Assembly: GCF_030063185.1 (NCBI RefSeq)
Contig: NZ_JASISP010000008.1
Span: 1 to 64,000, forward strand
Length of the DNA stretch: 64,000 nt
Source of the DNA: Arthrobacter sp. H35-D1
GTDB taxonomy: Bacteria > Actinomycetota > Actinomycetes > Actinomycetales > Micrococcaceae
Direction: 5' to 3'
Below are positions 1-64,000 of this stretch, piece after piece (position 1 is the first letter of the stretch; each line of letters opens with the position of its first letter). A program made the position numbers and the translations under genes. The notes below the pieces were generated by a model that worked only from the letters and a program-made list of their open reading frames with translations, was not told the DNA's origin and did no database searches.

Positions 1-78
1 TGGGATGACACGGGTCAACTCACCCAAATGGCCAGGGGCAAATACCCCCGAGGCATGATTGATGGCAGAATCGGACAT
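1..78 (-). CDS. IS4-family transposase, N-terminal fragment cut by the window edge
   Basis: The reverse strand opens an ORF at 78 reading MSDSAINHASGVFAPGHLG and continuing past base 1. This opening is recognisable as the N-terminal domain of actinobacterial IS4-type transposases (the PF13006 kind), which precedes the DDE catalytic domain lying outside the window. Only 26 codons are present, so whether the transposase is intact cannot be judged. The insertion-sequence end should lie between about 80 and 220, because palindromic non-coding DNA follows. The family call comes from memory of the sequence, not a search. Confidence 0.75.
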   Translation of the reverse strand, partial: MSDSAINHASGVFAPGHLGELTRVIP

Positions 79-80
79 AG

Positions 81-136
81 TGGCTCCCGTTGGAGTAGAT
101 CAGTCTTGGTGGACCGAACTACTCAAACAGGAGCCA
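81..136. repeat. 18-bp inverted repeat upstream of the IS4 transposase
   Basis: TGGCTCCCGTTGGAGTAG (81-98) pairs with CTACTCAAACAGGAGCCA (119-136), 16 of 18 positions matching around a 20-base loop. It sits directly before the transposase start. Such hairpins inside IS ends can stop read-through transcription from outside or bind transposase; both are inferences. The exact IS boundary and target-site duplication cannot be placed because the other end is missing. Confidence 0.6.
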
Positions 137-214
137 CACCTCATTCCGCACTAGACACGCCGACTTGACATCAAACACCACGGCCTAACCGAACGGCATT
201 GCCACTAATCCCCA

Positions 215-400
215 CTTGCCGGCCGGATAAATCGCTGAGGCGATTTATCCGGAACCTGGCAAGCGTGGGCCCATCCAGGCCCTCCCAACGCTAGCAAGCT
301 CGCGGCGGGGCCCTCGGGCGCGTGGGCCCAACCATCCGCTCCTCCCCAGTATGGTTCGTTGAGCGTGCCATACTGGGGCCCTCGGAGCTGTGGGCCCATC
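215..400. repeat. Cluster of GC-rich palindromic elements (family A, intergenic copies)
   Basis: Three hairpin units lie head to tail in the gene-free stretch before the transporter. A perfect 13-bp stem (CCGGATAAATCGC, 223-235, with 240-252) lies inside CTTGCC/GGCAAG. A second arm set AGCGT-GGG / CCCAACGCT brackets TGGGCCCATCC (264-294). CAGTATGG (347-354) pairs with CCATACTG (368-375). Stems are followed by a conserved block, GGGGCCCTCGG then GTGGGCCCA (308-331 and 374-397). The same block recurs twice after infB, and related cores sit inside coding sequence at 7.9, 13.6 and 16.4 kb. Bases 137-214 show nothing recognisable. Confidence 0.8.
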
Positions 401-480
401 CACGTATTAAGGAAGGCTTCGTACGGCGTCGGATTACGACGTCGGACGGGGCCTTTCGCGTGCCAGGCGGCGGTATGCCG

Positions 481-1686
481 CTAAGCGGGGGTGGTGGCCG
501 GATGCGGCTTTCGTGCCCGGCCGGCAGCGAGTGCCGAAGCCCCCTGCAAGACGGCGAGGGCCGCGACCAGGAGCAGCGAAGCCTGCCACCCTCCGGTCAC
601 TCGTGCGAAGTAACCTGCCGCTACGGGGCCCATGGCGGCAAAAAGGTAACCCACGGACTGTGCCATTCCAGAGAGCTGTGTGGTCTCTGCATGAGTGCGC
701 CCACGCAGGCTGATCAGGGTCAGCGCCACCACCAGTGAAGCCCCCGAACCGAGGCCGGCAACAACCGCCCATGCGATGCCCCACCCCGGATACAGCAGCA
801 ACCCGAGCGCGCCGACCAGCATGGGCACGCTGGCGGTGACGGCCGCCGCCACTTGGTTGTGCGGCCGGCGCATCATCCGCGGGATCGACAACCCGGAGAC
901 GATGCCCACTATCTGATACATGAAAAGGTGCAGCCCGGCTTGTTGGGCCGAGTTCCCGTTGGCGGTTTCGATAGTGGGCAGCCAGGTGACCATGATGTAA
1001 AACGTGGTGGACTGCAGGCCCATGAACGCGGTGACGAACCAGGCCGTGGACTGCCTCCACACGGTACCGACCGGGACCGTAGTCGGTAAAACGGAATCGC
1101 TGTCCGGGGACGCGGCGCGTGCGCGGGGCAACCATATGACGGCGGTCACCACTGCAGGTATGGCCCAAAACGCGAGCGAGCCCCGCCATCCCGTGCTTGT
1201 TGCCAGCGGGACGGCGACGGCGGATGCGATCGATGCGGAAATGGTGATGCACGCTGAATAGATGCTTGTGGCTCGGGAGATGCGGGTGACGTAGTCGCGC
1301 TTGACGAGGGTTGGCACCAGAACGTTGCCGATGGCGATCGCGCTGCCCACCACTATTGTTCCCAACCACAGACCAGGCGCCCCCGTGTAGGAACGGACCA
1401 CCGTGCCAACGGCCAGAAGTCCGAGTGCTATGAGGATGGTTCGTTCCATCCCAAGACGCCGCGAGACCAAGTGGACCAGCGGGGACACTGCGGCAAATGC
1501 CAGCAGCGGCAGTGCGCCCAACAAACCCTGGAGCCCCTCGTCCAGGTTCTCCTCCGCTCCAATGCTGGGCAGCAAAGGGCCCACTGCGGTCAAGGCCGGA
1601 CGGAGGTTCAACGCCACCAGGAAGACCAGCGAAACCATCACCGGCGTCATGGAAGCGGTCTTGGACATCCTGGGACCCGTGCTCAT
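481..1686 (-). CDS. MFS transporter, CynX/NimT-like
   Basis: A 401-residue, strongly hydrophobic protein with about twelve membrane segments. The N-terminal signature ALNLRPALTAVGPLLPSI is characteristic of the CynX/NimT branch of the major facilitator superfamily (cyanate and 2-nitroimidazole transporter family). Between helices 2 and 3 it has a SRRLGMERT loop, the family form of the MFS motif. The substrate cannot be read from the sequence; cyanate, small organic anions or drug efflux are all possible. The gene stands alone, transcribed away from the next gene pair, with the palindrome cluster just beyond its stop. Confidence 0.85.
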   Translation of the reverse strand: MSTGPRMSKTASMTPVMVSLVFLVALNLRPALTAVGPLLPSIGAEENLDEGLQGLLGALPLLAFAAVSPLVHLVSRRLGMERTILIALGLLAVGTVVRSYTGAPGLWLGTIVVGSAIAIGNVLVPTLVKRDYVTRISRATSIYSACITISASIASAVAVPLATSTGWRGSLAFWAIPAVVTAVIWLPRARAASPDSDSVLPTTVPVGTVWRQSTAWFVTAFMGLQSTTFYIMVTWLPTIETANGNSAQQAGLHLFMYQIVGIVSGLSIPRMMRRPHNQVAAAVTASVPMLVGALGLLLYPGWGIAWAVVAGLGSGASLVVALTLISLRGRTHAETTQLSGMAQSVGYLFAAMGPVAAGYFARVTGGWQASLLLVAALAVLQGASALAAGRARKPHPATTPA

Positions 1687-1846
1687 TGCTTCTTCATTTC
1701 GCAGCGGCTGTACATTAGCATGGCCTTTAGATTACCAACCTGGCACCCGGCCACGGCGCGCGGCACGGGGGAAGTCCGATGCCCCTGGCCGCACGAAAGA
1801 CCCCTCCCTGTGCCGGGAAGGGCCTTTGCTGCGGAGCATGACGGCC

Positions 1847-2578
1847 TTAGTGCTGATGGCCCTGGTTCTTGAGGTTTTGGATGTTGGCCGGTACTTGGTC
1901 GGTGTCTGTGACGCTGCTTTCATGGGCGCCGTGCTCGGAATGCGGCACGGCCAAGCCGCCCGCCGTGGAGGCGGCCATGCCGGCGCTCGCCACAGCCGCG
2001 ACAAGTACGGAAGCTGCGAACATGGTGCCAACCACTGTCATGGCCGAGTGTTGCTTGGCCCTCTTTCGATCAGTGGAACACCGCAAAGCCGTGTTGCGTT
2101 GCCATCCTATGATGGCGACGATGGAGAGCTCGAGCACCACGAGCGAAGCCAACGTGAGGTCAAACGTTCTCCCGGCCTCCGGCAATCGCCATAATCCCAC
2201 CAGCAACGCGACCAGATGGACGGCAGCGGCGACTGAGACCGTGAGCTGCAGGGTCTTGGCCGCCGGCAGTCGTCCTTGGCGAAACGATGCGAAACCATAT
2301 CCGAGAGCTGCGAGACCGTAGGCCGCCGAAGCCATTCCGGCTGCACCATTGCCCAAGAGGATCCACGACGGCGTGTCCAGGCCGGTAGCCTTCCCGCCGA
2401 GTCCCGGAATGAGACTGGATGCTGCGGCACTTGCCAAGGCTGCGACGCCCACCATGGCTATGCTGACGCACATCGAGCCGAGTTCGCTGCTGGGTTGGCC
2501 GAATACTGTGGCTTTCTGTAGCCGTGCAGTTCGCCTTCCACTCGCGGAGGGGACTGCCGGATGCTGGACGATCGCCAT
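1847..2578 (-). CDS. Membrane protein of unknown function with His-rich tail
   Basis: A 243-residue protein with about five hydrophobic segments. One, after residue 36, reads MCVSIAMVGVAALASAAASS; the last, before the tail, is AASVLVAAVASAGMAAS. A C-terminal tail contains PHSEHGAHE and ends GHQH, suggesting metal contact outside the membrane (inference). The start ATG lies two bases beyond the stop of the upstream DUF4383 gene, so the two are probably co-translated. An internal start at the MCVSIAM methionine is possible. No family is recognised. Confidence 0.65.
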   Translation of the reverse strand: MAIVQHPAVPSASGRRTARLQKATVFGQPSSELGSMCVSIAMVGVAALASAAASSLIPGLGGKATGLDTPSWILLGNGAAGMASAAYGLAALGYGFASFRQGRLPAAKTLQLTVSVAAAVHLVALLVGLWRLPEAGRTFDLTLASLVVLELSIVAIIGWQRNTALRCSTDRKRAKQHSAMTVVGTMFAASVLVAAVASAGMAASTAGGLAVPHSEHGAHESSVTDTDQVPANIQNLKNQGHQH

Positions 2579-2580
2579 GG

Positions 2581-2985
2581 CTAGGCGGACTGGAGTGTGC
2601 GTGCGCGGTCCTGGGAGAGACCGATCGCCAGCAGCACCAAGGCGCTGCCCAGGTGGAGGACGTTGTCGGCCCCGTTGAGGGCGATGATGTTCAATGCGGT
2701 TCCTGGCAGGAACAAGCCAACAATCCCCACCAGCAGGTAGACCAATCCGACCGTGGAGTTAACTGTCTTGGAGGCCTTGACCGAAGACAACCCGGCGATC
2801 AACAACGCAGCTCCAATGGCGAGGTGGATGACGTTGTGCAATGGGTTGACTTCAAAAATGATCAGATTTCGGCCTTCGGTGGCGAAGAACCCAATTCCGC
2901 TGGTGACAAAGAACCCCAAAACCCCTACCAGGAGGTAAACGGCGCCAAAGACGGTGGCAAGCAATCTGTTCGGTGAAGTGCGCAT
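2581..2985 (-). CDS. DUF4383 small membrane protein
   Basis: The 134-residue product starts MRTSPNRLLATVFGAVYLLVG and has four membrane helices. The family motif NPLHNVIHLAIGAALL is present, with a second copy-like NGADNVLHLGSALVLL near the end, as expected for DUF4383 proteins common in actinobacteria. An upstream extension of 31 residues is open, but the ATG chosen has AAAAGGA about ten bases before it and matches where the family begins. Function is unknown. It heads a two-gene unit with the following His-tailed membrane protein. Confidence 0.8.
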   Translation of the reverse strand: MRTSPNRLLATVFGAVYLLVGVLGFFVTSGIGFFATEGRNLIIFEVNPLHNVIHLAIGAALLIAGLSSVKASKTVNSTVGLVYLLVGIVGLFLPGTALNIIALNGADNVLHLGSALVLLAIGLSQDRARTLQSA

Positions 2986-3236
2986 GATGATAATCCTTTT
3001 CCCGGTGGCGGGAGAGACTTCCCGCCTTGTCCTGTGAGGGTCCAGGATGAACCCCTGTAGGTTCTTCGGAGCCGGCACAGGAATGGTTTGGATTGGCTGG
3101 GCACTTTTATTTTTTCGAGTTTGGGCAGCAACAACTGCGCGAGCCGGAACGGTGCCTTCTCGCTCAGTTTTTGCTTAGTTTCGCGTTGTTTCCCCGTTCT
3201 GCCGCGTCGTCGGGGAAGGGTTCCGTGCCGCCGGGC

Positions 3237-3548
3237 CTACTGTTCCAGCGATTCGGTCCGACCGGGGCACTGGCGCATCCAATGCACCAGCTTTTCGACA
3301 TCCGCCGGCATGGATTCGTCGGTGAAATGCAGGTCGCGCTGCTGCTCGCCCTCGTGCAGGGACACCTCGTACAGCTGCGCATCGGCTCGCTGCCCGGCAG
3401 GAACCGGGGGCTCCATGGTCCGCAACCCTGCACGATCCACCTCCGCTGCAAAGTCTTGTGCCTGGTCCGGCGGGAGGACGCTGGAGTCCACTGCCACGAC
3501 GGCCACCATGCCGGCAAATCCTCCGCCAATCCGCACTGTCAGTTTCAT
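3237..3548 (-). CDS. Emfourin-like protease inhibitor
   Basis: A small protein of 103 residues beginning MKLTVRIGGGFAGMVAVVAVD, with DAQLYEVSL and a helical end (ADVEKLVHWMRQC). This is the pattern of emfourin, the proteinaceous inhibitor of protealysin-like M4 peptidases known from Serratia proteamaculans. It directly follows the M4 peptidase gene on the same strand. The ATG chosen overlaps the peptidase stop as ATGA, which implies translational coupling; a start eight codons upstream is open but less likely. It is expected to bind and block the neighbouring protease in the cytoplasm. Confidence 0.8.
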   Translation of the reverse strand: MKLTVRIGGGFAGMVAVVAVDSSVLPPDQAQDFAAEVDRAGLRTMEPPVPAGQRADAQLYEVSLHEGEQQRDLHFTDESMPADVEKLVHWMRQCPGRTESLEQ

Positions 3549-4624
3549 GGCAGCACGCCCACTTCCCGCCAAGCACCCTCCACTGCCTGTGCTTCCGCGG
3601 TGCCATAGAGCGTCCCGGCAACTTCGACGGTGGACCGTGCCGCTTCGTCAAACTGGGTGTTGGCATGAAGTTTGGTGGTGAGCGTGCGGTACCAAATCTT
3701 TCCGGCCTGTTCCCATGCGTTCCCACCCATCTCCATCGCCGCGAGGTAGAAGGCGTGGTTGGGGATCCCGGAATTGATGTGTACCCCGCCGTTGTCGTTG
3801 CGGGGGTCATTGTCATCGGGAAGTTCCACGTAGTGATCCATGGTGGCTGGCTGGCGGTCCCCGGAATATGCAGTTCCCGGCGCTTTCATGGAGCGCAGCG
3901 CCTTCCCCAGCGACGGCACCAGCGCACCTTCCCCAATCAACCAGTCAGCTTCCAAGGCGGTCTGCTTGAGCGTGTACTGCTTCACGAGCGAGCCGAAAAC
4001 ATCCGAGAACGACTCGTTGAGGGCACCCGATTGCTTGCTGTAGGCGAGCCCGGCCGTGAACTCGGTGACCCCGTGGGTGAGTTCATGGCCAATCACGTCC
4101 AGCGCCCGGGTCAGGCCGCCGACCTGAAAGATCTGCCCGCTGCCGTCGCCGTAGACCATTTGCGTCCCGTCCCAGAACGCGTTGTCGTAGGCAACGCCGT
4201 AGTGGACGCTGGAGACCAACTCCATGCCGGCGTCGTCCAGGGAATTGCGGCCCATGACCCGTTGGTAAAAGTCGTAGGTCTCGGAGCTGCCGTCATAGGC
4301 CTCGTTGACGGACGTGTCCTTGCTGGCCGGCTCGCCCCAACCGCGTATCCGCACTCCGGGCAGGAACGTGCGTCCCTTCGTTTGGTTGTCATAGACGGTC
4401 AGGCGGCGGGTCGCTGAAATATTGAAGCCCACCAGTTGTCCCATGGGCAATCCGAACTGGCGGGTCAGCCGGCCCATGACGGCTCGTTGCTGGCGGAACG
4501 CGGCGGAGGTTGCGAGCGCCCGCACTGCGGCTTCCTTTTGGCCCGAGGTGCCGTCGATGGCGAGCTGCGCCAGCAAATCCGGAGGCGCAATGCTGCAGTG
4601 TGTGTGTTGGCGTCTGGAAAACAT
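3545..4624 (-). CDS. M4 family (protealysin-like) zinc metallopeptidase
   Basis: A 359-residue thermolysin-family peptidase. The zinc site is clear: H180-E181-x-x-H184 within VIGHELTHGVTEF and the third ligand E204 in NESFSDVFG. DNGGVHINSGIPNHAFY carries the catalytic histidine region of the C-terminal domain. There is no signal peptide. Instead the N-terminus has CSIAPPDLL, the short protealysin-type propeptide motif (Cys followed by a PP element), which points to the protealysin subgroup, known for cytoplasmic or non-classically released enzymes. Pairing with an overlapping emfourin gene supports this. Confidence 0.9.
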   Translation of the reverse strand: MFSRRQHTHCSIAPPDLLAQLAIDGTSGQKEAAVRALATSAAFRQQRAVMGRLTRQFGLPMGQLVGFNISATRRLTVYDNQTKGRTFLPGVRIRGWGEPASKDTSVNEAYDGSSETYDFYQRVMGRNSLDDAGMELVSSVHYGVAYDNAFWDGTQMVYGDGSGQIFQVGGLTRALDVIGHELTHGVTEFTAGLAYSKQSGALNESFSDVFGSLVKQYTLKQTALEADWLIGEGALVPSLGKALRSMKAPGTAYSGDRQPATMDHYVELPDDNDPRNDNGGVHINSGIPNHAFYLAAMEMGGNAWEQAGKIWYRTLTTKLHANTQFDEAARSTVEVAGTLYGTAEAQAVEGAWREVGVLP

Positions 4625-4745
4625 GGTCTTCCCCCTAGTGTGCGGTGACAGGCAGGTGCCTCAACGCTACGCCGCCGCTGCGAGAGTTGAAAGGGGCAGG
4701 CACGGGAAAAGGCTCCGCGAAGGGCACCCCACGAGACGTGCAGTC

Positions 4746-5225
4746 CTATTTGCCTTCAGTGCCCATGACGCGCCGGAGCAGCGGGTCAAGCCGAAACGGC
4801 ACGATTTCGTTCATGGCCAGCGAGGTTTCCGTCCGTTCGACCCCGTCGCATGCCAGAATCTTGCCATTGATCCGAAACAGGTCCTCGGCGCCCGTGGACG
4901 CAACACGCACCAGCAGGTCGGCCCGGCCGCTGAGCCCGTGAGCCTCCACCACCTCGGGGATGGCGGCCAGGGATGCGGTCAGCTCGCCGAGCTTTTGCTG
5001 CTGGACGTGGATGGAGATGAACGCGGTCAGGGGGTATCCGAGAGCTGCAGTGCTGATGCGGTGGTCAAAGTTCAAGAAGGCGCCGCGTTTCTCCAGCGAT
5101 GCCAGCCTGGCCTGGACCGTGTTGCGCGAAAGGCCAAGGTGCGCGGCCATGGCCACCACCGTCTGGCGGGAGTCCTCGCAGATGGCAAGCAGGATGCGTG
5201 CGTCGGTCCCGTCAAAAGTAGACAT
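4746..5225 (-). CDS. Lrp/AsnC family transcriptional regulator, possible bkd regulator
   Basis: A 159-residue protein from MSTFDGTDARILLAICEDSRQ. It has an N-terminal winged helix (AMAAHLGLSRNTVQARLASLEKRG) followed by the RAM ligand domain (TAFISIHVQQQ... DLLVRVAST). An upstream 17-residue extension is open but does not belong to the family. It is divergent from the branched-chain 2-oxoacid dehydrogenase genes, 143 bases away. That is the same arrangement as Pseudomonas putida BkdR, an Lrp-type activator responding to branched-chain amino acids. Control of bkdABC is therefore likely but inferred from position. Confidence 0.85.
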   Translation of the reverse strand: MSTFDGTDARILLAICEDSRQTVVAMAAHLGLSRNTVQARLASLEKRGAFLNFDHRISTAALGYPLTAFISIHVQQQKLGELTASLAAIPEVVEAHGLSGRADLLVRVASTGAEDLFRINGKILACDGVERTETSLAMNEIVPFRLDPLLRRVMGTEGK

Positions 5226-5304
5226 ACTGCGCAGAATAGCACGGTCGCCAGGCTGGAGACAGGGCAGAATGCTCAATTTTCGTGCCGGTTATTGCACCGC
5301 ATGC

Positions 5305-5323
5305 GTGACGTGAGTATCGTCAC
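5305..5323. promoter_or_regulatory. Inverted repeat between Lrp regulator and bkdA
   Basis: GTGACG and CGTCAC flank a 7-base spacer in the 143-base divergent region. The size and position suit a dimer-binding site for the Lrp-type protein. No further copy or clear promoter hexamers were confirmed. Confidence 0.35.
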
Positions 5324-5368
5324 CATTATCGACAAAGAAGTCGCGCCACTGACAAGGAGGCGAGCCAA

Positions 5369-6553
5369 ATGAGTGATCCACGCCAAGAGCCGGAGGACCA
5401 GGGGCCCATGCACATGCACCAACTCATTACCGCGGACGGGCAGCGTGTCGAAGACGAATTGCTCGAGGAATTCATTGCCGACGTTGACGATGAAACACTG
5501 CTGGGACTGTACCGGGACATGGTGGCGGTACGCCGCATCGACCGTGAAGCCACGGCCCTCCAACGTCAGGGGCAGCTGGCACTGTGGCCACCCATGCTCG
5601 GCCAGGAAGCGTCTCAAGTCGGGTCGGCCAGGGCCCTTGAAGCGGACGACTTCATCTTTCCCACCTACCGCGAAAACGGGGTGGCGTATTGCCGCGGGGC
5701 GCTTTTTTCGCAGATGATGGGCGTTTGGCGCGGCAATACCAACACTGGCTGGGATCCCTACGAGATCAACATGGCCACACCGCAAATTATCATCGGCGCG
5801 CAAACCCTCCACGCCGCCGGATACGCCATGGGCCTGGGTTTGGAGGGCAAGGAATCGCTTGCCATCGGCTATCTGGGCGACGGCGCAACAAGCCAGGGTG
5901 ATGTCCACGAGGCCATGGTCTTCGCCGCCAGTTTCCAGGCACCTGTCATTTTCTTTTGCCAAAACAACCACTGGGCCATCTCGGAACCCGTGGGCCTGCA
6001 ATCGTCCGTGCCCTTGGCCGGCCGCGCGCCCGGCTACGGCATCCCCAGTCTGCAAGTGGACGGAAACGACGTCCTGGCAGTTCTCGCCGCCACCCGTTGG
6101 GCCGCGGCCCGTGCCCGCTCCGGCGGCGGCCCCAGCTTCATCGAAGCAGTCACCTACCGCATGGGAGCCCACACCACCGCCGACGACCCCACCCGCTACC
6201 GTGGCGTCACCGAGTTGGAGGAATGGGGTGCCAAAGATCCCATCGCCCGGCTCAGGACCCTGTTGCAGGGCCGTGGGAAGCTCGACGCCGGAGCTGAAGC
6301 CGAGATTGCAACGACGGCCGACACCGTGGGGGCCGAGCTGCGGCAAGCCTGCATCAGCCTTCCGGATCCGGAGCCAATGAGCATTTTTGACAATGTTTAT
6401 GCCGACAGTCACGCCATCCTCGAACGCCAGCGCGACCACTACGAGAGGTACCTGGCAGGCTTTTTCGCCGCGGAACAGGGCCTTGGCACAAGCTCAAGCT
6501 CGGGTGCGGCAGGCACCAAGGGTGCAAGCACCATGGAAGGGAGCCGGCCATGA
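5369..6553 (+). CDS. bkdA: Branched-chain 2-oxoacid dehydrogenase E1 alpha
   Basis: A 394-residue thiamine-diphosphate enzyme subunit. The TPP and magnesium motif runs from GDGATSQGD (about residue 170) to FFCQNNHWAIS about 30 residues later, as in all E1 alpha chains. The phosphorylation-loop region YRMGAHTTADDPTRYR is conserved. The start is supported by AAGGAGG nine bases upstream. The last 30 residues are Ser/Gly/Ala-rich and unconserved. With E1 beta and E2 it decarboxylates the keto acids of leucine, isoleucine and valine. A pyruvate-specific role cannot be excluded, but the leucine-degradation genes downstream favour the branched-chain call. Confidence 0.88.
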   Translation: MSDPRQEPEDQGPMHMHQLITADGQRVEDELLEEFIADVDDETLLGLYRDMVAVRRIDREATALQRQGQLALWPPMLGQEASQVGSARALEADDFIFPTYRENGVAYCRGALFSQMMGVWRGNTNTGWDPYEINMATPQIIIGAQTLHAAGYAMGLGLEGKESLAIGYLGDGATSQGDVHEAMVFAASFQAPVIFFCQNNHWAISEPVGLQSSVPLAGRAPGYGIPSLQVDGNDVLAVLAATRWAAARARSGGGPSFIEAVTYRMGAHTTADDPTRYRGVTELEEWGAKDPIARLRTLLQGRGKLDAGAEAEIATTADTVGAELRQACISLPDPEPMSIFDNVYADSHAILERQRDHYERYLAGFFAAEQGLGTSSSSGAAGTKGASTMEGSRP

Positions 6554-7560
6554 GCCAGCTGACACTGACACAGTCCATCAACGCCGGACTGCGGCGAGCC
6601 ATGGAGGACGATCCCAAGGTTGTTTTGCTGGGTGAGGACATTGGCACCCTCGGAGGGGTGTTCCGCGTGACGGACGGGCTCATGAAGGATTTCGGCTCGC
6701 ACCGTGTCATCGACACGCCGCTGGCCGAATCAGCCATCATCGGCACCGCCGTGGGCTTGGCCTACCGAGGCTTCAGGCCCGTGTGCGAGATCCAGTTCGA
6801 CGGATTTATCTACCCGGGTTTTGACCAGATCGTGTCCCAAGTGGCCAAACTCCACGTCCGCACCCAGGGGAAGGTACGCATGCCGCTGACCATCCGCGTG
6901 CCCTTTGGTGGCGGGATCGGTTCGCCGGAGCACCACTCTGAATCTCCGGAAGCGTATTTTGTGCACACGGCAGGGCTGCGCGTGGTCAGTCCCTCCAACC
7001 CGCAGGATGCGTACACCATGGTGCGCCAAGCCATCGCCAGCGACGATCCCGTCCTCTACTTTGAACCCAAGCGCCGCTACCACGCCAAGGGCGACGTGGA
7101 CTTGGAAGCGGACTTGGGTGCTGCCCCGGCACTGGGCTCGGCACGCGTGGCGGCCGCCGGCACCGATGTCACCTTGGTGGCCTACGGGGCCATGCTGAAA
7201 ACAGCGCTCGACGCCGCCAGTGCCGCAGCCGAGGAAGGCATCTCGATCGACGTCGTGGACCTGCGCTCGCTCTCGCCGGTGGACTATGTCCCGCTGATGG
7301 AGTCGGTGCGGCGCACCGGAAGGCTTGTCATCGCCCACGAAGCCTCCCAGACGCTGGGACTCGGCGCGGAGATCGCCGCCACCATCACTGAACGCTGCTT
7401 CAACTACCTTGAGACGGCCCCCGTGCGGGTCACCGGCTTTGACGTGCCCTACCCGCCCTCCAAGCTGGAAAAGCACCACCTTCCGGACCTTGACAGGATT
7501 CTTGACGGCGTTGACTGCGCCTTGGGCCGGACCAACTCACGCACAGGCATGGAGGACTGA
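6550..7560 (+). CDS. bkdB: Branched-chain 2-oxoacid dehydrogenase E1 beta
   Basis: A 336-residue transketolase-like subunit. Recognisable family blocks are LLGEDIGTLGGVFRVT, DTPLAESAIIGTAVGLA, PFGGGIGSPEHHSESPE and, near the end, FDVPYPPSKLEKHHLPDLDRI. The ATG overlaps the E1 alpha stop (ATGA), so the two subunits are translationally coupled and made in equal amounts for the heterotetramer. The E2 gene follows two bases after the stop. Confidence 0.9.
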   Translation: MSQLTLTQSINAGLRRAMEDDPKVVLLGEDIGTLGGVFRVTDGLMKDFGSHRVIDTPLAESAIIGTAVGLAYRGFRPVCEIQFDGFIYPGFDQIVSQVAKLHVRTQGKVRMPLTIRVPFGGGIGSPEHHSESPEAYFVHTAGLRVVSPSNPQDAYTMVRQAIASDDPVLYFEPKRRYHAKGDVDLEADLGAAPALGSARVAAAGTDVTLVAYGAMLKTALDAASAAAEEGISIDVVDLRSLSPVDYVPLMESVRRTGRLVIAHEASQTLGLGAEIAATITERCFNYLETAPVRVTGFDVPYPPSKLEKHHLPDLDRILDGVDCALGRTNSRTGMED

Positions 7561-7562
7561 CA

Positions 7563-9056
7563 ATGCAGGTTCAATTCCGGCTCCCGGATCTTGGCGAAGG
7601 CCTCACCGAATCAGAAATCGTCAGTTGGCACGTTTCCGTGGGCGACGCCGTGGAACTCAACCAAGTTATTGCCGAGGTGGAAACCGCAAAAGCGGTGGTG
7701 GAACTACCCTCGCCCTACACCGGCACCGTCAGCGCCATTGCGCACGAACCGGGCACTGTGGTTGAAGTGGGTGAAGTCATCATCGAGTTTGACGTCGCAG
7801 GCGATTCCGGTTCCGCGGAGGATGCCGGCGCCGGCTCCGTCCGAGATGGGGACCCCGCCCGTCCCCAGCCCCGCCCCAACCTCGCAAGCTCGGCGGGGGG
7901 CCCCGGGGACCGTGGCCCCATCGCGGACGCCCGAAGCCGCTCCCGGGTTCCCATCTCGGACTCCGTCGGCGCGGAGCCCGAGACCGACGACGAGCCGAAG
8001 CGGGTGCCCACGCTTGTGGGCTACGGCGCCGATCCGGAATCGTCCGCCAAGCCCGTGCGCAGGGCACGGACAGTGACCGCCGCTGCGCCGGAGCGAAAGG
8101 CGGATGAGGCTCCGGTACAAGCGGACCGGCCTCGGTCCACGCCGCCGGTGCGCAAGCTGGCCCGCGACCTGGGTGTTGGTCTGGAACAGATGACCGGCAC
8201 AGGGGAACGGGGACTGATCACGCGCGACGACGTACTCACTTTTGTCGGCGACCACAACGAAAATGCCGCCGACAACACAGCCGGCGGTTCGGGCGTGGAC
8301 GCGGTGGCGGCTCCGGCGTCGGACGTGAAAGCCCGGGACAACGACGGGGACCTGGCGCGGGAAGTGCGCACCCCCGTCAAGGGCGTGCGCAAGTTCATGG
8401 CGCAGGCAATGGTGGAAAGTGCTTTTACCGCCCCGCATGTCAGCGAATTCCTGACCGTGGACGTCACGGCAGGCATGGACTTTCTAGCGAAGTTGCGCTC
8501 GCAGCCGGAGTTTTCCGCTCTCAAGGTGACCCCGTTGACGCTGGCTGCCAAGGCCGTCACGCTGGCGATTGCCCGGCACCCGGCGCTGAACTCGCACTGG
8601 GACGAGGAAGCCCAAGAGGTGGTGTCGTTCAACTACCTGAACCTCGGCATTGCCGCCGCGACGCCACGGGGACTTGTGGTGCCGAACATCAAGGACACCC
8701 AGGCGTTGGGGCTGCGCGGATTGGCCGTCGCGCTGGGGGAGTTGGCGGAAACGGCAAGGGCAGGGAAAACGGCCCCTGCGGATTTGGCCGGAGGCACGTT
8801 CTCCATCACCAATATCGGGGTGTTCGGCATCGACGCCGGCACGCCCCTGCTGAATCCGGGCGAGGCCGGCATCCTGGCACTGGGAGCCGTGCGCCGCATG
8901 CCGTGGGAACACGAGGGCACCGTGGCGCTGCGACAGGTGATGACGCTGAGTTTGTCCTTTGATCACAGGCTTGTGGACGGCGCCCAAGGCTCCCGTTTCC
9001 TGGCAGATGTGGGAGCGGTCATGGCAGACCCTGCCATGGCACTGGTGCTCGGCTGA
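7563..9056 (+). CDS. bkdC: Dihydrolipoamide acyltransferase E2 of the branched-chain complex
   Basis: A 497-residue protein with the standard E2 order. The lipoyl domain occupies residues 1-80, with the lipoylated lysine at 43 in VETAKAVVE. The peripheral subunit-binding domain starts near residue 191 (STPPVRKLARDLGVGLEQM). The catalytic domain ends with the active site DHRLVDG (His 468, Asp 472). The linker between lipoyl and binding domains is unusually long. Residues about 93-133 are encoded by a palindromic GC-rich element with 16-bp inverted ends, apparently an in-frame insertion. No E3 gene follows; the complex must use a dihydrolipoyl dehydrogenase encoded elsewhere. Confidence 0.92.
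   Translation: MQVQFRLPDLGEGLTESEIVSWHVSVGDAVELNQVIAEVETAKAVVELPSPYTGTVSAIAHEPGTVVEVGEVIIEFDVAGDSGSAEDAGAGSVRDGDPARPQPRPNLASSAGGPGDRGPIADARSRSRVPISDSVGAEPETDDEPKRVPTLVGYGADPESSAKPVRRARTVTAAAPERKADEAPVQADRPRSTPPVRKLARDLGVGLEQMTGTGERGLITRDDVLTFVGDHNENAADNTAGGSGVDAVAAPASDVKARDNDGDLAREVRTPVKGVRKFMAQAMVESAFTAPHVSEFLTVDVTAGMDFLAKLRSQPEFSALKVTPLTLAAKAVTLAIARHPALNSHWDEEAQEVVSFNYLNLGIAAATPRGLVVPNIKDTQALGLRGLAVALGELAETARAGKTAPADLAGGTFSITNIGVFGIDAGTPLLNPGEAGILALGAVRRMPWEHEGTVALRQVMTLSLSFDHRLVDGAQGSRFLADVGAVMADPAMALVLG
7840..7960. repeat. Palindromic element inside bkdC (family A, coding copy)
   Basis: TCCGAGATGGGGACCC (7840-7855) and GGGTTCCCATCTCGGA (7945-7960) form 16-bp inverted ends with one mismatch. 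The 89 bases between contain GCAAGCTCGG, then GGGGCCCC and GTGGCCCCA (7883-7920), aligning with the intergenic family A core at 294-331. It reads through in frame and supplies an Arg/Pro/Gly/Ala-rich stretch to the E2 linker, where extra residues should be tolerated. Confidence 0.7.
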
Positions 9057-9162
9057 AACGCGGCCCCAATGCAACACAAAGACTCTTCAAAAGCTGTCCA
9101 TTCGGACGTATATTTTAAGTGACCCCCACTGTGGGAGCCAACTCATGAGGAGGTTGGTAACA

Positions 9163-9531
9163 ATGAAGAGGTGGAATCGCTGGCAGGACTATGTGGCCGT
9201 GATTGCAGGCCTGTACGCCGCCCTGGCAACACTCTGGACAACACAGCAGGCAAGCTCCATGGTGATGATGATTGGAGTTGGCGTACTGCTGATCATCGCC
9301 GGTGTTTGGAACCTGATGGGCACCGTGCAACCGGTGGCCGAATGGATTCTATTGCTGCTTGGCGCGCTCTTGTTCATCTCGCCGTGGATTGCAGGCTACA
9401 CCGTGCACACCGGAGCAACCTGGACGTCATGGATTGCCGGTGCCATTGCGTTGATTGTTGGGGTTCTTGCCCTGCAGCCAAGCATGCACAAGGGCACGTC
9501 ACATCATCACGGAGGTGCAACGGCCCACTGA
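9163..9531 (+). CDS. SPW-repeat membrane protein
   Basis: A 122-residue protein starting MKRWNRWQDYVAVIAG, with four membrane helices and the motif LLFISPWIAGY that defines SPW repeat proteins. The tail is His-rich (TSHHHGGATAH). AGGAGG nine bases before this ATG makes it the best start; an ATG six codons earlier is open. Function of the family is unknown. It is a monocistronic gene between the bkd operon and a strong terminator. Confidence 0.8.
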   Translation: MKRWNRWQDYVAVIAGLYAALATLWTTQQASSMVMMIGVGVLLIIAGVWNLMGTVQPVAEWILLLLGALLFISPWIAGYTVHTGATWTSWIAGAIALIVGVLALQPSMHKGTSHHHGGATAH

Positions 9532-9609
9532 TGACCCTGCATGAAATTCATTGAAACTGTTCAAGGAGTGGTCGTTCCAGACACAGCCCAAGGGCAGTGC
9601 ATGTGGCTG

Positions 9610-9634
9610 GGAAGCGCCGGAGACCGGCGCTTCC
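9610..9634. terminator. Rho-independent-type hairpin after the SPW gene
   Basis: GGAAGCGCCGG and CCGGCGCTTCC form a perfect 11-bp stem with a 3-base loop, followed by CTTTCGCTTTC. It lies between convergent genes (SPW protein and TetR regulator) and can serve both directions. Confidence 0.75.
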
Positions 9635-9663
9635 CTTTCGCTTTCAATCGCCTTTTCCGATTT

Positions 9664-10266
9664 TCAATCCGGCGGCACGGCCCCAGTCAGCGCCGCCCAC
9701 GCCATCGCTTCGAGCATGGAGGTGGCTGCTGCAGCCGTGCGGCCGTGGATGCGCACGCTGTGCGGGGTCGAGTTGATCAGCCCAAAGACGGCGTGGGCCT
9801 GCAGCCGGCGCAGCGCGGCTTCGCGTTCGGGAAACAACTGCCCGAGCACGTCCACCCAGAGCTCCACATAAGCGCGCTGCAGTGAGCGCACTGCCGTGCT
9901 GTCCTGCTCGCCCAGACTGTCAAAATCCCTGTCCTGCACACGGATGACATCGGGCTGTGCCACGGCGAAATCAACGTGGAAGGCGACCAGCGCGTGCAAG
10001 CAGGCATCGGCGTCGGAAGCGGTTTGGACAACGGCGCGCCCGCCGTCCAGCAGGTCCTCGCTGACCCCCACCAGCAGGGCTCCTAGCAGTGCCTGTTTGC
10101 CATTGAAGTGCCTGTACACGGCCGGACCGCTGACCCCGGCCGCAGCTCCGAGGTCTTCGATGGAGACACCGTTGAAGCCGCGGCGGGCAAAGAGGGACGC
10201 GGCGGAAGCGAGCAGCACCGAGCGGCGCATGGCCTTGGCCTGGGTGCGGGTGGTTGTCGGCTGCAT
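9664..10266 (-). CDS. TetR family regulator of the acyl-CoA carboxylase operon
   Basis: A 200-residue protein from MQPTTTRTQAKAMRRSVLLAS. The N-terminal helix-turn-helix is typical of TetR proteins (FNGVSIEDLGAAAGVSGPAVYRHFNGKQALL). The remainder is an all-helical ligand and dimer domain. Fourteen further upstream codons are open. It diverges from the accD1 operon with an AT-rich operator-like region between them. In M. tuberculosis the matching locus also carries a TetR gene (Rv2506). An acyl-CoA or similar intermediate is the likely effector (inference). Confidence 0.85.
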   Translation of the reverse strand: MQPTTTRTQAKAMRRSVLLASAASLFARRGFNGVSIEDLGAAAGVSGPAVYRHFNGKQALLGALLVGVSEDLLDGGRAVVQTASDADACLHALVAFHVDFAVAQPDVIRVQDRDFDSLGEQDSTAVRSLQRAYVELWVDVLGQLFPEREAALRRLQAHAVFGLINSTPHSVRIHGRTAAAATSMLEAMAWAALTGAVPPD

Positions 10267-10334
10267 GGGACCCTTGCTCCTATTTCCCGTTCGTGTGCTG
10301 GACATCACCGGGAGGACGGACTAACCTGAAATTC

Positions 10335-10367
10335 AGTTAGTAACTATTAACTTAGTTAGTATTAACT
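10335..10367. promoter_or_regulatory. Tandem AGTTA..TAACT operator-like palindromes
   Basis: Two palindromic sites lie back to back in the divergent TetR-accD1 region. The first has AGTTA (10335-10339) paired with TAACT (10347-10351). The second is AGTTAGTATTAACT (10354-10367). The stretch is strikingly AT-rich for this genome. It probably binds the divergent TetR protein and overlaps both promoters. Confidence 0.6.
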
Positions 10368-10400
10368 CAGTGTAGCGGCGATGACGTCAATGAGGGGTCA

Positions 10401-12008
10401 ATGGAGACTTTGCAGAGCCAAGTGGAACCGACCGGAGCGGTCTTTGTCCGCAATGCCGCCCAGCAGCGCGCCTTGGCCGCACAATTGCGTGAAACGTTGC
10501 GCACCACGGCGCTGGGCGGGCCGGAAAAATCCCGTGAACGCCATGTGGCACGCGGCAAGGTGCTCCCGCGGGAACGCGTGGACCGCCTGCTCGATCCGGG
10601 CAGCCCATTCCTTGAAGTCGCACCGTTGGCGGCCCACAAAATGTACGACGGCGCGTCCCCCGGCGCCGGGGTCATCGCCGGCATCGGGCTGGTCCACGGC
10701 CGCCACGTGATGGTGCTGTGCAACGACGCCACCGTCAAGGGCGGAACGTACTACCCGATGACGGTGAAAAAGCACTTGCGCGCGCAGGAAATCGCGTTGG
10801 AAAGCCGTTTGCCCTGCATCTACCTGGTGGACTCCGGCGGCGCGTTCCTGCCCATGCAAGATGAAGTGTTTCCGGACAAGGAGCACTTTGGCCGGATCTT
10901 CTTCAACCAGGCCAAGATGTCCGCGGCCAAGATTCCGCAGATCGCCGCCGTCATGGGCTCCTGCACGGCCGGGGGAGCCTACGTGCCGGCCATGAGCGAT
11001 GAAACGGTCATTGTGCGCAACCAGGGCACTATCTTTCTCGGCGGACCACCGCTGGTGAAGGCCGCCATTGGCGAGATTGTCACGGCGGAGGAACTCGGCG
11101 GCGGCGACGTCCACGCCGGCATCTCCGGCGTGGTGGACCACTTGGCGGAAAATGACGACCACGCCCTGGCGATCATCCGCGACATCGTGGCCACGCTGCC
11201 TCCCAACCCAACCCCCGCGTGGGCTGTGGCGGCGGGCGAACCGCCCGCAGCGGATTCCGCACAACTTTACGGTGCAGTGCCCACGGACCTGAACACCCCC
11301 TACGACTGTCGCGAGATCATCGCCCGGCTGGTGGACGGCAGCAAGTTCCACGAGTTCAAGAAGAACTACGGCACCACGCTTGTCACGGGGTTCGCCACGC
11401 TGCACGGGCACCCCGTGGGCATTGTGGCCAACCAGGGCGTACTGTTCAGCGAATCGGCGTTGAAAGGCGCACACTTCATCGAATTGTGCGACCAGCGCGG
11501 CATCCCGCTCATCTTCCTGCAAAACCTCAGCGGCTTCATGGTCGGGAAGGACTACGAGCACGGCGGCATTGCCAAGCACGGTGCCAAGATGGTCACGGCA
11601 GTTGCCACCGCCCGCGTCCCCAAGCTGACGGTCATTGTGGGCGGATCCTTCGGCGCCGGCAACTACTCCATGTGCGGTCGCGCCTACAGCCCCCGCTTCC
11701 TCTGGACGTGGCCGGCGTCGCGCATCTCCGTCATGGGCGGCAACCAGGCCTCCTCGGTGCTGGCCACCGTCAAGCGCGAGCAGCACGAACGCCGCGGAGA
11801 AGACTGGTCCGTCGCCGCCGAAGACGCCTTCAAGGCCCCCGTCCTGGCCCAGTTTGAAGACCAGGGCAGCCCCTACTACGCCACCGCCCGACTCTGGGAC
11901 GACGGCATCATCGACCCCGCCGACACCCGCACAGTCCTCGGGCTGGCACTGGATGTGTGCGCCAGGACCCCGCTGCCGGAAACCTCCTTCGGCCTCTTTA
12001 GGATGTGA
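10401..12008 (+). CDS. accD1: Acyl-CoA carboxylase carboxyltransferase (beta) subunit, methylcrotonyl-CoA type
   Basis: A 535-residue carboxyltransferase. Conserved blocks include [20 protein letters not shown] near the start, [18 protein letters not shown] in the N-terminal crotonase fold and [19 protein letters not shown] in the C-terminal half; the last is strongly reminiscent of methylcrotonyl-CoA carboxylase beta. It starts at ATG behind TGAGGGG. With the biotin subunit encoded next (4-base overlap) it carboxylates 3-methylcrotonyl-CoA in leucine breakdown. Propionyl- or acetyl-CoA specificity cannot be strictly excluded. Confidence 0.88.
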
Positions 12009-14368
12009 GCCCCTTGACGCCACCCTCCACCGCCCCGGATGCAACCCTGTCTGACGCGCCGAAAATCAGCCAGCCACCATCCAGCCAACCGCTTTTTGAC
12101 ACAGTATTGGTGGCCAATCGCGGCGAAATTGCCTGCCGCATCATCTCCACCTTGAAGGTACTGGGCATCCGCTCGGTGGCCGTGTATTCCGAGCCCGACG
12201 CCGGAGCCCGCCACGTGCGCGAAGCCGACGCGGCGCTGTGCATAGGTCCCGCAGCAGCCGCCGAAAGCTACCTGAACATTGCCGCCATTGTTGCCGCCTG
12301 CCGCGAATCCGGTGCCGAGGCCGTGCACCCGGGCTACGGGTTCCTGTCCGAAAACCAAGGGTTTGCGCAGGCGCTCAAGGACGCCGACATCACATTCATC
12401 GGGCCCAACGTCGAGGCTTTGAACGTCATGGGTGACAAGATTCGCTCCAAGAACCACGTGGGAGCCGCCGGGGTTCCGCTGGTGCCCGGAATCGCCAAGC
12501 CTGGCTTGAGCGACGCCGACTTGATCGCAGCCGCGCAGGATATTGGCTTTCCGCTGCTCATCAAGCCGTCCGCCGGGGGTGGCGGCAAGGGCATGCACAA
12601 TGTTTTCTCGGCGCAGGAGCTGCCAGCTGCGCTTGCCACCGCCCGGCGGGTGGCCACCGCTGCCTTTGGCGATGACACGTTGTTCCTTGAACGCCTGGTG
12701 GCCAATCCCCGGCACATTGAAGTGCAGATTCTCGGGGACAACTTTGGGAACATCGTCCACCTGGGCGAGCGCGAATGCTCCCTGCAGCGCCGCCATCAAA
12801 AGGTCATCGAAGAGGCCCCCTCGCCGCTGCTGACAGACATGGCCGACGGCGCTGCCGTCCGGGCCCGGATCGGTGCCGCCGCGTGTGCTGCTGCCGCCAG
12901 CGTGGACTACACCGGAGCCGGGACGGTCGAGTTCCTCGTCTCCAACGACAGGCCCGACGAGTTCTTCTTTATGGAAATGAACACCCGCTTGCAGGTGGAG
13001 CACCCGGTCACCGAAATGGTGGCCCGGGTGGCAGGGGAGCCGCTGGACCTGGTGCAATGGCAGCTGCGCATTGCCGCCGGGGAGCCACTGACTTTCAGCC
13101 AGGACGAGGTCGCCGCCGAAGGCCACGCCATGGAAGCCCGGGTCTACGCCGAAAATCCGGCACAGGGATTCCTGCCTTCTACCGGAACGGTCGTGGTGCT
13201 TGACGAGTCGGTGGCAGGCCGCCCGGGCGTGCGCGTGGACAGTTCCTTGTTGCAGGGGCTGGAAATCTCCGCCGACTACGACCCCATGCTGGCCAAGGTC
13301 ATCGCCTGGGGGACAGACCGGGAGCAGTCGTTGGGGCGCTTGGACGCCGCCCTGCGCGACTACGTGGTGCTGGGCGTGCCCACCAACGTGGAGTACCTCC
13401 GCCTGCTGCTCGCCGACCCCGACGTCCACGCCGGGCGCTTGGATACCACGCTCATTGAACGCAAGCTCCCGGAATTGGCGTTCCGCACCCTGGACGCCGG
13501 CGACTACGCAGCCGCAGCCCTCCTGACACGGGCGTCGGCGGACCGCTCCCCGGCTGCGGACCGGCATTCCCTCGGCGGGGCCCACTGGCGCGAGGGCCCC
13601 GTTGCGGGCTTGCGAGCAATGGGAGCGCCTGGGGACTATCCGACCTTCGGCCGTGAGCGGCCTCTGGTCTCCTTTACGCCGCCTACGGGAACGCCGGCTC
13701 CTCTGCCGGTGTTCCCGTGGTCGCCGGCGGTGGAGACCAGCCCGTGGGGCCGCACCGACGGCTGGCGGCTTGGTGATGCTGCTCCGTGGCGGCTCGCGTT
13801 TGCCGGGGGTGGGCGCACCGGCGTGGTGACGGTCAGCGGGAGCCGGCGTGGGGCAGCTGCGGGAGGGCCCGGCGTCGTACATGTCAGCGGGGAGGAGTTG
13901 GCGGATGACGGCGAGCACACGGCAGCGCTGAGCGTTTCCGGCACCGCCGCAGAACTGGCGTGGGACGGGGAAACACGGCACTACAGGATGGCCCGCAACG
14001 GCGCCGAAGTACTGCTGGGCAGTGGCGGATGGACGGCGTCCGTGCAGTTGCTTGGCCGGGATGCTGCCACGGCACGGATGCTTGCCGGCCTTGAACGCGC
14101 CGATGCGGCTGCCGATCCGCAGGTGCGCAGCCCCATGCCCGGCACCGTGACAATGCTCAATGTCAGCACCGGGGACAAGGTTGAGGCCGGTGCAGTGCTG
14201 CTCGCCGTGGAGGCCATGAAGATGGAGCACCAACTCGTGGCGTCCATCGCCGGGACGGTGCACGTCGGTGTTGCCGTCGGCGCACTGGTCAAGGCCGACC
14301 AGGTGGTGGCCACGATTGTCCAGGAGCTCGCAGATGCACCCCATGAAAAACTTGCCAAGGAATCGTGA
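12005..14368 (+). CDS. accA1: Acyl-CoA carboxylase biotin carboxylase/BCCP (alpha) subunit
   Basis: A 787-residue biotin-dependent carboxylase subunit started by GTG overlapping the accD1 stop. The biotin carboxylase domain ([16 protein letters not shown] near residue 31, ATP loop [11 protein letters not shown], active-site [17 protein letters not shown] and [14 protein letters not shown]) fills the first 480 residues. The C-terminal biotinyl domain carries the biotin lysine 739 in EAMKMEH. The protein is over 100 residues longer than typical family members. Part of the excess is a linker (about residues 520-580) that contains an inverted copy of the palindromic family A core. Confidence 0.9.
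13577..13740. repeat. Palindromic element inside accA1 (family A, inverted coding copy)
   Basis: GGGGCCCACTGGCGCGAGGG (13577-13596), then CCCCGTTGCGGGCTTGCGAG (13597-13616), is the reverse complement of the family A core at 294-331 with scattered changes. It is followed by nested stems. CTGGTCTCC (13664-13672) pairs with GGAGACCAG (13732-13740). Inside it, CGGGAACGCCGGC (13686-13698) pairs with GCCGGTGTTCCCG (13705-13717), one mismatch. All of it is read in frame as interdomain linker. Outer ends are not sharply defined. Confidence 0.6.
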
Positions 14369-14379
14369 AAGGAAACAAC

Positions 14380-15543
14380 GTGCCCAACTTTGAACTCAAC
14401 GAGGAGTACCAGGCGCTCAGCGACATGGTCCGCGACTTTGCCGACCGTGTGGTTGCCCCGGTTTCGGCCAAGCACGATGCAGAACACAGCTTCCCGTATG
14501 AGATCGTGGCGCAAATGGGGGAGCTGGGCTTGTTCGGGCTGCCGTTCCCGGAGGAGTTTGGGGGCATGGGCGGGGACTACTTCGCCCTGGCCCTGGCCTT
14601 GGAGCAGCTGGGACGGGTGGACCAGTCGGTCGCCATCACCCTCGAGGCCGGAGTGTCACTCGGCGCCATGCCCGTGCACCGCTTCGGCACACAGCAGCAA
14701 AAGGAGGCATGGCTGCCGCAGCTGACCAGCGGTGCGGCACTGGCGGGCTTTGGTTTGACCGAGCCCGACGCCGGGTCCGACGCCGGGCGCACTTCCACCC
14801 GGGCGCAGCTGCAGGACGGGGAATGGGTCATTGACGGCAACAAGCAGTTCATCACCAACTCCGGAACGAACATCACCACGTTCGTCACAGCGACAGCCGT
14901 GACCGGCACTTCCGAACGCAAGGACGGCTCGGTGAAGAAGGAGATCTCCACCATCATCGTGCCCAACGGCACTCCGGGATTCACAGTGGAGAAGCCCTAC
15001 AACAAGGTGGGTTGGAACGCTTCCGACACGCACCCGCTGACCTTCACCAACGCCCGTGTGCCGGAGGGAAACCTGCTGGGCGAGCGGGGCCGCGGCTACG
15101 CCAACTTCCTGTCCATCCTTGACGAGGGGCGCATTGCCATCGCTGCGCTGGCCACGGGGACCGCGCAGGGGTGCGTGGATGAAGCCGCCCGCTATGCCAA
15201 GGAACGCCACGCCTTTGGTCATAATATTGGCCACTACCAGGGCATCTCCTTCAAAATTGCGCGCATGCAAAGCCGCGCGCATCTGGCCCGGCTGGCCTAC
15301 TACGACGCCGCCTCGCGCATGCTTGCAGGCAAACCCTTCAAGACCGAGGCGGCCATCGCTAAGATGGTCGCAAGCGAGGCGGCCATGGACAACGCCCGGG
15401 ACGCCACGCAGGTTTTTGGCGGCTACGGGTTCATCAACGAGTTCGTCGTGGCCCGCCACTACAGGGATTCAAAGATCTTGGAGGTGGGGGAAGGCACCAC
15501 GGAAGTCCAATTGATGCTCATTGCCCGCGACCTGGGCTTGTAA
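14380..15543 (+). CDS. Acyl-CoA dehydrogenase of the leucine-degradation operon
   Basis: A flavoprotein dehydrogenase of 387 residues from GTG (MPNFELNEEYQALSDMVRDFA). AAAGGAA sits six bases upstream; a GTG five codons earlier overlaps the accA1 stop and is the alternative. The signatures GFGLTEPDAGSDAG and ATQVFGGYGFINEF are typical. A glutamate occurs in the C-terminal EVGEGTTEVQ, the position of the catalytic base in short- and medium-chain enzymes; isovaleryl-CoA dehydrogenases instead use an earlier helix, where this protein reads LDEGRIAIA. By position it corresponds to M. tuberculosis FadE19 and probably oxidises isovaleryl-CoA or a related branched acyl-CoA. Confidence 0.88.
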   Translation: MPNFELNEEYQALSDMVRDFADRVVAPVSAKHDAEHSFPYEIVAQMGELGLFGLPFPEEFGGMGGDYFALALALEQLGRVDQSVAITLEAGVSLGAMPVHRFGTQQQKEAWLPQLTSGAALAGFGLTEPDAGSDAGRTSTRAQLQDGEWVIDGNKQFITNSGTNITTFVTATAVTGTSERKDGSVKKEISTIIVPNGTPGFTVEKPYNKVGWNASDTHPLTFTNARVPEGNLLGERGRGYANFLSILDEGRIAIAALATGTAQGCVDEAARYAKERHAFGHNIGHYQGISFKIARMQSRAHLARLAYYDAASRMLAGKPFKTEAAIAKMVASEAAMDNARDATQVFGGYGFINEFVVARHYRDSKILEVGEGTTEVQLMLIARDLGL

Positions 15544-15567
15544 CCCTTTTTCGAAAGGAACTCCGCC

Positions 15568-16482
15568 ATGATCAACAAAGTAGTTGCCTCACCGGCCGCG
15601 GCCGTCCACGACATCCACGACGGCGCCTCGCTGGCGGTAGGGGGCTTTGGCCTGTGCGGCATCCCCGTGGCCCTCATCCAAGCCCTCCATGACGCCGGCA
15701 CCTCCGGACTGGAAACCGTCTCCAACAATTGCGGCGTCGACGACTGGGGCCTGGGCATCCTGCTGAGCGATGGCCGCATCCGCCGCACCATCTCCTCCTA
15801 CGTGGGGGAGAACAAGGAGTTTGCCCGCCAATTCCTGGCCGGCGAGCTTGAAGTCGAGCTCACCCCGCAGGGCACGCTCGCCGAAAAGCTGCGGGCAGGC
15901 GGAGCCGGCATCCCCGCCTTCTACACGGCCGCCGGAGTGGGCACCCAGGTCAGCGAGGGCGGCCTGCCGCGCAAGTACGACGGCGCCGGGGGCGTTGAGC
16001 TTGCCTCGCCGCCGAAGGAGGTGCGCACCTTTGGCAACGCCGAATTTGTCCTGGAGGAATCCCTGACCCCGGATTTTGCCCTCGTCCATGCATGGAAGGG
16101 CGACGCCCACGGCAACCTGGTGTTCCACGCCACCGCCATGAACTTCAACCCGCTCTGCGCCATGGCAGGGCAGATCACCATCGCCGAAGTGGAGGAACTT
16201 TTTGAACCCGGCGAGCTCGACCCCGAACACATCCACGTGCCGGGCATCTTCGTCCAACGCGTGGTCCATGTCCCGGCCGGCACGCCCGGCAGTGAGAAGC
16301 GCATCGAAAAGCGAACTGTTGCAGGTGGCCAAAGCCCCGATGGGGTGCCGGGAGCACGTGACCCGCTTCCCCAATCTTCGCAAGCTCAGACTGGGCCCCT
16401 CAGCGGGACACTTTCGGGCGTCCGCGAAGCGGGCGGGCACCCCATCGGGGCGACGGCCACTGCAACCGGACAGGAGGCATGA
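15568..16482 (+). CDS. scoA: 3-oxoacid CoA-transferase subunit A with repeat-encoded C-terminal extension
   Basis: The first 250 residues are a standard CoA-transferase A chain: [49 protein letters not shown] and RIEKRTV near the normal end. ATG follows AAAGGAA. Residues from about 256 to 295 of 304 are encoded by a 116-bp palindromic element with perfect 15-bp inverted ends, so the natural C-terminus has apparently been replaced or lengthened. With subunit B it moves CoA between succinyl-CoA and acetoacetate (or a related acid), the last step of ketogenic leucine catabolism. Confidence 0.88.
16335..16450. repeat. Palindromic element inside scoA (family A, coding copy)
   Basis: CCCCGATGGGGTGCC (16335-16349) and GGCACCCCATCGGGG (16436-16450) are perfect 15-bp inverted ends. 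A second nested stem, CCCGCTTC (16362-16369) with GAAGCGGG (16426-16433), lies inside. The centre contains TCGCAAGCTCAGACTGGGCC (16378-16397), related to the GCAAGCTC..GGGGCCC core of the other copies. It is read in frame and ends nine codons before the scoA stop. Confidence 0.72.
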
Positions 16483-17138
16483 CCATGACACTGACACGGA
16501 ATGAACTGGCCGCACGGGTGGCACGGGAACTGCGCAACGGGCAGTACGTGAACCTGGGGATCGGCATGCCCACCCTGATTCCCAACTTCATCCCCGACAC
16601 GGTGGAGGTGGTGCTGCATTCGGAGAACGGGATCTTGGGGACAGGACCCTACCCGGCCGAGGCCGACGTCGACCCCGACCTGATCAATGCCGGAAAGGAA
16701 ACCGTCACCGTCAACAAGGGGGCGGCGTTTTTTGATTCGGCCACCTCGTTCGGGATGGTGCGCGGGGGCCACGTTGATGTGGCGGTGCTCGGTGCCATGC
16801 AGGTTGCAGCGAACGGCGACCTGGCGAACTGGATGATTCCCGGCAAGATGGTCAAGGGCATGGGCGGGGCCATGGACCTGGTGTTCGGTGCCAAGAAGCT
16901 GATCGTCATGATGGAACACGTGGACAAATACGGCAACCCCAAAATTCTTACAGAATGCACGCTGCCCTTGACAGGGAAGGGATGCGTGGATTTGATTGTC
17001 ACGGACTTGGCGGTGATCGAAGTGACCCCCGACGGCCTGGTCTTGAAGGAACTGGCACCGGACGTCAGCGTGGAAGAAATTGTGGCAGCAACGGGTGCGC
17101 CGCTGAACTTGGAGATGCATGACTTGGACAACGTATGA
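16479..17138 (+). CDS. scoB: 3-oxoacid CoA-transferase subunit B
   Basis: A 219-residue B chain. The catalytic glutamate that forms the CoA thioester is E49 in [11 protein letters not shown], and the family blocks [25 protein letters not shown] and [12 protein letters not shown] are present. The ATG overlaps the scoA stop as ATGA, coupling the two subunits. A start two codons later is equally open. It completes the heteromeric transferase encoded with scoA. Confidence 0.92.
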
Positions 17139-17638
17139 GTGAGGGACACTCGGGGTACCCGAAGGTGCCCGGAGTTGTGACGCAGCGGGGGCTTTACTAC
17201 GAGGAACTGGAAAGGGGGGTCCTCTACCAGCACCGACCGGGGCGCACCATGACCGAAACCGACAACGTCCTTTTCACCACCATGACCATGAACACCCAGG
17301 CCCTTCACCTGGATGCCGCATGGAGTGCGGAGCAGCCCTTCGGTCAGCGGATCATGAACTCCATGTTCACCCTGGCCACCATGGTGGGGCAGTCCGTGGC
17401 ACAGCTGACCCAGGGCACCATCGTGGCGCAACTGGGCATGAACGATATTTCCTTCCCCCACCCCCTCTTTCACGGGGACACCCTGTACACCGAGACGGTG
17501 GTGGGCGAGAAGCGCCTCTCAGCTTCCCGGCCGGGCCAAGGTATTGTGACAATGGCCCACACCGGACGCAACCAGTCCGGCGTCGTCGTTGGCCAGGCCA
17601 GCAGGACAGCGCTGTTCCTGCTCAAGCCGACCAGCTAA
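17135..17638 (+). CDS. MaoC-like acyl-CoA hydratase
   Basis: A 167-residue single hot-dog domain protein. [28 protein letters not shown] is the MaoC active-site segment carrying the Asp and His dyad, and [21 protein letters not shown] follows. The start overlaps the scoB stop. The M. tuberculosis counterpart Rv2499c also lies beside citE. Related enzymes hydrate itaconyl-CoA or methylglutaconyl-like acyl-CoAs. Given citE next door, (S)-citramalyl-CoA or HMG-CoA formation is the likely role, inferred from context. Confidence 0.82.
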
Positions 17639-17686
17639 AACCCAACAGCTAAGGAACACACCATCACAGGCACGAGCGAATTCACC

Positions 17687-18511
17687 ATGGGTCCGACACT
17701 GCTCTTCGTCCCGGGGGACAGGCCGGATCGTTTCAGCAAGGCAGCCGAACGCTCCGACGCCGTCATCCTCGACCTGGAAGACGCAGTCGCCCCCGCCGAC
17801 AAGGCCAAGGCACGAGAGCACATGGCCGCCAGCACCCTGGACCCGGCAACCACCATGGTGCGCATCAACGCCCTCGGCACCGAGGCAGCACGGCTGGATC
17901 TGGCTGCGTTGGCGCTTGGCAGGTTCAACACCATCATGGTGGCCAAGGCCTCCGACGTCGACGCCATCGCCGCCCTCGAGAAGTACAACGTGGTGGTGCT
18001 CTGCGAAACCGCCGCAGGAATCCAGGCGGCCCAGGCACTGGCCCACCTCCCCAACGTCGTGGCGCTGATGTGGGGTGCCGAAGACCTGGTGGCCTCCCTT
18101 GGGGGAAGCTCCAGCCGTTTTGGCGCGGACAGCCCCCAGGCCGGGCGCTACCGCGCAGTGGCAACCCATGCGCGCTCGCAGCTGCTGCTGGCGGCAGCGG
18201 CGGCAGGAAAAGCCTCCATTGATTCCATCTACGCAGATTTCGCCGACCTTGACGGGCTGGCAGCGGAGGCGGAGGATGCAGCGGCCAGCGGGTTCTCCGC
18301 GAAGGCCTGCATCCACCCGTCCCAAGTGGCGGTGGTCCGGGACGCCTACCGGCCAAGCTCCGCAGAAGTGGCCGCGGCAACTGAACTCCTGGCTGCTGCG
18401 GAAGCTGCGGGCACTGGCGTTTTCGCCTTCAAGGGGCAGATGGTGGACGGTCCCATCCTGCTCCATGCCCGGCAGACACTGCGCCGGGCAGGTCTGGGCT
18501 GGAACTCCTGA
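17687..18511 (+). CDS. citE: HpcH/HpaI-type acyl-CoA lyase (CitE-like)
   Basis: A 274-residue TIM-barrel lyase. It starts MGPTLLFVPGDRPDRFSKA, with VILDLEDAV near residue 30, the magnesium-binding glutamate in VVLCETAAGIQAAQAL, WGAEDLVASLGG, and a C-terminal KACIHPSQVAVV. M. tuberculosis Rv2498c, in the same neighbourhood, is known to cleave citramalyl-CoA and HMG-CoA, linking itaconate and leucine catabolism; the same role is inferred here. The best ribosome-binding site (AAGGAA at 17652) is far from the ATG, so the true start may differ. An 18-bp direct repeat covers the last codons (18497-18534). Confidence 0.85.
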   Translation: MGPTLLFVPGDRPDRFSKAAERSDAVILDLEDAVAPADKAKAREHMAASTLDPATTMVRINALGTEAARLDLAALALGRFNTIMVAKASDVDAIAALEKYNVVVLCETAAGIQAAQALAHLPNVVALMWGAEDLVASLGGSSSRFGADSPQAGRYRAVATHARSQLLLAAAAAGKASIDSIYADFADLDGLAAEAEDAAASGFSAKACIHPSQVAVVRDAYRPSSAEVAAATELLAAAEAAGTGVFAFKGQMVDGPILLHARQTLRRAGLGWNS

Positions 18512-18544
18512 GGATAGGCTGGAACTCCTGAGGAAAGGAACCCC

Positions 18545-19099
18545 ATGTGGCATGATTTCGGATTGACGTGGACCGATGCCATCCGGGTGGTGCTCTCCGC
18601 CGTTGGGCTGTACGCCCTGGTGCTGGTGCTGATCAGGGTCATGGGACAGCGCACCATGGCCAGCTTGTCCAGCTTTGACCTTGCCGCGGCGGTGGCGCTG
18701 GGCGCCGTCGTGGGACGGGCAATCCTCGGGTACACCCCGACGCTTGCTGCCGGCGCCCTGGGCCTTGTCACCTTGCTGGTGTTGCAGGCAGGCACGGGTC
18801 AGCTGCGCCGCTACCGCAGGGGCGCAGTGGCGATCAGCAACAGGGCGTTCGTGCTCATGGCAGGGAGCGAGATTGTTGAGGCGAACCTTCGAAAAACCCA
18901 TGTTTCCGAAACTGAGATCACCGCCAAGTTGCGTCTGTCCGGCATCCGCAGCCGCATGGAAGTCGCTTGCGTGATCCTTGAATCGACGGGCCAGATCAGT
19001 GTGCTGCGCGCCGGCGTTCCCATTGATCCGGAGTTCTTGGAGAATGTCAGGGGAGCGGAGCTGATTCCAGCATCTTTCCTGGCCGTGCCGCAGGACTGA
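18545..19099 (+). CDS. DUF421 (YetF-like) membrane protein
   Basis: A 184-residue protein with three N-terminal membrane helices (VVLSAVGLYALVLVLIRVMGQ; SFDLAAAVALGAVVGRAI) and a soluble DUF421 domain, which begins in the FVLMAGSEIVEANLRKTHVSETE segment. YetF-type proteins occur in Bacillus spores and many actinobacteria; the biochemical role is unknown. It starts behind AGGAAAGGAA just after citE and may be read through from the catabolic operon. Confidence 0.82.
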   Translation: MWHDFGLTWTDAIRVVLSAVGLYALVLVLIRVMGQRTMASLSSFDLAAAVALGAVVGRAILGYTPTLAAGALGLVTLLVLQAGTGQLRRYRRGAVAISNRAFVLMAGSEIVEANLRKTHVSETEITAKLRLSGIRSRMEVACVILESTGQISVLRAGVPIDPEFLENVRGAELIPASFLAVPQD

Positions 19100-19318
19100 T
19101 CCGCCCGGCGGGAACCAGCCGCCACAGATGAAGGATCCGGAATGCTTCCAAGGGGCGAGCCAACGATGGCTGGGAGCAGGTCCGAGGCAGCCGAGCACGC
19201 TTCCACGGACAAGTTCAACAGTGGCTCTTGACCCGCAGCAGGCTTTGCCTTGTGGTGGTCCGAACACTCTCGCGCCCATGGTTGGCACATTGAGGATTCG
19301 CTGTGTGAAACTGGTCCC

Positions 19319-19609
19319 ATGATTACCGAACACGCGCTATTGCCAGTTAGGCCAGGATTGGAATCCGAGTTCGAGCTGGCGTTCAGCAAGGCTAATCCCA
19401 TCATCGCGTCGATGCCTGGTTTCCGGAAGCTGTCCTTGTCGCGCTCACTAGAATCGCCGAGCATGTACCTACTTCTCGTTGAATGGGAACAACTCGAAGA
19501 CCACACCGTGGGATTCCGGCAATCCGAACAATACGAGACATGGCGTGCGCTGTTGCACCACTTCTACGAGCCCTTCCCTGTGGTGGAACATTACCGAAGC
19601 GTCCTGTAA
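19319..19609 (+). CDS. Antibiotic-biosynthesis-monooxygenase (ABM) domain protein
   Basis: A 96-residue ferredoxin-like protein beginning MITEHALLPVRPGLESEFELAF. PIIASMPGFRKLSLSRSLESP and LLVEWEQLEDHTVGFRQSEQY follow, matching small ABM-fold proteins that often act as cofactor-free monooxygenases or haem-degrading enzymes. The ligand cannot be predicted. The preceding 219 bases (19100-19318) hold no gene. It is the last intact gene before a run of broken ones. Confidence 0.78.
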   Translation: MITEHALLPVRPGLESEFELAFSKANPIIASMPGFRKLSLSRSLESPSMYLLLVEWEQLEDHTVGFRQSEQYETWRALLHHFYEPFPVVEHYRSVL

Positions 19610-19694
19610 CCGAGCTCTGGGTCTTCGATAGGCTGGATATTGAGTGTCGGCTGAACTGCCGGCTCCACAGCGTGCAAAGAATTGAGAAAAAGAC

Positions 19695-20213
19695 TTGGCT
19701 GAATTTTCGGACTGGCCTGATCCTCCGCTGAAAGAGACCAAGACCAGAACAGTTCCCTTGCTGGTGATCGCGCCCGCATGTTCGATCGTGCTGGTCGCGG
19801 TGCTGTAGCTTCTGCTCAACCCACTGATGCCGAGCCACATCGCCATCCATGCGGGCCCCGACGGGGTGGGCTACGGATCCGCACTGATCATGATCGCCGT
19901 CGCCTGCGCCATCGCGGCAGTGACCTTCGTGATCGGAGGTGCCACTGCCAGGGAGTTCTTGAAAGACGACCACTGGTTTCAGACCGAGAAATCCATCGCG
20001 GTCGGCATCGTCTCGCTGGGGTATGGGGTGATCGGCTTTGCCTTGGCAACCATCTTCAGCATTGTCGGAGTCGACCCGGAAGAGGTATCGGTCGATTCCG
20101 TGGGCAGGGGGCTGCTTGGCTTCCTGCTTTTATTTACTGCCGCAGTCTGGATCCATGTCGCCGTGCTTCCACGAGCAAGAATGCAAACCATCACCACGAC
20201 ACGAGGAGATTGA
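19695..20213 (+). pseudogene. Membrane protein gene broken by an in-frame TAG
   Basis: A reading frame opens at TTG 19695 (MAEFSDWPDPPLKETK), enters a hydrophobic helix ending VLVAVL, hits TAG at 19806, then continues in the same frame as LLLNPLMPSHIAIHAGPDG and three more membrane helices to 20213. The stop lies in the middle of the first helix, so the uninterrupted product would be a protein of about 170 residues with four helices. The ATG at 19827 could give a 128-residue remnant. No family is recognised. Sequencing error is the main alternative to real decay. Confidence 0.6.
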
Positions 20214-20217
20214 GCAC

Positions 20218-21070
20218 ATGTCGCAACCCTTCCCGTGGGTGCCCAACGCCGCCCGGGGCGAATGGCTTCGCCCCACGGAGGCTGAACCGTTCGGCAGCAT
20301 CCTCCCTATTGTTCCCCGCGGGTTCGCGGCCTATGCGCGCGTTTTTCACGCCGTGGAGCGCGACCGACCGCGCGAGAAGAAAACATGGCACGGCCTCGAT
20401 GAGGCCACGTGCTTTGACGGTGTCGAGGACATAGCAGCGATGCTCGAGACTGAACGCGCCACTTGGGCCATCTCCGCCGACGGCTGGCGGTAGGCGACAC
20501 ACAAGAAGGCTGCATTGACGCCGCCTCGCTGACGGCAGCGGCCGTGGTGCTGGCCCGCCATACCGCCACTGCGGATTCGGCATCGCCGCGATCTGGGAGG
20601 GGTGGGGAGGCCTTGTGAGCTCGGCAGGGGTTGCGTACCTCGTGTGTGAGTCGAACGAAGGACTGCCTGACCCCTACACCGGCGAAACGGCTGCGCACAC
20701 CGGCGATCCGGAACCAGGCTCCGGGCTGCTCGCTCGTGAGGTCGCAACGGGGCCGCGCTTCGACCTGCACGGAGACGCCGGGCGGCGCTGTGTTCTGTTC
20801 GAGGCGGGGGCGAATGACTTCGAGGATCCGGCCTGGCCTGACCGTGCACCGTGGGTCGATGAGGCCATGTGGGCACAGTCGCCCAACATCCTGTGGCCCG
20901 AAGACCACTCGTGGGTGCTCGCCACCGAGATTGACTTCGACTCCACGCTCGTTGCGGGGAGCTTGGCGCTGATTCGCGAACTTGTGCAGTCCCCGGGACT
21001 GGAAGTGTTGCCCATTCGCCCCGACACAGATCTGAGCCGGGACGGCGACGTGCCCATTCGCCCCGAGTAA
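20218..21070 (+). pseudogene. Conserved-looking hypothetical gene with two frameshifts
   Basis: An AGGAG-led ATG opens MSQPFPWVPNAARGEWLRP and stops at 20491 after ADGWR. The adjacent frame continues without a gap as VGDTQEGCIDAASLTAAAVVLA to about 20570. A third frame then carries GFGIAAIWEGWGGLVSSAGVAYL to the stop at 21070. The three pieces join into one protein of about 283 residues. Each shift equals one missing base, the first at a G run (GGCGG|TAGG). The family is not recognised. Either a decayed gene or two sequencing errors within 90 bases. Confidence 0.65.
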
Positions 21071-21080
21071 AGTAGCAGGC

Positions 21081-21752
21081 TCACGGCCGCAGGTGTTGGA
21101 TGTCCCATCCGGACCCGGTCCGGACATAGCGGAGACGTTGGTGGTCGCGGCTCGGATCGCCTTGCCAGAATTCGATTGAGTTGGGCACGATGGTCCAGAC
21201 CGTCCAATGCGGAGAAACAACATGGTCGTCGGCCTTCATTGTCGCCTTGGCTTGTTCCAGCTCCGCGTCCCGGGCGGCCTCATCGGAAATGACGGAACTT
21301 TGTCCACCGGCCAAAACTATTGCCCGCGCCTGTGGGTGGCGCGCAAGGAAGTCCTCGGCCGACTCCGACGCGGAAGCCTGTTCGGCGACTCCGCGCACTC
21401 GAACCGAGCGGGCCAAGGGGCCCCAGAGGAACGTGAGGGCGCAGTTCGGATTGTGACGCAGTTGAAGCCCCTTGGGTGATTCGTCGCTGGTGGCGATCTT
21501 GAAGCCGCAATCGTCCGTCACGTCCTTGACGATCAACACGCGGGCATCAGGCAGTCCGTCCCCATCCACCGTTGAAAGCGTGGCCGCACGGGCTTCCGGC
21601 ACACCGGCACCGATGGCGTGCCGAAGCCACTGCAGGAACAGCTCCTGTGGTGCATCCGGTGCTGAGCTCCAGTCGAAGGGCGGGGCTTGGCCAACAATGG
21701 AGGGAACTCCTCGAAGTTCATCACGAAGTGTCTGCATCGACCCATTCTCCAT
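21081..21752 (-). CDS. Pyridoxamine 5'-phosphate oxidase-family flavoprotein
   Basis: A 223-residue PdxH-like protein. The FMN-binding region is visible in ARAATLSTVDGDGLPDARVLIVKDV and FKIATSDESPKGLQLRHNPNCALTFLW. The C-terminal dimerisation block WTIVPNSIEFWQGDPSRDHQRLRY is the PNPOx form. It may be a true PNP oxidase or one of the F420/FMN-dependent relatives. The start could also be the internal MQTLRDELRGVP methionine. It is convergent with the frameshifted gene and intact. Confidence 0.8.
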   Translation of the reverse strand: MENGSMQTLRDELRGVPSIVGQAPPFDWSSAPDAPQELFLQWLRHAIGAGVPEARAATLSTVDGDGLPDARVLIVKDVTDDCGFKIATSDESPKGLQLRHNPNCALTFLWGPLARSVRVRGVAEQASASESAEDFLARHPQARAIVLAGGQSSVISDEAARDAELEQAKATMKADDHVVSPHWTVWTIVPNSIEFWQGDPSRDHQRLRYVRTGSGWDIQHLRP

Positions 21753-21837
21753 TAAGCGGGATGGCCAGGGAAGCCGGCAGCGTCAGTTGGCCGCATCTGA
21801 TGCGAGCAAAGGATGGGCCGCCTGCCATACTCTGATC

Positions 21838-22290
21838 ATGACCGCCTCCTTCGAATGCACCACACGGTCGAGCATGCCCAAAGCGCAGCTGTTTGACCTT
21901 GCCCGCAACATCGACGCGCACGAGGATTCGATGGCACGCTCGCGTGAACAGGCCGTGGCGGGTGTCACCTCCGGTCTCATCGCATTGGGCGAAGAAGTGA
22001 CATGGCGGGCATGGCATTTCGGCGTTCCGCTGCGCATGACGAGCCGAATAACGCAGATGGAGGCGCCGGACTATTTCGTCGACGAGCAGGTCAAGGGTCC
22101 GTTCCGTCATTTTCGGCATGTCCATGAGTTCAGCCATGATTCGAGCGGAACCACGATGGTTGACCGTATCGAGTTCACGGCACCCTTTGGCCTTGTGGGA
22201 CGTCTCGTTGAGAAGCTGGTCCTGGCCCGCTATCTGCAGAATCTCATCGACACCCGGAATCGCCACCTCGCAGGGGACCTGGCCCGTTGA
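21838..22290 (+). CDS. SRPBCC-fold protein
   Basis: A 150-residue protein, MTASFECTTRSSMPKAQLFDLARNIDAH, with the START/SRPBCC layout. A helix-grip segment VTWRAWHFGVPLRMTSRITQME is followed by FRHVHEFSHDSSGTTMVDRIEFTAPFG and a long C-terminal helix (VEKLVLARYLQNLIDTRNRHL). This subgroup resembles the SRPBCC proteins annotated as SulA-like regulators. It presumably binds a hydrophobic ligand. It diverges from the PNPOx gene, 85 bases apart. Confidence 0.78.
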   Translation: MTASFECTTRSSMPKAQLFDLARNIDAHEDSMARSREQAVAGVTSGLIALGEEVTWRAWHFGVPLRMTSRITQMEAPDYFVDEQVKGPFRHFRHVHEFSHDSSGTTMVDRIEFTAPFGLVGRLVEKLVLARYLQNLIDTRNRHLAGDLAR

Positions 22291-22381
22291 CGGTTCATCT
22301 CCAAGCTATGTTTGACGTCATGGGGCTTTCGAATCGAAGGACTCTTCGCCCAAGAGTTGCAGTAAGAGAGGGAGGCTGCCA

Positions 22382-22564
22382 ATGGACATTGTCTCAATTC
22401 TGATCATCGCAGGGATTTGTCTTCTTTGCCTGCTGCCGGTCTTGTTTCGGTCCTTCCGGGGCTTCGACAAGAGTGCGGACGAGGGGCGGAACCCTGAAGT
22501 GGCGCGGGCCATCAGGGATGCGCGCCACCAAATTGATCGAGGCAAGGGCCGGTACGGGCCGTAG
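22382..22564 (+). CDS. 60-residue single-helix membrane protein, paralogue 1
   Basis: The product begins MDIVSILIIAGICLLCLLPVL, followed by FRSFRGFDKSADEGR and a polar helical tail with DARHQIDRG. It has one N-terminal membrane helix. A near-copy is encoded on the other strand at 56374-56568, with the same first 12 residues and the same LLPVLFRSFR motif and QIDRG tail. GGGAGG lies about 10 bases before the ATG. Function is unknown, but conservation of two copies 34 kb apart shows it is a real gene. Confidence 0.7.
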   Translation: MDIVSILIIAGICLLCLLPVLFRSFRGFDKSADEGRNPEVARAIRDARHQIDRGKGRYGP

Positions 22565-22618
22565 CGGCAACCTTCCGCAGTTCCCCTGCGCTGCACCTCC
22601 CCATCGGAAACGTCGCAG

Positions 22619-23163
22619 TCATGACCGGAATTTTCCGCTTCGTTCCGGTGGCTGCTGCAGTTCGCCGGCACGGACCTGCAGGTGGCCGGCCCTGGCTGAA
22701 ACGCGAATCACATGGCCGCACTCATTCTCAACCGCCCTCCACGGGGCGGCATGGATGTCGGAACCGCCCAGCGCACAAGCCAGACGCGCCACGGGAGCAA
22801 GCCAACGCCCCCGTCCTTGGGTTCTTGCAGGTCGACAACCCCAACCCGGCCGCCGGAAAGGCGCACAAGCACCATGTCCGCCTGGATCAGGATGACGTTC
22901 TTCCAGCCGCTGCGTTCAGCATGTCTGCGTGCCTGCTGAAGCATTTCCGGACTTTTGTCGATGCCAACGATCGTCCCAGTGGCTCCGATTCGATCCTGCA
23001 ACAGGGCAAAGTTCTACCCGGTTCCACAACCAATATCCAACACCTCTTGGCCGTTGGAGGGCGCCAGCGCCTCGATGCCGAGAGCACGGCCAGCGTGATA
23101 TACAGGGTATTCCCCGGATAATGGATCATAGAACGGTGCGAACCACGAGTACTTGTTGCCCAT
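22619..23163 (-). pseudogene. Class I SAM methyltransferase remnant (UbiE-like)
   Basis: The frame opens MGNKYSWFAPFYDPLSGEYPVYHAGR and reaches the SAM-binding motif VLDIGCGTG. It then meets TAG at 23016-23014, where the family has leucine. The same frame resumes NFALLQDRIGATGTIVGIDKSPEM through NVILIQADMV. There about 40 residues of the usual fold are missing, and RVGVVDLQEPKDGG follows. A frameshift then moves the reading to LAPVARLACALGGSDIHAA and a stop near 22619. Three independent lesions make this a clear pseudogene. Confidence 0.8.
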
Positions 23164-23268
23164 GGGGGATTCCCTCCGATTCATCACGGCCAAGGGAACC
23201 GGCTGCTGGGAACCACGCGGGGCGGACTCACTGCTCCGTATTTTTTCGTCACACAAATGGAGTCGATC

Positions 23269-24717
23269 ATGGCAGCCAAGCACAGCATAGTTGACCTTCT
23301 GGTGGTCGGTGGCGGGTCTGCCGGAATCGTGGGCGCCAAGACAGCGGCCGGGTTCGGTGCCAAGGTCATTCTGGTTGAGCAAAACCGTACAGGCGGTGAC
23401 TGCTTGTGGACAGGATGCATCCCCTCCAAGACGCTGCTCTCGGCCGCCGAGCATGCCGCAACAGCCCGCGCCCTGACAGGGAAACCGACGGATTTCCCCG
23501 CGGTGCGGAAACGGATCTTTGCCGCCATTGAAACTTTTGAAGAGGTGGATTCACCCGAAGCCATCGAGGCCGCCGGCGTGAAAGTCATCAAGGGCACACT
23601 GGCCTTTCGTTCCCCTGGACTGGCCGAGGTCGATGGCGAGTTGATCAGGTTTCGCCAGGCACTGATAGCAACGGGTGCGGCACCGGTTCAGGTCGGCATC
23701 CCGGGCCTGGCAGCGAGCTCCACAGTCACGTCGGAAACGATCTGGGACCTCGAAACACTCCCGGCGCGGTTGGCCATAGTTGGCGGCGGGCCCATAGCTT
23801 GCGAACTCGGGCAGGCCTTCGCCCGCCTCGGATCCAGCGTCACCATGATTGTCCGCTCGCGGATACTCAGCAAGGAAGATGACGATGCTGCCAGCCTTGT
23901 CAGTGCGAACCTGAAGAACGACGGCGTCCGCATCCTCGAGAACTCAGGCATCACAGGCGCTGTGGCAACGGAGCGCGGAGCCCGGATCCGCACCACGGAC
24001 GGAGGCACCGTCGAGGCTGATGTGGTTTTACTGGCCGCCGGGCGCACGCCCCGGACCGCCAACCTCGGTCTGGAACGGCTCGGGGTGGACCTCGACAAAA
24101 ACAGCCACGTGATCACGGATTCGAAGATGATGACGTCCAACCCGCACATTTGGGCTGCCGGGGATGTGACCGGAAATCCCCAATTCACCCACCTCGCCGG
24201 TGGCCACGCATCCGTGGCGGTCTCCAACGCCATGCTCGGACTCAAGCGCCGTATCAGCGACACCGTGCCCCGGGTGACTTTTACCTCTCCGGAGGTGGCC
24301 GCCGTTGGGCTGACCCACTCCGACAACGGCAGGAAGCACCACGTAGTGACAGCCCGGCATACCCATGTGGACCGCGCCGTGGCGGAGGACGCCGTGGACG
24401 GTTTCACGCGGCTGGTAGTCAACAAGAAGGGGAAGATCCTCGGCGGCACCATTGTTGGTCCGCGGGCCGGGGAGTCCTTGGCCGAGGTGACGCTTGCCGT
24501 TCAGCAGGGCCTGACCACCTCAGAGGTTGCGGGCACCACGCACCCTTATCCCACCTACTCCGACGGGGTGGCCAACGCTGCCCTCATCGACGTTCAGGCG
24601 CGGCTGGCCAGGCCTTTGCTGCGCACGTCCGTGGCCGTGCTGCTCTGGCTGCGCCGCCGCCGGATGGGCCGGCACCTGTCTGGCATCGGCACGCGGGCAC
24701 AGGAGAATGAAGCATAA
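23269..24717 (+). CDS. FAD/NAD(P) disulfide oxidoreductase, MerA/Lpd-like, lacking the catalytic His
   Basis: A 482-residue pyridine nucleotide-disulfide oxidoreductase. FAD motif VVGGGSAGIVGAKTAAGFG, redox pair C45/C50 in GGDCLWTGCIPSKT, NAD(P) motif AIVGGGPIACELGQAFARLG and IWAAGDVTG are all present. At the dimer interface the usual HPT signature of dihydrolipoyl dehydrogenase reads THPYPTYSDG, so tyrosine replaces the catalytic histidine and aspartate its partner glutamate. It is therefore unlikely to be the E3 of the bkd complex. A basic hydrophobic tail (TSVAVLLWLRRRRMGRH) suggests membrane contact. GGAG precedes this start; ATG four codons upstream is the alternative. Confidence 0.85.
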   Translation: MAAKHSIVDLLVVGGGSAGIVGAKTAAGFGAKVILVEQNRTGGDCLWTGCIPSKTLLSAAEHAATARALTGKPTDFPAVRKRIFAAIETFEEVDSPEAIEAAGVKVIKGTLAFRSPGLAEVDGELIRFRQALIATGAAPVQVGIPGLAASSTVTSETIWDLETLPARLAIVGGGPIACELGQAFARLGSSVTMIVRSRILSKEDDDAASLVSANLKNDGVRILENSGITGAVATERGARIRTTDGGTVEADVVLLAAGRTPRTANLGLERLGVDLDKNSHVITDSKMMTSNPHIWAAGDVTGNPQFTHLAGGHASVAVSNAMLGLKRRISDTVPRVTFTSPEVAAVGLTHSDNGRKHHVVTARHTHVDRAVAEDAVDGFTRLVVNKKGKILGGTIVGPRAGESLAEVTLAVQQGLTTSEVAGTTHPYPTYSDGVANAALIDVQARLARPLLRTSVAVLLWLRRRRMGRHLSGIGTRAQENEA

Positions 24718-24799
24718 CTGGATAACAATCAGCAGGGGTTTCCCCTCGGTGTCATGAAAAGCGGCTCTTCGTGGGCTTTGATACGGAATACTTGAAGGC

Positions 24800-26035
24800 A
24801 TGGCGCATCGAAAAATAATCATCCTCGGGTCAACAGGTTCCATCGGCACACAGGCCATCGACGTCGTCGAACAGGCCACGCTGGAGGACGGGTCGCCGCG
24901 TTTCAGCGTGACTGCGGTCAGTGCCGGCGGCGGAAACCTGGAGCTGCTGGCCGAGCAGGCCGTGCAGCTGCGCGTTTTGGCCGTGGGCACCGCCTCGGAC
25001 GACGCCGGGACGTTGCGTGCGCTGATCGACTTCCGCGCCGCCGCGGCCGGGGTGGCAGGCTTCGCGCCGGAGATTCTGGCCGGGCCCGATGCCGCAACGG
25101 CCATCGCGGCCTGGGGTGCAGGCACCGGCGACGCGGCCGACGTCGTGCTCAATGGCATTACGGGCTCCATCGGTTTGGCACCCACACTCGCCGCGTTGGG
25201 CACCCCGGCCATCCTGGCGTTGGCCAACAAGGAATCGCTCATCGTGGGAGGGGTGCTGGTGAAAGAAGCAGCCTCGCCCGGACAGCTGGTTCCGGTTGAT
25301 TCCGAGCACTCCGCCCTGGCCCAGGCGCTGCGCTCGGGCACCGCCGTCGAGGTGGAAAAACTCATCGTGACGGCCTCCGGAGGTCCCTTCCGGGGGCGCA
25401 GCCGCGAAGAATTGCTGGATGTGACACCGGAGCAGGCCCTCAAGCACCCCACCTGGTCCATGGGCCCCATGGTCACCACGAACTCCGCCACCCTTGTCAA
25501 CAAGGGATTGGAGATCATTGAGGCGCACCTGCTGTTCGACGTTCCGCTGGAGCGGATCGAGGCCGTGGTGCACCCGCAGTCGGTGGTGCATTCCATGGTG
25601 CAGTTCACCGACGGTTCCACCATTGCCCAGGCGTCGCCGCCTGACATGCGCCTGCCCATCGCCCTGGGGCTGGGCTGGCCCGAACGTGTTCCGGGGGCGG
25701 CGGCGCCCTGCGACTGGACCAAGGCAGCCACTTGGACCTTTGAGCCGTTGGACAACGCGGCCTTTCCCGCCGTCGAACTCGCCAAGGATGCGGCGCGACG
25801 GGGGAGCACCTGCCCCGCCGTGTACAACGCGGCGAACGAGGAAGCGGTTCACGCCTTCCACGCCGGGCAGATAGGATTTCTGGATATTGTGGACACCATT
25901 GCCCAAGTTCTCAGTGAACACACACCCGGCACGCAGCTGACACTCGAAACGGTGTTGGAAGCTGAGAAGTGGGCGCGTGGCCGGACCCAAGAATTGCTGG
26001 CCAGCAAGGCTGAGATTGTCGTAGCGAGAAAGTAA
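24800..26035 (+). CDS. dxr: 1-deoxy-D-xylulose 5-phosphate reductoisomerase
   Basis: A 411-residue enzyme of the MEP isoprenoid pathway. The NADPH motif is [16 protein letters not shown] at the N-terminus. [16 protein letters not shown] and [15 protein letters not shown] carry the metal and substrate site, and [23 protein letters not shown] and [13 protein letters not shown] complete the active centre. The site-2 protease gene starts three bases after its stop, the usual actinobacterial arrangement; ispG follows after an inserted block. Confidence 0.95.
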
Positions 26036-26038
26036 ATT

Positions 26039-27367
26039 GTGACTGTATTGCTTTTCATTGGCGGAGTGGTCTTTGTGGCCGTTGGCATCGCCGTCTCCAT
26101 CGCCTTGCACGAGGTGGGCCACCTGCTGCCCGCCAAATGGTTCAACGTCCGCGTCACCCGCTACATGATCGGCTTCGGGCCCACCATGTGGTCGAGAAAA
26201 AAGGGTGAAACCGAGTACGGCATCAAGGCCATTCCTGCCGGCGGCTATGTGGCGATGGTGGGAATGTATCCGCCAAACCCCAGCGACGGCAGCGTGCGGC
26301 CCTCTAGCACCGGCATGTTCCAGACCCTGGCCACCGAGGCTCGCAGCGCAGCGCATGAGGAAGTGGGAGACGCCGACGCCAACCGGGTCTTCTACAAGCT
26401 GCCCGTCTGGAAAAAGATCATCATCATGCTCGGCGGCCCGTTCATGAACCTGCTCATCGGCGTCGTGCTGATGGCCGTGCTGCTGATGGGTTTTGGAACG
26501 GCGCAAGCCACCACCACCGTGTCCGAAGTCAACGCCTGCCAGGTGGCCTACGGGGAACCAGCACCCACCGATCTGAACAATTGCACCAAGACTCCCGCCG
26601 CGGCGGCCGGCCTGCAACCGGGGGACACCCTGAAATCATTTGCCGGCAAGGAAGTCACGGACTGGAGCACGTTCACCGAATGGGTGCGCGCCTCCGCCGG
26701 AAAGACCTTCCCGCTGGTGTACCAGCGCGCCGGGAAAACCATCACCACCACCATCACCCCCGTGCTCACGGCCCGTCCCGTCGTCGGTGCCAACGGCCTG
26801 GCCGAGGTCGATTCCACCGGAACCACCGTCACGGTCCAGGCCGGATTCCTGGGGGTGGGCCCCACCTCGGAGCTGGTGCGCGAACCGGCGTCGGCCGTGC
26901 TGCCTGCCGTGGGGAACAACATTGTGGCGATCGGCGGCGTGGTTTTCCAGCTCCCGCAAAAGCTGGTTGGCGTGGCCCAGGCGGCGTTCAGTTCCGCACC
27001 GCGCGACCCCAACGGCCCCATTTCCGTGGTGGGCGTGGGCCGGGTGGCCGGTGAAGTGGCCGCCATGGACGAGATCCCCGTCAGCTCCCGCGTGGCCACG
27101 TTGTTGGGGTTGTTGGCAGGGGTCAACTTGGCCTTGTTCGTCTTCAACCTCATTCCGTTGCTGCCGCTGGACGGCGGACACGTTGCCGGTGCCCTCTACG
27201 AAGGCGTCCGGCGCACGGTCGCCAAGGTGTTCAAGCGCAAGGATCCGGGCCCCTTCGACATTGCCAAGCTCCTGCCTGTCACTTACGTCGCGGCCGTGGT
27301 CCTCATGGTCATGGGGGCGCTGCTGATCTACGCCGATATCGTGAAACCTGTCGACCTCTTCGGGTAG
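26039..27367 (+). CDS. Site-2 intramembrane metalloprotease (RseP/Rip1 family)
   Basis: A 442-residue M50 protease starting at GTG. H24-E25-x-x-H28 (HEVGHLL) in the first helix binds zinc, and the third ligand lies in FNLIPLLPLDGGHVAGALYEG. Between them are a second helix and a PDZ domain (GLQPGDTLKSFAGKEVTDWSTF). Actinobacterial homologues such as M. tuberculosis Rip1 cleave anti-sigma factors and help control envelope stress. Dxr and the protease are adjacent in many actinobacteria. Confidence 0.92.
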   Translation: MTVLLFIGGVVFVAVGIAVSIALHEVGHLLPAKWFNVRVTRYMIGFGPTMWSRKKGETEYGIKAIPAGGYVAMVGMYPPNPSDGSVRPSSTGMFQTLATEARSAAHEEVGDADANRVFYKLPVWKKIIIMLGGPFMNLLIGVVLMAVLLMGFGTAQATTTVSEVNACQVAYGEPAPTDLNNCTKTPAAAAGLQPGDTLKSFAGKEVTDWSTFTEWVRASAGKTFPLVYQRAGKTITTTITPVLTARPVVGANGLAEVDSTGTTVTVQAGFLGVGPTSELVREPASAVLPAVGNNIVAIGGVVFQLPQKLVGVAQAAFSSAPRDPNGPISVVGVGRVAGEVAAMDEIPVSSRVATLLGLLAGVNLALFVFNLIPLLPLDGGHVAGALYEGVRRTVAKVFKRKDPGPFDIAKLLPVTYVAAVVLMVMGALLIYADIVKPVDLFG

Positions 27368-27412
27368 CCGACACCGGCGCACTGATCGCCGGCCTGCGAC
27401 GGCGCGGCACTC

Positions 27413-27559
27413 CTGCCGAGACCGCGACGGACCCGCAGGACCGCGTCTACACCGCACCGCATCACTGCCGAGACCGCGCCCGACCCACACACCCGCGTCT
27501 ACCCCGCACCGCATCACTGCCGAGACCGCGCCCGACCCACACACCCGCGTCTACCCCGC
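27413..27559. repeat. 52-bp tandem repeat, about 2.8 copies
   Basis: Units start CTGCCGAGACCGCG at 27413, 27465 and 27517. The second and third are identical over the shared length; the first differs at several sites. Each unit contains CCGCGTCTAC, also the arm of the hairpin that follows. The array lies in the 362-base gap between the protease and the AbiEi-like gene, which contains no ORF of its own. Confidence 0.85.
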
Positions 27560-27603
27560 GAACTCGCTGATGGCCGTCAGCGGGTTCGCGGGGTAGACGC
27601 GGG
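27544..27603. repeat. Large palindrome of repeat family B, copy 1
   Basis: CCCGCGTCTACCCCGCGAAC (27544-27563) pairs perfectly with GTTCGCGGGGTAGACGCGGG (27584-27603). An inner stem CGCTGA/TCAGCG extends it to 26 pairs. A diverged copy lies at 28858-28926, beyond the next gene. It could act as a terminator for the dxr-protease unit, though no T-run follows. Confidence 0.85.
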
Positions 27604-27729
27604 CATGCGGCTGAGGAGCGGTTTCACGGGACGCCACTGATTGGCCCACAGCCGAGATGCTGGGCAACGTTGTCCACAATTGATGTCCCGCACCTTGTTG
27701 CATGAGTTTCGGGCAGGCAAGACTCAGTC

Positions 27730-28695
27730 ATGGACAACAAAGAGCTGCTTGCACACGTGGGCAAATGCTGGCCGGCCGGGTCAGTTCTTGCCACGACAGC
27801 AGAACTGGCGGAAGCGGGCTGCGGCGACAGGCAGTTGACCCGAGCTGTGCAGGGACGATTGATTCTCAGACTGCGGAGAGGCGCCTACGTACAAGCCCAC
27901 AACTGGACGTCAAGGAAACCCTGGGAGCAGGACAAATTGCGGTTGTGGGCCCACGTTGTTTCCACTGCCGGAGATGGTGTCTACTCGCACTTCAGTGCAG
28001 CCCGGATTCTTGGACTGGACGTGTGGAACTGCGGCGTCCGTGTGCATTTGATCTCCAACGGTAAACCCGGAGGCACGGGAGCTGCGGCGGACGTCAGCTG
28101 CCACCAGCTTGAGTTGGATAAATCCGAGGTCGTTTTCCTGACTTTGGGGGAGTCCCGACGCTTGAAGTGCACATCGATGGAACGAACTGTGGTGGACTGT
28201 GCCCGGTTTGGTGCGTTCGAACCGGCCGTCATTGTGGGCGACAACGCCCTGTACAAGGGCGCGAGCCTGCCGCTGATGTTGTCCATGGTGGATTCGCTGG
28301 CCGGAAAACGCGGTGTCATGCGGGCGCGACGGGTTTTGGCGGCCCTTGATGGGAAGGCGGAGTCCGCAGGGGAATCCAGAACTCGAGTGTTTCTGTCACG
28401 CATGGACATCCCGCAACCTGTTCTGCAGTACAAAATCACGGCAAATTTCAAGGAATACCGGGCAGATTTCGCCTGGCCCGAGCTCAAGCTCATCTTGGAG
28501 TTTGATGGAAACGACAAGTACTACAAAGACCAGCGGACACCCCAAGTTCTTCGCGAGGAGCGCCGCCGTGAAAACCTGCTCGTGGAGCAAGGCTGGCGGT
28601 TCATCCGGATCGAGTGGGACGATCTTGACCGACCCGGTGAACTCAGGCGGCGCATTTATGCAGCAATGGCGACTGCCAGGCGGGCTGCTGCCTGA
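27730..28695 (+). CDS. AbiEi-like protein with C-terminal DUF559 nuclease-like domain
   Basis: A 321-residue protein. The first 60 residues (ELAEAGCGDRQLTRAVQGRL ... LRRGAYV) form the winged-helix domain seen in AbiEi antitoxins of type IV toxin-antitoxin systems, followed by an AbiEi-like middle region (YSHFSAARILGLDVW, SMERTVVDCAR). The C-terminus is DUF559/Vsr-like: RADFAWPELKLILEFDGNDKY supplies the D..E.D pattern of PD-(D/E)XK nucleases. No AbiEii toxin gene is adjacent. Such stand-alone genes are frequent in actinobacteria and their role is not established. It is flanked by family B repeats. Confidence 0.75.
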   Translation: MDNKELLAHVGKCWPAGSVLATTAELAEAGCGDRQLTRAVQGRLILRLRRGAYVQAHNWTSRKPWEQDKLRLWAHVVSTAGDGVYSHFSAARILGLDVWNCGVRVHLISNGKPGGTGAAADVSCHQLELDKSEVVFLTLGESRRLKCTSMERTVVDCARFGAFEPAVIVGDNALYKGASLPLMLSMVDSLAGKRGVMRARRVLAALDGKAESAGESRTRVFLSRMDIPQPVLQYKITANFKEYRADFAWPELKLILEFDGNDKYYKDQRTPQVLREERRRENLLVEQGWRFIRIEWDDLDRPGELRRRIYAAMATARRAAA

Positions 28696-28857
28696 GAGTT
28701 CCACCCGTAATGGTCCGCCCAAGTGCAAGCAACGAGGGCCCACGCGACTCAGGCACGTGCCAGCCAGCCGCAAGCAAGCCAGCCGCGATCAAACCAGACC
28801 GAAACAACTCCCACCGGCAAATTTCGATGCCGATTGCCGTCGGCGAAGCCGCGCACA

Positions 28858-28926
28858 ACCCGCGTGTCCGCGTCCAACCCGCGAACCCGCTGCTGCCCAT
28901 CAGCTGTCTCGCGGGGCAGACGCGGG
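28858..28926. repeat. Palindrome of repeat family B, copy 2
   Basis: Between ACCCGCGTG and GACGCGGGT this stretch repeats the plan of the 27.55-kb palindrome: CGCGTC, CCCGCGA, CGCTG, a short loop, CAGC, TCGCGGGG, GACGCGGG, then TATGCGGC, as in the other copy. About 19 of 26 arm positions pair. The rest of the 346-base gap (28696-29042) holds only a small direct repeat, AGCCAGCCGC twice near 28768, and no gene. Confidence 0.75.
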
Positions 28927-29042
28927 TATGCGGCGCATACGCGGAAATGTTGCCCAGGAAATCGGGAGTGTTTTGTGAAAAGCAGCGCGATTGGCAAACA
29001 TAAATGGTTGATAGCTATCAAACAGACGATTATGGTTTATTT

Positions 29043-29669
29043 ATGTTTGTTCTAACGATTGACCAGCGCGGCAGCCGTCGCCACGGAGACAAGGTGCCAC
29101 AGCTTCTGGAGGTCTTGGCGGGCCTAAAAACCATTCTGCCCTTTGAACGCTCCGTGGGTGATGAAGTCCAAGCTGCGCTGGATGATCCGCACGAGGTGGT
29201 TGAAGCGGTGGCGCGCCTGCTCAGGGAGCAGGAATGGTATGTGGGCATTGGTGTCGGGCATGCCGATTCCCCGCTGCCATCGAGCTCGAGGGCGGCTTCC
29301 GGTGATGCTTTTGTGGCAGCCCGTGAAGCGGTTGATGCGGCAAAAAAGACAGGCGATCGCGTTCCACTTTCCGTGGTCACTCCCACCGTGGCAGCTGTCG
29401 AGTGGGCTGCAGCGGCGGAATCAGTGCTTGTGTTGATGGGAGACGTGGTCAGGCGCAGGTCCGCGGCCGAGTGGCGCGTGCTTGATGCCCTTGACGAATC
29501 CCCGGAAGCCGCCCAAAAGAATATTGCCGCAACCTTGGGGATCAGCCCGCAAGCTGTCAGCAAGGCCATCGCCCGGTCCGGACGCGCGGAGGAACAGGGC
29601 GGACGCAAGGCCGCAGCTCTCCTGCTGCAGCACGCACAGCTGGCCTTGAATGTCACAACCAACGGATAG
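29043..29669 (+). CDS. SatD-like DNA-binding protein
   Basis: A 208-residue protein from MFVLTIDQRGSRRHGDKVPQLLEV. The N-terminal part (FERSVGDEVQAALDDPHEVVE, WYVGIGVGHADSPLPSSSRAASGDAF, AREAVDAAK) resembles SatD-family proteins. A C-terminal helix-turn-helix (NIAATLGISPQAVSKAIARSG) suggests DNA binding. No good ribosome-binding site is seen before either possible ATG (29004 or 29043). In other bacteria satD lies beside a small membrane-protein gene, as here. Its function is poorly known. Confidence 0.65.
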   Translation: MFVLTIDQRGSRRHGDKVPQLLEVLAGLKTILPFERSVGDEVQAALDDPHEVVEAVARLLREQEWYVGIGVGHADSPLPSSSRAASGDAFVAAREAVDAAKKTGDRVPLSVVTPTVAAVEWAAAAESVLVLMGDVVRRRSAAEWRVLDALDESPEAAQKNIAATLGISPQAVSKAIARSGRAEEQGGRKAAALLLQHAQLALNVTTNG

Positions 29670-29726
29670 ATTCAAGAGTGGAGCCAGGAAGGCTGCTCGA
29701 AGGGATCGCTGACAAAAGGAGGACGC

Positions 29727-30206
29727 GTGGATGCACTGTGGATAGCTGCGGCACTGGTCGTGGCGGTGCTGGGTGGCTGGCCCGTCACGGCAGGCATGCT
29801 TGCCTTGGCGAAATCCCGCCCGATGAGGGCCGTGGATGCGGCAGAGTCCGGAGTGCCCACAGCTCCAGTGGAAACCCCGGCTCCGGAAACGCTTGTAGCT
29901 GCCAGCCAGAGTCCGGAAACCCAGAGTCCGGAAACCCCGGCAGTCGCCATCCCCGCACCGGCGCCGCGGGTGGAAGTGTTGCGCGGCGGACTTCTGATCG
30001 GCATGCTGGAGCGTGCCGCAGTGGCGGTTGCTATTTTGTCCGGCCAGCCGGTGGCGATCGCCTACGTTGTGGCCATCAAGGGCTTGGGCAGGTACCCGGA
30101 ATTGAAAAGCACACCGGCAGCCAGTGAACGGTTCATCATTGGCACGTTGGCATCCATGCTGTTCTCTGCCAGCGTCGCGGTGCTTGCGAAAGAACTCCTG
30201 TTATAG
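29727..30206 (+). CDS. Membrane protein with Pro/Glu linker, partner of the SatD-like gene
   Basis: A 159-residue protein starting at GTG behind AAAGGAGG. It has an N-terminal helix (MDALWIAAALVVAVLGGWPV), a low-complexity linker with SPETQSPETPAV, and two C-terminal helices (RAAVAVAILSGQPVAIAYVVA; FIIGTLASMLFSASVAVLA). The segment GLGRYPELK lies between these helices. Placed 57 bases after the SatD-like gene on the same strand, it is likely co-transcribed. No named family was recognised with confidence. Confidence 0.7.
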   Translation: MDALWIAAALVVAVLGGWPVTAGMLALAKSRPMRAVDAAESGVPTAPVETPAPETLVAASQSPETQSPETPAVAIPAPAPRVEVLRGGLLIGMLERAAVAVAILSGQPVAIAYVVAIKGLGRYPELKSTPAASERFIIGTLASMLFSASVAVLAKELLL

Positions 30207-30215
30207 GCTGAAAGC

Positions 30216-30509
30216 ATGTCTATTTTCGCTGTTGAGTACGTTTACGGTCCTGAAGCTGAAGCGGAGCGCGTGGAGCACCGCCCCAAGCACCGGGAGTGGC
30301 TTGCCGCCCAAGCCGAAGCCGACGTCGTTTTGGCATCCGGACCCTATGCAGACGGAGCCGGAGCGCTGCTGATTTTCAGTGCGGAGAACGAAGCCGCCGT
30401 GCAGGAACTCGTTTCGCAGGACCCCATGACGGTGGGCGGCGGTGTCACGGGACTGAAAATTTCAGGCTGGAATCCCGTGATCGGCAAGCTCAGCGACTAC
30501 GTGGGTTAA
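30216..30509 (+). CDS. YciI-family protein
   Basis: A 97-residue ferredoxin-like protein (MSIFAVEYVYGPEAEAERVEHRP, KHREWLAAQAEADVVLASGPYADGAGALLIF). The conserved His and Asp of the YciI putative active site can be picked out in the HREWL and YAD segments. It starts nine bases after the preceding gene. YciI proteins are small and of mostly unknown catalysis. Confidence 0.85.
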   Translation: MSIFAVEYVYGPEAEAERVEHRPKHREWLAAQAEADVVLASGPYADGAGALLIFSAENEAAVQELVSQDPMTVGGGVTGLKISGWNPVIGKLSDYVG

Positions 30510-30510
30510 A

Positions 30511-30567
30511 TCGCAATAGTCCTCGTCAGTCGGGGATCACGCCTACAATCTATGATAGATATTGCGA
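30511..30567. promoter_or_regulatory. Inverted repeats in the ispG leader
   Basis: TCGCAATA (30511-30518) pairs with TATTGCGA (30560-30567), and inside lies the palindrome ATCTATGATAGAT (30548-30560). The pair sits 72-128 bases before ispG, where its promoter should be. It could be an operator or an RNA stem; no regulator is identified. Confidence 0.3.
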
Positions 30568-30638
30568 GATTCTTTTGCGGCGCCAAAAACCGGTGCCACA
30601 GTCGCGATATGTGAAAAGTGAACTTCAAGGAGCAAATT

Positions 30639-31805
30639 TTGACCTCCGTCAGTCTCGGCATGCCGCCATTGCCTCCGCCCGTGCTTGCACCCAGGCGCAA
30701 GACCCGGCAAATCAACGTCGGCCCCGTCGGCGTGGGGTCGGATTCGCCCATCAGCGTGCAGTCCATGACCACCACAAAAACCACGGATATCAACGCCACA
30801 CTGCAGCAGATCGCCGAACTGACCGCTTCCGGCTGCGACATTGTCCGCGTCGCCTGTCCGGCGCAGGACGACGCGGAGGCGCTGCCAATCATTGCCCGCA
30901 AGTCGCAGATCCCTGTGATTGCAGACATTCATTTTCAGCCCAAGTACGTTTTCGCAGCCATTGAAGCGGGGTGCGCCGCCGTTCGTGTGAATCCCGGCAA
31001 CATCCGCAAGTTTGATGACCAGGTCAAGGAAATTGCCAAGGCAGCCAAGGACCATGGGACGTCCATCCGCATTGGCGTCAATGCGGGCTCGTTGGAGCCG
31101 GGCATCATGAAGAAGTATGGCAAGGCCACCCCGGAAGCACTCGTTGAGTCAGCTGTCTGGGAAGCGTCCTTGTTCGAAGAGCACGGGTTCCACGACTTTA
31201 AAATCTCCGTCAAGCACAATGACCCCGTCGTCATGGTGGCCGCCTACGAAATGCTCGCTGAGCAAGGCGACTGGCCGCTCCACCTTGGCGTCACCGAGGC
31301 GGGCCCGGCCTTCCAGGGAACGATCAAGTCTGCCGTGGCCTTTGGCGCCCTGCTCTCCAAGGGCATCGGCGACACCATTCGCGTGTCCCTGTCGGCACCT
31401 CCGGTTGAAGAAATCAAGGTGGGCAACCAGATCCTGCAGTCGCTGAATTTGCGCCCCCGCAAACTGGAAATTGTGTCCTGCCCCTCGTGCGGCCGTGCCC
31501 AGGTTGATGTTTACAAACTGGCCGAGGAAGTCACCTCCGGCCTTGAAGGAATGGAAGTTCCCCTGCGCGTGGCCGTCATGGGTTGCGTCGTGAACGGTCC
31601 CGGTGAGGCCCGCGAGGCGGACCTTGGGGTGGCCTCGGGAAATGGCAAGGGCCAGATTTTTGTGAAGGGACAAGTCATCAAGACTGTTCCTGAAGACCAA
31701 ATTGTTGAGACACTCATTGAAGAAGCAATGAGGCTTGCCGAAGAGATGGAGTCCGACGAGGATGACACGACTCTCCAGGGTGGCCCCGTGGTTAGCGTTT
31801 CCTAA
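30639..31805 (+). CDS. ispG: 4-hydroxy-3-methylbut-2-enyl diphosphate synthase
   Basis: A 388-residue MEP-pathway enzyme. The TTG start ([20 protein letters not shown]) is chosen because AAGGAG lies eight bases upstream and family members begin in this way; an ATG seven codons earlier is open. [30 protein letters not shown] and VNPGNIRKF mark the substrate barrel. The [4Fe-4S] cysteines are in SCPSCGRAQ and [14 protein letters not shown]. It makes HMBPP from the cyclic diphosphate, downstream of dxr in the same pathway. Confidence 0.95.
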
Positions 31806-31824
31806 GGGAACCCGCCGTGAGCCG

Positions 31825-32655
31825 GTGCGCGTCCTTGTCCACTGGGACACGGACGCGCTCCGGACATTGATTGCGCGCGACCGCGTTGCAAACGTTTTTG
31901 TCGACTCCCTTATCAGCCAAAACAACAGCGCCGTGCCTTCCTTCCCCGGGTCCCTCATTCTGGGTCATTTCATGGACGACGGCGTGACGCTGGCTGCCGC
32001 TTGCTGGGTGGGTTCCAATGTGGTTCCGATAGAAGCAAGCGCCGAGCAGGCCAGAGACTTTGGGCGGTGGATTGTGGCCCACTGGCAGCCGCACGCCTCC
32101 ATTTTTGGTCCTGCTGATGCGACCCTCTCCCTCATGGACGAGTTGAAGAGGGCGGGCATCCACGCACAGGAAATTCGCGCGAACCAACCGCTGCTGAGCA
32201 TTTCCGGACCGCCGCTGGCGACCCCGAGCCCCTGGCTCGCGGTGACTAAAAAACCGCAGTTCAACGAAATTCTCGGAGCGGCAGTTGCCATGTTCGAAGA
32301 GGAAGTGGGCTACTCGCCCTTCCTCGGCGGGGAAGGAAACTACCGCAGCCGCGTCGCGTGGTTGATCAGCCACGGCCATTCCTTCAGCCACCAGAGTTCC
32401 TGCGGCGAGGTTATTTTCAAGGCCGATTTGGGCGCTGTGACCCAATATGCCTCCCAAGTGCAGGGTGTCTGGATGAACCCCGAATATCGGGGATTGGGGC
32501 TCAGCGCAGCGTACATGGCGGCAGTGGTGTTGCTGGCCCAAGTGCACGCGCCCGTCACCAGCTTGTATGTCAACGACTACAACACTCGGGCCAGGGCACT
32601 CTATGAGCGCGTGGGATTTGTGCAGGTGGGCACCTTCGCCACCATCTTGTTTTAG
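31825..32655 (+). CDS. GNAT acetyltransferase with DUF4081-like N-terminus
   Basis: A protein of about 276 residues. An N-terminal DUF4081-like region (VANVFVDSLISQNN, SLILGHFMDDGVTLAAACWVG) is followed by a GNAT domain with the acetyl-CoA loop VWMNPEYRGLGLSAAYMAAVV and the end NDYNTRARALYERVGFVQVG. The GTG chosen avoids a long overlap with ispG, but the start is uncertain. A GNAT gene after ispG is the conserved actinobacterial order (Rv2868c-Rv2867c in M. tuberculosis). Substrate unknown. Confidence 0.82.
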   Translation: MRVLVHWDTDALRTLIARDRVANVFVDSLISQNNSAVPSFPGSLILGHFMDDGVTLAAACWVGSNVVPIEASAEQARDFGRWIVAHWQPHASIFGPADATLSLMDELKRAGIHAQEIRANQPLLSISGPPLATPSPWLAVTKKPQFNEILGAAVAMFEEEVGYSPFLGGEGNYRSRVAWLISHGHSFSHQSSCGEVIFKADLGAVTQYASQVQGVWMNPEYRGLGLSAAYMAAVVLLAQVHAPVTSLYVNDYNTRARALYERVGFVQVGTFATILF

Positions 32656-32710
32656 TTCCTTCCGATCCAGCCGAACTGGAAGTTGACCATCGCTTTGCGT
32701 CATAATATGG

Positions 32711-32727
32711 TTACTTAGCACAAGTAA
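32711..32727. promoter_or_regulatory. TTACTT-N5-AAGTAA operator-like palindrome before the MarR gene
   Basis: An AT-rich perfect 6-bp inverted repeat with a 5-base spacer lies 40 bases before the MarR-type gene. It is the expected size for self-repression of a marR-efflux unit. Confidence 0.55.
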
Positions 32728-32766
32728 ATTATTTGCCCTTAACATCGGCGAGCAGGGGAGCCTGAC

Positions 32767-33273
32767 GTGATCAACAACAACGATGCCAGCGAGATCCTTT
32801 CCGAAATGGTGCAGATTAGCCGCACCTTTAGAGTGGCCGGCCAGCGCAGCAGGGAACAAAGCCTGGCCGGAACCAAGCTGGGATTCCTGCAGCACCTGCG
32901 ACGCAGTGACGCCCGCTTGGGCGAACTGGCACACCGGCTCTTCGTCTCCGCGCCAGTGGCAACTCGGACCGTCGAAGCCCTCGAGGCCGACGGCATGGTG
33001 GAACGGCGCACGGATCCCCAAGATGCACGGGCCTTTCTGATCTCCATCACAGGCCGCGGACGCGTGAAACTTGACGAAAACGAAAGCCACGCAGTGCACC
33101 AATTCGCCGAGGCACTGGCTGACTGGTCGCCAGCCGACGCCGGGCAGGCGATACGCATCCTCGAGAGATTGAACGGGCACCTCATCGAGGTTCTCCAAGC
33201 ACCTGACGCGGCTGAGTCGGGGCGAGCAGGCACTTCGGCCACACCTGAAAACGGAAGCGAGCACAACGGATGA
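32767..33273 (+). CDS. MarR family transcriptional regulator
   Basis: A 168-residue winged-helix protein from GTG. The DNA-binding core is LGELAHRLFVSAPVATRTVEALEADGMVERRTDPQDARAFLISIT with the usual basic wing. It overlaps the DHA2 transporter start by four bases, so regulator and pump are translationally coupled. It probably represses its own operon and is released by a substrate of the pump. Confidence 0.9.
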   Translation: MINNNDASEILSEMVQISRTFRVAGQRSREQSLAGTKLGFLQHLRRSDARLGELAHRLFVSAPVATRTVEALEADGMVERRTDPQDARAFLISITGRGRVKLDENESHAVHQFAEALADWSPADAGQAIRILERLNGHLIEVLQAPDAAESGRAGTSATPENGSEHNG

Positions 33274-34940
33274 CAAGCACCACGTCCACCGCTGAGACAA
33301 CAAAATCCGCCAGCGCAGAACCACGGGAGTATTCACACGGGGAAATCCTGCAGGTAATGACGGGGCTTCTGGCCGCCCTCTTCACCGCAATGATCTCAAC
33401 CACCATCGTCTCCACCGCACTGCCCACCATCATGGCGGATCTACACGGCACGCAGCGGCAATACACCTGGGTCATCACCGCCAGCTTGTTGGCGATGACC
33501 ATCGTTACCCCCGTCTGGGGCAAGCTGTCCGACTTGTTCAACAAGAAAACCCTGATGCAGATTGCCATCGTCATGTTCGTGGCAGGTTCGGTGGTCGCAG
33601 GATTCTCCACCTCGATCGGCGTACTGATGACCGCCCGCGCCGTTCAAGGAATAGCCATGGGTGGCTTGATGGCCCTAGTGCAGTCCATCATGGGATCGAT
33701 CATCGCCCCGCGCGAACGCGGCCGTTACGCCGGCTACATGGGGGCCGTCATGGCGGTGGCCACAGTTTCCGGTCCACTGCTGGGCGGGGTCATCACCGAC
33801 GTCCTTGATTGGCGCTGGTGCTTCTTCGTGAGCGTGCCCCTGGCCGTCATTGCGCTGATTCTTTTGCAGGTGAAACTGCACCTGCCCACGATCAAGCGCA
33901 GAAACATCAAAATCGACTACCTCGGTGGGGTGCTGGTTGCCATCGCGGCCGCGTTGCCCATGCTCTGGGTGACCTTTGCCGGCAACGACTACGACTGGAT
34001 TTCCTGGCAGTCGGGTGCGTTCCTGGTGGCATTCCTGCTCGTTGCCTCCCTGCTGGTCCTGGTCGAGCTCCGGGCAACCGAGCCCATGATCCCCGTCCGG
34101 GTGCTGCGCAACAAGACAGCAGCGTGGATGATCGTGGCCAGCATCGGTGCCGGCGTGGGCATGTTCGGCTCGGGGGTCTTCTTGACCCAGTACTTCCAGC
34201 TCGGCACCGGCGTGACTCCCACGCAGGCCGGATTGATGAGCATCCCGATGATCATCGGCCAATTGCTCTCGGCGATGATCGGCGGCCTCATCGTGAGCCG
34301 CATGGGCAGGTGGAAGCCGGTGATGATGGTCGGCAGTGTCATCATGTTGATCGGCCTGATCGGATTGGGCACCATCGACCACGAGACCTCATACCTGTTT
34401 GTCGCCATCTTCATGGCGCTCATGGGACTGGGTATCGGCACGCTTGTGCAAAACGTGGTGCTAGCCGTCCAAAACACCGTCGACGTCACCGAGGTCGGAG
34501 CGGCATCGGCAGCCATCGCGTTCTTCCGTTCGCTCGGCGGTGCCATCGGCGTGGCCGTGTTGGGCGGCATTCTGACCCATCGTGTCAGTGAGAACATCGC
34601 CCACGGACTCGGCAATATGGGCATCAACGGGGATGCGATTTCCGGCGGTTCAGGTGAGACCCAACTGGACATCAGCAGTCTGCCCAAACAGGTGCAGCAA
34701 GTGTTCCACAATGCCTACGCCGACGCATTCGGCCCCGTGTTCCTCATTGCAGCGATGATTGCGGCCGTTTCGGTGCTGGCCATTGCCGTGGTGCGAGGCA
34801 CTCCGTTGCGCAACACGGTGGCCATGAAGCCCGCCAGCCAACCAGAAAACGGGCCTTTGCCACAGGGCGATGCCGCTGGTGCCCATGCCGAGCCGGGTGC
34901 TGAATCACGCAAATCCGCGGACAGTGAGGCCTCGCACTGA
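33270..34940 (+). CDS. DHA2-family MFS drug efflux transporter (EmrB/QacA type)
   Basis: A 556-residue protein with 14 predicted membrane helices. Motif C of the DHA families is present (GYMGAVMAVATVSGPLLGGVI), followed by DVLDWRWCFFVSVPLAVIALILL. Motif A is seen as WGKLSDLFNKK. The last 50 residues are a polar tail. Expected to export drugs or cationic compounds using the proton gradient, under control of the coupled MarR protein. Confidence 0.9.
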   Translation: MTSTTSTAETTKSASAEPREYSHGEILQVMTGLLAALFTAMISTTIVSTALPTIMADLHGTQRQYTWVITASLLAMTIVTPVWGKLSDLFNKKTLMQIAIVMFVAGSVVAGFSTSIGVLMTARAVQGIAMGGLMALVQSIMGSIIAPRERGRYAGYMGAVMAVATVSGPLLGGVITDVLDWRWCFFVSVPLAVIALILLQVKLHLPTIKRRNIKIDYLGGVLVAIAAALPMLWVTFAGNDYDWISWQSGAFLVAFLLVASLLVLVELRATEPMIPVRVLRNKTAAWMIVASIGAGVGMFGSGVFLTQYFQLGTGVTPTQAGLMSIPMIIGQLLSAMIGGLIVSRMGRWKPVMMVGSVIMLIGLIGLGTIDHETSYLFVAIFMALMGLGIGTLVQNVVLAVQNTVDVTEVGAASAAIAFFRSLGGAIGVAVLGGILTHRVSENIAHGLGNMGINGDAISGGSGETQLDISSLPKQVQQVFHNAYADAFGPVFLIAAMIAAVSVLAIAVVRGTPLRNTVAMKPASQPENGPLPQGDAAGAHAEPGAESRKSADSEASH

Positions 34941-35014
34941 CCAGTGCTCAGGTTCCAATGGAGGGTGATGATTCCTTGACGGGACAAGCGCCCTCCCCGT
35001 TTCCAAGAAGCATC

Positions 35015-35050
35015 CCAAGGGGCCCCGCACAAAAGTGCCGGGCCCCTTGG
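35015..35050. terminator. Strong hairpin after the efflux operon
   Basis: CCAAGGGGCCC..GCAC and GTGC..GGGCCCCTTGG form a 15-pair stem with an AAAA loop and one C-C mismatch. No T-run follows. The rest of the gap up to 35355 has no supported gene; an in-frame extension of the GH114 gene is open there but carries no conserved sequence. Confidence 0.7.
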
Positions 35051-35355
35051 CCTGTCTCCGGGCGAACCCGAACGCCTTCGCCGTGCTCGAAGTGATAAAA
35101 AGGAAGTGAACCAGGTCGCTGCGAGCCGGGCGGCAGCGACCACCCGCGGACGGGTTCGAAATTATGAGAATCCATTGACTGGTGCCGCAACCTGTCGCGG
35201 GCAGGACCATCGGCTTTAACAGGGGGTTCTGGCAATTGAACATGATTGAGCGGCCCAGTGGGCCTGGAGCATGCCTACTCGCGGGCAATCCCCGGGCTGG
35301 GCTGGGTCACCGAGGGCATGCTGCCCAACCCCTGGGCCACTTTGCCGGTGTCCTG

Positions 35356-36156
35356 GTGAACCGCAGGATCCGTGGCGTGGCTGCTGTTGCCGGGGCCGTC
35401 GCTGCGGCGATGAGCCTTGCCGCGTGCGCACCTGCGACGCCCAGCCCGGCAACAGCTGATTGGTGGACGCCACAGCACGGCCAAAGCTGGCAGGTGCAAC
35501 TTTCAGACGCCCTCGACACGAGCGTGAACGCAGACATTTACGACGTCGACGGCGTTGACACTGCTGCCCCGGCGCTGCGCAAGCTCAAGGACACGGGGGC
35601 GCACCTGGTGTGCTACTTCAACGCAGGAGGATGGGAAGAATGGCGCGAGGACGCCGCATTGTTTGACCCCCCGCTATTGGGTCTGGACCTGGACGGCTGG
35701 CCAGGTGAACGCTGGTTGGACGTGCGTCAACAGGATGAGCTGCTGCCGCTCATGGCAGCCCGCATGGACGCGTGCAAGGAACGCGGCTTCGACGCCGTGG
35801 ACCCGGACAACGTGGACGGCTATGCCAACGATTCGGGTTTTGCGCTGACCAAGCAGCACCAGTTGGCCTATATTCGTTCGCTGGCCGGGCTGGCCCATGA
35901 ACGTGGCCTCGGGTTTGGACTGAAGAATGCACCGGACTTGGTGGCCGAGCTGGTGGATGACATTGACTTTGCCGTCAACGAGCAATGCCATGAGTATGAA
36001 GAATGTGCCGCTTACGCCCCGCTGCTGGCAAGCGGAAAAGCAGTCGTGGACATCGAGTATGAGACAACACCTGCACAAGTCTGTCCTTCCGTGCCCCGGG
36101 GAATGGAAGTGCTTTTCAAACCGCTGGACTTGGGCGCTGAACGCACCACCTGTTGA
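35356..36156 (+). CDS. GH114-type endo-alpha-1,4-polygalactosaminidase-like lipoprotein
   Basis: From the GTG chosen, the product (266 residues) begins NRRIRGVAAVAGAVAAAMSLAAC, a lipoprotein signal with lipobox LAAC. The mature part is a TM1410/GH114 barrel: WWTPQHGQSWQVQL, VNADIYDVDGVDT, HLVCYFNAGGWEEWR, DAVDPDNVDGYAND and VVDIEYETTPAQ. Family members cut galactosamine-rich polysaccharides or related glycans. The catalytic acids probably lie in DPDNVDGY and IEYE. The upstream ATG at 35182 would bury the signal and is rejected. Confidence 0.8.
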   Translation: MNRRIRGVAAVAGAVAAAMSLAACAPATPSPATADWWTPQHGQSWQVQLSDALDTSVNADIYDVDGVDTAAPALRKLKDTGAHLVCYFNAGGWEEWREDAALFDPPLLGLDLDGWPGERWLDVRQQDELLPLMAARMDACKERGFDAVDPDNVDGYANDSGFALTKQHQLAYIRSLAGLAHERGLGFGLKNAPDLVAELVDDIDFAVNEQCHEYEECAAYAPLLASGKAVVDIEYETTPAQVCPSVPRGMEVLFKPLDLGAERTTC

Positions 36157-36223
36157 CGCATGCAATGCACATCACTGATTTCGCGCTACGCTTGTGCAAC
36201 TTGTTGCGCAAAGGAGTGCCTGA

Positions 36224-38251
<2,028 letters not shown>

Positions 38252-38785
38252 ATGTCCCTGACGCAGGCAATCTTGACGTCGCTGCTGGAAAAGCCGTGCA
38301 CCGGGGCTGAACTGGCGCGGCGCTTCGACAAGTCGCTGGGGTATTTTTGGCAGGCCACGCACCAGCAGATTTACCGGGAGTTGGGTGCCATGGAGCGGGA
38401 CGGGCTGATTGCTGCGCACGGGTTGCCCACGGCCCGGGGGCGACAACGCCATTTCACCGTGCTGGCGCCGGGCAGGGCGGCGCTGGAAACGTGGTGTGCC
38501 GGCGAAGGGGAACTACGGCCGATCCGTGACGAGCTGTTGGTGCGGATGCGTGGTGCTGCCGTGCTGGGAACGGTGGATGTCAGCGCCGAGTTGCGTCGGC
38601 ACCAGGGCCTGCACCATGAGGTTTTGCAGCGCTATGAGGCCATTGCAGAGCGTGATTTTCCCTCCGGGGCGCAGCGTTCCACGGCGGATGAACTGCAATT
38701 GGCCGTGCTGACGGCTGGGATTGTGTATGAGAAGTCGTGGCTCGCATGGTGCGAAGACGTGTTGGCAGGTCCTGCCGGGGACTAG
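38252..38785 (+). CDS. PadR family transcriptional regulator
   Basis: A 177-residue protein with the PadR winged helix (ILTSLLEKPCTGAELARRF, YFWQATHQQIYRELGAMERDGLI) and a helical C-terminal dimer domain. The ATG abuts the stop of the flavoenzyme gene, so they are co-expressed and probably functionally linked. Confidence 0.88.
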   Translation: MSLTQAILTSLLEKPCTGAELARRFDKSLGYFWQATHQQIYRELGAMERDGLIAAHGLPTARGRQRHFTVLAPGRAALETWCAGEGELRPIRDELLVRMRGAAVLGTVDVSAELRRHQGLHHEVLQRYEAIAERDFPSGAQRSTADELQLAVLTAGIVYEKSWLAWCEDVLAGPAGD

Positions 38786-38809
38786 CGGCGAAGGGCTGGC
38801 GGACACGAG

Positions 38810-39082
38810 CTAGCGGCTGGCGTCCTGTTGTTCTTCTGCCTGGGCGGCAACCAGCTGCGCAGTTTGTTCGAGCATGGCGGCTGTTTTGGCAATGACGGGG
38901 GCATAGGAGGACTGCCATGCGTGCCGGAAGACGAACGCGTCGGGTCCCTCCCACCGCAGCTGCGAGCTGATGCGGGCGCTCAGTTCGGTCTTGACCGCCA
39001 GCAGCATTGTGTGTGCGCGTTCAAGGTCCCGGGCAAATTGCCGCAAGTCATCGGGGTCCGCGCCCTGCAGGCCAGTGCTCAT
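38810..39082 (-). CDS. WXG100-like protein
   Basis: A 90-residue, two-helix protein, MSTGLQGADPDDLRQFARDLERA, with the turn LRWEGPDAFVFRHAWQSSYAP that carries W-x-G and F-x-x-x-W. This matches WXG100/ESAT-6-like proteins exported by type VII systems or used as N-terminal adaptors of toxins. A longer upstream frame is open but begins with unlikely sequence. The nonsense-broken gene at 57.9-58.4 kb encodes the same helix-turn-helix pattern (ADVPALREFAKELA ... RWYGEDSDRFRRDW). No type VII core gene is in the window. Confidence 0.65.
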   Translation of the reverse strand: MSTGLQGADPDDLRQFARDLERAHTMLLAVKTELSARISSQLRWEGPDAFVFRHAWQSSYAPVIAKTAAMLEQTAQLVAAQAEEQQDASR

Positions 39083-39203
39083 TGCTTCTCCCACGCTTGC
39101 CTCTTTTGGTAGCCTCAACCCTAGATGGACGGGCGGGCACCACGCCATGGGCAGGGCTCCCCATGGACTGCGGCGCTCCAATACAGAGACCCGGGTAGTT
39201 GAT

Positions 39204-39304
39204 CTCAGGCAGTTCAGACTCAGGAGCTGAAACTCAGGCAGTCGAGACTTAGGCAGTTCAGACTCAGGCAGTTGACGCTCAGGCAGTTGAGACTTAGGCA
39301 GTGC
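39204..39304. repeat. 15-bp tandem array overlapping the ABC permease stop
   Basis: About 6.7 units of CTCAGGCAGTTGAGA, with minor variation and one 14-base unit, run from 39204 to 39304. On the reverse strand each unit contains CCTAAG or CCTGAG. The permease stop codon TAA is inside the first unit met by the ribosome, so further in-frame stops follow. There are no spacers, so this is not a CRISPR. Confidence 0.85.
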
Positions 39305-40049
39305 GTCTCCGCAAGGTCAGGGACGCGAGCAGCAGCCCCGCCACAACGAAGGCGGCCACCACCACCAAATCGGCTGCCAGGGCCGACGTGGGCTTGGCGT
39401 GCGCGGCCACTTCCTGAAGTCCGTGCACGGCGTAGCTCAGCGGCATGATGTTGGACAAGGCCTCCAGGACCGTGTTCATCTGGTCCCGCGCAACAAACAG
39501 CCCGCACAGCAGAATTTGCGGAAAGACCACCACGGGCATGAACTGCACCGCTTGGAATTCCGTGGTGGCGAAGGCTGAGCAGAGCAACCCCAAGGCTACG
39601 CCCAGCACTGCCGTCAGAACGGAAATCAGCACCACCCAGCCGGCATTTCCGGCAACGTTGAGACCAAAAATCCAGTAGGCCGTAGCGGTGGCGACCAGCG
39701 CCTGCAGGGTCGCCATGATGGAAAATGCCAAGGCGTAGCCAAAAAGCAGGTCGGCCTTGTGGAGCGGCGTTGTCAGCAGGCGCTCCAGCGTTCCAGAGAT
39801 TCGCTCGCGCAGCATGGTGATGGAGGTGACAAGGAACATGACCACAAAGGGGAAGATGCCCAACATCATCAACCCCACCCTGTCAAAGGTGCGCGGCAAG
39901 CCGGGGGCCGGTGTTTCGTTTTCGTACAGCCAGTAGACCAGCGCCAGCAGCAGCGCCGGAACCACAAGGATCAAGGCAATGCTGCGGGGGTCGCCCTTGA
40001 GCTGGCGCAACACGCGAAGGCACGTGGACCACATCATGGCCACGTTCAC
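39294..40049 (-). CDS. ABC-2 type transporter permease
   Basis: A 251-residue membrane protein with six helices. It starts [71 protein letters not shown] is the typical ABC-2 loop after helix 2, and PVVVFPQILLCGLFV precedes the last helices. The start overlaps the ATPase stop by four bases. Together they form a small exporter, possibly for a drug or peptide. Confidence 0.88.
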   Translation of the reverse strand: MNVAMMWSTCLRVLRQLKGDPRSIALILVVPALLLALVYWLYENETPAPGLPRTFDRVGLMMLGIFPFVVMFLVTSITMLRERISGTLERLLTTPLHKADLLFGYALAFSIMATLQALVATATAYWIFGLNVAGNAGWVVLISVLTAVLGVALGLLCSAFATTEFQAVQFMPVVVFPQILLCGLFVARDQMNTVLEALSNIMPLSYAVHGLQEVAAHAKPTSALAADLVVVAAFVVAGLLLASLTLRRRTA

Positions 40050-40891
40050 GAGTCAGCCTTTGTTCCGTCAGCCTTGGTTCGGGCGGCCTTGGTTCCGACG
40101 GCGTCGGCTTCGGCTGCCCGAATCAGCCGAAGGAAGGCCAATTCGAGGTCGTCCGTGTCGCTGCGTTCGCGCAATTGCGCCGGTGTGAGCTGTGCCAGCA
40201 GCATGCCGCCACGCAGGAGCAGCAGCGAATCGCAGTGCCCGGCCTCTTCCATGACGTGGCTGGAAATCAACAAGGTGGTGCCTTCTGCAGCCATGGAAGC
40301 GAATTGGCTCCACAACTCCACCCGCAGCACCGGGTCCAGGCCCACCGTGGGTTCGTCCAGCACCAGCAGCTTGGGCTTGCCCACCAGCGCGCATGCCAGC
40401 GACACCCGGCTGAACTGCCCGCCGGACAGTTTGGCGGCCTTGCGTTTGGCCAAGCCCCCCAGCCCGACTGCGGTCACCACGGCACTCGCATCTTCCCGGT
40501 TGCCGCCGTGCACCGATGCGAAATAGCTCACATTGTCCAGCACGCTCAGGTCCGGGTAGACGCTGGCCGCCTGGGTGACGTAGCCGACGTCGTGCCTGTT
40601 CCGTGGATCCCCTGCCGGGCGGCCCAACACGGTGACGGTTCCGGCCGTGATCTTCTGCACACCGACCAGGGCGCGCATGAACGTTGTCTTGCCGCTTCCG
40701 GAAGGCCCCAGCAAACCCGTGATGCGGCCTTCGGGAATGCTGGCGGAAATGTTGGCCAAGACGGGGTTTTTGCCGCGATGCACGCGCAAGCCCTCGACAC
40801 AGGCGCCAACGGAGCCGCTGGTGCCCGAGGGGTCGGCCGGAACTGGGGCAAAAGGCGGGTCGGGGGCGGGCATAATCGCTCTGTGGGACAT
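40046..40891 (-). CDS. ABC transporter ATP-binding protein
   Basis: A 281-residue ATPase from [13 protein letters not shown]. Walker [14 protein letters not shown], signature [13 protein letters not shown], Walker [14 protein letters not shown] and the switch histidine in [12 protein letters not shown] are all intact. The first 40 residues are Pro-rich and outside the fold. The tail has a short degenerate repeat ([18 protein letters not shown]). It pairs with the overlapping permease gene. A start eight codons upstream is also open. Confidence 0.9.
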
Positions 40892-41088
40892 CCTGGCTCC
40901 AAGCTGCCGGTGCATCTGGTTTTGACTTCAAACTAGACCCGGCGGCAGATGCTGTCCAGCATCGCCGGGGCCGCGCTGAACTCTTCGGGGGCAGTGTGTG
41001 CCAGCATCCCCTTGGAACCGGTACATTAGTACCTGTCCGCCTGAATATGCAGCGGAACCCACAACCACCAAGAAATGGACGACTCCGC

Positions 41089-42882
41089 GTGGCACTTCGC
41101 CTTTCCACCCTCTTTTTACGCACCCTGCGTGAAGATCCCGTCGACGCCGAAGTCGACAGCCACAAACTTCTGCTGCGCGCCGGCTATATTCGCCGCGCCG
41201 CCCCGGGTATTTATACGTGGTTGCCGCTGGGCTTGCGCGTGTTGCGCAAGGTGGAGGCCATTGTGCGCGAGGAGATGGATGCGATTGGTGCCCAGGAAGT
41301 GCATTTCCCGGCGCTGCTGCCGAAGGAACCGTACGAGCTGACGAACCGCTGGCTCGAATACGGCGACGGCATCTTCCGCCTGAAGGACCGCAAGGGCGCC
41401 GACTACCTGTTGGCTCCCACGCACGAGGAAATGTTCACGCTGCTTGTCAAGGACCTGTACTCGTCTTACAAGGACCTGCCGCTGAGCCTGTACCAGATTC
41501 AAAACAAGTACCGCGACGAGGCCCGCCCCCGTGCCGGGCTGCTGCGCGGGCGCGAGTTCATCATGAAGGACTCCTACTCCTTTGACATTGACGACGACGG
41601 ACTGGACGCCAGCTATATGGCCCACCGCGGCGCCTACCTGCGCATTTTCGAACGCCTCGGCCTGGAAATCATCCCGGTCGCTGCCACGGCCGGTGCCATG
41701 GGTGGTTCCAGGAGTGAAGAGTTCCTGCACCCCATGGAGATTGGCGAGGACACGTTCGTGCGCTCGGCAGGGGGCTACGCCGCCAACGTCGAGGCCGTCA
41801 CCACCGTGGTTCCGGAGGAAAAGGACTTCAGTCAGATCCCCGCCGCAGTGGTTCGAGACACACCGGACTCGGCAACAGTGGAAACCCTTGTCGCCGCGGC
41901 CAACGAGCTGGCACCGCGCGCCGAAGGTCCCTGGACTGCAGCCGACACGTTGAAGAACGTGGTCGTGGCCATCGACCTGCCCACCGGCGAACGCCAAGTG
42001 GTGGTTGTGGCACTGCCAGGAGACCGCGACGTTGACATGAGACGCATCCAGGCCAACATTGGCGTGCACTTGGGCAGTGGCGGGGAAGTGGGAGTCGGCG
42101 CAGCCGGCGAAGCCGATCTGCGCAAGCACGCCGGCCTTGTCAAGGGCTACATCGGCCCGGGACTCTCGCTGGACGAAGCCGTCCTTGGCGCCGAAGGCTC
42201 CACTAAACTGCTCTACTTGGTGGATCCGCGCATTGTGTCCGGCACCACCTGGATCACCGGCGCCAACGAAGAAGGCAAGCACGTCTTTGGCCTGGTAGCA
42301 GCGCGCGACTTCACCTGGGACGGCACCATTGAAGCCGCCCAGGTTCGCGCGGGCGATCCCGCACCCGACGGCTCCGGCCCGCTCAAAGCCGCCCGCGGCA
42401 TCGAAATGGGCCACATCTTCGCCCTGGGCCGCAAATACGCCAAGTCCCTGGACCTGAAGGTTCTTGACAAGAACGGCAAGCTGGCCGTCGTCACCATGGG
42501 CTCCTACGGCATTGGCATCACCCGCGCCGTGGCAGCCTTGGCCGAATCCAACCACGACGGCAAGGGCCTGATCTGGCCCGCCAACGTGGCTCCGGCCGAT
42601 GTCCACGTCGTGGCTGTTGGCCGCGGCGAGGAGACCTTTGAAGCAGCGGCCCAGCTCACGGCCGACCTTGAAAAGGCGGGCCTCGAGGTTATTTACGACG
42701 ACCGCGCCAAGGTTTCCCCCGGCGTGAAGTTCGGCGATGCAGAGCTCCTCGGCGTCCCCACCATCCTTGCCGTGGGTCGCGGACTGGCCGACGGGGTCGT
42801 GGAAATCAAGAACCGCGCCACCGGCGACGCCGAGAACGTCCCCGTCGCCGAAGCCGTGCAGTACATCCTCGACAAGCAGTGA
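41089..42882 (+). CDS. proS: Prolyl-tRNA synthetase
   Basis: A 597-residue class II synthetase of the bacterial type with the internal editing insertion. The GTG start ([17 protein letters not shown]) matches where the family begins; 31 upstream codons are open but unrelated. Motif 1 region [22 protein letters not shown], motif 2 [25 protein letters not shown] and motif 3 [16 protein letters not shown] are clear, and the anticodon-binding domain is at the end ([21 protein letters not shown]). Its position shortly before rimP-nusA is conserved in actinobacteria. Confidence 0.95.
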
Positions 42883-42940
42883 TCGCCTAACGCGCCGGCC
42901 GGTCCAACCGCCGCAGCAGGGGCACAATCAATGGAGAAGC

Positions 42941-43744
42941 ATGATTTCTGGCTTTGCGGACATCACCACGGCCACGATTTTGTTGATCCTTGTGGCTGGT
43001 TTTGCCGCGGGCTGGATTGATGCCGTGGTGGGCGGGGGCGGGCTGCTGCAGCTTCCGGTGCTGTTGATGATCCCCGGCATTTCGCCGGTGCAAGCCTTGG
43101 CCACCAACAAGATGGGGTCAATTTTCGGCACGGCCACCAGTTCCGTCACCTACTACAGGCGAATCAAGCCGGACATGGGCACGGCCTTGCCCATGGCTGC
43201 CATCGCGCTGCTGGGCAGTCTCGGCGGTGCGGTGGTGGCTGCCAGCCTGCCGGGATCCGTGTTCAAGCCCATCATCGTGGTGGCGCTCGTGGCGGTGCTG
43301 CTGTTCACGGCGTTCAAGCCGAACGTCGGCGAGCTGACGGCGCTGCGCCACACAGGGCGCAAACACTATGTGGTGGCGTGCATCATTGGTTTGCTGATTG
43401 GTTTCTACGACGGCCTGATTGGGCCCGGAACCGGTTCCTTCCTGGTCATCGCCATGGTCAGCCTCATGGGCTACTCCTTTCTGGAAGCCAGCGCCAAGGC
43501 AAAGATCGTCAACCTGGCCACGAACGCCGGGGCGCTCATGTTTTTCCTGCCGCACGGTTCGGTGCTGTGGGGCGTGGGCCTTGTCCTGGGCGGGGCCAAT
43601 ATGGCCGGCGGTTACCTGGGGGCCCGCACAGCCGTGAAACAAGGCAGCAAGTTCATCCGGGTGGTGTTCCTGGTGGTGGTCGGTGCGCTGATTATCAAGC
43701 TGGGATTGGACGTCTGGAACGAAAACTTGGTCCACCGCATCTAA
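42941..43744 (+). CDS. TauE/SafE-family membrane transporter
   Basis: A 267-residue protein with eight membrane segments and two family repeats: AGFAAGWIDAVVGGGGLLQLPVLL with QALATNKMGSIFGT, then GLLIGFYDGLIGPGTGSFLVIAMV with KAKIVNLATNAGALMFF. The ATG is preceded by GGAGA. TauE/SafE proteins move sulfonates, sulfite or organic acids; the substrate here is unknown. Confidence 0.88.
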   Translation: MISGFADITTATILLILVAGFAAGWIDAVVGGGGLLQLPVLLMIPGISPVQALATNKMGSIFGTATSSVTYYRRIKPDMGTALPMAAIALLGSLGGAVVAASLPGSVFKPIIVVALVAVLLFTAFKPNVGELTALRHTGRKHYVVACIIGLLIGFYDGLIGPGTGSFLVIAMVSLMGYSFLEASAKAKIVNLATNAGALMFFLPHGSVLWGVGLVLGGANMAGGYLGARTAVKQGSKFIRVVFLVVVGALIIKLGLDVWNENLVHRI

Positions 43745-43772
43745 GCTGACTCGCTGCCCAATATGGTGCCAA

Positions 43773-44765
43773 CTAGTGCAGCACGTCGAGCTCGTGGGCG
43801 CAGGGCAGGTCTGGAAGCGTCTTTCCAGCAAGTGTGCTGGCCACCCACAAGGATCGCTGGGCATCGCGGGCGTGCCCGCGTGATTCAAGATAGCTCAGTG
43901 CATTTTCCACTTCGCGCAGCACAGACCACGCAACGGACAGTTCGGCGTCGAGCCCGGCTGCTTCGGCCAAAAGCGAAGCACGACGCCGGAGCGCGCCTTC
44001 CGTGCCCAGCGCCGGCAAATCCCGAAGCCTGTTCCAGAGGCACGGGGCCACGGCATACTCGGCATCGCCGATTTGTGCTTGCGGATCGATGGCCAGATAG
44101 CTGGCGGACCCCGGCCGTGCCAGGACGTTGAGGTAGTGCAGATCGGTGTGGACCAGGACGTCTTCGTCGCTGCGTCTGGCCACCGATCCCCGGGTTTGGC
44201 ACACCTCAAGTGCGGCCTCAAGCAGCCAACGCGGGAAGGGTTCAGCCAGCTCGTCCCAGCGCTGGGGCAGTTCGTCGCAGTACCGTTCGGCCATCTCGGC
44301 GATCTGCGGAAACACCACCCACTCAGGGCGGTCGTCGGGCCGGATGCTCAAGTCGCGAAGGAGTCCACCCCAATGGACAATGGCTTCCTCGACGGGCAAC
44401 TCCAGCAGGGAACGGGTGTTGTCCAGACGTTCAACGACCATGGCCCCCAGCGACCTGTCGCTGTGCAGGAGTTGCACAGCCCCACGGCCGCCCCACAGCT
44501 GCAGGGCAACGGGTTCCAACAGCGCTTCTTCGAAAGGGAAGGACACCTTCAAGGCGGCTGCAATGCCGTCGGCTGTCAGCACCGGAAGCACAAGGCCCGT
44601 ATGCCCGTGCCACGGCAATTCGCCAACGGTCAGGTCGAGCGCCAGCTGCCACTGTTGCAAGGCCTCGCCGACCAAACCGGGCAGCCGTCCCAGCCAACTC
44701 CGGCCCTCGCGGCTTTGCCGGTGGCGCACCTGCAGGGGCTCGGGGATGTCAAGGTGGGTGCTCAC
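43773..44765 (-). CDS. Aminoglycoside/hydroxyurea phosphotransferase-like kinase
   Basis: A 330-residue APH-fold protein from GTG (STHLDIPEPLQVRHRQS). The catalytic loop is DVLVHTDLHYLNVLA with the HxDxxxxN pattern, followed by the metal motif YLAIDPQAQIGD. The family closest in feel is PF04655 (streptomycin and hydroxyurea phosphotransferases). It may give resistance, or act on a cell metabolite as many chromosomal relatives do. It is convergent with tauE. Confidence 0.82.
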   Translation of the reverse strand: MSTHLDIPEPLQVRHRQSREGRSWLGRLPGLVGEALQQWQLALDLTVGELPWHGHTGLVLPVLTADGIAAALKVSFPFEEALLEPVALQLWGGRGAVQLLHSDRSLGAMVVERLDNTRSLLELPVEEAIVHWGGLLRDLSIRPDDRPEWVVFPQIAEMAERYCDELPQRWDELAEPFPRWLLEAALEVCQTRGSVARRSDEDVLVHTDLHYLNVLARPGSASYLAIDPQAQIGDAEYAVAPCLWNRLRDLPALGTEGALRRRASLLAEAAGLDAELSVAWSVLREVENALSYLESRGHARDAQRSLWVASTLAGKTLPDLPCAHELDVLH

Positions 44766-44861
44766 AACCACGAGCTTAGCCGTTGACTCCCGGCACTTGC
44801 CGGGCGGCACCCGGGCCAGCCTGGCGCCGTCGGACTTTCACGGGGAAAGTTTGAGTGCCGA

Positions 44862-45593
44862 TCAACCGACCAACCCGCTGGAACCCAGCAGGCTGCCAAT
44901 GGCAAAAGTTGCGGCCAGGGCCAAGGCGCCGCCAGTCACCACCCGGGCTGCGGCACGGCCGCGTGGACCGCCGCCGATGATGGCACCGATCCAGCCGGTG
45001 ATGCCCAGCGCCAGCAACACCGCGACAAAGGTGACGGGAACGCGGATCGATTCAGGCGGGAGCAGGATCGCCAGCAGCGGCAGGAGCGCTCCCAGCGTGA
45101 AGGCGATGGCCGAGGCGAAGGCCGCGTGCCATGGACTGACCACGTTGTCCTCTTCAAAGTTGAGCTCTGCCGAGAGGTGGGCGGCGAGGGCGTTGTTCCC
45201 CGTCAATTCGTCGGCGACAAGGGCTGCCGTGGAGGGGGAGAGGCCTTTGTGCTCATAGCTGCGGGCCAGGTCGGCCAGGTTCTTTTCGGGATGCTCGTCG
45301 AGGTCGGTGCGTTTTTGTTCAATCATGGACCTTTGGCTGTCGCTCTGGCTGCTCACCGAGACGTACTCGCCCAAGGCCATGGAGACGGCGCCGCCCACCA
45401 ATGCAGCCATCCCTGCGGTCAGGATAGGCCCCGTGCCGGAGGTGGCGCCGGCCACGCCGACAGCCACGGCGGCCACGGACACGATTCCGTCGTTGGCGCC
45501 GAGAACACCGGCCCGCAACCAGTTCAAGCGCTGTGCCATTTCCCCTGTCGCCGAGAGGGCCCGAGGTGTTGTTAGCTCATCTGCTCGCTTCAT
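44862..45593 (-). CDS. VIT1/CCC1-family iron or manganese transporter
   Basis: A 243-residue protein, MKRADELTTPRALSATGEM. The family motifs are RAGVLGANDGIVSVAAVAVGV, ALVGGAVSMALGEYVSVSSQSDSQRS and, after the acidic cytoplasmic segment, SPWHAAFASAIAFTLGALLPLL. Five membrane helices are seen. The eukaryotic and plant relatives load Fe2+ or Mn2+ into vacuoles; in bacteria, export or detoxification is likely. A hexanucleotide GC[AG]CCA run lies in the 133-base gap upstream. Confidence 0.88.
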   Translation of the reverse strand: MKRADELTTPRALSATGEMAQRLNWLRAGVLGANDGIVSVAAVAVGVAGATSGTGPILTAGMAALVGGAVSMALGEYVSVSSQSDSQRSMIEQKRTDLDEHPEKNLADLARSYEHKGLSPSTAALVADELTGNNALAAHLSAELNFEEDNVVSPWHAAFASAIAFTLGALLPLLAILLPPESIRVPVTFVAVLLALGITGWIGAIIGGGPRGRAAARVVTGGALALAATFAIGSLLGSSGLVG

Positions 45594-45726
45594 GACTCCA
45601 GCAAAGCACCAGCGCATATTTACCGCCAGCAAGGAAAGGATGTCCTCGCTGAGGCATGGCTATCCTCGCTTGGCGCCAGCACCAGCACCAGCGCCAGCGC
45701 CGATGGGTTGGGTGGCTGCCGCATGA

Positions 45727-47604
45727 TCAGCGCGGGAGCTGGTCAGCCATCCCCGCCAAGGCACCGACTGTTCCGCCCCAGAATTCTTGCGTCAGGGCGG
45801 AATCGAGCAGCCACAGGACGGAGAGTTCGCGCAGCGTGCCGCTGGCCGCCACCGGCCCGGCGGTGGTGGCCTCATCGGTCGCAGCAGCAGTGGGCGCAGC
45901 CGTGGTTGGGCCAGCCGGACTGGAACGAACGGGACGTGAAGGAACACCTGGATGGGCTGCGGCGTCCCCGCTCCGGGCGGGGCTGAGTGCGGCAAGGTCG
46001 GCGTAGATGCCGGCCAACTCGCTCTCCAACGCCGCCAAGGCCGTTTCCGGATTCGCGGTGAAGGAAGGATCCAGGCCGAATCCAGCAACGGGTGAGGCCG
46101 GTGGCAGGCAACGGATCTCTAGTTCTTGGTCAAGCACCGCCAGTTTTTCCTCATGGCGTGCCAGCAGTTCCGCAGACTGGCTGAACTGCGGCTCGGCCAT
46201 GCGGGTCGTGGACACCTGGTAGGCGTAAACAGCCTTTTGCTCTGCCACTGCGGCGGCGCGCAGTGCTGCATCAATCGTGGCGCCCGGCCGTGGTTCCAAG
46301 GTCGAGGAGCACTCCGGCCCCACGGGGGAGGGGAAATCAACCAGGACAGGCAGGAATTGCGAGGCCGGAGGCGCAGCTTCGACTGCGGCAGCAAGCTGCC
46401 GTGCTTGGAGGAACTGGCTGGTGCCGGCCGCCGCGAAGACCCCGCCCATGGCGTGCTCGGCCGTCAGCGCGCCCTCCAGCAATGCCTCGGCGTTGGCGTC
46501 GAGGCCCTGCAGCAGCCCCATGACGGTGGGTGCGGCAATCGATGTGGGCGCTGTGGCCGTGGCCGCAAGTTCCGCGGTGTTCGGCGGCAAGCCGTCACCC
46601 AGTGCGGAGGCCTGAACGGCAAGGTCGTTGGCCGTCCTCTGCAACTGCTGCTGTAGTTGTGCTGCCGCGGTGGAGCTGCCCAGTGCGGTGGCCTGCGCCT
46701 GCAACAGTGTTGTCTTTTCCCACGCCGACTGACGGTCCAGCTCGGTCTGCGACGGACCGACCGTCGCATCCTCCTGGCCGGAAAGCACTGTTCCCATACC
46801 AACAACCAGCGCGGAAATGACGGCAAGGAAGAACAACCCCCGCAGGAACGCGACAGGGCGGCTGCGCTTGGGTCGGACAGCGGAGACCACAGGTGCGGTT
46901 CGATCTTCTTCTGGATGCAGAGGCGCGGCAGCCAGGTTTTGGGCAGCAGCGGATTTGTTGGCAGCAGGCGTACCAACAGCCTCGGCGCCGGAGGCGTTGG
47001 AAGTGCTGGAGGTGCTGGAGGTGCCAGCCGGAGCCTGCGCCGAGCCGGAACTGGATTGCAGCTCGGCTAGCCGCTTTTCACGCCGGGTGGCCGGGGCCGA
47101 CGTCTCGTTGGGTGTGGAAACGAGGGCATCGGCGGCTGCAGGGGCTGCGGTTTCGTGGGGTGCGACAGTCTCGACTTCGGCATCTGCCTTGACTGCGTCT
47201 GCCGTGACTGCGTCGGCCTCCGAGGGAATTGCAGCTAGGCCCTCCACCGCCGCGGCCGGCTCGGCTGGTGCGGAAAGTTTTTCCGCCGCGGCCGACTTTC
47301 CAGCCTCGGGCTCCTCCGCGGGCACGGCAGAATCGTCGTCTCCAGCCGCCCCTGGGAGGGAACCGTTGTCACCGTGGGGGTTGCCGGCGTCGTGCATCAA
47401 CGGAAGCGGGGCAGGAGCCTTCACGGTCATGCCATCCGAGCCAATGATCAGCAGCGGTGCAGCGGCCTGCGCTCCCTGGGCTGGTGCACCGGCGGGCGCC
47501 GTCGCGCGACGGGGCACCTTGCGCGGACTCCGTGCCGTCGGGCTGCCGGGGGCTGTCTCCGGCATGGCGGCGTCGTGGCCGGGCTGGGATGGTGGATTGC
47601 TCAC
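45727..47604 (-). CDS. DUF4439 ferritin-like protein with long Ala/Glu/Pro-rich N-terminus
   Basis: A 625-residue protein. The first 260 residues are low-complexity (PLPLMHDAGNPHGDNGS, AEEPEAGKSAAAEKLSAPAEP, GTSSTSSTSNASGAEA), ending in a basic segment VRPKRSRPV. One membrane helix follows (AFLRGLFFLAVISALVVGMG). The outer part is a coiled region and the DUF4439 ferritin-like helices (AALRAAAVAEQKAVYAYQVS; SAELLARHEEKLAVLDQEL). It is divergent from rimP, a position commonly held by DUF4439 genes in Arthrobacter-like genomes. Function unknown. Confidence 0.75.
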   Translation of the reverse strand: MSNPPSQPGHDAAMPETAPGSPTARSPRKVPRRATAPAGAPAQGAQAAAPLLIIGSDGMTVKAPAPLPLMHDAGNPHGDNGSLPGAAGDDDSAVPAEEPEAGKSAAAEKLSAPAEPAAAVEGLAAIPSEADAVTADAVKADAEVETVAPHETAAPAAADALVSTPNETSAPATRREKRLAELQSSSGSAQAPAGTSSTSSTSNASGAEAVGTPAANKSAAAQNLAAAPLHPEEDRTAPVVSAVRPKRSRPVAFLRGLFFLAVISALVVGMGTVLSGQEDATVGPSQTELDRQSAWEKTTLLQAQATALGSSTAAAQLQQQLQRTANDLAVQASALGDGLPPNTAELAATATAPTSIAAPTVMGLLQGLDANAEALLEGALTAEHAMGGVFAAAGTSQFLQARQLAAAVEAAPPASQFLPVLVDFPSPVGPECSSTLEPRPGATIDAALRAAAVAEQKAVYAYQVSTTRMAEPQFSQSAELLARHEEKLAVLDQELEIRCLPPASPVAGFGLDPSFTANPETALAALESELAGIYADLAALSPARSGDAAAHPGVPSRPVRSSPAGPTTAAPTAAATDEATTAGPVAASGTLRELSVLWLLDSALTQEFWGGTVGALAGMADQLPR

Positions 47605-47764
47605 AACTGTTGATCATCTCACGGGAGAACCCTGCGGTGCATACCGGCAATGTGCTGGTGCGACGACGGATGCGTTCATACTCACACGCGATCGTTGCGC
47701 GGCAGGGCTGGAAACTCGGTAGTCTGTATACCTACAACATCATCAATAGGGAGGCGTGCGTCTT

Positions 47765-48394
47765 ATGACCAAGCCAGACAGGCCCACAACGGCCGCACGC
47801 TCAGGGAACAAGCCCTCAGCTTTGGATTCCACTGCTGAAGCGCTCAGACTTCACGCATTCCTTGCCCCGACCGTGGCTTCCGCAGACCTGTACCTTGAAG
47901 AAGTCAAAGTGCACTTTGCCGGATCCCACCGCACAGTCTCAGTGGTTGTCGACCTGCCCGAGGATGCTGCCGGGGGGGTGGGCCTTGATGCAATTTCGGC
48001 CGTTTCCCGTCTGCTCGCCGAAGCAATGGACGCAGATCCGAGCGACGACGGAAGCGCTTACGACCTGGAAATCTCCTCTCCCGGTGCCACCCGGCCAATG
48101 ACCGAACCGCGCCACTGGCGCAGGGCACTGGGCCGCATGGCCAAGGTCAGTGTCTCCGACCGGGAGAACTTTGTGGGCCGGATTCTGGAAGTGGATGACG
48201 ACGGCGTGCTTTTCAAGCCTGAGCTGCCGGTCAAAAAGGGAATGAAACCGAAGCAGGGTGAACCTGAAAAGGTCCTGTTTGCGGCCATTCGCCGTGGTGT
48301 TGTTGAACTGGAGTTTGCTCGCCTGGACGAGGCCGAGCTGGATTTGGAATTTGAAGCGGCCAGCGGCAACGCGGTTGATGGAGAGGGAAGCTGA
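47765..48394 (+). CDS. rimP: Ribosome maturation factor RimP
   Basis: A 209-residue 30S maturation factor. The family core is [27 protein letters not shown], followed by [30 protein letters not shown]. The ATG lies ten bases after GGGAGG. The N-terminal 25 residues are unconserved. It begins the rimP-nusA-ylxR-infB-rbfA operon, divergent from the DUF4439 gene. Confidence 0.93.
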
Positions 48395-48396
48395 CC

Positions 48397-49368
48397 ATGG
48401 ACATAGATATGAGCGCACTGCGGGAGCTGGAGCGCCAACGGGAAATCCCGCTGGATATGCTTATTCCCACCATTGAGCAGGCACTGCTGATGGCCTACTA
48501 CAAGTCCTCCGGCGCGCATGAAACGGCCCGTGCAGAGCTTGATCGCAAGAGCGGCCATGTCACCATCTGGGCGGCCGAGCTCGACGATGACGGCGCGGCT
48601 GTCGGCGAATTCGACGACACGCCGAAGGGTTTTGGCCGCATTGCCGCAAGCACCGCACGCCAGATCATCCTGCAACGCCTGCGCGACGTTGAGGATGACG
48701 CCGTCCTGGGGGAGTTCCGTGGCAAGGAAGGCGAGCTGGTCTCCGGCCAGATCCAGCAGGGCAACAACCCCAACATGATCCAGATCGACTTGGGAACCGT
48801 GGAAGGTGTGCTGCCCCCGAACGAGCAGGTGCCGGGGGAGGACTATCGTCACGGCAGCCGCATCCGCGCGTTCGTGGTGGATGTGCACCGTGGCTTGAAG
48901 GGCCCTTCCATCACCCTGTCGCGTTCACACCCCGGACTGGTGCGCAAGCTCTTCGAAATGGAAGTTCCCGAGATCGCCGACAACACGGTGGAAATCGTGG
49001 CGCTGGCCCGTGAAGCAGGCCACCGAAGCAAGATTGCCGTCCAAGCCAACAAGGCTGGCGTCAACGCGAAGGGCTCCTGCATCGGAGAGATGGGCTCACG
49101 AGTCCGTGCCGTGATGACCGAACTCAACGACGAAAAGATCGACATCGTTGATTTCAACGAAGATCCAGCCATTTTTATAGCGAATTCACTCTCGCCGTCC
49201 AAGGTGATTTCAGTCACCATTGTCGACGAGGCTGCTCGTTCGGCTCGGGTGGTCGTCCCTGATTATCAGCTGTCTTTGGCCATCGGCAAGGAAGGGCAGA
49301 ACGCGCGGTTGGCCGCCAAGCTCACCGGCTGGCGCATTGACATCATGTCCGACGCCGACGCGGTTTAG
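48397..49368 (+). CDS. nusA: Transcription termination/antitermination factor NusA
   Basis: A 323-residue NusA of actinobacterial length. It has the N-terminal RNA-polymerase domain ([23 protein letters not shown]), an S1 domain ([22 protein letters not shown]), and two KH domains ([48 protein letters not shown]). It lacks the acidic C-terminal repeats of Proteobacteria, as usual here. It starts two bases after rimP. Confidence 0.95.
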
Positions 49369-49392
49369 GTCTGTGGTTGGGGGCGCGTTAGA

Positions 49393-49803
49393 ATGAGAAG
49401 AACCGGGCCTAAAACTGTCCTGACACCCAAAATACCCGAAGGCGCAGCAAAGTTGGCAAAGAAAGCAGTGGCAGCGCAAAGCGAAGCCGCCTATGCCAAT
49501 GAAGCTGTGCGGACATGTATTGGGTGCAGGGAAGCGGGGGCACGGTTGCAACTTGTACGGCTGGTGAGATGCACCAACAGCTCCGGTGAAACCGAGGCGC
49601 TGGTGGATGTTAAACGCCGTATGCCCGGCAGGGGTGCTTGGCTGCACCCCAAGCCGGAATGTTGGAAGCTGGCGATCAAGCGCCGCGCCATTGGCAGGGC
49701 CCTCCCGGGGGTCACAGATGTGAGCGACGTTGAAGCGTTTGCAAAAAATGGCTTGCCCGCCCAAGGCAAGACAAGAACTACGAACCTAATTGTCCCTTTG
49801 TGA
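49393..49803 (+). CDS. ylxR: YlxR-family RNA-binding protein
   Basis: A 136-residue protein with the YlxR signature RTCIGCREAGARLQLVRLV near residue 40, then VDVKRRMPGRGAWLHPKPECWKLAIKR. The 39-residue N-terminal extension is not typical. An internal start nearer the motif is possible but no better ATG or GTG was found. YlxR proteins bind RNA and lie between nusA and infB in most Gram-positive bacteria. Confidence 0.88.
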   Translation: MRRTGPKTVLTPKIPEGAAKLAKKAVAAQSEAAYANEAVRTCIGCREAGARLQLVRLVRCTNSSGETEALVDVKRRMPGRGAWLHPKPECWKLAIKRRAIGRALPGVTDVSDVEAFAKNGLPAQGKTRTTNLIVPL

Positions 49804-49821
49804 AAGCGGGTCAGAAAACCG

Positions 49822-49923
49822 ATGGAAACCCGATGAGTACCCAGCGATGAGTGCCCAAAAATGAGCAATTTCATGTGCTCTCACACCGCCTATTCCGACA
49901 TGGAGTGGCGCAGTAAGAATTAA
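49822..49923 (+). other. Chain of four tiny ORFs joined by ATGA overlaps before infB
   Basis: Between ylxR and infB four start-to-stop frames follow one another. METR (49822-49836), MSTQR (49833-49850), MSAQK (49847-49864) and a 20-residue frame starting MSNFMCSHTA (49861-49923) each begin inside the previous stop (ATGA). The last three starts are spaced exactly 14 bases apart, within short direct repeats (ATGAGTACCCAGCG, ATGAGTGCCCAAAA, ATGAGC). Ribosomes leaving one could restart on the next and approach the infB start 41 bases on. Whether they are translated is unknown. Confidence 0.4.
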
Positions 49924-49964
49924 ACGGTTCGTACCTGTCCGGTGCGGGCCGAGACAGGAGAAAT

Positions 49965-52850
49965 GTGGCCAAGGCCCGCGTACACGAGCTTGCAAAAGAG
50001 CTCGGCATCACCTCAAAAGAAGCAGTGAGCAAACTCCAGGAACTGGGCGAATTCGTCCGGTCTGCCTCTTCCACCATTGAGGCCCCCGTCGTGAAGAAAC
50101 TTCGCGACGCTTTCCCTGCTGCTGCAAATTCTGCAGAGCCAGCTGCAGCCCCGGCCGCCGCCAAGTCTGCGGCACCCAAGGCAGCAGCACCCAAGGCCGC
50201 AGCAACGCCGAAGGCAGCCACTGCGGCTACGCCCGGTGCCGCTGTCCCCGGTCCCAAGGCGCCAGCTCCGGCCGCACCGGCCCCCTCCGCACCTGCACCG
50301 GCCGCATCAGCTCCGGCTGCTCCGGCACCGGCTGCTCCGGCACAGGCTGCTCCGGCTCCGGCTGCCAAGGCTGCAACCCCGGGCGCCAAGCCCGGAACCC
50401 CCGGTGCTCCTCGCCCCGGCAACAACCCCTTCGCACCCTCGCAGGGCATGCCGCGTTCCGGCAACCGATCCGAGCGCAGCGACAACCGAGCACCACGCCC
50501 CGCCGGTGCAGGCGCAGCACGTCCCGGCAACAACCCCTTTGCACCCTCGCAGGGCATGCCTCGTCCGGGTACTCCGCGCAGCGCTGAATCCGGTACCGGC
50601 GGTCCCCGTCCCGGTGCTCCCCGTCCGAGTGCCGGAGCAGGCACTGGCGGACCCCGTCCGGGTGCACCGCGTCCGGCCGGAGCGGCCGGTACCGGTGGAC
50701 CCCGTCCTGGTGCACCGCGCCCGGGTGCTCCCCGTCCCACTCCCGGCATGATGCCCAACCGCACCGAGCGCCCCGCTGCGCCCGGTCGCGGCAACGACCG
50801 TCCCGGCACGCCGGGGCGCGGTCGTCCGGGTGCTCCCGGCTCCACTCCCGGTGGCTCACCGGGCGGTGCACCTGCCGGTGGCGGCTTTGGCAAGGGCGGC
50901 CGCGGACGCGGCGGCACCCAGGGCGCCTTCGGCAAGGGCGGTGCAGGCCGCGGCAAGCAGCGCAAGTCGAAGCGTGCCAAGCGCCAGGAACTGGAGCAGA
51001 TGAGCGCACCGTCACTGGGCGGCGTCTCTGTTCCCCGGGGCGATGGCAACAGCATCGTCCGCCTGCGCCGTGGCGCTTCCATCACGGACTTCGCCGACAA
51101 GATCGAGGCGAACCCGGCAGCACTGGTGACGGTGCTCTTCCACTTGGGCGAAATGGCCACGGCCACACAGTCCCTGGACGAAGACACCTTTGCACTCTTG
51201 GGCACCGAACTCGGCTACAAGGTCATGGTTGTTTCCCCCGAGGACGAAGAGCGCGAACTGCTCAGCAGCTTCGACATTGACTTCGAAGCCGAGCTTGAAG
51301 CAGAAGGCGACGACGAACTCGAGATTCGCCCTCCAGTAGTCACAGTCATGGGTCACGTTGACCACGGTAAGACGCGTTTGCTGGATGCCATCCGCAAGTC
51401 GGACGTTGTTGCCGACGAGCACGGTGGCATCACCCAGCACATTGGCGCCTACCAGATCGTCCATGAGCACGAAGATAACGAACGCCGAATCACGTTCATT
51501 GACACACCCGGCCACGAGGCGTTCACCGCCATGCGTGCCCGTGGTGCCAAGGTCACCGACATTGCGATCCTGGTGGTTGCTGCCGACGACGGCGTCATGC
51601 CCCAAACCGTTGAAGCGCTCAACCACGCCCAGGCAGCAAATGTGCCGATCGTGGTTGCCGTGAACAAGATCGACAAGGACTCGGCGAACCCGGAGAAGAT
51701 CCGCGGCCAGCTGACCGAGTACGGTTTGGTTCCCGAGGAATACGGCGGCGACACCATGTTCGTTGACGTTTCAGCCCGCAACAACATCAACATCGAAGAG
51801 CTGTTGGAAGCTGTGCTCTTGACAGCCGACGCAGCCCTGGACATGCGAGCCAACCCGAACAAGGACGCCCGAGGCATTGCCATCGAAGCGAACTTGGACA
51901 AGGGTCGCGGCTCCGTTGCTACTGTCTTGGTCCAGTCCGGTACCTTGCACGTTGGCGACACGATCGTTGCCGGCACCGCGCACGGTCGTGTTCGTGCCAT
52001 GTTCGACGAGAACGGCGACATCATCTCCGAGGCCGGACCTTCACGGCCGGTCCAGGTGTTGGGTCTGTCCAACGTTCCCCGTGCAGGCGACACCTTCTTT
52101 GTTACAGGTGACGAGCGCAAGGCACGCCAGATCGCTGAAAAGCGTGAAGCAGCGGACCGCAACGCAGCACTGGCCAAGCGTCGCAAGCGCGTCAGCCTGG
52201 AAGACTTCGACCAGGCCGTTGCCGACGGGAAGGTTGATACGCTCAACCTCATCCTCAAGGGTGACGTGTCCGGTGCCGTTGAGGCCCTGGAAGACTCGTT
52301 GCTCAAGATCGATGTTGGCGAAGGCGTGGCACTGCGCGTCATCCACCGCGGTGTGGGTGCCATCACGCAGAACGACGTCAACCTGGCCACAGTCGACAAC
52401 GCCATCATCATCGGCTTCAACGTCAAGCCCGCCGAGCGCGTGGCCGACCTTGCCGACCGCGAAGGCGTCGACATGCGCTTCTACTCGGTCATCTATGGCG
52501 CCATTGATGACATTGAGCTGGCCTTGAAGGGCATGCTCAAGCCTGAGTACGAGGAAGTTCAGTTGGGTACCGCGGAGATCCGCGAAGTATTCCGCTCTTC
52601 CAAGCATGGCAACATTGCCGGCTCGATCGTCCGCTCGGGTACCATCCGACGCAACACGAAGGCACGTGTGCTTCGTGCCGGTAAGGTCATCGGCGACAAC
52701 CTCACCGTTGACTCGCTCAAGCGCTTCAAGGATGACGCAACCGAAGTCCGCACCGACTTCGAGTGTGGAATCGGCTTGGGTTCGTTCAACGACCTGCAGG
52801 CCGAGGACATCATCGAGACGTTCGAAATGCGCGAGAAGCCCCGCGCATAG
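49965..52850 (+). CDS. infB: Translation initiation factor IF-2
   Basis: A 961-residue IF-2 started by GTG after GGAGAAAT. The N-terminal IF2-N fold ([28 protein letters not shown]) is followed by about 300 residues rich in Ala, Pro, Gly and Arg, with repeated units [15 protein letters not shown] and [11 protein letters not shown]. The GTPase domain has G1 at residues 463-470 (GHVDHGKT), G3 [16 protein letters not shown] and G4 VNKIDK. The C-terminal fMet-tRNA-binding domain is complete. It delivers initiator tRNA to the 30S subunit. Confidence 0.96.
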
Positions 52851-52863
52851 TCCCCACGCCCTC

Positions 52864-52992
52864 CCAAGGTTGGCTCGCTAGCGAGCCAACCTTGGGGCCC
52901 TCGGGCGCGTGGGCCCATCAAGTGCTCCCAGAGTGAGGTCGCGAGTGACCTTACTTCGGGGCCCTCGGGCGCGTGGGCCCATCAAGTGCTCC
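52864..52992. repeat. Two palindromic family A units between infB and rbfA
   Basis: A perfect 32-bp palindrome (CCAAGGTTGGCTCGC and its complement, 52864-52895) is followed by a 35-base block starting GGGGCCCTCGG and holding GTGGGCCCATC (52894-52928). A second stem (AGTGAGGTC with GACCTTACT, 52932-52955) is followed by an identical 35-base copy (52958-52992). The same block occurs before the first gene of the window, 52.5 kb away. In this position the stems may attenuate transcription into rbfA. Confidence 0.88.
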
Positions 52993-53022
52993 GGCCGGGC
53001 GTCCATGCGGGCGCCCGGCCGG
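52991..53022. terminator. GC-rich hairpin before rbfA
   Basis: CCGGCCGGGCG and CGCCCGGCCGG form an 11-bp perfect stem with a 10-base loop, followed by CTTTGTATT. It could end the infB transcript; rbfA would then need its own promoter in the 60 bases that remain. Confidence 0.55.
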
Positions 53023-53037
53023 CTTTGTATTCCCTAT

Positions 53038-53053
53038 GATGGTGTACACCATC
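53038..53053. promoter_or_regulatory. Perfect 16-bp palindrome upstream of rbfA
   Basis: GATGGTGTACACCATC is completely self-complementary and lies 29 bases before the rbfA start, in the position of a promoter or operator. No regulator is known to pair with it. Confidence 0.35.
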
Positions 53054-53082
53054 GCCGACTTTCCACCCTTAAGGAGTTCATC

Positions 53083-53520
53083 ATGGCTGATTCAGCCCGC
53101 GCGTCGAAGCTGGCGCAGCGCATCAAGGTTGTCGTTGCCGAGGGTCTTCGCTCCAGGGTCAAGGATCCTCGCGTTGAAGGCATTACCGTCACCGATGCCC
53201 GTGTCACCAACGACCTGCAGCACGCCACCATCTACTACACCGTCTTTGGCGACGAGACGGCCACCAGTGAAGCCAAAATCGGTCTGGAACGCGCCAAGGG
53301 CGTGCTCCGTGCTGAAGTGGGCAAGAACATCACCGTGCGCCTGACACCCACCCTGGAGTTCATCGCGGATGTCATCCCGGAGAATGCCTCCAACCTTGAG
53401 GCACTCTTGCGGGTGGCCAAGGAGCGCGACGCCGAACTGGCCAAGCTCTCTGAAAGTGCCGAGTTTGCCGGCGACGCCGATCCCTACAAGGTTGACGAGG
53501 ACGAAGCAGGGACAGCCTAG
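53083..53520 (+). CDS. rbfA: Ribosome-binding factor A
   Basis: A 145-residue KH-type factor that helps mature the 16S rRNA 5' end. The conserved core is ADSARASKLAQRIKVVVAEGL, VEGITVTDARVTNDLQHATIYYTVFG and RLTPTLEFIADVIPENASNLEALL. AAGGAG lies seven bases before the ATG. In many relatives truB follows soon after; here 6 kb of accessory genes intervene. Confidence 0.94.
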   Translation: MADSARASKLAQRIKVVVAEGLRSRVKDPRVEGITVTDARVTNDLQHATIYYTVFGDETATSEAKIGLERAKGVLRAEVGKNITVRLTPTLEFIADVIPENASNLEALLRVAKERDAELAKLSESAEFAGDADPYKVDEDEAGTA

Positions 53521-53547
53521 GCCTCCCAAGCACTGAGCTTCACCAGC

Positions 53548-53598
53548 ACGACGACGGACCCGTCACCTTCAGCGCGAAGGTGGCGGGTCCGCCGTCGT
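53548..53598. terminator. Bidirectional hairpin terminator after rbfA
   Basis: ACGACGACGGACCCGTCACC.. (53548-53570) pairs at 21 of 23 positions with GAAGGTGGCGGGTCCGCCGT.. (53576-53598) around a 5-base loop. It separates rbfA from the convergent ScyD/E-like gene. Confidence 0.8.
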
Positions 53599-53607
53599 TC
53601 CAGTTCC

Positions 53608-54765
53608 CTAGCGGATGCGTTTTGTCACGAGAGAACCGCCGTTCGTTTCATCGAGTGCGTTGATGAGCGCAGCCATCGTGTGCCCCCCGACTTCCACATC
53701 CGAGGCCATCATGGCCGGCAGCACAGTGCTCACCTCGCCGTGCTTGACTAAACTGACGCCGTCCCCCATCAATTGAGCGACATAGACGTTGTTGTGGCGG
53801 TCGACGGCGATTCCTGTTGGTGCGGAGAGCCCTTGCGCAAGCAATTGGGTGTGTCCGCTGTGCAGGTTCATCCGGTAGGCCTTGCCGACCCCGAGCGATT
53901 CCCCGGGGACGCCCGGCAGGACCGTGTAGTACAGCCAGGCCCCGCGCACTTCCACGTCCGTGGGAACAGCCTGGGCGTAGTAGTTCAGATCCAGCATGCA
54001 TTCGGGGATGGTCATCCCCATTTCGGTGGCCACTGCCACAACCGAGGCATCAATGGTGATGGCCTCGGCAGGAACCGCCTTGACAAGTTTCACGGTGCCC
54101 TTGTTGGAAACATGCAAAATGGCATTCGCACCGGCGTCTCCCACATACACGCCGTTGCCAGCGGGCGTCGAGGAGTAGGGGTGGGAAAATACTTCGCCGA
54201 GCGACTGTAGGTACGGTGCCTGTGCCAGACAATCAGGGGAGGCGTCGCGGACTCCGTAGACGGTTTGGCCATCAGGGTTGTGGGTGCCTTCAAAAACGCT
54301 CAGATCAGCCAACTCGCTGGTCTTTCCGCGCTTGTCGATCCTCATCAACCGTGCCGGGAGCAGTTCCGCCCCGGGCTCGGGACCTGCGCCCTGGTCATTG
54401 TTGAAATAGTAGGTGTTCCCGTTCTTGTAGGAAACTCCGGCGATTTCCTGCCCGGGTGCGTTCACCACAGTGGTTTTGACGCCCTGGGCCGAAAAGCTGC
54501 TCAACTGACCGGCAAACGATTCAGCGACCAGGAAACTGCCTCTTGGACCGAATGCCACCTTCAGTGGACTGATGAGCTGGGAGGCAACTTCGCGCACCGG
54601 GGTGGGGTGGTGATTTCCGTGGTGCGCACCGTGGCCGTGCTGGCCGCTTGAGGTGTGGCCCGGGTGATATCCGGCGTTGTCGCCGGAGTGGGCCAAAGCG
54701 GGGCCGGCTGTCATGATCATGGCAAAAGTGCACGCGGCAGCAATTGCCGCAATTCTTGACCTCAT
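53608..54765 (-). CDS. Secreted ScyD/ScyE-family beta-propeller protein
   Basis: A 385-residue protein with a classical signal peptide (MRSRIAAIAAACTFAMIM, cleavage after GPALA). A His-rich start follows (HSGDNAGYHPGHTSSGQHGH), then NHL-like blades: SPLKVAFGPRGSFLVAESFAGQL, NGVYVGDAGANAILHVSNKG, LSAPTGIAVDRHNNVYVAQL. ScyD/ScyE proteins of cyanobacteria relate to scytonemin formation, but actinobacterial members have no known role. The long upstream open frame is non-coding; this ATG begins a proper signal. Confidence 0.82.
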   Translation of the reverse strand: MRSRIAAIAAACTFAMIMTAGPALAHSGDNAGYHPGHTSSGQHGHGAHHGNHHPTPVREVASQLISPLKVAFGPRGSFLVAESFAGQLSSFSAQGVKTTVVNAPGQEIAGVSYKNGNTYYFNNDQGAGPEPGAELLPARLMRIDKRGKTSELADLSVFEGTHNPDGQTVYGVRDASPDCLAQAPYLQSLGEVFSHPYSSTPAGNGVYVGDAGANAILHVSNKGTVKLVKAVPAEAITIDASVVAVATEMGMTIPECMLDLNYYAQAVPTDVEVRGAWLYYTVLPGVPGESLGVGKAYRMNLHSGHTQLLAQGLSAPTGIAVDRHNNVYVAQLMGDGVSLVKHGEVSTVLPAMMASDVEVGGHTMAALINALDETNGGSLVTKRIR

Positions 54766-55069
54766 AATTTTCCCTAGGGGGAGCGCCCGGTGATGACGGG
54801 CTGGGAGAATGGGCCCGGGGCCAGCAAACTGCTTCGGCACCCGGTTTGCCTGCCTGCAAGGGCGAAGCGGATCTTTCCCCCCAGGATGATCGTTCCGGCA
54901 CACGTGTTGCACTTTTAAGTGATGTGCGCAACAGCTGTATAAAGCGTAAATCTGTGCGGCTGCTTGGTCAATAAGAAAAGGCGGGAGCGGCAACAGCCAT
55001 GTCGAGGTTTTGGTGGGTGAAGGATTCCCGTGCCATGCGTCAGGCACTGGGCGGCCCGAGCATGCACGG
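54766..55069. other. Gene-free stretch between two reverse-strand genes
   Basis: These 304 bases hold no supported gene. The visible structure is an imperfect inverted repeat, GTTGC..CAC and GTG..GCAAC, around CTTTTAAGTGAT near 54906-54933, in the region where the promoter of the ScyD/E-like gene should lie. Confidence 0.4.
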
Positions 55070-55468
55070 CTATCCTGCGAAGGCGGTGCAACTGGCAGTC
55101 CAGGACCGTGTGTAGTCGCCGGTTGCGGCAATGCTGGCTGTTGCCTCGGGGGAGTAGTACTTGTCGGCCAGTTGAATGGAGTAGATCCACGTCAGGCTGA
55201 CTGTGGTGTGGTTTTCCATGGCTTCCACGGAAAACACGGTCCCGGTGCTGTTGCCCAACCCGGGGTTCCAGCTTTGCTTGCCGGAGCCGTCCTTGAATTC
55301 GGGCCCAATGGGGGCCACGTCGTCCAGGAAGCGGAAGCCGAGCTGATTGGCCGCCCGTTCGATCTCGGGGTTGGCGTCCTGCGCGTCCGGAAAGTTATAG
55401 AAAATGTCGATGTGGTCAACCAGGCCGTCCAGCCCTCCGGGGCGGATCCGGAAGGTGTCCGTGTGCAT
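55070..55468 (-). CDS. Hypothetical protein of 132 residues
   Basis: The product begins MHTDTFRIRPGGLDGLVDHID, continues FYNFPDAQDANPEIERAANQLGFRFLDD, and ends TRSWTASCTAFAG. Codon use is normal for the genome, with good third-position GC, so it looks real. There is no signal peptide, although the ending with a lone cysteine looks like an extracytoplasmic protein. An N-terminal part may therefore have been lost. No family is recognised. Confidence 0.5.
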   Translation of the reverse strand: MHTDTFRIRPGGLDGLVDHIDIFYNFPDAQDANPEIERAANQLGFRFLDDVAPIGPEFKDGSGKQSWNPGLGNSTGTVFSVEAMENHTTVSLTWIYSIQLADKYYSPEATASIAATGDYTRSWTASCTAFAG

Positions 55469-55477
55469 CGCGACCAA

Positions 55478-55832
55478 TCGGCTTGTGGGACACTTTTAAT
55501 GCGCCTATACGGGACGCGCCTCACGGCTCGATTCGTCCAATTTTAGACGATGGGTTTCCTCTAACGGCTCGCATTTCGAGCTAGGCGCGACGCAGTGCAC
55601 CTGCCACCTGCACCTGCCACCTTCGCGGCAGGCTACACAGCTAAGGACAGGAATTCTCTCGGATTCAAGGTCCGCATCAGACCGCGCAACCATGGCATAA
55701 TTCCCTCCCCCGCTTCATAGAATCGAGGGTAGTCGCACGTCCAGGAATCGAAACGGGTGAGGTAACCATCTGCCTACTTCCAGACGACAGTGGCTAGACT
55801 CGATGACTAATCAATGAGGTAAGGGGAACCAC
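55478..55832. other. Gene-free stretch
   Basis: About 355 bases without a supported gene. A short direct repeat CACCTGCCACCTG is seen near 55599-55620. The right end should contain the promoter of the DUF4190-like gene; no clear hexamers stand out. Confidence 0.4.
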
Positions 55833-56120
55833 ATGAGTACGCCCACGGTGCCGACTCGCGCAGAGACTGGCCAACTGAACAAACTTGCTGTCGCCGCCAT
55901 CGTTTTGGCTGTTTTGGCTGCAGCAGGAATCTGGCTGCTCGGGATACCGGGCTTGGCTGTCTTTGCGGTTGGCGCTGGACATGTGTCGCTGAATCAAATC
56001 AAGCTCAAGGGCCAAAGGGGCCGCTGGCTGGCGATGGCAGCTCTCGCGCTCGGATATGCCATAGCGATCATGGCTCTCATCAGCACACTGAGATACATCC
56101 CCGCACTACTCCAGCAATAA
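55833..56120 (+). CDS. DUF4190-like small membrane protein
   Basis: A 95-residue protein with two or three membrane helices (LAVAAIVLAVLAAAGIWLLGIP; RWLAMAALALGYAIAIMALI). Between them lies GHVSLNQIKLKGQRGRWLA, the DUF4190 motif (GHxAL.QIK...GRGLA). AAGGGGAACC lies before the ATG. These proteins are widespread in actinobacteria and of unknown function. Confidence 0.78.
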   Translation: MSTPTVPTRAETGQLNKLAVAAIVLAVLAAAGIWLLGIPGLAVFAVGAGHVSLNQIKLKGQRGRWLAMAALALGYAIAIMALISTLRYIPALLQQ

Positions 56121-56373
56121 TCGCCAACTACCCAAAGTTTCGCGTGACCAAACTGTCTGCGAAATCCGGCGGAGTCAGCCTTTCATGGTGACTTCGTTGT
56201 GGACGGTGTGCGCGAGGTGATCGAGTTTCCGAACCAGCAAGGTGCCCTTGGCGCACATGCCGTAACGGCCCAGTTCTCCTGACCGTGGCATGATCCGCCA
56301 CGTCAACCGTGACCCGTCCTGGCGGGCGGCGTGACGCACGGGTGAGGCACTGGCGTCGGATATTTCACTTTTT

Positions 56374-56568
56374 TTAGAAGCGGCCCCCATACTGTCTGCT
56401 GCCTCGATCAATCTGGTTTTGCGCCTCCCTGAGGTCCCTCGCAACGTCGGAATTTCTGGCTTCGCTGTTGTCCGCGGTCTTGGCAAAACGTCGGAACGAC
56501 CGAAACAAGACGGGCAGCAGACACAGAATGATGATCCCGGCGATGATCAAAATTGAAACAATATCCAT
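56374..56568 (-). CDS. 64-residue single-helix membrane protein, paralogue 2
   Basis: The product begins MDIVSILIIAGIIILCLLPVL and ends NQIDRGSRQYGGRF, closely matching the 60-residue protein at 22382-22564: same helix, same LFRSFR basic edge and same QIDRG tail. The ATG chosen aligns with the paralogue; 13 upstream codons are open. Function unknown. The ORF that overlaps it in another frame (56175-56486) is not supported. Confidence 0.7.
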   Translation of the reverse strand: MDIVSILIIAGIIILCLLPVLFRSFRRFAKTADNSEARNSDVARDLREAQNQIDRGSRQYGGRF

Positions 56569-56772
56569 TGGCGAGTTTCCCCCTACGTTTGCAAGCCAGC
56601 TGACCACGCGAGTTTAGCCTTTCGCGAGCCTAATCTTCGAGACTACCCCCGGCCGTCGCTTGACGAACAAAGGCTTCGTCGATTCTAAAGCCGGGCTCGT
56701 ACTGAAGACGGCACATGCCTGTCCTCTCCAGGGTTCCGCTTATGGGCTCCGCGGCAATGAGAAAATTGGATC

Positions 56773-57321
56773 ATGAGGACACGAACCAGCGATTTCGAGT
56801 TGACCATGGGCGAGCTGCGAGTCGTGGCACGCCATGTGGCGGAGGCGGCGCAGGAAGTCCTTCTGGTGTTTGAGGCAGCCACCGAATCCGTACGACTTGC
56901 TGCACGCACTGCGGGCGACGCCGCAGCCGCTGCGTACCTGCACCCAATTGCGAAAGCCACTCAGGTGGCTCATATCCTGCGCGGACCCGCAAGTGCGGCG
57001 CGTATAGCTGAGTTGGTTACAGCTGAGGATCCCGAGGTTGGTGGCATATTCATTGAGCGAGCCAAGAACCACGCCACACCAGTTTTGATTGATGTTCTCC
57101 GCCGGTATCCAATCGCGCCAAAGGGAAAGAACCGCGTCGCGCACCTCATGAGCACCTTGGACTCCAAACTTCGCGAGTCCCGCTGGGAGTACCCTTTCTG
57201 GAACTGCCATGGGGGGACTCTTCAGCTCATGTGCGCGCATGAATTCAAGGGTCGGTCGCCGACCGGTTTTTGGAACCGTGCACGGAAGGTTGTGCGCGAA
57301 TCACTGTCGCATAGTTTCTGA
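56773..57321 (+). CDS. Imm5-like putative immunity protein, internally shortened
   Basis: A 182-residue protein. FELTMGELRVVARHVAEAAQEVLLVFEAA at the start, then AARTAGDAAAAAYLHPIAKATQVAHILRGPASAARIAEL, match the helical Imm5 type of polymorphic-toxin immunity protein. IFIERAKNHATPVLIDVLRRYP continues the family. Compared with remembered homologues about 50 residues are missing between VFEAA and AARTAG, suggesting an in-frame deletion. No intact toxin is nearby, but a broken WXG100-like gene lies within 0.6 kb. Confidence 0.65.
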   Translation: MRTRTSDFELTMGELRVVARHVAEAAQEVLLVFEAATESVRLAARTAGDAAAAAYLHPIAKATQVAHILRGPASAARIAELVTAEDPEVGGIFIERAKNHATPVLIDVLRRYPIAPKGKNRVAHLMSTLDSKLRESRWEYPFWNCHGGTLQLMCAHEFKGRSPTGFWNRARKVVRESLSHSF

Positions 57322-57846
57322 CAATTCCTCCGGGCTCAGCCGTCGGTCTGCATAGACAAGGCGAATCGCATTCGGGTCCGGGTTGCCAGCATCGATACCT
57401 CGATGAGCAAGGGAGAGTCCGACCTTTTCGGACACTCGTGCTGAAGCCACATTGTGTTCGAGCAAATACGCCACGATCGGCAGGCCGGGGAGGCTCATCT
57501 TCGCCTGCCTCACGGCTTCAAACGAGAGCTCGGTGGCATATCCATGGCCCTGGGCATCGAAGGCGAATCGGTATCCCAGATTCCAGAACGCACCTTGTTT
57601 GATAGAGCAGCCACCATAGCCGACTATCGTCTGGCTTCCGGGAATCCTTACGATCCAGGTGCCCAGCTTGTCGCGCTCCCACGAGGCAATCCATCGATCA
57701 AGCATCTCGCGAGTCTGTTCAATTTCGGAATGTCGCAGGCTGGGGAAATGAGTCCAGACTCGCGGATCGCTGCAGATGACGTGTAAACCAGCGGCATCCT
57801 CAGTCGTCGGACGGTCCAGGAACAGGCGTTTGGTCGCAGTGATCAT
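57301..57846 (-). CDS. GNAT acetyltransferase (RimJ/RimL type)
   Basis: A 181-residue acetyltransferase. TKRLFLDRPTTEDAAGLHVICSD opens the fold, WNLGYRFAFDAQGHGYATELSFEAVRQA is the acetyl-CoA-binding segment, and LEHNVASARVSEKVGL the end. It could acetylate a protein N-terminus, an amino acid or a drug. Its 3' end overlaps the convergent Imm5-like gene by 21 bases. Confidence 0.85.
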   Translation of the reverse strand: MITATKRLFLDRPTTEDAAGLHVICSDPRVWTHFPSLRHSEIEQTREMLDRWIASWERDKLGTWIVRIPGSQTIVGYGGCSIKQGAFWNLGYRFAFDAQGHGYATELSFEAVRQAKMSLPGLPIVAYLLEHNVASARVSEKVGLSLAHRGIDAGNPDPNAIRLVYADRRLSPEELSETMRQ

Positions 57847-57859
57847 TTGGAGATTCTAG

Positions 57860-58435
57860 TTACAAATCGTCGAATAGTCCCCCACACGGTTCTCCGTGAG
57901 GGCCGCTGAGCGTCGCGACCCTGGCGCTTGGGGATGCGTTATTTTGCGTTGAAAACCACAGCGGGCACCCCTCAATCCTGCTCCAGACCTCGTCCACGTT
58001 TTCAGTGACCAGCCCTGCCCGTTGCAGGCGTTCAATTTCCGCCAGACCGCCTTGTTGGAACGCATGGTGTTGTGGTCCGATGTCGGTTGATGTCCCAGGA
58101 ACTGGCCACAGCCGTTGGGTTGCCCGTCCTTGCCCGCCATCTTCGAGGCCCCCGGAGTCTGCCATCCCGTCAAGGAAAGACTTGGCGTCGTCGGCGTTGA
58201 GCGCCAGCAGCTTGGCCACCGTATCCAGTTCCGCTGCAACAGTCTGCAGCGTGCGTCGAAGGACCGTGTTCCAGTCGCGGCGGAAACGGTCGCTGTCTTC
58301 TCCATACCAGCGGATGCGCGCGAGAACAGTGCTCAAGGAAAAGCCAATTCGGGTCAAACGCGGCGAATTCTAGGCCAGTTCCTTGGCGAATTCACGCAGC
58401 GCTGGAACATCTGCACCTTGAAAACCACCCGGCAT
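57860..58435 (-). pseudogene. WXG100-like gene broken by an in-frame TAG
   Basis: The frame opens MPGGFQGADVPALREFAKELA, hits TAG at 58372-58370, and continues in the same frame NSPRLTRIGFSLSTVLARIRW, YGEDSDRFRRDWNTVLRRTL and LLALNADDAKSF. This is the helix-turn-helix of a WXG100-like protein (W-x-G, then F-R-x-x-W) and is similar to the intact protein encoded at 38810-39082. About 90 residues without a recognised family follow. The gene looks like the remnant of a type VII substrate or toxin N-terminus next to an immunity-type gene. Confidence 0.6.
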
Positions 58436-58541
58436 TGCCCGTCCATTCAAAGATTGCTAAAAGGCCGCACACCGTGGCCATGCGTGACCATCGCAGAAAG
58501 CGACACCCGATGCGGTTCGAATTGGCGTCCCCGCGCAGGGT

Positions 58542-58570
58542 CCGGCAGCCGAGCGGCTGCCGGGCCTTTT
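58542..58570 (+). terminator. Hairpin with T-run
   Basis: CCGGCAGCCG and CGGCTGCCGG form a 10-bp stem around AG (a slightly smaller stem with a larger loop in practice), followed by GCCTTTT. It lies just past the stop of the reverse-strand lipoprotein gene, and its T-run is on the + strand. Confidence 0.6.
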
Positions 58571-58572
58571 CG

Positions 58573-59352
58573 CTATTTACCCCACACGATGGGGTTCTTG
58601 CGGTACTGGTTGTCCTTGTAGTTTTCGTAGTTGAAACTTGAATCGTCGTAGCTTGCTGTGGTCACGGCGTCGCCGGCAGGTGCCAGGAACACGTTGCACA
58701 TGGTCTTCGTGGAGCCCACCACATAGGTGAAGTCGTCGTCGTCGCCGTCAGTGTCGAAGGAGCCGGATTCACAGTCGGCCATGGAGCCGAACACGATGAG
58801 CTTCTGTGCCTCGGTGCCGTCCTTCAAGTGTCCTGTGATGCGTGGATCGCCGATGCCGGCCGACGGCTTGGACAGTGAGGTCAGCAAGACGTCGGTGAAG
58901 ACATAATAGGGGGTTTGGCCGGCAAACTTGGCCGCGTCCTCGAATTCGGCCATGTCCGCTTCGCTTCCTGCCACGATCTTCGTGACCTTGGTCTCGTAGG
59001 CGGCCTCCTTGTACTCCTCCGATCCGGCGTCTCCGCTGTTGCTGTGCGTGTAGGCAACTTCGCCGAACTTCAGGGATGTCCCGGGTTTGGTCAGCTTGGC
59101 TGCGTCGGCCGGGGCGGCGGCTTTGGGTGCCTGTGTGGAGGCCGGGGCAGAGTCCACTTCTTCGCCACCGCGCTCATTGGCAGCCACGGTCTCAACCGGT
59201 GCCGATGACTGTTCCTGCGCGGCAGGGCTCTCCTCGGCGGGGGCCTTCTCTGTGTTCCCGCCGATGCAGCCCGTTAGCGACAAGGCCAAGGCAATGCCCG
59301 TTCCCAGGGCTGCCATCGAGTGCTTGGTGCCAATGCGTGCGTGGTGTGTCAT
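58573..59352 (-). CDS. Lipoprotein of unknown function
   Basis: A 259-residue protein with a lipoprotein signal (MAALGTGIALALSLTGC, lipobox LTGC), a low-complexity Ala/Glu/Pro/Ser spacer (ESPAAQEQSSAPVETVAANE) and a compact C-terminal domain (GTSLKFGEVAYTHSNSGDAG, PYYVFTDVLLTSLSKP, ITGHLKDGTEAQKLIVFG, NPIVWGK). Two cysteines in the mature domain may form a disulfide. The domain is reminiscent of extracellular immunoglobulin-like lipoproteins, but no family is assigned. Confidence 0.75.
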   Translation of the reverse strand: MTHHARIGTKHSMAALGTGIALALSLTGCIGGNTEKAPAEESPAAQEQSSAPVETVAANERGGEEVDSAPASTQAPKAAAPADAAKLTKPGTSLKFGEVAYTHSNSGDAGSEEYKEAAYETKVTKIVAGSEADMAEFEDAAKFAGQTPYYVFTDVLLTSLSKPSAGIGDPRITGHLKDGTEAQKLIVFGSMADCESGSFDTDGDDDDFTYVVGSTKTMCNVFLAPAGDAVTTASYDDSSFNYENYKDNQYRKNPIVWGK

Positions 59353-59472
59353 GGTTCTCCGTCTGTTCCGAATCGGGCGTTCGCCTCGCCATTAGCGTAA
59401 TCATGGGCCGGGACGTCCGCGATGGGGAGGACTCACCATCCGCAGGGCCCGGGTGCGGATATACTTCAAAGC

Positions 59473-60543
59473 GTGCTTTCTGGACTGGTAATCGTAGACA
59501 AACCGCAGGGATGGACCAGCCACGACGTGGTGGGCCGAATGCGAAGGCTTGCAGGGACCCGAAAAGTGGGCCACGCAGGCACCCTTGACCCCATGGCGAC
59601 GGGCGTGCTCGTGGTGGGCATCAACAAAGCCACCCGGCTGCTGACCTACATTGTGGGCACCTCGAAGACCTACGAGGCCACCATCAGGCTGGGTGCCTCC
59701 ACCGTCACCGACGACGCCGAGGGCGACGTCACCTCCACCACCTCCACCGAGGGCGTCGCCAACAGTGCCATCGAAGCCGGAATCGCGGCCCTGCGCGGCC
59801 CCATCGAACAAGTCCCCAGCAGCGTCAGCGCCATCAAGGTCAACGGCGAGCGGGCCTATGCCCGCGTGCGCTCCGGGGAAGACGTCAAGCTCGCCGCCCG
59901 CCCGGTAACCATCCATTCCTTCCAGATCCTGGACATCCGCCGCGGCATGCAGACACAGGGACCAGGGGAGCTGCAGGATCCGGAAGTGCCCGGAACTGGG
60001 CTGCCCGCGACTGAGCTGCAGGGCGAGGATCCGGTGGCAGAGCACGACGGCGTCGCCTACATTGACGTTGACGTCGCCGTGCGCTGTTCCTCGGGCACCT
60101 ATATTCGGGCCCTTGCCCGCGATCTGGGTGCCGGGCTGGGCGTTGGCGGACACTTGAACGCCCTGCGTCGCAGCAGCGTCGGCCCCTACAACCTGGAGCA
60201 AGCCCGCACACTGGAGGAACTGGCAGGAAAGCTGGAAGTCCTTGACATCGCCGACGCCGCCCGGGCCCTGATGCCCGTCCGCGAACTCACCGCCGCCGAA
60301 GCCGTTGAACTGTCCTTTGGCCGGCGCATCCCTGCCAGCGTCGAAGGCATGCACACCGTGGCAGATCCGGCCGCAGCTTTCGCCCCCGACGGCACGCTGG
60401 TGGCCCTGCTGGCGGACGCCGGCAAACACGCCAAACCGGTTTTGGTCTTCCCTCCGGATCCGGCACCTACCACGCCGGCACCCGCCATGCCTGGGGGCGC
60501 CGCGACTGCCACGCCGGGGGAAGCCAAGGAGCCCCTGTCGTGA
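59473..60543 (+). CDS. truB: tRNA pseudouridine(55) synthase
   Basis: A 356-residue TruB starting at GTG (MLSGLVIVDKPQGWTSHDVV). The catalytic aspartate is D39 in GHAGTLDPMATGVL. RCSSGTYIRALARDLG and GHLNALRRSSVGPYNLEQA follow. Compared with usual members it has a low-complexity insertion between the RRGMQTQ and VAYIDVD segments and a Pro/Ala-rich tail. It modifies U55 in the T-loop of tRNAs. The next gene overlaps its stop by four bases. Confidence 0.93.
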   Translation: MLSGLVIVDKPQGWTSHDVVGRMRRLAGTRKVGHAGTLDPMATGVLVVGINKATRLLTYIVGTSKTYEATIRLGASTVTDDAEGDVTSTTSTEGVANSAIEAGIAALRGPIEQVPSSVSAIKVNGERAYARVRSGEDVKLAARPVTIHSFQILDIRRGMQTQGPGELQDPEVPGTGLPATELQGEDPVAEHDGVAYIDVDVAVRCSSGTYIRALARDLGAGLGVGGHLNALRRSSVGPYNLEQARTLEELAGKLEVLDIADAARALMPVRELTAAEAVELSFGRRIPASVEGMHTVADPAAAFAPDGTLVALLADAGKHAKPVLVFPPDPAPTTPAPAMPGGAATATPGEAKEPLS

Positions 60544-60965
60544 CCCTTGACGCCTGGTTCATCATTGGCACCATTGTGGGACTGGCCTCAACGGTGATCT
60601 GCGTCGTTGCGGCAGTGCTGAAAAAGAAACCCAACGATGTCACCTTGCTGGGCCTGGCCGCCGTCGAACTTTTCATTGTGGTCTACGCCATTGGCTCCCT
60701 TGTGCGGGTGCTGGGCGGGCAAAACATGGTGGGCGAGGCCTGGGAATTTTGGGGCTACATGTTCACCGCCGCGATGCTGCCCGTAGCAGGGTTCTACTGG
60801 GCCATGATGGAACGCACGCACTGGTCAAACTACGTCATGGGCGCAGTGGGGGTCACGGTGGTGGTCATGCTGGCCCGGATGGCACAAATTTGGTACGGCA
60901 CCACCATGGCCGCGCAAGCACTGCAACCGCTGTACTTGCACCTAATGCAACAAGGAATTGGATGA
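60540..60965 (+). CDS. Membrane protein of unknown function
   Basis: A 141-residue protein started by GTG overlapping the truB stop. It has four membrane helices (FIIGTIVGLASTVICVVAAVL; LLGLAAVELFIVVYAIGSLV; FWGYMFTAAMLPVAGFYWAMM; YVMGAVGVTVVVMLARMAQIW). Its family is not recognised. It is coupled to the following membrane protein, so the two may work together. Confidence 0.75.
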   Translation: MTLDAWFIIGTIVGLASTVICVVAAVLKKKPNDVTLLGLAAVELFIVVYAIGSLVRVLGGQNMVGEAWEFWGYMFTAAMLPVAGFYWAMMERTHWSNYVMGAVGVTVVVMLARMAQIWYGTTMAAQALQPLYLHLMQQGIG

Positions 60966-61390
60966 TGAGCACCCCTGACACCACTGCCCAAGAAGCCCCC
61001 CACGGACGCACCACGGGCGCCGGGCGGCTGCTGATCACCGTCTATGGCATTTTCGCCATCTCGGCCACGGCCCGGGCGGGCTACCAAATCGCCACCCATT
61101 TTGCCGATGCGCCGCTGGCCTACCTGCTCTCCGCCTTCGCCGCCGTGGTGTACATCGTCGCCACCATTTCACTGGCCAAGCCGGGTCGTGGCTGGGCGAA
61201 ACTTGCGGTGGTCGCCATCTGCATTGAACTGGTGGGCGTGTTGGTCATTGGCGCCCTGAGCGTGTTTGATTCCGCAGCTTTCCCGCACGACACCGTGTGG
61301 AGCACGTTCGGCCGCGGCTACGGCTTTGTGCCGCTGCTGCTGCCGATCATCGGCCTGATCTGGCTGTACAGGCACCGGGAAGTGAAGTGA
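60962..61390 (+). CDS. Membrane protein of unknown function
   Basis: A 142-residue protein with four helices. It begins MMSTPDTTAQEAPHGRTTGAG, followed by RLLITVYGIFAISATARAGYQI, LSAFAAVVYIVATISLA, VVAICIELVGVLVIGALSVF and GFVPLLLPIIGLIWLYRHR. The first ATG overlaps the preceding stop; the second, one codon on, is equally possible. Similar small membrane proteins sit between truB and ribF in Arthrobacter-like genomes. No function is known. Confidence 0.75.
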   Translation: MMSTPDTTAQEAPHGRTTGAGRLLITVYGIFAISATARAGYQIATHFADAPLAYLLSAFAAVVYIVATISLAKPGRGWAKLAVVAICIELVGVLVIGALSVFDSAAFPHDTVWSTFGRGYGFVPLLLPIIGLIWLYRHREVK

Positions 61391-62583
61391 GCACGCTGGA
61401 ACTTTCGACGGCGTGGCCGGTCCTCAGCGACGGGCTGACGTCCCTGCGCCGCTTCGGCCCCGGGGATGCGCCCGCGCTGGCCGCCATGCACCGCGACACC
61501 GAGAACGTCCGCTGGACCGCCTCCGAGGCAGCCATGGATGACGCCAGAGCAGCGGAGCTGATTGAAGGCTCCATTGCCCAAGGCTGGGAAACCGGGAGCT
61601 ACCTGCGCTTTGCCGTGGCCGAAAACCGCGGCGGTGGGCAAGAAATCGTGGGAACCCTGAGCCTGCACGAAGTCTTCGCCACCTCCGGCGGCGGATCCGC
61701 GAGCGTGGGCATCAAGATGCTGCCCTCCGGGCGCGGCACGGGCAGCGCCCAGCGCGCCGTGGAACTGCTCACCGGCTATGCCTTTGGCAACCTCGGCCTG
61801 GAATTCCTGCACTGGCGCACCACGGCCGGGAACGCACGCAGCACGGCCTTGGCGGAGCGTTGCGGATTCATTCTTGTCGCAGAAATTCCCGGCTACGGCC
61901 ATCTCGACGGACAAGTTGCCGACGGACTGGTATTTAGCCAAACGAGTGCCCAATACCGGGACCACGTGCAGGGCACAGCGCAGCAGCCGGCCCTGGACCC
62001 CCGGCCCACCGTGCCGGAGCTGCGCTCCGAGACGGTGGTGCTGCGTGCGCTGACCATGGCCGACGCGCCGCAACTGGTGGAAAACTGCAAGAACCCCGAG
62101 GCGGTCCAGTGGACCACGGTGCCGCTGAACTACACAGCCGAGCATGCCGAGTTCTTCATCAACTCCATCACTGCCCAGGGGTGGTCAACGGGGGAGACGT
62201 TGACCTTTGCGGTGGCCGATGCCGGCACCGATCGCCTGCTGGGCACAGTGGACTTGCAATGCAAGAACCCCGGCTCGGCTGCGATCGGGATCAACTTTGG
62301 CTCACAAGCGCGCGGCACCGGCGCGGCTCTTGCCGCCGTGCGCCTGCTGCTGGACTACGCCTTCAACCAGCTCAACCTCAGCTATCTGCACTGGAGCGCG
62401 CTGGTGCCCAATTGGGGCAGCCGCAAACTTGCCTGGAAGCTGGGCTTCAGTTTTGACGGGCAAATCCGCGGCGACTACAACGACCGTGGCACGCCGGCAG
62501 ACCGCTGGGTGCTATCTCTCGCCGCGACTGATCCGCAAGCACCGCAGCAACCCTGGACGGGACCGGTGCCTCCCAGCAGGTAA
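61387..62583 (+). CDS. Double-domain GNAT acetyltransferase
   Basis: A 398-residue protein made of two RimJ/RimL-type GNAT domains in tandem. Domain 1 has LTSLRRFGPGDAPALAAMHRD and MLPSGRGTGSAQRAVELLTGYAF; domain 2 has VVLRALTMADAPQLVENCKN and FGSQARGTGAALAAVRLLLDYAF. Both keep the R/Q-x-x-G-x-G/A acetyl-CoA loop (GRGTGSA, ARGTGAA), so both may be active. The GTG overlaps the preceding stop by four bases. Substrates unknown. Confidence 0.85.
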   Translation: MSTLELSTAWPVLSDGLTSLRRFGPGDAPALAAMHRDTENVRWTASEAAMDDARAAELIEGSIAQGWETGSYLRFAVAENRGGGQEIVGTLSLHEVFATSGGGSASVGIKMLPSGRGTGSAQRAVELLTGYAFGNLGLEFLHWRTTAGNARSTALAERCGFILVAEIPGYGHLDGQVADGLVFSQTSAQYRDHVQGTAQQPALDPRPTVPELRSETVVLRALTMADAPQLVENCKNPEAVQWTTVPLNYTAEHAEFFINSITAQGWSTGETLTFAVADAGTDRLLGTVDLQCKNPGSAAIGINFGSQARGTGAALAAVRLLLDYAFNQLNLSYLHWSALVPNWGSRKLAWKLGFSFDGQIRGDYNDRGTPADRWVLSLAATDPQAPQQPWTGPVPPSR

Positions 62584-62643
62584 TCTTGAAAGGCCGGGCC
62601 CGCCCGGCACCGTCCCACGAGCAATCAGTGAAAAGGAACAGTA

Positions 62644-63585
62644 GTGCAGATTTGGAACTCGCTGGATGAAGTTCCCCGGGACTTTGGGCCCTCCGTGGTC
62701 ACCTTGGGCAACTTCGACGGCTTGCACCGCGGGCACCAGGAAGTGCTGGCCCAGGTGCGTGCCGAGGCTGCCGCACGCAATGCCTTTTCCGTGGCGCTGA
62801 CTTTTGACCCGCATCCGGCCGTCGTGCACCGGCCGGAATCGGCCCCCGAGCAGATCATGGGCCTGGTGGACAAGCTGGCCGCCATGGCGGCCCTGGGCCT
62901 GGATGGCGTCCTGGTCCTGCCCTACACCTTGGAATTTGCCCAGCAAACCCCGGAAGAGTTCGTCAAGAGCGTTTTCGTCAACGCCCTGGGCGCCTCAGCT
63001 GTCGTGGTGGGCCACGATGTTCGCTTTGGCCGGGGGAACACGGGGGATCTTGGCACCATGGTGGGGCTTGGCGCGGACCTGGGGTTCGACGTCGTCGTGG
63101 TCAATGACGAAGGCCATGACCGACGCTGGTCCTCCACCTGGGTGCGCGAAGCATTGCACAAGGGCGAGGTGCACACGGCCGCACAGGTGCTGGGACGCGC
63201 GCACACCATGAGCGGGGAAGTGGTGCACGGTGCGGCCCGGGGACGCGAACTTGGATTTCCCACCGCGAACCTCTCGCCCGACGCGTGCGGGATCATCCCG
63301 GCCGACGGCGTGTATGCCGGGTGGCTGACCGACACGCACGGGCACCGCTGGCCGGCAGCCATCTCGGTGGGCTCCAACCCCACGTTTGTGGGCGTCAGCC
63401 GCCAAGTGGAGGCATACGTCATCAACCGGCCGGAGGAGCCCGTGGAAGCCTTCAACCTCTACGGCCAGCACGTCAGCGTGGAATTTGTGCGGCGTTTGCG
63501 CGGCATGGTCGCCTACACGGGCCCGGAAGCGCTCATCGAGCAAATGCACCACGACGTCGACGACGCCCGCGCCCTTCTGGGCTGA
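62644..63585 (+). CDS. ribF: Bifunctional riboflavin kinase/FAD synthetase
   Basis: A 313-residue protein from GTG behind AAAAGGAACA. The N-terminal FMN adenylyltransferase has [32 protein letters not shown] and [13 protein letters not shown]. The C-terminal riboflavin kinase has [20 protein letters not shown] and [10 protein letters not shown] with NPTFVG. It makes FMN and FAD, cofactors for the several flavoenzymes of this window. The truB...ribF-rpsO order is typical. Confidence 0.94.
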
Positions 63586-63677
63586 AGCCGCTTCCAAATC
63601 GCGAGTCGCGGCCGATGAGGCGCATCTCACCCTCCTGCTTCGACAGATCCGGCCTTTCTGGACTAAACTGAAAGGTG

Positions 63678-63709
63678 GAATCCGGCTGCAGTCCGTGGTG
63701 GCTGGATTC
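63678..63709 (+). promoter_or_regulatory. Stem-loop in the rpsO leader
   Basis: GAATCC(G)GC and GC(T)GGATTC pair across a 14-base loop in the 194-base leader before rpsO. Ribosomal protein S15 represses its own mRNA through leader structures in several bacteria, so this stem is a candidate; the sequence does not prove it. Confidence 0.3.
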
Positions 63710-63779
63710 TTCCGTGCTTGGCCAGGCAACTGTGCAGGGCGCGGAAACCATGTTCGCGGTACATTCAAGGAGTTACTTG

Positions 63780-64000
63780 TGGCATTAGAAGCCGCTGTAA
63801 AGCAAGAAATCATGCAGGCTTTCGCAACCAGCGAAGGCGACACCGGTTCGCCCGAGGTTCAGGTTGCAATGCTCACGCGTCGCATCACTGACCTGACCGA
63901 GCACCTGAAGATGCACAAGCACGACCACCACACCCGCCGCGGCCTCATGGGCCTGGTTGGTCGCCGTCGTCGTCTGCTTGGGTACCTCAAGGACACCGAC
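63780..64000 (+). CDS. rpsO: 30S ribosomal protein S15, truncated by the window edge
   Basis: GTG with AAGGAG seven bases upstream opens [20 protein letters not shown], then [20 protein letters not shown] and [21 protein letters not shown]. This is unmistakably S15, a primary 16S rRNA-binding protein of the 30S platform. The first 73 codons are present; about 16 more should follow outside the window. Confidence 0.95.

Follow-up and report, generated by a model that had tools for sequence, protein, structure and literature searches.

The nested insert in bkdC

The window, i.e., the whole 64,000-nucleotide stretch of Arthrobacter sp. H35-D1 analyzed here, carries a gene bkdC (7563..9056, + strand), which encodes the 497-aa E2 component of the branched-chain 2-oxoacid dehydrogenase and was identified from its open reading frame (ORF) and the Pfam domains Biotin_lipoyl, E3_binding, and 2-oxoacid_dh in its product. 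The lipoyl domain (residues 4-75) and the E3-binding domain (residues 191-225) flank a linker that contains an insert, and these Pfam positions, together with the 497-aa ORF, agree with the original prediction that an element lies between the lipoyl and subunit-binding domains and is open in the coding frame. The 16-bp inverted ends with one mismatch that it described were also recovered (arms 7840-7855 and 7945-7960), and the inverted repeat extends further, to 7828-7855/7945-7972 (28 nt, 82%). Folding of 7838-7962 beat all 200 shuffles (z -3.76).

The insert had been taken for one 121-bp unit, which is wrong, as it consists of two nested elements of different families, element A (7862..7920) lying within element B (7828..7972), both on the + strand. 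The left arm of B (7828..7855) comprises an outer stem (7828-7835), an internal loop (7836-7839), and an inner stem (7840-7855), and the right arm (7945..7972) mirrors it with an inner stem (7945-7960), an internal loop (7961-7964), and an outer stem (7965-7972); this arm architecture is common to 21 B copies. Between the arms lies a 32-nt core that is split by A into a left piece, CGCCCG (7856..7861), and a right piece (7922..7944), as delimited by core matches and by comparison with the uncut B in the bkdC genes of two sister genomes, G016 and G020. Element A, which is 59 bp long in this copy and was delimited by its family model and the sister comparison, starts with TCCCCA, ends with GTGGCCCCA, and has the loop CTCGCAAGCTCG.

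The core motif of the insert was predicted to be shared with repeats elsewhere, and this holds: the window contains a single occurrence of its gapped pattern (0.00 expected from 100 shuffles), and the best other match of the insert in its own genome has an E value of 8.4e-11. A model R1, built from 18 own-genome A copies, scores 7861-7921 at E 3.1e-10, the bkdC copy itself being among the 18 seeds. The proposed kinship with the intergenic repeat at 294-331 stands for A and fails for B, to which the inverted ends belong as its arms. That repeat is contained in an intergenic A copy (272..330, + strand, R1 71.0 bits), followed in tandem by a weak A copy (332..399, + strand, R1 30.7 bits, E 0.0116).

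The E2 linker among relatives

The E2 linker was compared across the 23 genus genomes and read in 22 of them, i.e., all except G012. Our genome has B and A, G016 and G020 have B only, and 19 relatives have neither. In G016 and G020, the B core is uninterrupted and bkdC is 57 nt (19 codons) shorter than ours, in frame. An alignment of bkdC from relatives had been suggested as a check, and it showed the segment to be absent at a clean place, with the insertion in frame; instead of an ordinary linker conserved in all related E2 proteins and without copies elsewhere, 19 empty relatives were found. B thus dates from the common ancestry of our genome and its two sisters, and because the sisters carry B alone and the 19 relatives neither, B came first and A later (or the sisters lost A), with the frame kept both times.

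The linkers of the genus E2 proteins differ in length and sequence, which would be expected if the insert were merely a fast-evolving linker with chance palindromes. Such an explanation is hardly credible and is refuted by the homologous copies at many loci, the two boundaries, and the sister intermediate with B alone. As well, a pre-existing hairpin was considered as the target of B and is not needed in E2, the B-less relatives having no such hairpin by eye; for intergenic copies, it may still apply.

Element families A and B

Within the genus, A is present in many copies and B in few. With R1, the own genome gives 76 matches when the cutoff is E<=10 and 58 when it is E<=0.01, and each of the 23 genus genomes has A matches, from 12 to 104 per genome (up to 150 candidates scored per genome). 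Across the family Micrococcaceae, A is patchy, with matches at E<=1e-4 in at least 70 of 295 genomes and at least 10 of 32 genera (17 candidates scored per genome). The exact gapped A pattern, searched over 84,980 species, was found in 58 stretches, which are labeled Arthrobacter (49), Specibacter (4), Psychromicrobium (2), and Sporosarcina beigongshangi (3); Specibacter and Psychromicrobium are both Micrococcaceae. The record "Sporosarcina beigongshangi REN13" with A (L222, L261, and L267) is probably mislabeled or contaminated, its contigs having the same lengths as contigs of the genus member G015.

The A unit is 57-71 bp long, and its stems are hypervariable between copies yet paired. In a MAFFT alignment, which was not fitted to the structure, 83.0% of the model pairs were formed versus 69.6% in shuffled and at most 49.7% in slid alignments, and doubly changed cells numbered 40 versus 17.2 in shuffles. 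In a structure-fitted alignment of 101 copies, the corresponding values were 91.6% versus 74.4% shuffled, and 245 versus 73.5 cells. Two counts stayed at the level of shuffles, namely that of doubly changed pairs (7 versus 6.7 with MAFFT, 8 versus 8.2 for the 101 copies) and that of pair types (23 versus 20.4 and 34 versus 32.1, respectively). Some A copies form a subtype whose inner hairpin is longer, and all nine own loci with A inside genes have the short type. Rfam 15 covariance models gave no match at the gathering threshold across 12 loci, and on window positions 1-20000 they gave one sub-threshold match, located elsewhere than the insert. Weak A-like arrays with regular spacing were also noticed at G000:C11:615209-615506 (91 nt) and G000:C22:143420-143612 (63 nt), with E values from 0.0125 to 2.2.

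Allowing at most two mismatches, 23 matches to the B core were counted in 11 of the 23 genus genomes, and the reversed-pattern control occurs 0 times. In 21 B copies that lack a nested A, pairing reaches 89% in the inner stem (57% in shuffles) and only 59% in the outer stem, and the arms have a median identity of only 33% between copies. In two own B copies, the site at which an A-like core is nested differs from that in bkdC; one of them is the second B copy of the window (16334..16451, - strand), in which the A-like core occupies 16363-16406 on the + strand.

A copies inside genes

Nine loci of the own genome carry A in frame inside genes, namely bkdC, lhr, nei/fpg, purC, thiolase, cysD, pta, pyrF, and paaC, the hosts being confirmed by Pfam. 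One preferred frame among many in-gene copies had been named as support for a mobile coding element, and no such frame was found: five loci use sense frame 0, two use sense frame 2, and two are antisense, namely nei/fpg, which carries two A copies in tandem, and pyrF; in addition, pta of G007 reads A in frame 1. The likeness to Rickettsia palindromic elements (RPE) that was originally proposed holds for in-frame insertion at at least nine conserved-gene loci with copies elsewhere, whereas genes are the minority site of A and its main site is behind stop codons.

Presence and absence were compared among nine relatives (eight for pta). The lhr insert is confined to the own genome, with all nine relatives empty, and no target duplication was seen at its junction, which was the cleanest among those inspected by eye. 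At nei, G003 has two A copies, G001 one, and G015 a remnant; A is present at cysD in G003, at thiolase and pyrF in G016 and G020, at pta in G016 and, in a different frame, G007, and at paaC in several relatives, while purC has shortened forms in G011, G021, and G001. In pyrF and paaC, whose start codons are not assigned with certainty, the inserts are amino-terminal, and the paaC insert starts at the overlapping paaB stop.

The hairpin in E2 might also be kept for a nucleic-acid function in the coding sequence, e.g., as a pause or processing site. Consistent with such a function, fourfold sites are more conserved in B of E2 than in its gene (15/16 versus 148/238, p 0.013) and in A of thiolase than in its gene (18/18 versus 58/84, p 0.005), and the outer stem of B in E2 shows one C-G to T-A double change between our genome and G016. 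Against it, the numbers are small, A in pta shows no excess conservation (5/9 versus 42/55), the A copy of E2 forms 11 of 16 model pairs, the fewest among the nine in-gene copies, and 19 relatives lack both elements. We regard this function as unlikely for E2; more generally, a nucleic-acid role inside genes may or may not exist, as fourfold sites are unusually conserved in B of E2 and A of thiolase and are not in A of pta.

A copies behind stop codons

A pattern scan that did not require stops yielded 59 A copies, 52 of which lie directly 3' of a stop codon on the same strand (43 TAG, 6 TAA, and 3 TGA); in 48 of these, the stop is in frame with the gene that precedes it. In the own genome, 28 of 60 A copies directly follow an in-frame stop, two of them with a weak coding signal. 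Examples from the window are an A copy at 13576..13636 (- strand, R1 73.7 bits) directly 3' of a TAG, where the coding signal of the upstream ORF is weak, and an A copy at 52851..52917 (+ strand, R1 54.0 bits) directly 3' of the TAG stop (52848-52850) of a gene that we read as infB. A second tandem copy (52918..52981, + strand) resembles the single copy of G016 at that place, and a terminator-like hairpin follows at 52991-53022 (0.4 expected by chance in the scan), so that both A copies stand between stop and hairpin. In this tandem (52848-53022), the newer-looking copy is on the stop-codon side.

Stop statistics were based on 611 coding ends from loci fetched around the elements, with the neighbors there as controls. 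For stops with a sense A within 330 nt, the distance is 0 in 65 of 85, and for antisense A in 1 of 29. TAG is enriched before A (48/67 versus 181/544 controls, p 2.3e-9), and so is CTAG (36/67 versus 85/544, p 3.5e-11); C precedes TAG at 36 of 48 A copies versus 85 of 181 controls, and GTAG precedes only 5 of the 48 TAG-following copies. Targeting of plain double-stranded CTAG is disfavored, because CTAG is palindromic and predicts both orientations, yet antisense copies at distance 0 are so rare; a strand-specific enzyme would still fit.

To compare orthologues in G016, 26 of the 28 in-frame post-stop copies were sought, i.e., all except L080 and L090, which have the weak coding signal. In the 25 resulting pairs, the protein ends at the same position with or without A; L078 is absent from them, though G016:C83:901-1059 matches and an A match starts at 1059. 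Judged by eye, G016 has A in 10 pairs (one with the hairpin lost), a partial A in 5, and none in 10. A as supplier of the stop codon is thereby ruled out, because the orthologous proteins end at the same length in either state. A role of A as terminator was likewise rejected: the next gene is co-directional after A as often as in controls (44/62 versus 337/475, p 1.0), and the infB locus has a terminator-like hairpin of its own downstream of A.

The names infB, sigA, manC, and dapA are provisional readings of the sequences. Full A copies were found by regular expression at infB in 4 of 22 genomes, sigA in 5 of 21, manC in 8 of 20, and dapA in 8 of 21, counts that include our genome, leave out G018, and miss some shortened copies (e.g., dapA of G022); at infB, a full A was accordingly not found in 18 of 22 genomes by this expression.

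These results bear on the possibility that A is a functional 3'-UTR RNA element behind the stop, acting on the terminating ribosome or the mRNA end, with the in-gene copies as by-products. The exact, sense-only stop adjacency, the excess of TAG and CTAG, and a structure kept while stems vary are consistent with it, and in the available part of one report, E. coli REPs less than 16 nt from the stop reduce translation (PMC12306157). On the other side, A is patchy even at the four favored genes, 10 of 25 G016 orthologues lack it, and the orientation of the downstream gene equals that of controls. We consider such a role conceivable, if tentative, and less probable than not having one.

Mobilizer and mechanism

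The Y1 transposase domain Y1_Tnp (PF01797) occurs in 2 of the 23 genus genomes, one of the two being ours, in which no A copy was seen at the transposase. The search of our genome and the 23 genus genomes for PF01797, the only family searched, gave no transposase or other mobilizer of A. The own Y1 transposase (L276 1459-3143) adjoins a divergent 406-aa TnpB-like ORF and looks, by eye, like IS200/IS605. A could in principle be of the REP type, related to GTAG REPs and mobilized by a RAYT (Y1 tyrosine transposase), as it is a palindrome flanked by (C)TAG, and GTAG REPs often supply TAG stops, some within ORFs, according to the accessible text of PMC3733652. This relation is very unlikely in our judgment: the PF01797 search found no RAYT-type transposase in 21 of 23 genomes, by which a RAYT is rejected as general mobilizer and A is no standard REP, and moreover GTAG is rare before A and the unit measures 59-71 bp, not 20-40.

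Instead, the insert most probably represents two short non-autonomous, hairpin-forming mobile elements that were inserted successively into the E2 linker and work like RPE or REP. We infer that A spreads by copying, which would proceed via an enzyme. It would usually land in sense orientation immediately 3' of a stop codon, leaving gene and terminator unharmed, and a copy landing in an ORF might survive if the frame is kept and if the loop, linker, or terminus it enters can accommodate some 19 additional residues. Such survival is possible because most short own copies are stop-free in any frame (24/40 in all six frames and 33/40 in all three sense frames). In E2, A would be translated as additional linker residues, which probably affect the enzyme little. 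Several observations stand against the mobile-palindrome reading: the shared or degraded in-gene sites (purC, thiolase, and pyrF) indicate age and not current mobility, a purely neutral insert does not predict the fourfold-site conservation found for B of E2 and for A of thiolase, a mobilizer was not found in the PF01797 search, lhr shows no target duplication, and the A copy of E2 is poorly paired.

A more specific proposal is that A is anchored to stop codons, its insertion or retention being coupled to translation termination, with in-gene copies off-target and B enterable by A. New copies would then enter at the first nucleotide after the stop, in sense, with UAG preferred and protein and terminator intact. 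This proposal is rather doubtful; if true, it would make A either a mobile element or a 3'-UTR RNA that spreads itself, with a target set by the reading frame, not by DNA sequence alone.

Comparison with known systems

RPE are palindromic, have open frames, and add peptide to unrelated conserved genes through in-frame insertion, as described in the consulted portions of PMC10969869 and PMC2229807. Going by those descriptions, A is similar in being a multi-copy palindromic repeat that lies in frame in unrelated conserved ORFs and is absent from relatives. Compared by description and not by sequence, RPE measure 105-150 bp in these partial sources, versus 57-71 bp and hypervariable paired stems in A, and, unlike RPE as described there, A uses several frames and sits chiefly behind stops; one conserved peptide frame, as in RPE, was not found, A being read in frames 0 and 2, antisense, and, in pta of G007, frame 1. 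In-ORF palindromes are known outside Rickettsia too, in several genera, according to part of PMC3733652, and a literature search limited to open-licence papers found no coding-invading family described for Micrococcaceae, in line with the original prediction.

The same portion of PMC3733652 describes GTAG/CGTC-tagged REPs as palindromes of 20-40 bp near gene ends, which often provide TAG stops and in some cases lie in ORFs. A is likewise a palindrome near gene ends; unlike in those REPs, CTAG is the prevailing tag, A-less orthologues already have the stop, no RAYT-type transposase is present in 21 of 23 genomes, and its 57-71 bp unit has neither their length nor their GTAG/CGTC tag. Among E. 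coli REPs, 446 of 4,072 are within 15 nt of a stop in the excerpt of PMC12306157; A resembles these in placing a hairpin close to the stop and differs from what is described there in its distance of exactly 0 and its fixed start TCCCC. Bacterial MITEs (RUP, Correia/NEMIS, and ERIC) are short and non-coding, with inverted ends and some in-frame fusions, as far as the partial text of PMC2229807 describes them. A is alike in these features. Unlike in MITEs, no TA ends were seen in A; at the lhr junction no target duplication was seen, and no cognate IS was found by the PF01797 search.

The bkdC insert probably behaves like RPE or REP, and A lies chiefly at the precise point where a reading frame ends, which raises the question of how a short DNA finds a stop codon. 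With A, free-living Actinomycetota join the bacteria that harbor selfish in-frame palindromes in conserved enzymes, and the sister genomes preserve both the intermediate step, B alone, and the empty sites.
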